A stretch of DNA of 32,732 nt from Microcystis aeruginosa LEGE 91341 (GTDB lineage Bacteria; Cyanobacteriota; Cyanobacteriia; Cyanobacteriales; Microcystaceae). The stretch's first letter is position 1; each line of letters opens with the position of its first letter. The notes under the pieces were generated by a model. The model saw nothing but the letters and a program-made list of their open reading frames with translations. It was not told the DNA's origin and searched no databases. The stretch spans positions 1 through 32,732 of the forward strand of contig NZ_JADEXY010000039.1 in NCBI RefSeq assembly GCF_015206885.1, in the 5' to 3' direction. Below are positions 1 to 32,732 of the stretch, piece by piece. Position numbers and translations under genes: made by a program.

Positions 1-34
1 GAATTATGAATTATGAATTATGAATTATGAAGTG
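1..34. repeat. Heptanucleotide tandem repeat (GAATTAT)
   Basis: Four consecutive copies of GAATTAT followed by GAAG at the left edge, then two copies of AGTGGGGA at about 31-47. Simple low-complexity repeats of this kind are common in intergenic DNA of bloom-forming cyanobacteria. No coding signal is seen. Confidence 0.85.
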
Positions 35-55
35 GGGAAGTGGGGAAATTGAACT

Positions 56-101
56 AAAACCCCAAAACCCCAAAACCCCAAAACCCTAAAACCCCAAAAC
101 C
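56..101. repeat. C4A4/G4T4 octamer tandem repeat after bgtA
   Basis: Six consecutive octamers of AAAACCCC type, one with CCCT and the last shortened to AAAACCTG. The repeat starts 23 bases past the stop of the minus-strand ATPase gene. Read along that gene's transcript it is a run of GGGGUUUU units, so the G-rich strand or RNA could form a G-quadruplex. Whether it acts in 3'-end formation is inference. Confidence 0.85.
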
Positions 102-123
102 TGACTCCTGAATTCAGCCAACC

Positions 124-879
124 CTAATTACTATTGATGCGACTTAAAAAAGCTTGTAGGCGCTCGCTGTGGGGATTATTAAAAAAGGTGTCGGGATCGC
201 CTGCTTCTTCGATGACACCTTGATTAAAGAACAAAACCTTGTTAGAGACTTCCTTAGCGAACTGCATTTCGTGGGTGACGACTACCATAGTCATACCGTC
301 ATCGGCCAATTGACGCATAACGTTTAACACTTCCCCGACTAATTCCGGATCCAGGGCCGAAGTGGGTTCATCAAATAAAATCACCTCTGGTTTCATGCAG
401 AGACTGCGAGCGATCGCCACCCGTTGTTTTTGGCCTCCCGATAACTGGTCAGGATAAACATCGGCTTTTGGGGCCAAACCCACCTTTTCCAGATAATGAA
501 TTGCCGTATCCTTAGCCTCATTTTCCGAGTGGTGTAACACTTGCTTGGGGGCTAACATCAAGTTTTGTAAAACGGTGAGATGGGGAAAAAGATTAAAGTG
601 TTGAAACACCATACTTACCCGGCTGCGTAACTTGCGGAGAACTGATTGATTTAACTTCGGGGAAGAGATGTCAATTCCCATCACCTCCAAGCGGCCGCCG
701 TTAATTGTTTCCAAACGATTGAGACAGCGTAAAAAGGTACTTTTGCCGCAGCCAGAGGGACCGATTACCGATACCACATCCCCTTGATAAAGAGTGCCTG
801 TAACTCCTTTGAGTACCTCTAAAGAGCCGTAACTTTTGCGTAAACCTTCACTAACAATCACAGGGGTGGTAGTGGTCAT
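124..879 (-). CDS. bgtA: Amino-acid ABC transporter ATP-binding protein (BgtA/GlnQ type)
   Basis: This 251-residue protein is the cytoplasmic ATPase subunit of a polar amino-acid importer. All nucleotide-binding motifs are intact: Walker [10 protein letters not shown] at residues 40-48, Q-loop Gln93, signature LSGGQ at 146-150, Walker B VILFDE at 166-171, and the switch His203 in VVVTHEM. The length is normal for the GlnQ/HisP family. The divergent neighbour encodes a fused binding-protein/permease, so the two together can make a complete importer. This matches the BgtA/BgtB glutamine and basic amino-acid system of Synechocystis; that name is by analogy and the substrate is not proven. The ATG lies 12 bases from a perfect NtcA-type palindrome. 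No usable -10 for this gene is evident on the far side of the palindrome, so NtcA could repress rather than activate it. The family is certain; the gene symbol is moderately sure. Confidence 0.93.
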
Positions 880-890
880 GATGTCCTCTC

Positions 891-933
891 GTAAAAAATT
901 TTACATTCTGTATAAAAGTATCCAGATTAGTTT
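891..933 (+). promoter_or_regulatory. NtcA-type promoter for the fused BgtB-like gene
   Basis: GTA-N8-TAC (GTAAAAAATTTTAC, 891-904) is followed after 23 bases by TAGTTT (928-933), a TAN3T -10 hexamer. This is the architecture of class-II NtcA-activated cyanobacterial promoters: the box replaces the -35 and sits about 22-23 bases before the -10. It points toward the gene starting at 1078, implying a leader of roughly 140 bases. Nitrogen control of a glutamine-type importer makes biological sense. Assigned by eye; no expression data. Confidence 0.62.
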
Positions 934-1077
934 CTGCTAAATTGTATCCTTGACGACATTTTATCAAAGGGAATAATCATAATACTCAAATAGACTCTCT
1001 ACATCTGTCTTGGGTGGCAAGTAGGACGAAATCCTTAACTTAATTGAGTAAAAAAATCAAGGAGAAACAATTAAAAA

Positions 1078-2589
1078 ATGATTAAAATTTGGCGAGGGCG
1101 GGCGGTGCAGAGAGTCATCTTTGCCTTGTTAGGATTAGTTTTGGCGATCGGATTAACTGTTATTCCTGCTTTTTCTCAGACCCCTCCTAATCCTTTTCGA
1201 GTCGCCACAGAAGCGACTTTTCCACCCTTTGAATTTCAACAAGGGGGACAATTAACCGGGTTTGATATCGATTTAATGCGGGCAATTGGCAAGGAAGCTG
1301 ATCTCAACATTGACTTTAGAAATTTACCCTTTGATGGAATTATTCCGGCTCTACAAGCAAGAACAGTGGAAGCCGCTATTAGTGGCATGACTATCACCGC
1401 TGAACGGGCCCAAGCGATTTCTTTTTCTCGACCTTATTTTAGGGCTGGTTTAGCGATCGCTGTTCGGGAAGATAATAAGACGATTAAAAATTTTCAAGAC
1501 TTAAAAGGCAAAAAAATTGCCGTCCAAATTGGCACAACGGGAGCCTTAGAAGCAACAAAAATACCCGGAGCAGTGGTTAGTCAATTTGACTCGGCGGCTT
1601 TAGCTTTGCAGGAATTAATTAATGGTCGAGTTGAGGCGGTAGTTAACGATAAACCCGTGACTTTGTATGCCATTAAAGAAGCGGGTTTAAGGGGAGTAAA
1701 AGTAGTCGGAGAATTATTAACGGAGGAATTCTACGGGATTGCTTTACCCAAAAATTCCCCCTATCTCCAGTTAATTAATGATGCTCTCGGTCGAGTTATA
1801 GAAAGTGGTCAGTACGATGTTATTTTTCAGCAATGGTTTGGAGAAAAACCGCCAGTATTACCTTTAGTTGCCCCAGCTTTAAAGAATTTACAGGAATCGA
1901 GGTTTAACTGGGGAGAATTATTCTATAACCTGATTGTGAAAGGGGTTCCCTGGACAATTCTGTTAACGGTTCTGTCTTTTCTTTTCGGGTTAATCGGTGG
2001 AACTTTAGTGGCTATTGCCCTGATTTCTCCCTACAAATGGTTAAAAATAATTTGCCGCATCTATGTGGATTTCTTTCGGGGAACACCGATGCTGGTGCAA
2101 TTATTCTTGATCTATTTTGGTTTGCCCGGGTTGTTCCGAGAAATTGGCTTAAATATCGACTTAGATCGTTTACCTGCCGCCTTATTTGCCCTAAGTTTAA
2201 ATGTGGCGGCCTATTTAGCTGAAATTATGCGCGGCGGTATTCAATCGATCGATAATGGTCAATGGGAAGCTTGTTCTAGTTTAGGAATGTCCCCAGTGCA
2301 AACCATGCGCGAGGTGATTTTTCCCCAAGCTTTTCGCCGGATGTTGCCACCCTTGGGGAATGAATTTATCACCCTAATTAAAGATACCAGTTTAGCGGCA
2401 GTAATCGGTTTTGAAGAATTATTCCGGCAAGGTCAATTAATGGTAGCTACTACCTATAAAGCTTTCGAGATTTATATCGCTGTTGCTTTAGTTTATTTGG
2501 TTTTAACTACCCTTTCCTCTGTGGTATTTAAGCGCCTAGAGATTTACATGGACCCCCTACATAAATCTAAACAGGAACAGAAAGCTTAG
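1078..2589 (+). CDS. bgtB: Fused substrate-binding/permease of amino-acid ABC importer (BgtB type)
   Basis: This 503-residue protein combines a periplasmic solute-binding domain with a membrane permease. Residues 1-34 form a signal peptide or anchor (basic start, hydrophobic 13-31, AFSQT). Residues about 38-258 are a bacterial extracellular solute-binding family 3 domain (RVATEATFPPFEF, GFDIDLMRAIGKEA, ending QQWFGEKPP). From about 280 on comes a HisM/GlnP-type permease with several membrane segments and an EAA loop around EACSSLGMSPVQ and PQAFRRMLPPLGNEFI, which contacts the ATPase. Fused binding-protein/permeases of this size are typical of cyanobacteria (BgtB, about 500-530 residues). The ATG at 1078 has an AAGGAG stretch about 13 bases upstream, slightly far. 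The ATPase partner is the divergent gene, and an NtcA-type promoter precedes this one. Glutamine or basic amino acids are the likely substrates by homology; specificity cannot be read from the sequence. Confidence 0.92.
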   Translation: MIKIWRGRAVQRVIFALLGLVLAIGLTVIPAFSQTPPNPFRVATEATFPPFEFQQGGQLTGFDIDLMRAIGKEADLNIDFRNLPFDGIIPALQARTVEAAISGMTITAERAQAISFSRPYFRAGLAIAVREDNKTIKNFQDLKGKKIAVQIGTTGALEATKIPGAVVSQFDSAALALQELINGRVEAVVNDKPVTLYAIKEAGLRGVKVVGELLTEEFYGIALPKNSPYLQLINDALGRVIESGQYDVIFQQWFGEKPPVLPLVAPALKNLQESRFNWGELFYNLIVKGVPWTILLTVLSFLFGLIGGTLVAIALISPYKWLKIICRIYVDFFRGTPMLVQLFLIYFGLPGLFREIGLNIDLDRLPAALFALSLNVAAYLAEIMRGGIQSIDNGQWEACSSLGMSPVQTMREVIFPQAFRRMLPPLGNEFITLIKDTSLAAVIGFEELFRQGQLMVATTYKAFEIYIAVALVYLVLTTLSSVVFKRLEIYMDPLHKSKQEQKA

Positions 2590-2615
2590 GGGCAAGAGAT
2601 GGGAACTGATAAGTA

Positions 2616-2631
2616 GGGTTTGCTGAATAAA
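2616..2631 (+). repeat. Solitary MITE/IS end, GGGTTTGCTGAATAA
   Basis: TAAGTA followed by GGGTTTGCTGAATAA matches the left end of the 210-bp element at 31131-31340, including the TAAGTA flank. No matching right end was found nearby, so this is an element truncated by the adjacent IS630 insertion or by deletion. Confidence 0.55.
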
Positions 2632-2663
2632 TGTGAAATATAGACGAGGTAAGTAGTAGTCTG

Positions 2664-3958
2664 TCAAGTTTGAATTGATGGATAGAGTTTTTTTAATTTA
2701 ATACGAGCATCAGCAGTAGTAAATCTCCAGTCAACTGAATTTGACTTTTCATTTCGATTTTCTTCCCATGCCTTAATTTCGGCTCTCTTGGATTTGGTGG
2801 GTAAAATGTATTCTAAGATACATTCCTCCTAGCGAGGGGGTGGAACGAACCACAAAGACACAAAGAACACAAAGATTGATCGATCCTATGTAAGTTAAAC
2901 TTATCACACAGAACCTAGAAGAGCCTAATTTCTTGTTTTAAACTATCCATGTCTGGGATACGACGATCGAGACATTGACGATTCAAAACGCTCAACTCAA
3001 TTTCTGCTATATTTAACCAGCTGCCATGTTTGGGAGTGTAATGAAATTCGAGTTTATCTAAAATTCTCTTGGCCTCTTCCGGTTCAAAGGCTTTATATAA
3101 TGAGGCTTTTACATGAGTATTTAAGTTGTCTTGAATTACTCTAATTTTCTGGGCATCCGGATAACGCTCATCAACCAAATATTTCATTTGGTGTGCATAA
3201 TCGCTCGCCGTCCTTTGTTGTGTAACTTCTACATGTCGCCAACCTTGTAATGGTTCAAAAAACATAAACATATTGGCTACACCATTACGCTCATATTGAT
3301 AGTCATACCTTTCTGGTTCTCTCGGTTCGGCTGGTATTTTCTCTTTTGTTTCTTTGACTAATTGTTTACAACTCTCATCAAAACACAGCCAGGGATTTTG
3401 CTGGTCATACTCACTATGATAAATATCCAAGACATCTTCCATGGCACAGACAAACTCCGCTGATTCTTTTGGGGGAATGACCCATGATTGATTCAGCCAT
3501 GGTTTCAATTCATTTTTTTTAAGGTTTTTCTAATGGTTTCTCGTGATATTTTTTCCACATATTCAAGTTCGACCATTTTATCTGCCAGCATTTGAAGTGT
3601 CCATTTTGCTCGTCCCGTTGGTGTTTCACTACAAGCGATGGCAATCAGATATGCTTCCTTTTCCCCATCGATAATTTTGGCACGGCGATGTTCTGGCTTT
3701 TTTCGATCAAGTTAATGATGATTCAATTCCTGACTCGACAAATCTTTGTCGTACTCTCTCAATAGTGGCTTGAGCAACATTTAAGGCTTCACTAATTTTC
3801 GAGTCAGTCCAACCACCTTCCTGTTGATTGACGTCTGCTAAAAGTAGTATTCTGGCATGGTTCATTTTGTAAGCTGCTATTTTTCCTTTCTTGGTTAGCT
3901 GCTCGAGTTTAGTTCTTTCGGAGTCTGTTAGCTCTACAATATATTTTTTCTTCGGCAT
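2664..3958 (-). pseudogene. IS630-family transposase, frameshifted and interrupted
   Basis: A DDE transposase of the IS630/Tc1 group in pieces. Piece 1 (3958-3707) has the N-terminal helix-turn-helix (WTDSKISEALNVAQATIERV). Piece 2, in a shifted frame, reads DRKKPEHRRAKIIDGEKEAY and continues to TIRKTLKK. Piece 3 (3508-2915), shifted again at an A8 run near 3515, holds the DDE residues (LCFDES, IQDNLNTH, WLNIAEIE). Reading then enters a 145-bp foreign insert and stops at 2915. The true C-terminus resumes beyond it as KAWEENRNEKSNSVDW...RIKLKKLYPSIQT, stopping at 2664-2666. Removing the insert and one copy of its 7-bp duplication restores the frame exactly (QEI-KAWEEN). Some IS630 elements use frameshifting, but three lesions point to a dead copy. 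Confidence 0.88.
2774..2932. mobile_element. 145-bp MITE-like insert with 7-bp target duplication, nested in IS630
   Basis: The insert occupies 2781-2925. It is flanked by TAATTTC at 2774-2780 and 2926-2932, both derived from a single GAAATTA in the transposase reading frame. Its ends are imperfect inverted repeats (GGCTCTCTTGG and GGCTCTTCTAGG, both starting GGCTCT). It has no open reading frame, so it would need a transposase acting in trans. An internal stretch of ACAAAGACACAAAGAACACA type is low-complexity. The parent IS is not identified. Confidence 0.75.
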
Positions 3959-4003
3959 TTTTTTGTCTGAAGTTGGATAACTTCTTCCAGATTAGCTCTT
4001 TTT

Positions 4004-4279
4004 TTATCCCTCAAAACAAAATTGATGCTCTACTAGCTTGACGATCTGTTTGATTAAGGAAAACCACAATAGTTTCCCATTTAATCTCGGGAGTTTGAGA
4101 AATCTCTGCAAATTTCTTCTTCTACTTTCAAAGGTGATCGGTTGCGGGAAAAGAGCCGCCAATTTTTCTAGTTGGACTGTCCGATGACTTTGTAAAAGCA
4201 GGATTAGTATCTGTAAGGTCAAATAGCTCGCTTCCCTAAGATTCGCCTGTAGGCAAGCCTGATAGAATGGAGGTAACAT
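4004..4279 (-). pseudogene. IS4-type transposase, N-terminal fragment
   Basis: About 91 residues from the ATG at 4279 (or 101 from a GTG at 4309). The start, MLPPFYQACLQANLREASYL, and the later block FPQPITFESRRRNLQRFL resemble the N-terminus of IS4-family transposases abundant in Microcystis. The catalytic DDE core is missing: the frame stops at 4004, and the IS630 remnant begins about 45 bases further on. The rest of the gene was probably lost when IS630 inserted or by a later deletion. Upstream, 4316-4336 holds a GGGGTC/GACCCC inverted pair that may be part of the IS end. Family assignment is by remembered similarity. Confidence 0.6.
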
Positions 4280-4472
4280 TTTGATTTTTTGGGTGGTTTT
4301 CCCAACCACTCTATTTCTTTAGGGGGTCGTTTGGCTAGACCCCAGGCTATGTCTAGCTTGTAGCTCCTCTGTGACCCCTTAAAACTAAATCCTGTTTAAA
4401 AGGTATAGGAAAGTGGGGTGTAGAGTGTGGGTTTTTAAAGTTCGATCGAGCTTTACTTTTAACCGAATACTG

Positions 4473-4510
4473 AAAAAGCCGCTAGTTATAGAAATAACTA
4501 ACGGCTTTTT
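4473..4510 (-). terminator. Intrinsic terminator of psbEFLJ
   Basis: A long hairpin: AAAAAGCCG-C-TAGTTAT, loop AGAA, then ATAACTA-A-CGGCTTTTT. The 17-bp arms have one mismatch and A/T runs on both sides. It lies 26 bases past the psbJ stop and ends in a U-run when read on the minus strand. The symmetry means it could also stop transcription coming from the IS side. Confidence 0.9.
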
Positions 4511-4536
4511 GCTGGGGGAAATTACCCAGAATGGAA

Positions 4537-4656
4537 TTACAGAGAGGAACCTAAACCGGCGTAAGCTCCGTAGAAGAAAAGACCAACCACGGCGATAACG
4601 CCTAGACCAGCGATGGTGGCGACTAACCACAAAGGAATACGACCTTCTGCGAACAT
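4537..4656 (-). CDS. psbJ: Photosystem II reaction centre protein J
   Basis: A 39-residue single-span thylakoid membrane protein. It starts [20 protein letters not shown] and ends [13 protein letters not shown], with a membrane helix at about residues 10-30. This is the normal length and sequence for PsbJ, which sits near cytochrome b559 at the plastoquinone exchange region of PSII. An AGGAGGT ribosome-binding site lies just upstream. It is the last gene of the conserved psbE-F-L-J operon, 42 bases after psbL, and is followed by a strong terminator. Confidence 0.97.
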
Positions 4657-4698
4657 GAATAACACCTCCTAATTGCGATGACAATAAATCGGGACTAA

Positions 4699-4818
4699 TT
4701 AGTTAAAGAAATAGCTGGAAAATAAAATTCCCAAGACAGCAACTAGGAGTAAACCTAGGTAAAGAGAAGTACGATTTAACTCGACGGCTTGCCGATTCGG
4801 ATTAGGTGTTCTTTCCAT
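4699..4818 (-). CDS. psbL: Photosystem II reaction centre protein L
   Basis: A 39-residue protein starting [20 protein letters not shown], with a C-terminal membrane helix from about residue 17 ending SSYFFN. PsbL sits at the PSII monomer interface and supports QA function. It has the normal length. GGAGAA precedes the ATG, and the gene begins 10 bases after the psbF stop, so it is cotranscribed. Confidence 0.97.
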
Positions 4819-4828
4819 AATTGTTCTC

Positions 4829-4963
4829 CTAGCGTTGAATAAACTGCATTGCCGCAATTGCACCGATAAAGAAGACAGTGGGGACCGCTAAGGTATGAAC
4901 TGCCAACCAGCGAACGGTGAAAATGGGGTAAGAAATGGGTTGATTGGGATTACCACTAGCCAT
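4829..4963 (-). CDS. psbF: Cytochrome b559 beta subunit
   Basis: A 44-residue protein with one membrane span. His23 in [12 protein letters not shown] is the axial haem ligand that pairs with His23 of PsbE. Start [20 protein letters not shown]; end AAMQFIQR. It is the usual size for PsbF. AAGGAT precedes the ATG at 4963. It follows psbE by 25 bases and precedes psbL by 10, as in other cyanobacteria. Confidence 0.98.
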
Positions 4964-4988
4964 TGTTTTTATCCTTAATTAAAGTAAA

Positions 4989-5234
4989 CTACTGATTAAA
5001 CTGCTCGATTTGATTTTTGGCCTCAAAGCGATCATTAATGATCGGTAATTCTTGACGCTCTTGAGTGTAATACTCATCGGGACGGGGAGTGCCAAAAACA
5101 TCGTAAGCTAAACCGGTACTCACGAATAACCAACCTGCGATAAACAGCATGGGGATGGTGATGCTATGGATAATCCAGTAACGAATACTGGTAACGATAT
5201 CGCCAAAAGGACGTTCGCCGGTACTACCTGACAT
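4989..5234 (-). CDS. psbE: Cytochrome b559 alpha subunit
   Basis: An 81-residue thylakoid protein that, with PsbF, binds the cytochrome b559 haem in the PSII core. The haem-ligand His23 lies in [13 protein letters not shown], followed by the membrane helix ([20 protein letters not shown]) and a lumenal tail with [15 protein letters not shown]. It is full length and close to the Synechocystis protein as recalled. It is first in the psbEFLJ operon, with a GAGGAG ribosome-binding site and its own promoter directly downstream of ycf48. Confidence 0.98.
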
Positions 5235-5279
5235 GGACGGTTCTCCTCGGAATGATAGGACTTGAAAAATTCAATCTCT

Positions 5280-5309
5280 ATAATAGAGACTTTGTTGACC
5301 CTGAGACAA
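5280..5309 (-). promoter_or_regulatory. Predicted psbE promoter
   Basis: On the minus strand, TTGTCT (5309-5304) is followed after 18 bases by TATTAT (5285-5280), 46 bases from the psbE ATG. The -10 lies inside a short palindrome, TCTCTATAATAGAGA. The promoter begins right after the ycf48 stop, so psbEFLJ can be transcribed apart from rubA-ycf48. Confidence 0.55.
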
Positions 5310-5312
5310 GTT

Positions 5313-6305
5313 TTAGGCTGGTTCGCTAGGGGGATTATATTTCAGTAAAACCCCATTTTGTCCCAAAACAAAACCCTTGTCGGAATTGATAAAAACAATT
5401 CGATAGAGATTGGAGGGGACACTTTCCACCGCGCGATCTTTTTGCCAAGATTGACCGTTGTCATGACTGACCAACAGATTGCCGCTACCACCAGCGACCC
5501 AAATTTCTTCGGGAGTGCGGTAGTTGAGGTCCAAAAGTCCCCAACTGGTGGAAAACTCGGGGAATACCTTATCTTCCCATGTATCGAGATCATTGGGGCT
5601 AGTAAATTGTAGTTGACCACCTCGGGCCAGGGACCATAGTTCCCCATTTTCACCATAACCGACTTTTTGTAAGCGGCGGGAGGAAAGACGATTGTGGGGT
5701 TGCCATTCTGTTGACCCCGGTTCCCAGGTGGAATAAAAGTTCCCGCGTGCGGAAACGGCCACGTATTTACCATCATGGGAACGAACAATTGTCCGGGCTA
5801 CACCCACAGCACCTTCCACTAAAGCTTGCCAAGTTTTGCCCCCGTCTTTGGTGCGGTAGATAGCGCCTAAATCCGTGACCATTTCGGCGGTTTTGTCGTT
5901 CAGGGCGATAATTCCGTAGGGAGAACCGGGTAATTTTTCACTTAAGGGGATACGAGTCCAGCTGCTGCCCCCGTCTTCGCTATGGAGAAGAATCGAGGGT
6001 TTACCGACAATCCAACCCTCTTGGTTGTGGAAACTGACGGCGCTAAAGCTAACTTTTTCGTCGCCAAGGTTGAGGACTTTTTGCTGCCAGTTGTTCCCCC
6101 CATCGCTGGTTTCAAAGAGGGTAGATTTGGTTCCCACTAACCAACCGTGCTGCAGGTCGTCGGTAAAGGCGATATCGGCAAAAGTGGAGTCAGTGTCGAG
6201 GGTGAGGATTTGCCAAGGACTATTGCTCAGGGATGGCACATTACTACAGCTAAAGCAGAAAAAGGCTACAGCTAGAACTATTACGAATTGTTTCAGTTTT
6301 CTCAT
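5313..6305 (-). CDS. ycf48: Photosystem II assembly factor Ycf48 (HCF136 homologue)
   Basis: From the ATG at 6305 the product is 330 residues; a TTG at 6329 would add eight. It begins MRKLKQFVIVLAVAFFCFSC, a lipoprotein-like signal with Cys20 as candidate lipidation site, although the FS residues before Cys make the lipobox imperfect. The rest is a bacterial-neuraminidase-like seven-bladed beta-propeller, with repeated blade motifs such as ETSDGGNNWQQ, HSEDGGSSWTR, RTKDGGKTWQA and SHDNGQSWQK. Ycf48 works on the lumenal side, binding precursor D1 and early PSII intermediates. The order rubA-ycf48-psbEFLJ is the classical cyanobacterial arrangement. No strong Shine-Dalgarno precedes the ATG. 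Confidence 0.96.
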   Translation of the reverse strand: MRKLKQFVIVLAVAFFCFSCSNVPSLSNSPWQILTLDTDSTFADIAFTDDLQHGWLVGTKSTLFETSDGGNNWQQKVLNLGDEKVSFSAVSFHNQEGWIVGKPSILLHSEDGGSSWTRIPLSEKLPGSPYGIIALNDKTAEMVTDLGAIYRTKDGGKTWQALVEGAVGVARTIVRSHDGKYVAVSARGNFYSTWEPGSTEWQPHNRLSSRRLQKVGYGENGELWSLARGGQLQFTSPNDLDTWEDKVFPEFSTSWGLLDLNYRTPEEIWVAGGSGNLLVSHDNGQSWQKDRAVESVPSNLYRIVFINSDKGFVLGQNGVLLKYNPPSEPA

Positions 6306-6411
6306 CAATGGTTCAGAGGTATTGGTCAAGGAATCGGGACGGATAAGGTTTGTACCCGATGGGTTACAGGCTCATAAGAGCCGTTAGATTTAAAGATAAT
6401 GAGTGCTTGAG

Positions 6412-6759
6412 TTAGTTTAAACCATATAAACTAATAAAGAAAACAAATCCTAGCGCTAAAGCCCCGAAAATCAAAATATTTTTTTGCGCGGGAGTGAGAC
6501 GGTTGACTCCAAAACCATAGCTAAGATTTTCTTGGAATCCCGAAGGAGCATCTTTAGCTCCGATGTTGATAAATTGGGAACGACGCACACCACACACGGG
6601 ACAGCGCCACGTTTCTGGCAATTCCTCGAAGGGGGTTCCAGCGGGAGTGTTGGTTTTACTATCTCCCTTGCTGGGGTCGTAAACGTAGCCGCAGGAGCGA
6701 CATTCGTAGTTGGCAGGGGCCTGGTCGGCTAGGGTTAGTTCTGGTGGGCGATCGCTCAT
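6412..6759 (-). CDS. rubA: Membrane-anchored rubredoxin (RubA)
   Basis: A 115-residue protein from the ATG at 6759; a TTG 78 bases upstream opens a longer but non-homologous start. Two CxxC pairs, YECRSCGY (Cys20, Cys23) and RCPVCG (Cys53, Cys56), bind a single iron. A membrane helix at about residues 93-112 anchors the domain to the thylakoid. This rubredoxin is needed for PSII and contributes to electron transfer or cofactor insertion during assembly; its exact reaction is unsettled. It is first in the rubA-ycf48 pair, with about 106 bases between its stop and the ycf48 ATG. Recognition is secure from the iron site, the C-terminal helix and the synteny. Confidence 0.96.
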
Positions 6760-7320
6760 AACTAAGATTAAAGGAATTTTCAACACTCTGTTACAAATTA
6801 TCCTTGAAAATTGACCTCTCTCACGGGCAAGCCCCAACAGAATAGCCAGTTTTCAAGCCTGAAAAGGATTAGGGAGGCAGCATATCGGCTTTAAAAAAAG
6901 CAATACTAATCTATTAGGGCTTAAATGTCTATTAAAACTTTATTAAGTTTATATTTGGGCTATTTACCCTGATTTTGGTACTCAAATTTATTCCGAGAAA
7001 TTGAGAAATTTCAGGCAGGGAAGAAATTAGGGGTCTGATTTCTCACCTCTAACCGATTATTCTTGACCGAATTGACTAAATCCCTAGCTTAATTTCTTCT
7101 TAGAGGCGAGAGTGAAGCTAAATTAATTGTCTCCATATTGAATAAATTTAATCACTTTTAGCGATCGCTTTTATATTTTGGCATAAATGGGCTGCTCCCT
7201 CGCCGTTCCCTGTTCCCGAAAACGAAAACTTCGCACCTCACCATTAAGATAACTGCTATCAACCTTATATTATAGGTATATCATCAACCTTAACTATCCC
7301 TTAAAAAGAGAGTAAAAATT
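6760..7320. other. 561-bp intergenic region between rubA and the YcaO gene
   Basis: A divergent AT-rich spacer with no convincing gene. It holds one HIP1 octamer (around 7162), a cyanobacterial filler stretch (GTTCCCTGTTCCCGAAAACG, about 7205), and near its right end a 10-bp direct repeat flanking a TATTAT box. Promoters for rubA (minus) and the YcaO gene (plus) must lie here. Confidence 0.6.
7258..7292 (+). promoter_or_regulatory. Direct repeat around a possible -10 upstream of the YcaO gene
   Basis: ATCAACCTTA occurs at 7258-7267 and again at 7283-7292, on either side of TATATTATAGGTATA. Two identical decamers 25 bases apart, 30-60 bases before the YcaO start, could be activator or repressor sites. 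No known regulator is matched. Confidence 0.35.
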
Positions 7321-9618
7321 ATGTTCAACCAGCTTGATTGGAATCCAGCCTACTCAATTGAAACCCTAGAACCAAATACGGTATTTTTTCTATCTGAGCG
7401 AGAATCAATCTGTTTTCAAGAGCCGCTTTATTATCGTTTAGTAAGATTAATCGATGGTCAACGTAATCTTGATGAAATTATTGATATTCTTCAGTTAGAA
7501 TTTTTACAAAATCAAGAAATCAATCCCAATAATCCTAATTCGTTTGCAGTGATTATTAATTATAGTCTGGCAATTCAAAAAGCGATTTTCCAGTTATATA
7601 AACGAGGGTTTTTGTTAGAAAAAAAAGAATTACTGTCGTCTAATTTAGCAATTTTATGCCATCATCTTCAGGTTTCTCAAGACCAAGCTTTTGAACGATT
7701 ACAATCTCTGAAGGTTACGGTTAAAAGCCTAGGCTCAATTCCCCGGCAAGATTTGATCAATATTTTAAATTCCTTGCAAGTTCAAGTCGCAGATGAAGGG
7801 GATTTAACCATTATTTTAACCGATAATTATCTTCATCCTGATTTAGATAGTATTAATCAACAAGCTTTAGTCTCACAAAAGCCTTGGTTATTAGTTAATC
7901 CCCTGGGAAACCTAGCATGGATTGGTCCCTTATTTTATCCCGATAAAACTGGTTGTTGGCATTGTTTGGCTCAACGATTACGAGATAATCGTCCCGTGGA
8001 GGAATTTATCATTAGACAGAGAGAAAATAAGATTTCTTTAATTTCTCCTTTAGGGTTTTCTTCAGCGACAATACAGACGGTTTTAAATCTGACGGCTATG
8101 GAGGTTTTTAAGTGGATTATTCAAGGTAAAAATCAACGTTTAGAAGGAATGCTGATGACTTATGATACTTTAAATTTACAATTTCAAGAGCATATTTTAG
8201 TTAAACGTCCGAACTGTCCTAGTTGTGGATATTCTCTGAATAAAACACCTTTACCCGTGGTTTTGGGACATCGGAAAAAGTGGTTTACCAATGATGGTGG
8301 ACATCGTTTTTGTTCTCCTGAAGAAACCCTAAGAACCTATCAACATCTTATCAGTCCTATTACGGGAATTGTGCGAGAATTAAATAAGATTCCTGGGAAT
8401 ACTTTAGTTCATACTTATGTGGCGAAACATCATTTTCGTAGTGTGTTTGATGATTTAGACAGTTTACGGCAAAATATTGGAGGTAGAAGTGCGGGAAAAG
8501 GCCGTACAGATAGTCAAGCAAAAGCAAGTGGATTTTGTGAAGCTATTGAGCGCTATTCGGGGGTTTTTCAAGGGAATGAAATCAGAGAAAAAGCCAGTTA
8601 TCAAGAGTTAGGAGATAAAGCTATTCATCCTAACAAATGTATGAATTTTAGTGAAAAACAATATCAACATCGAGAAGAATGGAATGCGAAGAATCAAGGA
8701 TGGTTTCAAAAAGTCCCTGAACCTTTTGATGAAACTAGAATCATTGATTGGACTCCTGTGTGGTCTTTAACTGCTCAAGATTTTAAGTATTTACCCACAG
8801 GATATTGTTATTATGGTTATCATCAATCTGAACCCTTAGATTGTTGGGCTGATTCTAATGGCTGCGCCGCAGGAAATACGATAGAAGAAGCGATTTTACA
8901 AGGGTTTATGGAGTTAGTGGAACGGGATTGTGTGGCTTTATGGTGGTATAATCAATTAGTTAAACCTTCCGTTAATCTGGAAAGTTTTGATCAGCCGTAT
9001 TTTGAGCAATTAAAGCAATATTATGAGTGGTTAAATCGGGAGCTATGGGTGTTAGATATTACCAGTGATTTGAATATCCCTTGTTTTGCCGCTATTAGTC
9101 CGAGAAAGGGGCGGGAAGTGGAGGATATTTTATTAGGATATGGGGCGCATTTTGACCCAAAAATTGCTATTAGTCGAGCGTTAACGGAGGTTAATCAAAT
9201 CTTACCGAATGTGTTATCTTTTAAGGACGATGGGACAACGATTTATAATCCTTCTGCGGATCCTTTGGCGGTTAAATGGTGGCAAACGGCAAGGTTAAGC
9301 AATCAATCTTATTTAGTTCCCGATAGTAAAATAATACCCCAAAAAAGTTATGATTATTTACAATTAGCTAGTGATGATTTATTAGAGGATGTTAAATTGT
9401 GTCAGCGAATTGTTGAGTCAAAGGGGATGGAAATGTTAGTATTAGATCAGACTCGTCCCGATATTGGTTTAAGAGTTGCTAAAGTCATTATCCCCAGAAT
9501 GCGTCATATGTGGAAGCGTTTAGGGACAGGAAGATTGTATGATGTTCCTGTTAGCATGGGATGGTTAAAAGAAGCTTTGACGGAAGATGAATTAAATCCT
9601 TTTCCCATGTGGATGTAA
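7321..9618 (+). CDS. TOMM-type cyclodehydratase: RRE + ThiF-like + YcaO fusion
   Basis: This 765-residue protein has the layout of fused azoline-forming cyclodehydratases such as cyanobactin PatD/TruD. Residues 1-100 look like a PqqD-type RiPP recognition element (IETLEPNTVFFLSERES, LYYRLVRLIDGQRNLDEIID). Residues about 110-310 are an E1/ThiF-like region with two cysteine pairs, CWHC (212, 215) and CPSC (299, 302), expected to hold zinc. From about 370 comes the YcaO ATP-binding domain: AGKGRTDSQAKASGFCEAIERYS at 391-413, NGCAAGNT at 513-520, ELVERD at 531-536. The C-terminus, NPFPMWM, is proline-bearing as in azoline-forming YcaO enzymes. Known members use ATP to cyclise Cys, Ser or Thr of a precursor peptide. 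No precursor, FMN dehydrogenase or subtilisin-like protease is adjacent; convergent TA genes follow. The enzyme class is secure; the substrate is unknown. Confidence 0.88.
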   Translation: MFNQLDWNPAYSIETLEPNTVFFLSERESICFQEPLYYRLVRLIDGQRNLDEIIDILQLEFLQNQEINPNNPNSFAVIINYSLAIQKAIFQLYKRGFLLEKKELLSSNLAILCHHLQVSQDQAFERLQSLKVTVKSLGSIPRQDLINILNSLQVQVADEGDLTIILTDNYLHPDLDSINQQALVSQKPWLLVNPLGNLAWIGPLFYPDKTGCWHCLAQRLRDNRPVEEFIIRQRENKISLISPLGFSSATIQTVLNLTAMEVFKWIIQGKNQRLEGMLMTYDTLNLQFQEHILVKRPNCPSCGYSLNKTPLPVVLGHRKKWFTNDGGHRFCSPEETLRTYQHLISPITGIVRELNKIPGNTLVHTYVAKHHFRSVFDDLDSLRQNIGGRSAGKGRTDSQAKASGFCEAIERYSGVFQGNEIREKASYQELGDKAIHPNKCMNFSEKQYQHREEWNAKNQGWFQKVPEPFDETRIIDWTPVWSLTAQDFKYLPTGYCYYGYHQSEPLDCWADSNGCAAGNTIEEAILQGFMELVERDCVALWWYNQLVKPSVNLESFDQPYFEQLKQYYEWLNRELWVLDITSDLNIPCFAAISPRKGREVEDILLGYGAHFDPKIAISRALTEVNQILPNVLSFKDDGTTIYNPSADPLAVKWWQTARLSNQSYLVPDSKIIPQKSYDYLQLASDDLLEDVKLCQRIVESKGMEMLVLDQTRPDIGLRVAKVIIPRMRHMWKRLGTGRLYDVPVSMGWLKEALTEDELNPFPMWM

Positions 9619-9652
9619 CCCTTGTTCATGGTCAATTGTTGATGATTTTAAG

Positions 9653-9952
9653 TTACTTGGTGAAGATTTCGAGTTTAACTTTCATTCCCGTTTTATCTAA
9701 AAGACTGAGTAATTTATCAACAGTAAAACGGCTAATTTCTCCATTTATTAAATCACTAATTTTCGGTTGTGTTTCCTCGAAAAAAGTGGCGGCTTCTTGC
9801 TGTGTCCATCTTTTTTCTTGGATAAAAGACCGCAAGGTTAACATCAAATCGGCTCTAATTTTTAAGTTAGTTGCTTCTTCACTGTTAAATCCTAAATCTT
9901 CAAAGATGTTATCGCTACCAAAAGTGATCTCAATAGGGTTAGATTGTGTCAT
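9653..9952 (-). CDS. higA: HigA-type antitoxin (XRE helix-turn-helix)
   Basis: A 99-residue DNA-binding protein. Residues about 48-88 form a Cro/CI-type helix-turn-helix (RWTQQEAATFFEETQPKISD, then FTVDKLLSLLDKTGMKV). This is the antitoxin type paired with HigB/Gp49-like toxins; it normally neutralises the toxin and represses its own operon. It follows the toxin reading frame by three bases (toxin TAA at 9955-9957, this ATG at 9952), matching the toxin-first HigBA order. It appears intact although the toxin gene carries an internal stop. It converges on the YcaO gene with a gap of 34 bases. Confidence 0.85.
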   Translation of the reverse strand: MTQSNPIEITFGSDNIFEDLGFNSEEATNLKIRADLMLTLRSFIQEKRWTQQEAATFFEETQPKISDLINGEISRFTVDKLLSLLDKTGMKVKLEIFTK

Positions 9953-9954
9953 GG

Positions 9955-10299
9955 TTATCCCTCCTGTAATTGTTGTCTAAATTGAATCATTTGTTGATAA
10001 CGTTGTTGTCCCAATTCAATTTCTTTTTTCGAGGTTTTCTGTGTTTTTTAACCGAAAGCATGAAGGACATAAATCGCTTCTTTAAACCTTGCCACATAAA
10101 AGATTCTGTAGGTTTCTCCTGTCCAAATTCTAATTTCTTCTGTTCCTTGACCAATAATGGGAATGGGTTTAAAATCATTGGGTTTCTCTCCCTGTTGAAT
10201 AGCTCTCAGTTGAAAACCTGCTTTACGCTTTGCGTCTTCAGGAAAATCTCTAATATCTTCCCTTGACGTCCCAATCCAGTAAATGGGTTTATCTCCCAT
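9955..10299 (-). pseudogene. higB: HigB/Gp49-like RNase toxin with in-frame stop
   Basis: The frame begins MGDKPIYWIGTSREDIRDFP and runs through IRIWTGETYRIFYVARFKEA to YVLHAFG, the RelE-fold signature of the phage-derived HigB/Gp49 family. There a TAA (10048-10050) interrupts it. The same frame then continues KTQKTSKKEIELGQQRYQQM to a second TAA at 9955-9957, just before higA. The family consensus, as recalled, has Lys-Lys-Thr-Gln-Lys-Thr here, so a single AAA-to-TAA change explains the break. A protein of 83 residues would lack the conserved C-terminal helix. This is a real nonsense allele or a sequencing error; loss of toxicity is likely but inferred. Confidence 0.8.
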
Positions 10300-10329
10300 G
10301 TTGGGGTTAATGATTAAGGTTGATACCTA

Positions 10330-10395
10330 ATTTAGTATAATATGATCATCAGTTTGTCAATTGTTCGTTAGTTGACAAGCAAGATGATGATCATT
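10330..10395 (-). promoter_or_regulatory. higBA promoter/operator candidate
   Basis: An imperfect palindrome spans 10342-10395 (ATGATCATC...TTTGTCAA against TTGACAAGC...GATGATCAT). On the minus strand TTGACA, inside the palindrome's centre, is followed by a TATACT/TACTAA -10 region near 10330-10338. A promoter embedded in an inverted repeat 40-90 bases upstream of the toxin start is the usual autoregulated TA arrangement. Assigned by eye. Confidence 0.45.
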
Positions 10396-10488
10396 TTAGT
10401 TTAACTGAATCTAAGTAAAGTGTATCAGGGCAAACATCTTGTTCATGAGGCCATAAGCAAAGTTATTCTGGACTTAAACGTACCTGTA

Positions 10489-10524
10489 GGGGCAAACCCC
10501 CTGTGGTTGACCCCGTGTTGCCCC
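10489..10524. repeat. Inverted repeat GGGGCAA...TTGCCCC after tacT
   Basis: GGGGCAA (10489-10495) pairs with TTGCCCC (10518-10524) with GTAG-like flanks. The loop holds CCCCC and GACCCC. Elements of this GTAGGGGCAA type are widespread intergenic repeats in cyanobacteria. It lies 10 bases past the tacT stop and could end its transcript, but there is no T-run. Confidence 0.55.
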
Positions 10525-10533
10525 TGTAGCGCA

Positions 10534-11028
10534 CTAAGCAATACAAGCGCGTAAATCATTAAGAGTAATCATCAACGTCATCGGTTCAAGAGGAGACACA
10601 TCAAAACCTAAAGCCAAATAAAAATTCTTAGCTTCTTCTGAAATAGCATGAACAATAATTCCCCGAATACCAATGGTATCAGCCGCTTTAACAACCCGTA
10701 GCGCACCATCACGAAATAAACCGCATCCTAAACCTTGACCTTGGTAAGAAGTATCTACTGCCAATCGTGCCAAAATTACCACTGGAATTGGGTTAGGCAT
10801 ATTCCGCCGAAATTTACCATTAGCTGATTGTATACTAATCGTCCCGGAAGCAAGGGCGTAATACCCAACTACCCTATTGTCAACGCAGGTAACAAAAGTT
10901 CTAGTTGCACCACTGGCTTGATTAGCATAAGCTCGACGCTTCAACCAATCATCAAAAGAAGTAATTCCGCAGGAAAAATCAGTGATTGAGTGATAACTAG
11001 CCAGAGGTTCAGGTAGTGTCAAATTCAT
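10534..11028 (-). CDS. tacT: TacT-like GNAT acetyltransferase toxin
   Basis: A 164-residue protein from the ATG at 11028. That start forms an ATGA overlap with the upstream antitoxin; a TTG at 11040 is the alternative. The GNAT fold shows the acetyl-CoA pyrophosphate-binding loop QGQGLG within ARLAVDTSYQGQGLGCGLF, and a C-terminal FYLALGFDVSPLEP. The N-terminal FDDWLKRRAYANQASGATRT is typical of TacT/AtaT toxins, which acetylate the amino group on charged tRNAs and stop translation. Coupling to a DUF1778 antitoxin supports the call. All visible motifs are intact. A GTAGGGGCAA-type inverted repeat follows the stop. Confidence 0.88.
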   Translation of the reverse strand: MNLTLPEPLASYHSITDFSCGITSFDDWLKRRAYANQASGATRTFVTCVDNRVVGYYALASGTISIQSANGKFRRNMPNPIPVVILARLAVDTSYQGQGLGCGLFRDGALRVVKAADTIGIRGIIVHAISEEAKNFYLALGFDVSPLEPMTLMITLNDLRACIA

Positions 11029-11315
11029 TCCTTCTGCCAAGGTGCGAGCGTCTGCATGGTTTTGCGTAAACGTTCATTAGGTTGAGGTGGTGCATCTAGA
11101 AGTGCGATAAATTCTGCATAAGCCTCTGGACTAGCCCAAAAAATAGTACGTTCGAGCAAAGTTTCCTCCGCAGCATTCCGCGCGGCTTCCAAAATAAAAT
11201 CAGTTCTATTCTTACCTTGCACTTTGGCTGCCATATCGATCAAATTGCGTTCTTCTGGCTTAATTCGCAAATTTAGGGTATTACGCGGAGTCTTACTTTT
11301 TGTTTTACTACTCAT
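11025..11315 (-). CDS. tacA: TacA-like antitoxin (DUF1778)
   Basis: A 96-residue protein from the ATG at 11315; a TTG at 11336 would extend it. The N-terminal half, PRNTLNLRIKPEERNLIDMA, is a ribbon-helix-helix DNA-binding segment. The middle (NRTDFILEAARNAAEETLLE) and tail (SPEAYAEFIALLDAPPQPNE) match DUF1778 antitoxins, whose C-terminal part wraps the GNAT toxin. It overlaps tacT by four bases (ATGA), so the two are translationally coupled. A 31-bp palindrome upstream is a good operator candidate. Confidence 0.87.
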   Translation of the reverse strand: MSSKTKSKTPRNTLNLRIKPEERNLIDMAAKVQGKNRTDFILEAARNAAEETLLERTIFWASPEAYAEFIALLDAPPQPNERLRKTMQTLAPWQKE

Positions 11316-11351
11316 AGGATGGGTGTGTAATTCCAAACTTAATTATTTTAA

Positions 11352-11382
11352 CATAATGTAGTGACAACAACATTACACTATG
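11352..11382. promoter_or_regulatory. Palindromic operator candidate upstream of tacA
   Basis: CATAATGTAGTG and CATTACACTATG form an inverted repeat (10 of 12 positions) with a 7-base centre, 37 bases before the tacA ATG. Ribbon-helix-helix antitoxins bind such palindromes to repress their own operon. Confidence 0.5.
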
Positions 11383-11515
11383 TATGTACGATACGATACC
11401 CAGATTTTTCAGAGAGATGAGCATCATTTGATGAAAGTCTAGGCTTCAAACCTTTCCATTATAACTGATAGGTAAAAGCTGCATCACCGCAGTAACACAC
11501 CTTAAATAAAATATT

Positions 11516-11541
11516 GTTGGGTTTTGTTGCCTCAACCCAAC
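11516..11541. repeat. GTTGGGTT...AACCCAAC hairpin repeat
   Basis: Perfect 8-bp arms with loop TTGTTGCCTC. This is a common intergenic palindrome in cyanobacterial genomes. It lies in the 272-bp spacer between tacA and the 90-residue antitoxin-like gene; otherwise only a GC-rich snippet near 11545-11585 is seen there. Confidence 0.6.
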
Positions 11542-11587
11542 CGACAAGAGCGGCGTGCTGCTATGCAGTGCCGTAGGCATCGCACTA

Positions 11588-11860
11588 TTATTGAGGAATT
11601 AATTTAATTAAACTTCTTAAGGTCGCATTAACGGATTCCGAATTAGGAAAATACTTTTTAACATCAGGATCAAGAATAATTACATCATTTTGCGCTGGAA
11701 AATGTTCAACCGTTTTTGTTCCATCTTCATGATGAACAGTAACGCTATGACCTTCCCGATACTGTTGGTAATATTTTCCGCGAACAGGATTTTTAAGTTG
11801 ACTTAAATCATATTCTTCTCGCAAGTCATCTTCTAATTCATCTTGGATTTTCTCGTTCAT
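11588..11860 (-). CDS. Antitoxin-like protein (orphan)
   Basis: A 90-residue protein of a type very common in cyanobacteria: acidic start with LREEYDLSQLKNPVRGKYYQ, then a tail VIILDPDVKKYFPNSESVNA ending LIKLIPQ. Relatives with the DLREEYDFS..VRGKYY motif usually lie beside RelE/BrnT/PIN-type toxins and behave as antitoxins. Here no toxin partner follows: the next gene downstream is tacA, already paired. A strong AAGGAG ribosome-binding site precedes the ATG. The residues between the motifs (SVTVHHEDGTKTVEHFPAQN) look like an inserted hairpin not usual in the family as I recall it. Function is inferred from the family only. Confidence 0.6.
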   Translation of the reverse strand: MNEKIQDELEDDLREEYDLSQLKNPVRGKYYQQYREGHSVTVHHEDGTKTVEHFPAQNDVIILDPDVKKYFPNSESVNATLRSLIKLIPQ

Positions 11861-11884
11861 AATATCTCCTTTCTTTGGGTGTAA

Positions 11885-12604
11885 CTAATCTTGAACTAAC
11901 TCAAACATTAGCACATTAGTTAAGTTATATGTCAGAGCAGTTTGACCAGCAGGGAAATTTACTTGGGTCGGTTGACTTATTGCGATGGTCGTTGGCTTCG
12001 CACATTCCATCATAATACTAGAGTTACTCGGTGTGAAAGATGGCAATACGCTTCCTTTCGGTGTGAAAGATGGCAATACGCTTCCTTCCGGAATATCGGT
12101 CACCGTAAGGTAATAAATCGTGTTTGTGTAGAACTGATACTGAGTCCCTGGTTTTCCTTGAGATGCTAATATTGGTTTATCGTTCATATACAGTGCAACA
12201 CTCATTAAAGATGATTGTTCCACTGTAAAACTTGTATCTGTAATTATTTGCATAACCCCATTGTCAATCTTGTCATTATTGTATGGTGAACTTGAACTGA
12301 ATTTAAAACTTCTATCATCGTATTGTATCTGAATCTCATTGGATCCATTTGCGTCATTGGGTTTGACTTCTATTTGGTTCTGAGATACATACGCCACACC
12401 AGGCTTGAGAGGTTCTGAGGTAGAACCAAAACCCAGATACCATTTTGTACACCATGTGAAAGTATAATTGTTGCCACTAAGAATTTTTTGACTCAACCAG
12501 ACAAGAGGATATCCCGATCCTGGATCATCAACTTGAAATAGGGCAACATCTTGGTCTGCTCCACTTAAGTTTTTTATTGTTAATGAATATTGTTGTATAG
12601 TCAC
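11885..12604 (-). CDS. RhiA-like protein, copy 1
   Basis: A 239-residue protein starting at GTG (12604) and lacking a clear Shine-Dalgarno. It is paralogous to the next gene: both begin YSLT(I/V), have SGADQDVALFQ / SGAAQNIAIYQ, then PLVW, TFTW/TFSW, LxPGV, MSVALYMN/MSVAAYMN and QGKPG/QGKPN. The pattern resembles proteins annotated RhiA, a rhizosphere-expressed family of unknown biochemical role, built of beta strands with no signal peptide or membrane segment visible. The start is fixed by alignment to the paralogue. Between the last conserved blocks it carries a 30-bp tandem duplication that repeats GSVLPSFTP. The family assignment is moderately sure; no function can be stated. Confidence 0.65.
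   Translation of the reverse strand: MTIQQYSLTIKNLSGADQDVALFQVDDPGSGYPLVWLSQKILSGNNYTFTWCTKWYLGFGSTSEPLKPGVAYVSQNQIEVKPNDANGSNEIQIQYDDRSFKFSSSSPYNNDKIDNGVMQIITDTSFTVEQSSLMSVALYMNDKPILASQGKPGTQYQFYTNTIYYLTVTDIPEGSVLPSFTPKGSVLPSFTPSNSSIMMECAKPTTIAISQPTQVNFPAGQTALTYNLTNVLMFELVQD
12031..12090 (-). repeat. 30-bp tandem duplication inside RhiA-like copy 1
   Basis: Two adjacent 30-bp units (each starting GTGTGAAAGATGGCAATACG) differ at one position. They encode GSVLPSFTP(K/E) twice, in frame. The near-identity indicates a recent duplication, likely by replication slippage. Confidence 0.92.
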
Positions 12605-12685
12605 GGTGAAGATAGGAACTTGAGGGTGGAAAGGTCAATCTCAGAGTATTCATTGATTGAGAATATCAACTTTTCAAATTTGCAA

Positions 12686-12729
12686 CTATCAAGCCAGCCT
12701 ATCACCGAAATGGTAGACTAGCTTGACAG
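12686..12729. repeat. Long hairpin between the two RhiA-like genes
   Basis: CTATCAAGCCAGCCTATCACC and TGGTAGACTAGCTTGACAG pair as an imperfect stem of about 17-18 bp with a GAAA tetraloop. It lies 41 bases beyond the stop of copy 2 on the minus strand. No T-run follows, so it may be a processing or stability element rather than a classical terminator. Confidence 0.55.
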
Positions 12730-12770
12730 CATGAATTTTGACTTAATAGCCATTTCAGGACAATAGATAG

Positions 12771-13400
12771 CTATGCCACAACAAACTGTAATTTATCGTT
12801 TAACACATATGAAAGCGATGTTAAGCCATCAGCAAACGTAAATTGTGTCGGGCTGCTCACGTAGTCGTCCGAGATAGCCACGCCTTGGTGCGAATCAGTC
12901 GTACAGAGCCAATAAGTTGGATGAGTATGGAAGTTATACTTTCCATTTGGTTTTCCTTGAACTGCAAGTGCTGGAAGTTTATTCATGTAAGCGGCGACAC
13001 TCATAAGTTTTGCCTGTGTAACCGTAAATGATGTATCAGTCGTGACTAGCATATCACCTGGTTTAACAGAGGAACTGTAAAATGCTGGGGAGTTAGTTGA
13101 AAATTCGCCGTTTACATAAGTAATCCCCATCGCATTATTACCCCCCTGTACAGCTGGCTCCATACTTTGATATGGCCCTCCTGAAGTCCACTTTACGCCT
13201 GGCGCAAGAACATCTTCAGTCGTTCCCCAGTTTAAACCCCAATCGACCGACCAAGAGAAAGTCGTGTTGTTACCATCATTGACGTTTTTGAGAATCCACA
13301 CAAGTGGTAAACCGTTCACTACATCAGGATATTGTTGGTAGATTGCAATGTTTTGGGCTGCGCCACTATTGTTGGTTACTGTTAGTGAATAGTCTGACAT
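12771..13400 (-). CDS. RhiA-like protein, copy 2
   Basis: A 209-residue paralogue of the downstream gene, starting MSDYSLTVTNNSGAAQNIAI with an AGAGGAAC ribosome-binding site. It is Asn-, Ser-, Thr- and aromatic-rich and predicted mostly beta. No signal peptide, membrane helix or catalytic motif is visible. Family landmarks shared with copy 1 are PLVWILKN, TTFSWSVDW, LAPGV, TSFTVTQAKLMSVAAYMN and QGKPNGKYNFHTHPTYW. The resemblance to RhiA-type proteins is from memory. Both copies and the 76-residue gene upstream point the same way, but the roughly 165-200-bp gaps between them suggest separate leaders or promoters. Confidence 0.65.
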   Translation of the reverse strand: MSDYSLTVTNNSGAAQNIAIYQQYPDVVNGLPLVWILKNVNDGNNTTFSWSVDWGLNWGTTEDVLAPGVKWTSGGPYQSMEPAVQGGNNAMGITYVNGEFSTNSPAFYSSSVKPGDMLVTTDTSFTVTQAKLMSVAAYMNKLPALAVQGKPNGKYNFHTHPTYWLCTTDSHQGVAISDDYVSSPTQFTFADGLTSLSYVLNDKLQFVVA

Positions 13401-13581
13401 TACTTGTTCCTCTGTGTATTTGTGTTTTTGATAATCTGGACAAAATTTGATTTTCCATCTGGCAGTTAGCTACTGGCAATTCGCTACTTCTAATTCAGGT
13501 TTACCTGAGTTAGTTACTGGATTTTGGAAAATTTGGGTACTTTGAATTGCACCTCATGGAAAAGTCGCACGGCACGATTAA

Positions 13582-13605
13582 GCATCAACCATGCAATGGT
13601 TATGC
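13582..13605 (-). terminator. Hairpin overlapping the stop of the 76-residue gene
   Basis: GCATAACCAT-TGC-ATGGTTGATGC on the minus strand: a stem of about 10-11 bp that starts within the last codon. No clear T-run follows, so termination is only possible. Confidence 0.4.
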
Positions 13606-13830
13606 CATTACCGAACTAACTTGAATAGTTTCATGTTGTTGTGGAACACCAGCGTCATAGGTGATATCAACTTCTCCTGCACCGGTTATGGTGGCTAAGG
13701 GATTAGTACAAGTAAATTGAATTGCACCACCTGCCAGACCTGTTAGGTTAACATTCATGGGTTGTGCTGTCATTAAATGAATATGATTAGCATCATGTGC
13801 TGCGGCTTGAACCAATGTAATAGTTGTCAT
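13600..13830 (-). CDS. Unknown 76-residue protein
   Basis: Starts MTTITLVQAAAHDANHIHLM and ends HETIQVSSVMA, with a GGAGAA ribosome-binding site seven bases before the ATG. It has one Cys, no membrane segment and no signal peptide. Alternating hydrophobic and polar residues (MNVNLTGLAGGAIQFTCTNP, GEVDITYDAGV) suggest a small beta-sandwich. I do not recognise it. It lies upstream of, and codirectional with, the two RhiA-like genes, and three 11-bp direct repeats sit about 170 bases upstream. The good ribosome-binding site and the well-spaced upstream repeats favour a real gene. Confidence 0.55.
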   Translation of the reverse strand: MTTITLVQAAAHDANHIHLMTAQPMNVNLTGLAGGAIQFTCTNPLATITGAGEVDITYDAGVPQQHETIQVSSVMA

Positions 13831-14000
13831 TAGTATTTTCTCCAGTTAACGAGATGTTTTGAGGCAAAATGCCTTGTCTTTGGGGTTAAAAGTGATTTGT
13901 TTAATCACCTTTGATACCAGAATAAGTTTTATTTTAAGTAATGGCAATCTCTAAAGTTAATACTTTTCTAATAGGTTTTTTTGAGTAGAATATTAACTTT

Positions 14001-14033
14001 TATATTAGATTTATATTAGATTTGTATTAGATT
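14001..14033. promoter_or_regulatory. Three 11-bp direct repeats (TATATTAGATT)
   Basis: Units at 14001-14011, 14012-14022 and 14023-14033 (the last is TGTATTAGATT). An 11-base period places each unit on the same face of the helix, the pattern bound by OmpR/PhoB-type response regulators. The units do not match the cyanobacterial Pho box. They lie about 170 bases upstream of the 76-residue gene. Confidence 0.45.
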
Positions 14034-14138
14034 TAAAGGGTCACTTTATGGTATGACTCCCTCATCCCTGAAAGTAGAACTAATGAATTAATCGGGCGAC
14101 TAAAATCATCAAAACCCTTTTACCCTCTGACTTGTAGC

Positions 14139-14186
14139 GGTTTTAGGGGATGAAAAGAAGGCAGCAAAAAAGCGATCGCTTATCCC
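14139..14186. repeat. Dispersed repeat, copy A
   Basis: GTTTTAGGGGATGAAAA followed by AAAAAAGCGATCGCTTATCCC. It shares an exact 16-mer (TTTTAGGGGATGAAAA) and about three quarters of 48 positions with copy B at 15572-15620. The two copies bracket the DUF4258 pair and brnTA. Confidence 0.6.
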
Positions 14187-14232
14187 TCAAAGAAAACACC
14201 TGCCCTAAGTAAGGAGATGCTATTATTGGATG

Positions 14233-14556
14233 ATGAGTATAACCTTTCAATTAGTTCTGGCTTTACTTTCCCGTGGGCAAGTCAAAATATCAGCCCATGG
14301 CTACGATGAACTAGCAAATGACGGTATTCTGGTAAGGGATGTGATAACAGGTATTAGAGAAGCTGTCATTCTCGAAGATTACCCGGAATATCCTAAAGGG
14401 CGTTGTGTGCTAGTCTTACAGAAAGATAGTCAGGGTAAACCCGTTCATGTGGTTTGGGGTATAGCCAAGAATACCGAATCGCCTGCTGTTCTAGTCACTG
14501 CCTATAGACCTGATCCAGCACGTTGGTCAAGTGATTTTACAAGGAGAAAACTATGA
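14233..14556 (+). CDS. DUF4258 protein, probable toxin of a TA pair
   Basis: About 107 residues from the second of two adjacent ATGs (14230 or 14233). The fold landmarks are [40 protein letters not shown] and [10 protein letters not shown]...[10 protein letters not shown], typical of DUF4258, a RelE/BrnT-like small family. The His in SAHGYDEL and the C-terminal TAYRPDPxRW are the usual conserved points. Its stop overlaps the next ATG (ATGA), and that next gene encodes a small acidic protein, so toxin/antitoxin is the likely relation. An AAGGAG stretch lies about 15 bases upstream, rather far. Toxic activity of this family is largely inferred. Confidence 0.72.
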
Positions 14557-14768
14557 CAAAAAAGCCTCACATTAAACTCATCCACATTGGAGAGTACATG
14601 GCTGAAGTGGAAGTCGAACTGATTGAGACTCCCGAAGGATGGTCGCCCTATTTATCATTAGAAGACGCTCAAAAATTAGATGATGTCCGGGAAGCCCTTC
14701 GTCAAGGTGATCTACAAAAAGCTTCCAATTTAGCACATCTTTACAAAATTACCCCTCTTACCGTTTAA
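14553..14768 (+). CDS. Small partner of DUF4258 protein, probable antitoxin
   Basis: A 71-residue protein, [20 protein letters not shown] to [11 protein letters not shown]. It is rich in acidic residues, with the pattern [29 protein letters not shown] common in small cyanobacterial partners of DUF4258 proteins. No DNA-binding motif is obvious. It is translationally coupled to the upstream gene by a four-base ATGA overlap. The antitoxin role is inferred from this coupling and from the dense TA surroundings. Confidence 0.68.
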
Positions 14769-14856
14769 CTAAACTTTGACAAGAAAAAATTAAAAAGCGA
14801 TCGCAATCCTTGAAAACAGACAGCGATCGCCTAACTTTTAACTATCACAAGCAACA

Positions 14857-15111
14857 TTATTGGAGGGCTGATAATTCTTCCCGAAGAATACGGCGTAAAT
14901 CGGACTGAGTGAGCGATCGCTCAGAAGGAGATTGGATATATTGTTTTAAAGTCTCATTAATTAGGGTTTGATAACCCATTCCTGCGGTTTCAGCCTGTTC
15001 TCGAAAATAAGCTAGAATCTCATCATCTAGATAAATGGTAATGCGTGTTTTCCCCTGAGAGGAAATGAGCGCCCCTCGTTTTCCTTTAGAAAAATCATAT
15101 TCCTTTCTCAT
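14857..15111 (-). CDS. brnA: BrnA-type antitoxin
   Basis: An 84-residue protein from the ATG at 15111, starting MRKEYDFSKGKRGALISSQG. The stretch KTRITIYLDDEILAYFREQAE, then GYQTLINETLKQYI, is the ribbon-helix-helix DNA-binding fold with the BrnA signature. It follows and overlaps brnT by 17 bases, the standard toxin-first BrnTA order. The C-terminal helix (SLTQSDLRRILREELSAL) overlaps a HIP1 octamer in DNA. BrnA binds BrnT and represses the operon. Confidence 0.87.
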   Translation of the reverse strand: MRKEYDFSKGKRGALISSQGKTRITIYLDDEILAYFREQAETAGMGYQTLINETLKQYIQSPSERSLTQSDLRRILREELSALQ

Positions 15112-15367
15112 AAGTTTTTCTCTCTTGTTTTGTAGCACGACGAGCGGAAATCAAGCGAATGACTTCACCCCGCAAAGTATAAATAACCACTAATAGTGAT
15201 CCCATGTTTCCCATCCCCACTGCAATAAAACGTTCTTCTGTTATACAACCGGGATCAAGATCATGAATAGCGAGGGGATCAAAAAACACCATTTCAGCTT
15301 CTGCAAAGGAAACACCGTGCTTTTGCCAGTTGGTTTTTGCTTTTCTGGGATCATATTCAAATGTCAT
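15095..15367 (-). CDS. brnT: BrnT-type RNase toxin
   Basis: A 90-residue RelE-fold ribonuclease toxin. Motifs: FEYDPRKAKTNWQKHGVSFA (the FEWDexKxxxNxxKHGVSF family start), the DPLAIHDLD strand, ERFIAVGMGNMGSLLVVIYT, and the basic catalytic end IRLISARRATKQERKTYEKG. Full length, with brnA overlapping its end. A perfect-arm palindrome (ATACAT...ATGTAT) lies just upstream of its ATG and is the likely BrnA operator. Confidence 0.9.
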   Translation of the reverse strand: MTFEYDPRKAKTNWQKHGVSFAEAEMVFFDPLAIHDLDPGCITEERFIAVGMGNMGSLLVVIYTLRGEVIRLISARRATKQERKTYEKGI

Positions 15368-15369
15368 AC

Positions 15370-15384
15370 ATACATTATATGTAT
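15370..15384. promoter_or_regulatory. brnTA operator candidate
   Basis: ATACAT-TAT-ATGTAT, perfect six-base arms beginning three bases upstream of the brnT start codon. BrnA-type ribbon-helix-helix repressors bind such short palindromes. Confidence 0.5.
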
Positions 15385-15415
15385 CTTAGAAGGTTGAGTC
15401 AAGCTCAAAACCCCT

Positions 15416-15520
15416 TCAGAGTATCACACGGATCGCCTTACCTTCCCACTTAGAGGGGTATTCAGGGGGAATGACAACTGTGCCATGATGAAGAATCATT
15501 TTAAATTCAATCGCTTCCAT
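15416..15520 (-). pseudogene. Truncated antitoxin remnant
   Basis: A 34-residue frame from the ATG at 15520, starting MEAIEFKMILHHGTVVIPPE and ending EGKAIRVIL. This is the N-terminal half of a frequent cyanobacterial antitoxin type (xxAIEFxxxxxxGxIxIPExY...RVIL) that is normally about 70 residues and paired with a PIN toxin. Here it stops early, and no toxin frame follows before brnT. Whether it is translated is unknown. Confidence 0.5.
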
Positions 15521-15571
15521 TCGTTAAGCTTTATAAAGTGTTGTATCAAGTTTAACCCAATCAATCCATGG

Positions 15572-15620
15572 AGTTTTAGGGGATGAAAAAAAAGCCTAAA
15601 AAAAGGGACCGCTTTTTCCC
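15572..15620. repeat. Dispersed repeat, copy B
   Basis: GTTTTAGGGGATGAAAAAAA then AAAAAAAGGGACCGCTTTTTCCC. Matches copy A at 14139-14186; the HIP1 octamer of copy A is changed to GGACCGC here. It lies 40 bases before the amidohydrolase gene. Confidence 0.6.
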
Positions 15621-15661
15621 AATCAAATATAATTTAGCTAGAAAATTGCCAAAAAACCTCT

Positions 15662-16747
15662 ATGCTCAACGGGTACAAAATTATTGATGCTGATTCCCAT
15701 GTCATTGAACCCCCCGCAATGTGGGGACAATACCTAGAACCTAAATTTAGGGAATTTGCTCCTTCTGCTGACATGAAAATCAAAGGAGAACCGATTAGTC
15801 AAAAAATCTCCCCACAAGTCCAAGCAGAAGGGAATAAGCAGATGATGCAAGCTCATCCCCACGCTTATCTCAATCGCTATAACCCAGAGTCCCATGTTCA
15901 ATCTATGACACAAATGGGCATAGATGTGGCTTTTATTTATCCTAATTACGGACTGTGGTTATTTGCCATTGATAGCCTACCCGCCGAAGTGATTGGGGCT
16001 TTTGTCCGTGCCTATAATAGATGGTTATATGAAGAATATTGTAGCTATGACCCGGCTAGACTGAAAGGAGTCGCTGCAGTCAATCAACACGATCCCGAAG
16101 ACATGGTCAAAGAGCTACACCGTATGGCAAACTTGGGCTGGAGGGCGGTTTTTTTGCGCCCTAACCCCGTTAAAGGCAGAATTTTGAGCGATCCAGCCTA
16201 TGAACCCTTTTGGGCGGCCTGCGAGGATTTGGACATGGCTGTAGGAATTCATGAAGGCACTCATAGCCGCCTACCCACCACTGGTGCAGAGCGATTTAAT
16301 AGTCGGTTTGCGCTTCATGCTTGTTCTCACCCGATGGAACAAATGATGGCACTGTTAGCCTTAATTGAAGGGGGGGTGTTAGAACGTCATCCGAGGCTGA
16401 GGGTGGCGTTTCTAGAGTCAGGGTGTGGTTGGCTTCCCTATTGGTTATGGAAGCTTGACGAAGAGTATAAAAATTTACATTGGGAAGTCCAAGATCGGGT
16501 AAAATTATTACCATCGGAGTATTTTCGCCGTCAGTGTTACATTGCAGTGGAACCCTCTGAACTCTGTTTGGCTCAGGTCATTGATTTTATCGGTTCTGAT
16601 AACTTAATCTTTGGGTCTGATTATCCTCACATGGATCATCAGGCTGATGGAGTAAAAAAAGTTATAGGACTTGAAGACAACTTATCTCAGGAGATAGTCA
16701 AAAAAATCGTTTGGGAAAATCCTCAGCGATTTTATTGTTCAATTTAA
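15662..16747 (+). CDS. Metal-dependent amidohydrolase (ACMSD-like, amidohydrolase 2 family)
   Basis: A 361-residue TIM-barrel hydrolase or decarboxylase of the PF04909 type. Metal-site landmarks are intact: DADSHV at residues 9-14 (His13), GIHEGTH at 195-201 (His197, His201), and FGSDYPHMD at 317-325 (Asp320). LESGCGWLPYWLWKLDE, typical of the family, is also present. Members hydrolyse C-N bonds or decarboxylate aromatic acids; which applies here cannot be read. Length is normal. No Shine-Dalgarno precedes the ATG. The next gene starts 23 bases after its stop, so the two are very likely cotranscribed; a radical SAM gene follows. Amidohydrolases do trim some RiPPs (bottromycin), so a peptide-tailoring role is possible but unproven. 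Confidence 0.85.
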   Translation: MLNGYKIIDADSHVIEPPAMWGQYLEPKFREFAPSADMKIKGEPISQKISPQVQAEGNKQMMQAHPHAYLNRYNPESHVQSMTQMGIDVAFIYPNYGLWLFAIDSLPAEVIGAFVRAYNRWLYEEYCSYDPARLKGVAAVNQHDPEDMVKELHRMANLGWRAVFLRPNPVKGRILSDPAYEPFWAACEDLDMAVGIHEGTHSRLPTTGAERFNSRFALHACSHPMEQMMALLALIEGGVLERHPRLRVAFLESGCGWLPYWLWKLDEEYKNLHWEVQDRVKLLPSEYFRRQCYIAVEPSELCLAQVIDFIGSDNLIFGSDYPHMDHQADGVKKVIGLEDNLSQEIVKKIVWENPQRFYCSI

Positions 16748-16770
16748 TTTCTCAAAAAGGAAGCACAGTT

Positions 16771-17433
16771 ATGTTTGAAACTCGTAGCTTATTCTACAAG
16801 GCAGAAAAAGTTATTGAAGCCGCTAATAAAATGGAAGGGGAATGCCCACACATTGGTTTTTTACAGCGTCTTTATCAACAGTCAAAACAAGTTTCTCAAA
16901 TTATTGCTTATATTTGGCGATGGGCTGATGAAAATAACGAGAAATACGCCGAGCAAAAGAGAGTGGCCAATCTCTTAAGGACTTATTTTGAACATCCGAC
17001 CTCAGACCAGGGATTGAAAGAAGGAAAGAATGCTGATCACCTCAAAAAATTGTTTGGAGCTAATCCCAAGCAACTACCAGAAACCGTTGATGAATCTGAT
17101 CCAGCTTATTTACTGAAACAAGTCTTCTTTTCTCCAGACGTTCCTCCTCCACCCAATGAATATACTTTTCCAATCTTTGATGAATATGAACTGGGAGAGA
17201 AAAACCGAAGCTTGGGTTACTTATTTGAAGTGACGTATAGTAGCTTTATTGGTCAAATATTGGATGCAGATAACAATGCACCAGAGTTGTTTAAAATGAT
17301 TATTCCCTATCCACCTGAGCCGTCATGGGGAAATGCCACTTTAAATGCAGATGATTTGTCCGACTGGATATCAAACCGACAACCAGGGAAATATTTTGCC
17401 GACAATCCTTATATTCCGACAACTTGTTCCTAG
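16771..17433 (+). CDS. Unrecognised 220-residue protein, possible substrate or partner of the radical SAM enzyme
   Basis: From the ATG at 16771 (AAAAAGGAAG ribosome-binding site); a TTG at 16711 would add 20 residues overlapping the amidohydrolase. The N-terminal half is helical (SLFYKAEKVIEAANKM, LQRLYQQSKQVSQIIAYIWR, EQKRVANLLRTYFEH). The middle is proline- and aromatic-rich (PDVPPPPNEYTFPIFDEYEL). The C-terminus, PGKYFADNPYIPTTCS, ends in a short Thr-Thr-Cys-Ser tail. No signal peptide, membrane segment or catalytic motif is seen. I do not recognise the family. It sits between an amidohydrolase and a radical SAM gene, and is followed by a hairpin. The cyclisable or cross-linkable tail makes a RiPP-like substrate conceivable, but the 220-residue length is long for a precursor; it could equally be an accessory protein. 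Confidence 0.8.
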   Translation: MFETRSLFYKAEKVIEAANKMEGECPHIGFLQRLYQQSKQVSQIIAYIWRWADENNEKYAEQKRVANLLRTYFEHPTSDQGLKEGKNADHLKKLFGANPKQLPETVDESDPAYLLKQVFFSPDVPPPPNEYTFPIFDEYELGEKNRSLGYLFEVTYSSFIGQILDADNNAPELFKMIIPYPPEPSWGNATLNADDLSDWISNRQPGKYFADNPYIPTTCS

Positions 17434-17462
17434 AAGCCTTGCAAATTAATTACACAAAAATA

Positions 17463-17497
17463 AAAATTCCTCGCCTCACCTAAAGGGTGGGGATTTT
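17463..17497 (+). terminator. Hairpin after the 220-residue gene
   Basis: AAAATTCCTCGCC, loop TCACCTAAA, then GGGTGGGGATTTT: a 13-bp stem allowing G-U pairs, with A and T runs on the outside. It lies 30 bases beyond the gene's stop and 20 bases before the radical SAM start. It is probably an intrinsic terminator or attenuator. Related hairpins are frequent in Microcystis intergenic DNA. Confidence 0.6.
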
Positions 17498-17517
17498 ATC
17501 GTTAAATTAGTCAAAAA

Positions 17518-18897
17518 ATGATTATTAAAGATCCTCAGAACCTTTTATCTGATCTGACAATAAATAATTCTATCTTTTCAGATAGAATTCTTGAGATTCC
17601 CTCTCATAATATTCCTTTGCATCCTCATAGTATCAAAAAATTGCTAATGACGGCTAAGGATAAATATGCGGTTGTTGTCTTTCAGCCAACTCTACCCATT
17701 CTTTCAGACTTGGGTTTGCCTAGTTATCCTATACTAGCGTATTTATATCCCCAAGAATTAAGTGATATTTGGCATCAATTACAACCCCAGATAGAGACAT
17801 TCCTAACAAGCCAAACTATTCAACCTCAGCCTATTCCATTAGTTTTACTATCGGCAATAGATAGAGATGAGCAGTTACATTATTTTAGTTGTCATTATGG
17901 AAAAGCGATCGCACCTTCTTATGTCAGAGTTGTTGTTGGTAACACTTGTAATCTTAAGTGTGTTATGTGTCCCTATCATAGTTCTTCGATAAAGTCTAAT
18001 CATACTACAGATTTTTTTCAAAAGAAAAAAGTCATGTCTTGGGAGATGATGGAAAAACTAGCAGCAGACTGTGGAAAAGCAGCAACTACCATTTTAATAG
18101 GTAGTGTTGAAGAACCATTACTTCATCCTAAACTTATAGACTTTATTCAACTTTGCCGACAGCAAGGTGTTCCAAAAGTTCATCTAACTACTAATGGTCA
18201 ACTTCTGAATAAAACTTATATTAAAGCTCTGTTAAAATCGGGTTTAACCAGTATTGATATTAGTCTTGACGCGGCGACTCCAGAGACTTATTTAAGAATT
18301 CGAGGTGGAGATTTAAGCCAGGTCGAATCTAATATGATTGATCTGTTAAGAATTAGAGATCAGTTGGGTATTGACTGCGAAATCAGAACCTCTTTTGTCA
18401 GAAATTACAATGTTAATATTGAGGAAGAAGAAGCATTTTTAAATCGTTGGTTATCAAAAGTTAATAGTGTTTTTATCCTTAATATTGCTGAATATCAAGA
18501 AAACAATATGCGACTAAAAAAACACAATCAAGGGGTAAAAAAATCTCTCCAATATTATCAACAAAAAGCGCAAGGGCGCTGGACTTGTTTATTCCCTTTT
18601 CTTGAAATGGCAGTTTTACCCAATGGCAAAATCTACTACTGTATAGAAACCTTATTTAGACTAGGTTTTGATCAAGAGATTGAAAGTTTAGGGGATTATA
18701 ATCAACAAACTTTACAAGATATTTGGTCGGGAGAGTTATTCCAGCAACTACGACAAGATTTAATTCTTAATCAATTAGAAAAAAGAAGGGCTTGTCAAGA
18801 CTGTGAGATGTGGAAATCGCAGATAATTCATCAAGAACTAAAAGATGGATACTCAGTGCTAACCACAACGGTGACAGAAATTTATTCTCAAGTCTGA
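17518..18897 (+). CDS. Radical SAM protein with SPASM-like C-terminus
   Basis: 459 residues. The radical SAM cluster motif is CNLKCVMC (Cys144, Cys148, Cys151), preceded by a 130-residue N-terminal extension of unknown fold. Barrel landmarks include IGSVEEPLLHPKLIDFI (the GGE-like strand), LTTNGQLLNK and SIDISLDAATPETYLRIRGG. The C-terminal part has WTCLFPF (Cys357), KIYYC (Cys375) and CQDC (Cys426, Cys429), consistent with a SPASM/Twitch auxiliary iron-sulphur cluster. Such proteins mature peptides (thioether or C-C cross-links) or activate enzymes. It lies 84 bases after the 220-residue gene with a hairpin between, and 72 bases before the giant kinase gene. No Shine-Dalgarno is evident. Enzyme class is sure; substrate is unknown. 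Confidence 0.88.
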   Translation: MIIKDPQNLLSDLTINNSIFSDRILEIPSHNIPLHPHSIKKLLMTAKDKYAVVVFQPTLPILSDLGLPSYPILAYLYPQELSDIWHQLQPQIETFLTSQTIQPQPIPLVLLSAIDRDEQLHYFSCHYGKAIAPSYVRVVVGNTCNLKCVMCPYHSSSIKSNHTTDFFQKKKVMSWEMMEKLAADCGKAATTILIGSVEEPLLHPKLIDFIQLCRQQGVPKVHLTTNGQLLNKTYIKALLKSGLTSIDISLDAATPETYLRIRGGDLSQVESNMIDLLRIRDQLGIDCEIRTSFVRNYNVNIEEEEAFLNRWLSKVNSVFILNIAEYQENNMRLKKHNQGVKKSLQYYQQKAQGRWTCLFPFLEMAVLPNGKIYYCIETLFRLGFDQEIESLGDYNQQTLQDIWSGELFQQLRQDLILNQLEKRRACQDCEMWKSQIIHQELKDGYSVLTTTVTEIYSQV

Positions 18898-18969
18898 TCT
18901 AAGAGTTTAATGGACATTTTTCCGCTCAAATGGTAGAAAATAAGTAAAAACGTTATTAAAAAGTGAGTT

Positions 18970-21900
18970 ATGAAAGATTATCAACTAATCACAAAAATTT
19001 ATGAAAGTTCTAGTTCTCTAGTCTATCGAGGCATTTTTAAGGCAAATGCTCAACCGATTATTCTTAAAATTCTTAAAGAAAATTATCCAACTCCTTCAGA
19101 GATTACCCGTTATCGACAGGAATATGAAATTATCCGTTCTTTGAACATAGACAGTGTTGTTAAAGCTTATGATTTACAGCGACACTATAATAGTTTGATA
19201 ATGTTTTTAGAAGATTTTGGAGGTCGATCTTTAGAGTTATTGCTATCTCAAGGTAAGTTAAATTTGGAAAACTTTCTTTTGATCGCTATTAAAATAACTG
19301 AGGGGTTAGCTGCTATTCATCAGGCTAATATTATTCACAAAGACATTAACCCATCTAATATTGTCTATAACCCTGAAACCGAACAACTGAAAATCATTGA
19401 TTTTGGTATTTCCACCTGTTTATCCCAAGAATTTTTCACAGCTTGTCCTCCTAACCAATTAGAAGGGACTTTAGCTTATATTGCCCCAGAACAAACAGGA
19501 AGAATGAACCGAGGTCTAGATTACCGTAGTGATTTTTATTCCCTTGGAGTTACTTTATATGAACTTTTAACCAATCAATTGCCCTTTGAAACCACCGATC
19601 CTATGGAGTTAGTTCATTGTCATATTGCCCAACAACCTTTACCTGTTCATCAACTCATTCCAGAGACTCCCTTAACTCTCTCTAATATCATTAACAAACT
19701 GCTCGCAAAAACCCCAGAAAAAAGATATCAAACTGCCTTGGGTATTAAAGCTGACTTAGAAATCTGTCTTCATCAATTAAAGACGTTAGGACAGATTGCT
19801 CAGTTTTCTTTAGGTGGTCAGGATCTGACTGATAAATTTCAGATTTCTCAAAAAATATATGGTCGAAAACGGGAAGTTACTCAACTTTTGAAGGCTTTTG
19901 AGCGGGTTAGTCAAGGAACCACTGAAATAATCCTCATTTCTGGCTATTCAGGGATTGGGAAATCAGCTTTAGTTCATGAAATTTACCAACAAGTTACATA
20001 TAAGCAAGGGCGATTAATTAGAGGAAAATTTGATCAGTTACAAAGAGATACTCCTTATTCAGCTATTTCTCAAGCCTTTCAAATCTTAATCCGTCAACTT
20101 CTAGGTGAGCCAGAAAATATTCTCCAAGCTTGGAAAGAGAAAATTTTGGAGGCATTGGGTAAGAACGGTCAAATTATTATCGATGTTATTCCCGAAGTTG
20201 AAAAAATTATTGGCAAACAGCAACCTGTTGAACTATTAGGAGGAAGCGAAAGTCAAAATAGATTTAATTTATTTTTTAAACGATTTATCAATGTTTTTTC
20301 TCAAAAAGAAAATCCATTAGTGATATTTATCGATGATTTACAATGGGCAGATTTACCCTCTTTAAACTTAATTGAACAATTAATATCAGATTCTGACATT
20401 AAATATTTTCTGATAATTGGAGCCTATCGAGATAATGAAGTTAGTTCGATTCATCCTTTAATGAATACTTTAGAAAAAATTCAGCAATCACAAGTTTCTG
20501 TATCGAAAATTACTCTTGCTCCTTTACAGATGAAGCACATTAATCAATTAATTGCTGATACCTTAAGTTGTTCGATAGAAGTTACTATGCCTTTGGCAGA
20601 TTTGGTGACACAAAAAACAGGTGGAAACCCCTTTTTTATCGCTCAGTTTCTCTATTCCTTATACCAAGATGGTTTCATAATATTTAATCCTTCTTCTACT
20701 AAATTAGAAGATAATAAGCAAAGTTATTGGCAATGGAATCTTACCGAAATTAAAAGTCTATCAATTACCGATAATGTCGTTGATTTAATGATCCATAAAA
20801 TAAAAAAATTAGCTCAAAAAACTCAAAATATTCTAAAATTAGCCGCTTGTATTGGTAATCAATTTAGTCTAGAAGCTCTTTCTATTGTAAGTAATACATC
20901 TCAATATATTACGGCTCAAAAACTACAATTAGCCCTTGATAAAGGGTTAGTAATACCATTAGATAATAACTATAAACTAGCTCTACTCTGGGATTCAAAA
21001 GAATTATCGAGGCAACTCTTAGAAACTGAAACTTTGGGTGGGTATTCTAACTATGTTTCCTATAAATTTTTACACGACAGAGTACAGCAAGCAGTTTATT
21101 CTTTAATTCCAGAGGAAGAAAAGAAAAGGACTCATCTACAAATTGGTCGCCTACTGCTAAAAAACATTACAGACGATGAATTATTAAACAATATTTTTGA
21201 AATTGTTAATCAACTTAATGAAGGTTCTGAGCTAATTACTGAGCAACAAGAAAAAGATAATTTGGCAGAATTAAATCTTAAAGCTGCTAAAAAAGCTAAA
21301 GCATCAACTGCTTATGAAACAGCATTAAAGTATTTAGATTCTGGTCTCAGTTTATTAACAACTAATAGTTGGAGTGAGCAGTATCAATTGACTTTAGAAC
21401 TTCATGAAGAAAAATTACATTCTCTCTTTCTTAATACAGAATTTCAGCAAATTTTATTTTATTCAAATATCATTATTAACCAAGCTAAATCGATCTTAGA
21501 TAAAGTCAAAACATATCAGATAAAGATTGAATTTTACTATGCAAATTTTCAACCTGATCAGGCGATTGATACCGCTTTAAAAACTTTGAAAGAACTGGGA
21601 ATTTTAATTTATAGAAGAAATGGCAAAAGTAATATTAATCAAAGCATTAATAAGTCCTTAAATTTAATTCTACAAAAAAGGAAAATTGACGATTTAGAAA
21701 GCCTTCCTGTTATGACTGATCCCTATAAGCTTAAAGCCATTCAAATCTTACAACAAATAATGTCTTCGACGGCAACTACTGATCCCCTATTACATATAAA
21801 AATAATCCTCAAACAGATTGATTTATTTATCAACCATGGAAATTCTCCTGAATCAGCAGCAACATATAGCTACTATGGAATGATATTATGTGGCTCTATC

Positions 21901-24753
21901 AATAATTATAATTTAGGATATGAATTTGGTAAATTAGCCCTTAAATTGCTCGATAAATATAATATTCGTCAAGTACAAGCTCTTATTATACAGACACATT
22001 ATGGATGTATATATCACTGGAAAGAGTATCTGAGAAATAAAGAGATCGATAACGAGTTACTAAAGAGTTTTCAAATCGGTTTAGATGTAGGGGATAACCA
22101 GTTTGCCTCTTATGTAGCTATAGACTATTGTATTTATAGACTGTTGGGAGGTTATCATTTGGAAGAAGTTGAACAGGAATATATCAAGTATAATCGAGTT
22201 ATTAAAAAACTCAAGCAAACTTTTTCCTCTTTTTACCAAGAAATTTCTTATAATATAGTCAATAATTTACAAAAAAGCTTAAAAAAAGAAATTGCTTTAT
22301 TTGTCGGTAAATCCCCTGAAGAAGAAAATGCAGTTTTAGACCAATTAAATCAGACTAACAATGAATGGTTACTTTTTCTGATTTACTTTGCTAAACTATT
22401 ATTATTTTATCTTCTTAAGATTTACAAGTCGGCAGTTACTTATGGAGAAAGAGGACTTCAATATATTGCCAACCCAACTATAAACTCATTTTTGATTTCT
22501 CCTCAACATAATTTCTATTCATCGTTGAGTTTTCTAGCTTATTGTCATGATACAGAGCAAAATGATCAAAAGAAATTACTACAACAAGTAGATAACAATC
22601 AGAAAAATATGGCAAAATGGGCAAGTCATTGTCCAGCAAATTTTCAACATAAATATGATCTAGTCGAAGCAGAAAAAGCGAGAGTCTTAGGTCAAAACTG
22701 GAAAGCTCAAGAATTTTATGAAAAGGCAATTGAAGGAGCAAAAAAATATGAATTTATCCATGAAGAGGCTTTAGCTTATGAACGTGCCTCTGAATTTTAT
22801 TTTACTTTAGATAGAGAAGAAATCGGTAAACTATATCTCAGAAATGCTCACCATTGTTATATTCGTTGGGGTGCAAAGGCCAAAGTTAAACAATTAGAAG
22901 AAGAATACCCTCAATATTTATTAGGCATCAGCAATCAAAACAAATCTAAAGGACTTAGTACCACTATTTCAACTACTGGCAATGATGGAGCAGTTCTTGA
23001 TTTAACCACTATTCTTAAAGCCTCGCAAGCGATTTCTGGAGAAATTAAACTGGAAAATCTTCTGCAAAACTTAATGAAAATTGTCATTGAAAATGCAGGA
23101 GCGCAGAAAGGTTGTCTGATTTTAGAGAAAGAAGGCAACTGGGTTATTGAAGCCCAAGGCGCAATCGATGAAGAAACTATTAATATCTTACAATCAATTC
23201 CCATAGAATCTATCGACCATAATAACTCAATTCCCATTTTACCCACTAGCATTATTAATTATGTCGCTCGGACAAAAGAAACTATCGTTTTAAACGATGC
23301 CACTTCATCAGGTCAATTTACCAATGATTATTATATTGTGGCTAAACAAACTAAATCCATTCTTTGTACTCCTTTACTCAATCAAGGCCAATTAAAAGGA
23401 ATTGTTTATTTAGAAAATAATTTAACAACTAGCGCATTTACCTCAGAAAGAGTTGAACTATTAAATATTCTAGCAGCTCAAGCTGCTATCTCTATTGATA
23501 ACTCCAGACTCTATCAAACCTTAGAACAAAGAGTAGAAGAACGGACAAAAGAACTCACAAACACTTTAGAGGTACTGAAAGCAACTCAAGCGGAACTTAT
23601 CTTTGAAAATGACCTACTTAAAAGTGCTGAACAACCTCCCAAATTTGTCTATCAAGTGGGGGGAAGTTTACCGATGGATGCGCCGAATTATGTGGTTCGA
23701 CAAGCTGATCGCAATCTTTATAAAGCTCTCAAACAAGGTCTATTTTGCTATGTTTTAAATGCACGTCAAATGGGAAAATCTAGCTTAATGGTGCGGATGA
23801 TGAGCCAATTACAAAAGGAGGGAATTAGATGTGCAGTAATTGACTTAACTCGGCTAGGAACAGATAATATTAACCCTGAACAATGGTATAAAGGATTAGC
23901 CGTTGATCTGCTCCGCAGTTTTGGATTAATCAAACAATTGAAAACTTTTAAAGCTTGGTGGACTGAACAGTTAGACCTGCCTCCTGTACAACGATTAGGA
24001 CAATTTATGGAAGAGTTTCTTCTAGTTAATGACGATTTTAATCAGCGGCAATCTAGACAATCAACTGTTATATTTATTGATGAAATTGATAGCATTTTAG
24101 GGTTAAATTTTGAAGTTTCTGACTTTTTTGCTTTAATTCGTTCTTTTTATAACCAAAGAGCGATTCAACCTCAATTTCAAGGGCTAACTTTTGCCTTTTT
24201 TGGTGCTACCACACCTTCAGCTTTAATTACTGACCCCCAGAAAACACCTTTTAATATTGGTAACGCTATTGAATTAGCAAGTTTTAAAGAACACGAAGCC
24301 CAACCTTTATTATATGGGTTAACAGAAAAAGTCAGTAATCTTCAGACAATGCTTAAACAAGTCTTAAGCTGGACGGGAGGGCAACCTTTCTTAACTCAAA
24401 AACTCTGTCAACTGATGCGGGATAGTGAGCAACCAATCCCCTCTAATCAAGAAGAACAATGGTTGGCCAACTTAGTAGCAGAAAAAATTATTCAAGATTG
24501 GGAGATGCAGGATCAACCCGAACATTTAAAAACTATTCAAGATCGCCTTCTTCAAAGTCCAAACCGAACCCAATTATTAACCTTGTATCGACAAATTCTC
24601 CATCAAGAAGCAATACAGATTGATAACAATCCCTATTTACCTGAGTTATTTTTATCTGGATTAGTGGTAAAACGCCATGGCAAAATGGACATTCATAATC
24701 GAATTTATCAGACGATATTTAATAATGATTGGCTTGAGCGATCGCTATCTTAA
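18970..24753 (+). CDS. Giant Ser/Thr kinase-AAA-helical repeat-GAF-AAA fusion
   Basis: 1927 residues. Residues 1-270: Hanks-type kinase with Lys33 (IILKILK), catalytic Asp125 in [11 protein letters not shown] at 144-146 and [22 protein letters not shown]. Residues about 295-620: PknK/AAA_16-type ATPase, Walker A GYSGIGKS 325-332, Walker [12 protein letters not shown] from 451. Then about 700 residues of TPR-like helices. GAF domain from about 1358 to 1515. A short coiled coil ([20 protein letters not shown]). In most relatives this coil leads into a histidine kinase; here residues about 1555-1927 are instead an AAA-like (AAA_35-type) P-loop domain, with NARQMGKSS at 1597-1605 and VIFIDEID at 1700-1707. 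It is probably a cytoplasmic sensor and signal switch. Both NTPase sites and the kinase look active. The gene ends 21 bases from a convergent gene carrying a related AAA domain. Confidence 0.9.
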
Positions 24754-24774
24754 CACCATGGTTCAAAAATTTAT

Positions 24775-26112
24775 TTATACCGAACCAGTATATTGACTTA
24801 TAAAGTACTTTTGATACAAATGACAACTGACAATTGCTTTATTTTCTCTGAGTTTAATTAAACCCATACTATTAAGTTTATAAGCAATAATTGGATTAAC
24901 TATCATTGGTTGATTCCCTTGACAAATCTGTTGAAAAACATCAGCAAGTTCAGGTTGTTTTTGTAAAGTGACCCAGTGAAGCTGTAAATGAGAGGAATAA
25001 ATCCCCGTTGATGTGGTTGCTGATTTGATTAAATCTTCAATCGTGATTCCCTCTTGGCTAAGATGATAAATCGCTAAATGAATCAAGGCAGGATGTCCCC
25101 CCACTAAGTCGATCAATTGTTGAATTTCGTTGGTTGCTAATTCATTTAATTGATATTTTTTGGCCAATTCTGCCACTTGTTCTTGACCAAAACCCTGTAA
25201 CTCTATAGGTAATCCCACATTAAAAGGAGACTGTTCTAATCGCAGAGAAACATAAGATTCTGTGGATTGAACAATAATTAAACGTAATTTCTGCCACAGG
25301 GGAGATCGCTTAGATTCTTCATAACAAGCTCGGATTAAAGGTAAAAAATCTTCCGCTACTTTCGGGTGTTCAAAGACTCGATGCACTTCATCAAAAGCCA
25401 ATATCAGTGGCTGTTTTATCTCTCGTAAAATATACTCTTCAAAATAAATTGTCCAACTCATTTTAATTCCTATATCTTCATCCCAATAATCATCTAATTT
25501 GGCTTCTAAATTCAACTGCCGAGCGCAATTACGGCAAATCCAGCGTAAGAACTTGTTAAAATTTGCTATAATGTCTTGGTCTGCTTTTTGTAAATCTAAA
25601 CTAACAATTTGATAACCGAACTCTTGTTGACAAGCCTCTAAAATTGTTAATAATAAAGACGTTTTTCCCCATTTTTTTGGAGCCTTAATGCGAACTAACG
25701 AGCCAGATCGACCGATTTCTTCGATAATTTTTGCTTCAAGTTTTGTTCGTTTTAGATAATAATAAGAATTATAGGGAACAGGAGCATCGGGGTATTCTGG
25801 CCGCTCATTCTGGGGATATTCATTACCGCAATACTGAAGCGATGTGGAGTTGGTAAAATGAGATTGTAGTCTAGATAAAAAATTTTTCTTATTGATCGTT
25901 TGTCCGATCAGTTGCGAGACTTTATCATAGAGTCCTGGCGCAACTACATTGGCAAGATAGCTGCTACTATAACCATTTTCTTGGGCAATTTCTTGATAGC
26001 TCTTTTTCTGCCAAAGTCCTCGCAATAATAATTGTTCTGTGTCATTGAGACAGCGATTCTCAAGCTTGAGCAGTTGCCCATTAAGAATCTCTTGGATTTC
26101 CTCGAATTTCAT
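24775..26112 (-). CDS. VMAP-like HTH + AAA-like ATPase
   Basis: 445 residues from the ATG at 26112; 29 residues upstream in the same frame look non-coding. Residues 1-85 resemble the helix-turn-helix N-terminus of vWA-MoxR-associated proteins (MKFEEIQEILNGQLLKLENR, SYQEIAQENGYSSSYLANVV). Residues about 100-400 are an AAA_35-type ATPase: PVPYNSYYYLKRTKLEAKII, Walker A APKKWGKTS (144-152) and Walker B LILAFDEVHRVF. The tail is a winged-helix-like segment (LNSMGLIKLRENKAIVSCHL). These domains recur in NTP-dependent regulatory or conflict systems of multicellular and colonial bacteria, often with variable effectors; none is fused here. It converges on the giant kinase gene, which ends in a domain of the same type. 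Confidence 0.8.
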   Translation of the reverse strand: MKFEEIQEILNGQLLKLENRCLNDTEQLLLRGLWQKKSYQEIAQENGYSSSYLANVVAPGLYDKVSQLIGQTINKKNFLSRLQSHFTNSTSLQYCGNEYPQNERPEYPDAPVPYNSYYYLKRTKLEAKIIEEIGRSGSLVRIKAPKKWGKTSLLLTILEACQQEFGYQIVSLDLQKADQDIIANFNKFLRWICRNCARQLNLEAKLDDYWDEDIGIKMSWTIYFEEYILREIKQPLILAFDEVHRVFEHPKVAEDFLPLIRACYEESKRSPLWQKLRLIIVQSTESYVSLRLEQSPFNVGLPIELQGFGQEQVAELAKKYQLNELATNEIQQLIDLVGGHPALIHLAIYHLSQEGITIEDLIKSATTSTGIYSSHLQLHWVTLQKQPELADVFQQICQGNQPMIVNPIIAYKLNSMGLIKLRENKAIVSCHLYQKYFISQYTGSV

Positions 26113-26559
26113 TATTTTTGTCCAAGGTAAGAAGATTTGAAGAAATAGATTGTTTGATTTTCCAGTTCCGTTGCAGCCAGAAATGTTGAATCTTGACATA
26201 ACGGCAGCGATTCAAACTGGAATTGGTATATTTGACAAACAAGCTGACGAGAACCAGTAACCGACAAAATTGTGCGACGGCAACACCGAGAGGGATTAGT
26301 TTCCCCCCTTGCTAGGAAATTATAGCATTTCTTGTCAAGGTCAATTACACGGCGAGCAATTATCTCTTGATAATTTCTATCAAAACCCCTGAGTCTTCAG
26401 CGTCTAACTCCTCAATAATCCTATTAAGAATTAATTTGGAAAAATCCTCACAGGAGTTGACTAGACAGGGTTTTAGCAATCAGATGTACTGCATTTAAAC
26501 TGCCTATTGGCAATTTTAGTACAGTGGCTGCTCCCAATCTTGCCAACAACTCTGAACAG
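26113..26559. other. 447-bp intergenic region
   Basis: Spacer between the AAA gene and the glycosyltransferase gene. AT-rich, with no frame I can support and no clear repeat or terminator. It must carry the AAA gene's promoter. Confidence 0.5.
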
Positions 26560-27771
26560 TTACTGTTCATCCTTCAATACACTTGCTCCCAGAGCTTTGA
26601 GGGTTTCTTGCAGCATTTCAGCGCGAGAGATATTACCCTGATCTTTCAATAATTGTAGGCCTTTTTGCCAAATCTCGATCGCCTCATTATAACTACCGAA
26701 AACTATATAAGCAACCCCTAGATTTTGGTAAATAGTGGGATTATCGGGGTTTAACTTGAGAGCTTTTTTATAAGCTTTAATCGATTCTGGTAGCCGGTGC
26801 AGTTGTTTGAGAACCAGTCCTAAATTATAGTAACCATCGGCATAGCTAGGATCAATTTCTACGGTTTTCTCAAAGACAGATAAGGCAGTTTCGTAGTTTT
26901 CTGCTTCGTATAATAACCCACCGAAATTATTATAAGCACCCAGTTTTAATTTATCTAAAATTGGCTGCTTAATCGCTTTAATAAAATTATCGGCTGATTG
27001 CTTAAATTCCTCCACCGAATAATAATAATTAGCGAGATGATAATATAACTCGTATAAAATATGCGGATTAGAGCCATGGCATTTTAAACCATGTTTGAGC
27101 AGCTTAAAACCCTCTTTATCCCTGCCAATCTTCAGATATAACCCTCCCAATTTACTACACACATAGGGATCGTGAGGATGTTGCTGATAAAAGCCCTCCA
27201 TCGCTTTTCTTGCTCGTTCAAACTTATCTAAGCTGGCTATTTTATCCACGGTGTAACCGTAGTGAAAGATAGCAATTTCTGGCAGTTCAACTATTTTCCA
27301 ATCAGGCTCTTTTTTTAATAAAATAGCCACATTATCATCAATAATTGAGTGATAGGGTCGGGTAAAAGTGACTTGAGGATGTCGGCGAAATAGCCGCGAA
27401 ATTAGAGAATAAGGTGATTGAATGGCTCCGATTTCATGGCGGATTAAATTAATAACTAAATTTTCCTCTTTTTCCATGGCCCGACGCATTTTCGGTACGA
27501 TAGCGGGATTTAATTCCTCATCGGCATCAAGAACTAAAATCCAATCGCCAGTAACATATTTTAAAGCCTCATTTCTGGCATCGGAAAAATTCCCCCGCCA
27601 ATCGTAGCTAGGAACTATAGCACCGTAACTTTTAGCAATAGCAATCGTATCATCGGTCGAACCCGTATCCATAACGATCATCTCATCCACCACCCCTTTA
27701 ACGCTATCCAAACAGCGCCGGAGATTTTCGGCTTCATTTTTGACAATCATGCAGAGACTGAGTTTAGGCAT
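26560..27771 (-). CDS. Family 2 glycosyltransferase with TPR tail
   Basis: 403 residues from the ATG at 27771; the frame extends 22 codons upstream without homology. The N-terminal domain (about 1-230) is a GT-A glycosyltransferase of family 2: MPKLSLCMIVKNEAENLRRC, VMDTGSTDDTIAIAKS, GDWILVLDADEEL with the metal-binding DAD, and TRPYHSIID. The C-terminal part (about 235-380) holds TPR units, e.g. AYNNFGGLLYEAENYETALS, DGYYNLGLVLKQLHRLPESI and TIYQNLGVAYIVFGSYNEAI. Such fusions usually glycosylate proteins or build surface polysaccharide; the acceptor is unknown. It starts 77 bases after the pilJ-like stop on the same strand and may be cotranscribed. In Synechocystis a pilL-like kinase follows pilJ, so this position is unusual. 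Confidence 0.88.
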   Translation of the reverse strand: MPKLSLCMIVKNEAENLRRCLDSVKGVVDEMIVMDTGSTDDTIAIAKSYGAIVPSYDWRGNFSDARNEALKYVTGDWILVLDADEELNPAIVPKMRRAMEKEENLVINLIRHEIGAIQSPYSLISRLFRRHPQVTFTRPYHSIIDDNVAILLKKEPDWKIVELPEIAIFHYGYTVDKIASLDKFERARKAMEGFYQQHPHDPYVCSKLGGLYLKIGRDKEGFKLLKHGLKCHGSNPHILYELYYHLANYYYSVEEFKQSADNFIKAIKQPILDKLKLGAYNNFGGLLYEAENYETALSVFEKTVEIDPSYADGYYNLGLVLKQLHRLPESIKAYKKALKLNPDNPTIYQNLGVAYIVFGSYNEAIEIWQKGLQLLKDQGNISRAEMLQETLKALGASVLKDEQ

Positions 27772-27847
27772 AACTTTACCAACTTTAGCGTTTAATCTTG
27801 AGCGATAGCAGCTGATTAATAACCCACTGATTACCACTCATCGATTA

Positions 27848-30484
27848 TTAATTATCTTCCGAGTCTATCTTAAACCGTTCTACCGAAGAAAGCAGCTCCC
27901 GGGAGATACTCACCAATTTTTGCAAAGAACCCGCCACCTGTTGAGATTCTTGGGAAGTTTCCTGAGCGGTTAACTCCACCGACTGCATAACTCGGGCGAC
28001 ATTGAGAGAATTTTCCCGTTGTTTGACCGTATCGGCGGTAATCGATCGCACCAGCGTATCGATGCGGTTAGAAACTTGGATAATATCTTCTAGGGACTTC
28101 TTGGCCTGTTCCGAGCGCTCGGTGACATCGATAACCTGTTGAATCCCCTCCTCCATTGCCGTCATTACCGAACCCGTTTCCGATTGAATCTGTAAAACGA
28201 TCTGTTCAATTTCCTTAAGAGATTTAGCAGCTCTATCGGCCAACTGACGCACCTCATCGGCCACCACCGCAAAACCGCGGCCCGCCTCTCCCGCTCGCGC
28301 CGCTTGAATCGAGGCATTAAGAGCCAATAAATTAGTCCGCGAGGCAATCTGAGAGACTACCGCGACAATTTTCGAGATTTCCTGGGAAGCTTCCGCCAAA
28401 CGCTTGACTTTTCGCGCCGTTTCTGATACAGTGTCGCGGATTTGCAGAATTCCCGCCACGGTTCTTTCCACGGAATCACCTCCCTTGAGAGCGGTAATCG
28501 AGGAAGTGCGGGCGACTTCTTCGGCTTCTCTAGCGTTTTCTGCCACCCTTTGAATTGAGTCGGTCATCATCTGTACCGAATTAAGGGTGACGGCCAATTC
28601 CTCCGCCATCCGCAGGGCATCGCTAGACTGATTGCGGGCGAAAGATTCACTATTGGTGCTGGCTTGATTCACCTGTTTTGCCGCTTTTTTCACCTGTCGG
28701 ACAATTTCGCGCAGGTTTTGGATAGTCAAATTAAAAGCATCGGCCACCGCCCCTAAAACATCGGCACTTACCTCCGCCTTCACGGTCAGATCCCCCCGAG
28801 CCGCTCCTTCCACATCATCGAGAAGTCGAATCACTTGCCTTTGTAGATCTTCCCGTTCCCGTTCCGTTTCGGCGGCGCGTCCTTGGGCCTGGGTGGTGGT
28901 AGTTGCCACCACCCGGGCCATCTGATTGAAACGATTGGCCAGTTGACCGAATTCATCTTCCGAGTAGATCGTCGCTTTAGCGTTAAAATTGCCTTCTGAG
29001 AGATGATCGAATTGGCTTTGCAAATCCTCGAGACTGCGCTTAATCTGACTAATGAGCAACTGTAAACCTAGCCAAGTCAGGGCAAAAGCTCCCAGTCCAG
29101 TTAATAACATCTCGGTTAGTACCAGTTGACTGAAAGGGGAAAGGCTGGCTGGGGCTGGTTTCGGGGCAACTTTTTCGGTTTTTTCCTTGTTATTCGGGAC
29201 TGGTTTGGCAGCCGATAGAGAAAATAGCCAAGAGGTGGTACTAACGGCAAAAATTAAGATTACAGGGGTAATACCCGCTAAAGCCGCTAGGATTAGTTGT
29301 TTTTTGCCTAAAGAAGCATTGACAAAAAAGGCTAATTTGCCCGGATTGACTTCCACCACTGGCTTGAGCAGGCGCTCGGAAACAGGGCTAAGATGACTAT
29401 CTCTTTTGTCATCGGGGATTTCTAGACGAGAAGGATGAAAACTAGGCTCTCCCACAGCAGAACTGGCACTAAGGGGCGCACTGGGTTCGGGGACAAAACC
29501 AGCAGTAAATAGCTCCGATTCCCCCAGTTCTTCGGCTATATCCGTCAGATGCAGTTGGGAAAAACCGTCTAAATCCTCATCATTGAGTTTTAGTTCTCTA
29601 AAATCTCTGGCTTCGTCTTCCTCGTATCTTTTTTGAGTGACTCTGCCCTGATTAAGGTCAGTTTTCCCCCCTTGTCGGTGGGGCGGTTCCGGATCAATGG
29701 CAAAAGTGCCTGGTTCTAGGGTATCGGCATAGAATAACTCCTGATCTCTCCCGGTGACGGGATTTTCCCGCCAGTCAGAGGAAGCCGTAAAAGTGCCTTC
29801 TCCCGTTGACCCTAACCCACCGCCCCACCCTTCCTGGAGTGAGTCAATCTCCGCTGCTTCTAAAAAGGGGAAAGGGGGTTCTCCATCCACAGAATCCCCA
29901 GACCACTGGGAACCGTGAGAGCCTGAACCAGCCAGGATAAGGGAACTAAAGGCGGTCGCCTCCGATTCCCCAAAATCATCGCCATAGGAATCGACTGTAC
30001 CCGCCGTAGGCTCTCCGATATCCTCGTCATTGAAAAGACCACTATCCCAGTCCATTACCTCATGTTGCCGCTCGAGATCAGCCGCTTGCGATCGCCCAGA
30101 GAAAGAATTGCTGAAACCTTGACTAGGATCGAAAGCTGCCTCACTGTAGGCAATGCTTTCCGCAGCAGCGATCATAAAATCTCCATTCTCGGCTTCAAAA
30201 CGCAATTGCTGAATCTGATCGAGACCCCGTCGAGCATAATCTACCAGATCAAAGAAATTGGCAGAATTTTTAGCCAATTCCAGCACTTTTTCGTAACGTC
30301 CCTCGGCCAAGCTGTATTGTTGTAGTCCTACATAAATGTGTCCCTGTAAAAGGATGACATTGGCATCATCGGGATACTTGCTGATCATTTCTTTGACAAT
30401 GACGGCGGCACCCTCAAGGTTGCCCTGGCAATAGGCGGTGTTCGCCTTTCCATAGAGTTTCGCATATTCTTTTCCTGACGGCAT
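27848..30484 (-). CDS. pilJ: Methyl-accepting chemotaxis protein, PilJ-like
   Basis: 878 residues from the ATG at 30484 with a strong AGGGGAGGGG ribosome-binding site. Residues about 5-100 form TPR-like helices ([40 protein letters not shown]). About 110-390 is acidic and low-complexity, probably disordered. Two membrane helices follow, near 398-425 and 448-475. Then comes a HAMP domain ([20 protein letters not shown]), a second HAMP-like part ([20 protein letters not shown]) and the MCP signalling hairpin with [20 protein letters not shown] near 710-730. The very short loop between the helices means sensing is probably cytoplasmic. In Synechocystis the equivalent slr1044 controls type IV pilus motility. 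It is preceded by pilI- and pilH-like genes in matching order. Confidence 0.9.
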
Positions 30485-30577
30485 TTGCCCCTCCCCTAGT
30501 AAAGATAAAGTGATCAAGTAGTTAGTAGTTTCAAGAAATAATTGCTATAAATGCTATTCTGCTATTTTTTTGAGGTT

Positions 30578-31108
30578 TTAAGCCGCCCAACGGGTAGAAC
30601 GGAGTATGGCCAGATGATCGAGTAGTCTTAAGGTTTTTTTTGATTCTTGGCCTAGAATCCACTCTCCTCGCACATAGGGGGCAATCTGATCGGGAATACT
30701 GGCGGCACTGCCTAGTTGATCTGAGTCGAGCCATTCCACATCTCCCAAACGTTGCACCGCTAAACCGAGGATCGTTTCCTGTTCTTCAATCACAATTACG
30801 GGAATTTCGGATCGATCGGTATTTAAGCGGCTGTTATCCCCCAAAAATTGACCGAGATCCGCCACCCAGATCACTTTACCCCGGAGATTGATCGCACCGA
30901 GGAGCAAGGGTGAAGCATTGGGAATTGGGGTAATGCGATCGAGTGGTTGCTGCATCACCTCGCGAATGCCCACAGCACTAAGGGCAAACTCGTCCTGAGA
31001 GGGTAGATAAAATCGCAAGTGCAGTTCACCGACGGGGGTTTGTAATTCCTGATTGTCGGGGGCGGTATTTTGAGCGTCACCAGTAAAAAAATCGGTATCG
31101 TTAAGCAT
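30578..31108 (-). CDS. pilI: CheW-like adaptor, PilI-like
   Basis: A 176-residue single CheW domain that couples a chemoreceptor to its histidine kinase. Landmarks: FYLPSQDEFALSAVGIREVM, ITPIPNASPLLLGAINLRGK (the CheW hallmark), VIWVADLGQFLG, VIVIEEQETILGLAVQRLGD and a C-terminal ILGQESKKTLRLLDHLAIL. About 35 residues precede the domain. It lies 93 bases upstream of pilJ. Its own upstream spacer to pilH is split by a 210-bp MITE-like insert, which may have separated the two transcriptionally. Confidence 0.9.
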   Translation of the reverse strand: MLNDTDFFTGDAQNTAPDNQELQTPVGELHLRFYLPSQDEFALSAVGIREVMQQPLDRITPIPNASPLLLGAINLRGKVIWVADLGQFLGDNSRLNTDRSEIPVIVIEEQETILGLAVQRLGDVEWLDSDQLGSAASIPDQIAPYVRGEWILGQESKKTLRLLDHLAILRSTRWAA

Positions 31109-31130
31109 TTGTTTTGTTCTCTTGTAAGTA

Positions 31131-31340
31131 GGGTTTGCTGAAAAAGTTTGTTGGTGGAGTCAGTAGTCAGTAGCCGGTCGTTTCAGGCTTTGTTGCCCTC
31201 TTTTTTGTACTAATTTATGTACTATAAGAAGGATAATGCAAGGTTTTTGAATGTCCCAGTCCTATATTCTTGTACTAACATCGGATTTTAACAGGTCAAA
31301 AGCCTTATTTTAAAAGGGTTTTACCATTATTCAGCAAGCC
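31131..31340. mobile_element. 210-bp MITE-like element between pilI and pilH
   Basis: Terminal inverted repeats GGGTTTGCTGAA (31131-31142) and TTCAGCAAGCCC (31329-31340), 11 of 12 matching, flanked on both sides by TAAGTA (31125-31130 and 31341-31346), which looks like a 6-bp target duplication. No reading frame inside. Its left end recurs at 2616. The element accounts for most of the 308-bp gap between pilI and pilH. Confidence 0.72.
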
Positions 31341-31416
31341 CTAAGTAATAGTTCGGTCAGCGTTTTTAGCCGTCTTGACCAATAGCATAGCTAGACTGTC
31401 CCCGATGAAGGCGATT

Positions 31417-31782
31417 TTATCGGCGCAGCAGTTGTTTAATGGTGCAAATGAACTCAATCGGTTCAAAGGGTTTGACAATGTAGGCATCGGCTCCGATTTT
31501 CATGCCCCAATAGCGATCAAAGACTTCCCCCTTCAAGGAACAAATGATCACGGGGATATTTTTGGTTTTGGGATCCGACTTGAGACGACGACACACCTCA
31601 TAACCATTGATGCGGGGCATGACGATATCGAGGACAACGAGATCGGGATTGCCTCTCTGAATATATTCGAGGGCCTCCAACCCATCTTTGGCGATCGTGA
31701 CCTTAATACCGCTATTGCGGAGTAGATCACAGATCAGTTCCCGTTGCGTTTGGCTGTCTTCTACCAGCAATATTTCTCTCAT
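31417..31782 (-). CDS. pilH: CheY-like response regulator, PilH-like
   Basis: A 121-residue stand-alone receiver domain. The acidic pocket starts ILLVEDSQTQRELI; the phospho-acceptor Asp is in DLVVLDIVMPRINGYEVCRR; the conserved Lys is in GADAYIVKPFEPIEFI. Full length for a CheY/PilH type, with no output domain. It is first intact gene of the pilH-pilI-pilJ series, directly downstream of the pilG/patA relic. PilH in Synechocystis modulates pilus-driven phototaxis. Confidence 0.92.
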   Translation of the reverse strand: MREILLVEDSQTQRELICDLLRNSGIKVTIAKDGLEALEYIQRGNPDLVVLDIVMPRINGYEVCRRLKSDPKTKNIPVIICSLKGEVFDRYWGMKIGADAYIVKPFEPIEFICTIKQLLRR

Positions 31783-31930
31783 AACTCCCTACCTAGCTAG
31801 GCCGCCAAGCATAACAAGGGAAAAAGAGGCGCGATAATAGTTCCCGTTGACCCGATGCTCCGAAATTGCTCCCATTTTTGCCTCCAACGCAATCTGAAAT
31901 TTATCAGGGGGTTTCCCTTTCAACCAGCAG

Positions 31931-32260
31931 TCATAACTCATTTTCGCTCAAAGGTTTGCTTAAATAATGGGTTGCCCCCACCATTTTGGCTTTTACCCTT
32001 GCCGGCAGCCCCCCCCTTGACTGGTTAAACCGTCGAGTTTTGGTAGGGCGAGATCCCAGAGAATGAGAGCAGCTTCGATCGCTATAGCCTGAGTGAGAGC
32101 TTCTCATGGAAAAGACCCCAGGAATAGTTGGAATTTTCTAAAATACTCTCGACTTTTTCACCAATACTTAGATCGTCATCAATAGTTCTCCTGTTCTTTG
32201 TCCTAGTTCAATCAATTGTAAAATACTGGGAGTGTCAATCTCATTGAAGCTTCCTTGCAT
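31931..32260 (-). pseudogene. pilG: patA/pilG-like response regulator relic
   Basis: The frame opens at the ATG at 32260 with MQGSFNEIDTPSILQLIELG and continues QRTGELLMTI, the start of the PatA-type DUF4388 domain, then stops. Sequence then jumps, in another frame, to TIDDDLSIGEKVESILENSN, the beginning of a receiver domain. Further shifted pieces follow: AALILWDLALPKLDGLTS (phospho-Asp region), a run of eight G, and KAKMVGATHYLSKPLSENEL ending at 31931. Roughly the whole middle of a PatA-like protein (normally about 400 residues) is deleted. In Synechocystis the first gene of the cluster (slr1041, pilG) is PatA-like, so order and family agree. Non-functional as it stands. Confidence 0.8.
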
Positions 32261-32623
32261 AATTTCTCGGAATCTCCCCCACTAGACGCTAAGCTAAGAC
32301 GCATTTAACCCGCTTATTCTTAGATTAGCCGAACCTCCCCCAATCCCTTTACTGTTGACTTTTGCCTTTTGCCTCTTGCCTCGTCTCAACAAGCAATTTA
32401 AATTACGAACAGCTTATTTCTTTTAGTCTAGAATAACCTGGAGCAGTTATCTTAATGATGAGGTACGAAGTCTCTGGTCTTGGGTAATACTGGAAGAGTA
32501 GGTGTTAGTCTGGAGATGATGCCAAGTCTCGTCATACTTCATCTTGAGGAGAAACGCTGTCTTCCTTCCTCTTGTCACTAATAATGGATCTGATAAGCTA
32601 ATTATAGACCTCCTGCAAAAGTC
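32261..32623. other. 363-bp region upstream of the pilG relic
   Basis: Contains a cyanobacterial filler stretch (TTTTGCCTTTTGCCTCTTGC, about 32356-32376), and from about 32605 the presumed IS end AGACCTCCTGCAAAAGTC. I see no gene in it. Confidence 0.5.
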
Positions 32624-32731
32624 TTATTCAGCTACTTGATGATAGCCTAAAGCAAGTTCATAGTTGTAAATGCCAGCGATTAAATTAAATCTCAGACCAA
32701 AACGCCGTCTCCGATTCCTATATCTTGATGA
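32624..32731 (-). pseudogene. IS5-like transposase, C-terminal end (cut by window edge)
   Basis: The last 35 codons of a transposase, reading RNRRRRFGLRFNLIAGIYNY then ELALGYHQVAE and TAA at 32624-32626. The block RFGLRFNLIAGIYN is typical of IS5-group transposases in cyanobacteria. The rest lies outside the window, so integrity cannot be judged. The sequence AGACCTCCTGCAAAAGTC just past the stop looks like the IS terminal repeat. Confidence 0.65.
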
Positions 32732-32732
32732 T

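Follow-up and report, generated by a model that had tools for sequence, protein, structure and literature searches.

A protein-sized candidate precursor of a TOMM-type, YcaO-dependent system in Microcystis aeruginosa LEGE 91341

The 220-amino-acid protein encoded between an amidohydrolase gene and a radical SAM gene of Microcystis aeruginosa LEGE 91341 is very probably the precursor of a TOMM-type (azoline-forming) system, a giant and derived one of NHLP type, in which the C-terminal TTCS would be converted to tandem azolines by a YcaO cyclodehydratase. Microcystis is known for its blooms. The initial annotation had proposed a peptide- or protein-modifying system with this protein as the substrate, and that is the most likely reading given the Ser, Thr, and Cys pattern of the tail and the co-occurrence with YcaO. 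The precursor family, its tail pattern, its co-occurrence with partner genes, and its relation to NHLP are supported by sequence and genomic context. The core enzyme of the system is most likely the YcaO cyclodehydratase and not the radical SAM enzyme.

Gene layout of the window

The window, by which we mean the whole stretch of 32,732 nucleotides analyzed, carries the features listed in Table 1. The description of three codirectional genes, the first two 23 bases apart, agrees with the coordinates and the shared plus strand. The 220-residue ORF was read from an ATG; an alternative TTG start at 16711 would overlap the amidohydrolase. Two parts of the cluster, the YcaO gene and the gene for the 1927-amino-acid kinase, are absent from the initial annotation. 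YcaO lies 6 kb upstream of the precursor, with toxin-antitoxin pairs and other genes in between. No RiPP protease or exporter, no peptidase-containing ABC transporter, no PatA/PatG-type protease, and no FMN dehydrogenase was found among the 23 of 40 window ORFs that were scanned with Pfam, and the ABC genes at 124 to 2589 resemble amino acid importers. Elsewhere, a PatA-type protease is present near the cluster in locus L011, a ThcOx/SagB azoline oxidase is encoded at family locus L014, and SagB-like ORFs are found at loci L131, L133, L141, L142, L156, L157, L158, and L160.

Table 1. Features of the window, with the evidence for each and its predicted role
Feature	Position	Strand	Evidence and predicted role
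Fused TOMM cyclodehydratase (ThiF-like/leader-binding part + YcaO), 765 aa	7321..9618	+	PF02624, TIGR03604, TIGR03882; predicted azoline-forming enzyme
Amidohydrolase (Amidohydro_2), 361 aa	15662..16747	+	PF04909 1.8e-33; predicted metal-dependent trimming, release, or decarboxylation enzyme
220-aa protein	16771..17433	+	Family and profile link to NHLP; predicted protein-sized NHLP-like TOMM precursor
Residues K39-W49 (KQVSQIIAYIW) of 220-aa protein	16885..16917	+	Predicted helix-1 docking motif for YcaO leader-binding domain
Residues P181-W199 of 220-aa protein	17311..17367	+	Proline-rich stretch (PPEP), L(X)4L motif LNADDL (191-196), W199
Predicted core T217-T218-C219-S220, directly after NPYIP	17419..17430	+	S/T/C enrichment at family tails
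Hairpin, terminator- or attenuator-like, between precursor and radical SAM genes	17474..17492	+	z -2.04; stem kept in L011, L012
Radical SAM/SPASM protein, 459 aa	17518..18897	+	PF04055, PF13186; predicted optional modifier of one precursor subtype
Ser/Thr kinase-AAA-GAF-AAA_35 protein, 1927 aa	18970..24753	+	Pkinase, AAA_16, GAF, AAA_35; likely cluster regulator
AAA_35 protein, 474 aa, frequent neighbor	24775..26199	-	PF14516 1e-132; in 33/68 loci

The precursor family and its variable tail

The 220-residue protein was said at the outset to match no known family, and searches of Pfam, NCBIfam, and PADLOC indeed gave no match, but profile comparison makes it distant kin of the NHLP leader peptides. 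The family is present in 64 of 388 genomes of the host's order, about 1 in 6 of those sampled, and in a search of 386 genomes of the phylum, for which the share from outside the order is not given, all 19 positives belonged to the same order. A mobile origin was rejected, with the precursor unmatched in phage records and its L046 paralogue unmatched in plasmids. Antiphage defense was also rejected: the only PADLOC matches were PD-T4-6 and others for the kinase and pVip for the radical SAM protein, which we read as general similarity, and there was none for the precursor, the amidohydrolase, the AAA_35 protein, or YcaO.

Within 10 kb of the family gene at 68 annotated loci (L103 was left out, as the family ORF was not found there), there was an amidohydrolase at 54, a giant kinase at 53, YcaO at 41, and an AAA_35 protein at 33, counts that are affected by loci ending at contig edges. 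Many, but not all, of the 27 loci with no YcaO in this range are cut contigs. Co-occurrence of homologs with both flanking enzymes had been suggested as a check; it held for the amidohydrolase, for which the comparison with the RiPP amidohydrolase of bottromycin proved useful, but a radical SAM gene was found at only 11 of the 68 loci. At the genome level, YcaO (E ≤ 1e-150) was detected in 57 of the 64 family-positive genomes, leaving 7 without it, and in 73 of the 324 family-negative ones (388 in total). The difference was sharper for close YcaO homologs (at least 57%; a set picked by hand from the search listing), which occurred in 53 of 64 and 14 of 324 genomes, respectively (Fisher, 5e-41), and the amidohydrolase followed the same division (58/64 versus 33/324). 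For 14 of 95 family ORFs, the gene that follows directly downstream is YcaO, and in L016, L046, L051, and L067 YcaO adjoins both the amidohydrolase and the precursor.

Translation confirmed that the window protein ends in NPYIPTTCS. Conservation of the PTTCS letters, which had been considered, was not observed; the tail varies mainly among Ser, Thr, and Cys and therefore indicates a YcaO core rather than arguing against a substrate role. Family members share the border PY(I/L)P, followed by 3 to 5 residues that are mostly Ser, Thr, or Cys in free permutation. The importance that had been given to the C-terminal tail was borne out: among 88 members, these three residues made up 90, 84, and 84% at positions -1, -2, and -3, 40% at -4, 1 to 23% at -5 to -15, and 13.4% in the body, compared with 16, 14, and 16% at the last three positions of 482 other proteins from the same loci. 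Three such residues in a row close 58 of the 88 members and 4 of the 482 controls. The counts rest on 88 of 95 family ORFs, 7 having been dropped for ends off the border pattern (one masked, the others split or with other ends), so the border owes part of its conservation to this selection, whereas the Ser/Thr/Cys content does not.

Four bodies with 95.2 to 96.5% DNA identity carry the tails MSCC, MSCSC, MSCAT, and MSCAS. Across 25 pairs, which are not independent, with a body identity of at least 75%, the tails were 63% identical and the preceding 8 residues 90% identical (ORFs shorter than 120 amino acids were left out of this comparison, as of the tree, the hhalign shuffles, and the SQxxAxxW count). 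The permuted Ser/Thr/Cys end and the tail differences between nearly identical proteins thus suggest a leader/core pattern. In some subclades, such as that of the window, L011, and L012, the TTCS tail is stable.

Kinship with NHLP leaders and the YcaO enzyme

When aligned with hhalign, the family profile matched NHLP with a probability of 97% (E value, 1.1e-10), and 60 column shuffles of the profile reached at most 0.6%; profile A1 alone gave only 45%. The 97% alignment covers the second half of the leader only, with the L(X)4L stretch inside it and the SQxxAxxW helix outside. This helix motif occurs in 52 of 83 members (mean of 0.12 and maximum of 2 in 100 shuffles), the other 31 lacking the strict form, and a relaxed L(X)4L pattern occurs in 75 of 88 (maximum of 6 in 100 shuffles), the strict form being limited to 12 of the 88. 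In the text available from PMC12455567, docking of an NHLP leader to the cognate YcaO involves helix residues and L(X)4L, and the contacts of MprE7 are S10, Q11, A14, and W17. Residues S42, Q43, A46, and W49 of the window protein are spaced like these contacts, and K39 takes the place of Q7, so that four of five helix residues are kept; L191 and L196 supply the L(X)4L motif. The window protein gave no match to an NHLP model (TIGR03793) in NCBIfam. At other YcaO loci, most of which have an amidohydrolase, there are ORFs of approximately 110 amino acids ending in ACC, SCC, GCSC, or TVCC; some of these match TIGR03793, down to 7.2e-13, and five short cluster ORFs scored 35 to 48 bits, below the cutoff of 50.9. 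The window protein lacks Gly-Gly; across the family, 5 of 88 members have GG or GA somewhere in their final 25 residues, and none has either directly before the core. A search of solved structures with the precursor profile returned nothing significant, with the NHLP chimera 8tb1 in third place (E value, 0.86). The best reading of these sequence comparisons is that the family represents distant, large, and derived relatives of the NHLP/proteusin leader peptides.

As far as the available portions of the sources describe them, NHLP/proteusin TOMM clusters (TIGR03793; Haft et al. 2010, PMC2887384; MprE/MprC, PMC12455567; nostatin A, PMC11583998) share with the window system a long folded-leader precursor, the SQxxAxxW helix, the proline-rich stretch, L(X)4L, a YcaO with a fused leader-binding part, and a variable Ser/Thr/Cys core, and NHLP-Burk TOMM clusters likewise have a large Ser/Thr kinase. 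On the same partial basis, the window family differs in having precursors of about 120 to 400 amino acids, compared with a leader of approximately 80 amino acids and a longer core (30 residues in nostatin A, PMC11583998), a core of 3 to 5 residues at the extreme end, a PY(I/L)P border in place of Gly-Gly, and a conserved Amidohydro_2 partner.

The YcaO protein matched PF02624 at 1.2e-102 and, above cutoff, TIGR03604 (8.1e-78) and TIGR03882 (3.6e-55). The window thus holds a cyclodehydratase with a leader-binding partner and conserved putative ATP-binding residues, linked to a precursor with a variable Cys/Ser/Thr-rich C-terminal core, as in TOMM systems. For each of residues S403, E407, E410, R411, Q527, E531, E534, and R535 and cysteines 212, 215, 299, and 302, conservation across 41 aligned sequences was 98% or higher, and we take these residues to be the ATP- and zinc-binding motifs. 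Matches in the PDB included the cyanobactin heterocyclases MusD (7u58), LynD (4v1t), and TruD (4bs9), all at 3.3e-195 or better and aligning over nearly the whole length. Cyanobactin clusters differ in encoding the PatA/PatG-type protease, a type not found in the 23 window ORFs (of 40) that were scanned, and the window precursor, unlike those of cyanobactins, is presumably not PatE-like. Membership in the bottromycin type, which the accessible literature describes with a stand-alone YcaO and a follower peptide, was rejected, the window having a fused YcaO and a variable C-terminal tail.

Accessory enzymes, alternatives, and proposed pathway

The radical SAM cysteines described initially, C144/C148/C151 and four at the C-terminal end, were verified. 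The latter are C357, C375, C426, and C429, and all seven show 90% conservation or more in an alignment of 11 sequences that includes the window's. The CX3CX2C motif and four C-terminal cysteines are shared with BtrN/twitch-type and SPASM enzymes. The protein matched Radical_SAM (7.8e-18) and, above cutoff, SPASM (1e-10); no NCBIfam cutoff was reached among the best 25 of 43 models, and its PDB matches were weak. Thr is the first core residue in 10 of 11 radical-SAM-linked members, and Ser, Thr, or Cys is in 14 of the 77 others, a comparison that ignores shared ancestry. The family tree was built on few columns, its group test set rSAM rows and H475 rows only against each other, and 13 ungrouped rows fall within the 24-row branch holding the rSAM rows. 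The enzyme appears to modify one precursor subtype as an optional accessory. The hairpin before its gene is present, as reported, but modest: the 84-base spacer folds at -15.9 kcal/mol, 6 of 200 shuffles were as stable, and the stem was not seen in two other aligned spacers (L013 and L045). A genome search that allowed up to 1 mismatch found its motif a single time, and a repeat or IS end was rejected for that reason; the hairpin may set the enzyme-to-substrate ratio.

Four other explanations were weighed. The initial reading, with the radical SAM enzyme as main modifier, the amidohydrolase as trimming enzyme, and no azolines, draws on the adjacency of the genes and on the finding that, at E ≤ 1e-60, the enzyme occurs only in genomes with these clusters (12/12 with YcaO, each beside a family precursor). 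It fails because the enzyme is found at so few family loci and because the PTTCS letters are not conserved: 57 of 68 loci, some cut by contig ends, have no such enzyme within 10 kb, and 318 of 330 genomes lack it, while the Ser/Thr/Cys tail and the YcaO association hold family-wide. We set it aside on co-occurrence and consider it highly improbable. Equally hard to credit is a tail that serves in metal binding, lipidation, or sorting, with YcaO an indirect neighbor; ends rich in Cys, PCCCS and MSCCC among them, would suit it, but Cys-free tails (LSTT, LSSS, and TTSS) also exist, the mixture therefore fitting the residue set of YcaO better than a single lipid or metal motif, and the association with close YcaO homologs speaks against it as well.

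It is very unlikely, if slightly less so, that the 220-residue protein is a leader-like scaffold, adaptor, or regulator and that the true YcaO substrate lies elsewhere. It would be an unusually large RiPP precursor, and some members have poor tails (VTF, IAHS, and LASL), but the C-terminus is hypervariable and heterocyclizable, tandem copies in L047 carry different tails, and the relation to NHLP extends to docking residues. The last alternative accepts the azoline-forming cluster and makes the amidohydrolase a hitchhiking PtmU3-like hydrolase or decarboxylase of other metabolism. The closest solved relative of this PF04909 protein is indeed PtmU3 (6omp, 4.8e-44), many of the remaining matches are decarboxylases, and the RiPP enzyme PurAH is not named among the PDB matches listed. 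PurAH/BotAH of bottromycin are likewise amidohydrolases within a YcaO RiPP cluster; in the available part of PMC10885120, the title of a reference calls PurAH thiazoline-specific, and PurAH removes a follower. A hitchhiker nevertheless appears unlikely, as YcaO is present in 87 of 91 amidohydrolase-bearing genomes versus 43 of 297 others and 35 of 95 family ORFs have the amidohydrolase (short fragments included) directly upstream on the same strand. Across 54 aligned sequences, the amidohydrolase residues D11, H13, H197, and D320 show a conservation of 95% or more.

For the precursor reading, we infer the following course of docking, azoline formation, amidohydrolase and radical SAM reactions, and regulation. 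The body of the 220-residue protein would act as a folded leader, whose SQxxAxxW helix and L(X)4L motif after the proline-rich stretch would dock on the leader-binding part of YcaO and bring the C-terminal tail into the active site. With ATP, YcaO would cyclize the Ser, Thr, and Cys residues beyond PYIP, which are TTCS in the window protein; this would give a maximum of four contiguous (methyl)oxazolines or thiazolines and leave an azoline carboxylate as the C-terminus. The metal-dependent amidohydrolase may then act at or beside the azolines, by freeing the short tail, by trimming, or by decarboxylation, and the radical SAM enzyme may make a further change in the subtype that usually begins its core with Thr. 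The giant kinase, which matches TIGR03903 (TOMM kinase/cyclase) at 4.3e-42, below cutoff, probably regulates the cluster. More tentatively, and with somewhat less than even confidence, we propose that cyanobacteria form tandem azol(in)e units of 3 to 5 residues on the ends of folded proteins of about 120 to 400 residues, that the functional product is either the whole azoline-tipped protein, with a ribosomally encoded prosthetic tip that chelates or reacts, or one of the smallest RiPPs, the unit being freed by an Amidohydro_2 enzyme specific for azolines, and that tandem copies subject to a giant kinase show a tail variation resembling a combinatorial library.

If the precursor reading holds, a family with no match in Pfam, NCBIfam, or PADLOC gains a function and a testable product, and one pathway would join the amidohydrolase, radical SAM, YcaO, and giant-kinase genes. 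NHLP leaders would then include some of protein size, followed by a core of only 3 to 5 residues, which would offer a natural test of how YcaO reads a folded leader and possibly a tool for tipping proteins with heterocycles.

Gene cluster and distribution of the predicted precursor family

The cassette of amidohydrolase, 220-residue protein, and radical SAM genes was re-read from the window, which is one entire contig of a 4.5-Mb genome, and its arrangement, including the 23-base gap, agreed with the initial annotation; the NPYIPTTCS C terminus of the 220-residue protein, the radical SAM cysteines, and the hairpin were all present as well. The 220-residue protein, a predicted precursor, had zero matches in Pfam, NCBIfam, and PADLOC. 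A YcaO protein with MusD, LynD, and TruD as its best solved relatives is also encoded in the window.

Features of the cluster in the window and of related loci (L-numbers)
Location	Positions (strand)	Feature	Remarks
Window	7321-9618 (same strand as cassette)	Fused cyclodehydratase, 765 aa	YcaO 1.2e-102; TIGR03604 and TIGR03882 above cut-offs
Window	10534-11336 (-)	TacA-like/GNAT toxin-antitoxin pair	PF08681, PF13508; between YcaO and amidohydrolase
Window	11885-12604, 12771-13400 (-)	Two unknown proteins	Alike, paralogues by eye; unmatched in Pfam and NCBIfam (E ≤ 0.01); between YcaO and amidohydrolase
Window	14857-15367 (-)	BrnA/BrnT toxin-antitoxin pair	PF14384, PF04365; between YcaO and amidohydrolase
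Window	15662-16747	Amidohydrolase	
Window	16771-17433 (+)	220-residue protein	
Window	17518-18897	Radical SAM protein	
Window	18970-24753	Kinase-AAA-GAF protein, 1927 aa	First gene after radical SAM; similar to TOMM kinase/cyclase family, below cut-off
Window	24775-26199 (-)	AAA_35 protein	
Window	26560-31782 (-)	Glycosyltransferase-TPR, MCP-type receptor, CheW, response regulator	Chemotaxis-like operon adjoining AAA_35 gene
L014	11986-13413	H475	Haem-type CxxCH motif; no Pfam match
L065	7743-9395	H475	Haem-type CxxCH motif; no Pfam match
L011 (same genus)	13390-15345	PatA/PatG-type cyanobactin protease	TIGR03895, 5.2e-224; near cluster; none seen in window
L047	G309:C212:13000-32900	Ten precursor-like ORFs or parts thereof within 20 kb	Tails differ; one masked stretch
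L139	13467-14292	Paired ~110-aa ORFs	Adjoin YcaO and amidohydrolase
L150	12536-13326	Paired ~110-aa ORFs	Adjoin YcaO and amidohydrolase

With a profile built from eight homologues, 64 of 388 Cyanobacteriales genomes proved to contain the family, some with at least six matches, and all 19 positives among 386 genomes of the phylum fell in this order. Besides the window, 68 loci around family matches were taken, and 68 of the 69, counting the window, contain at least one family ORF. Neighbors were counted among ORFs of >150 residues within 10 kb of a family ORF at the 68 loci, a good part of which end at contig edges. Of the two partners initially proposed for the protein, the amidohydrolase was frequent (54 loci), while the radical SAM protein was not (11 loci); the kinase was counted at 53, YcaO at 41, AAA_35 at 33, H475 (our label) at 11, and SagB/ThcOx at 1. 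The immediate upstream neighbor of a family ORF was an amidohydrolase in 35 of 95 cases (short fragments counted), another family member in 20, and H475 in 10; the immediate downstream neighbor was the kinase in 31, a family member in 20, YcaO in 14, an amidohydrolase in 10, and radical SAM in 9.

At genome level, YcaO (E ≤ 1e-150) was present in 57/64 family-positive versus 73/324 negative genomes, and a close YcaO (at least 57% identity, picked by hand from the listing) in 53/64 versus 14/324. The loci of all 14 such negatives were searched by iterated profile (E ≤ 0.01 against a small ORF set), which recovered a family ORF in eight; the matches in G089, G201, and G305 were weak and belonged to the short type resembling nitrile-hydratase-like leader peptides (NHLP). 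A ninth had a tail match by eye (L149). The iterated profile gave no family ORF in the remaining five, two of which lie at contig ends and one of which (G027) has a broken amidohydrolase. The amidohydrolase occurred in 58/64 positive versus 33/324 negative genomes, and YcaO in 87/91 genomes with the amidohydrolase versus 43/297 without it. Radical SAM (E ≤ 1e-60) occurred in 12/330 genomes, all 12 with YcaO and each beside a family precursor.

Besides the precursor copies, L047 contains a TnpB-like ORF. Short amidohydrolase fragments just 5' of precursor copies at L055, L056, L057, L081, and L083 are probably relics of tandem duplication. The cluster seems to be decaying in some lineages, with an internal TAG in the amidohydrolase and a precursor split over two frames (same-genus genomes G024, G027, and G029; L017).

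The C-terminal tail

A border pattern (aromatic or His, then hydrophobic or Cys, then Pro/Val/Ile, then 2 to 6 residues, with Ser/Thr/Cys content no criterion) fits the end of 88 of the 95 family ORFs, most commonly as Y-[I/L]-P plus 3 to 5 residues. In these 88 members, Ser/Thr/Cys made up 90, 84, 84, and 40% at positions -1 to -4, 1 to 23% at -5 to -15, and 13.4% in the body, and in 482 other proteins of the same loci 16, 14, and 16% at the last three positions; three terminal Ser/Thr/Cys residues were found in 58/88 members versus 4/482 controls. Four genes with bodies 95.2 to 96.5% identical in DNA end in MSCC, MSCSC, MSCAT, and MSCAS. Across 25 pairs with at least 75% body identity, which are not independent, mean identity was 63% in the tail and 90% in the preceding eight residues. 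The conserved PTTCS tail initially suggested thus did not hold, since its letters vary among the 88 tails. The border is conserved, and the tail that follows it is predicted from these comparisons to be a variable core whose residues can be heterocyclised. Contrary cases exist: a few tails are poor as cores (VTF, IAHS, and LASL), and the tail is stable in some groups, TTCS being common to the window, L011, and L012.

Relation to NHLP leaders

YcaO loci initially without a profile match, most with an amidohydrolase, often encode an ORF of ~110 residues ending in ACC, SCC, GCSC, or TVCC. Ten precursor-like ORFs from such loci were scanned against the NHLP leader model (TIGR03793); five matched (1.1e-8 to 7.2e-13, all below the 50.9-bit cut-off) and five did not. 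A profile of 32 family members (A2) aligned with a second profile, built from 11 such short ORFs (A5; six scanned against the NHLP model, five matching), at 97% probability (E 1.1e-10). The alignment covers the latter half of the leader (residues 151 to 207 of the window protein); a smaller first family profile reached only 45%, and 60 column-shuffled controls reached 0.6% at most. The ORF pairs at L139 and L150, ending in GILRIS/GIMRHS or GVLRVC/GIMRQS, are possibly a further precursor type.

According to PMC12455567, the YcaO protein MprC binds its NHLP precursor through helix-1 residues Q7, S10, Q11, A14, and W17 and an L(X)4L docking motif in which Val and Phe are tolerated for Leu. In the window protein, S42, Q43, A46, and W49 have the spacing of these helix-1 residues, with K39 at the Q7 position, and L191-(X)4-L196 follows a proline-rich stretch. 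SQxxAxxW was found in 52/83 members (100 shuffles: mean, 0.12; maximum, 2), and 75/88 fitted a looser proline/L(X)4L/W pattern (100 shuffles: maximum, 6), with Leu at both positions in 12. In PMC10858898, the parts of a proteusin leader are described in this same order. In contrast to NHLP/proteusin precursors, this family differs in size, has a core of 3 to 5 residues and no Gly-Gly, and has an amidohydrolase partner.

Accessory enzymes and overall reading

The amidohydrolase retains D11, H13, H197, and D320, which we take to be metal ligands. PtmU3 was its best solved relative, with many decarboxylases next. According to PMC10885120, PurAH of the bottromycin pathway, termed thiazoline-specific in the title of a paper on it, cleaves off the follower peptide. 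The L014 cluster includes a ThcOx/SagB-type azoline oxidase, and SagB-like oxidases occur in several short-precursor loci. The 11 radical-SAM-adjacent precursors fall within one 24-row branch of the tree (support, 96/74), alongside 13 others, and 10 of the 11 have Thr as the first core residue. The radical SAM enzyme may modify this Thr or oxidise an azoline. A large Ser/Thr kinase is reported in PMC2887384 to adjoin NHLP-Burk TOMM (azol(in)e-modified peptide) precursors, a parallel to the window kinase, which may regulate the cluster.

The TOMM survey PMC4603692 contains no word starting with amidohydrolase or kinase, and PMC2887384 none starting with amidohydrolase. Among the titles and abstract openings listed from the open-licence literature, none gives an account of this family or gene set; subscription papers lay largely outside the search, and novelty is therefore provisional. 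As judged from sequence, the 220-residue protein would be a provisionally new, protein-sized variant of the NHLP-type TOMM precursor, for which azoline formation, an amidohydrolase step, and a radical SAM step are predicted.
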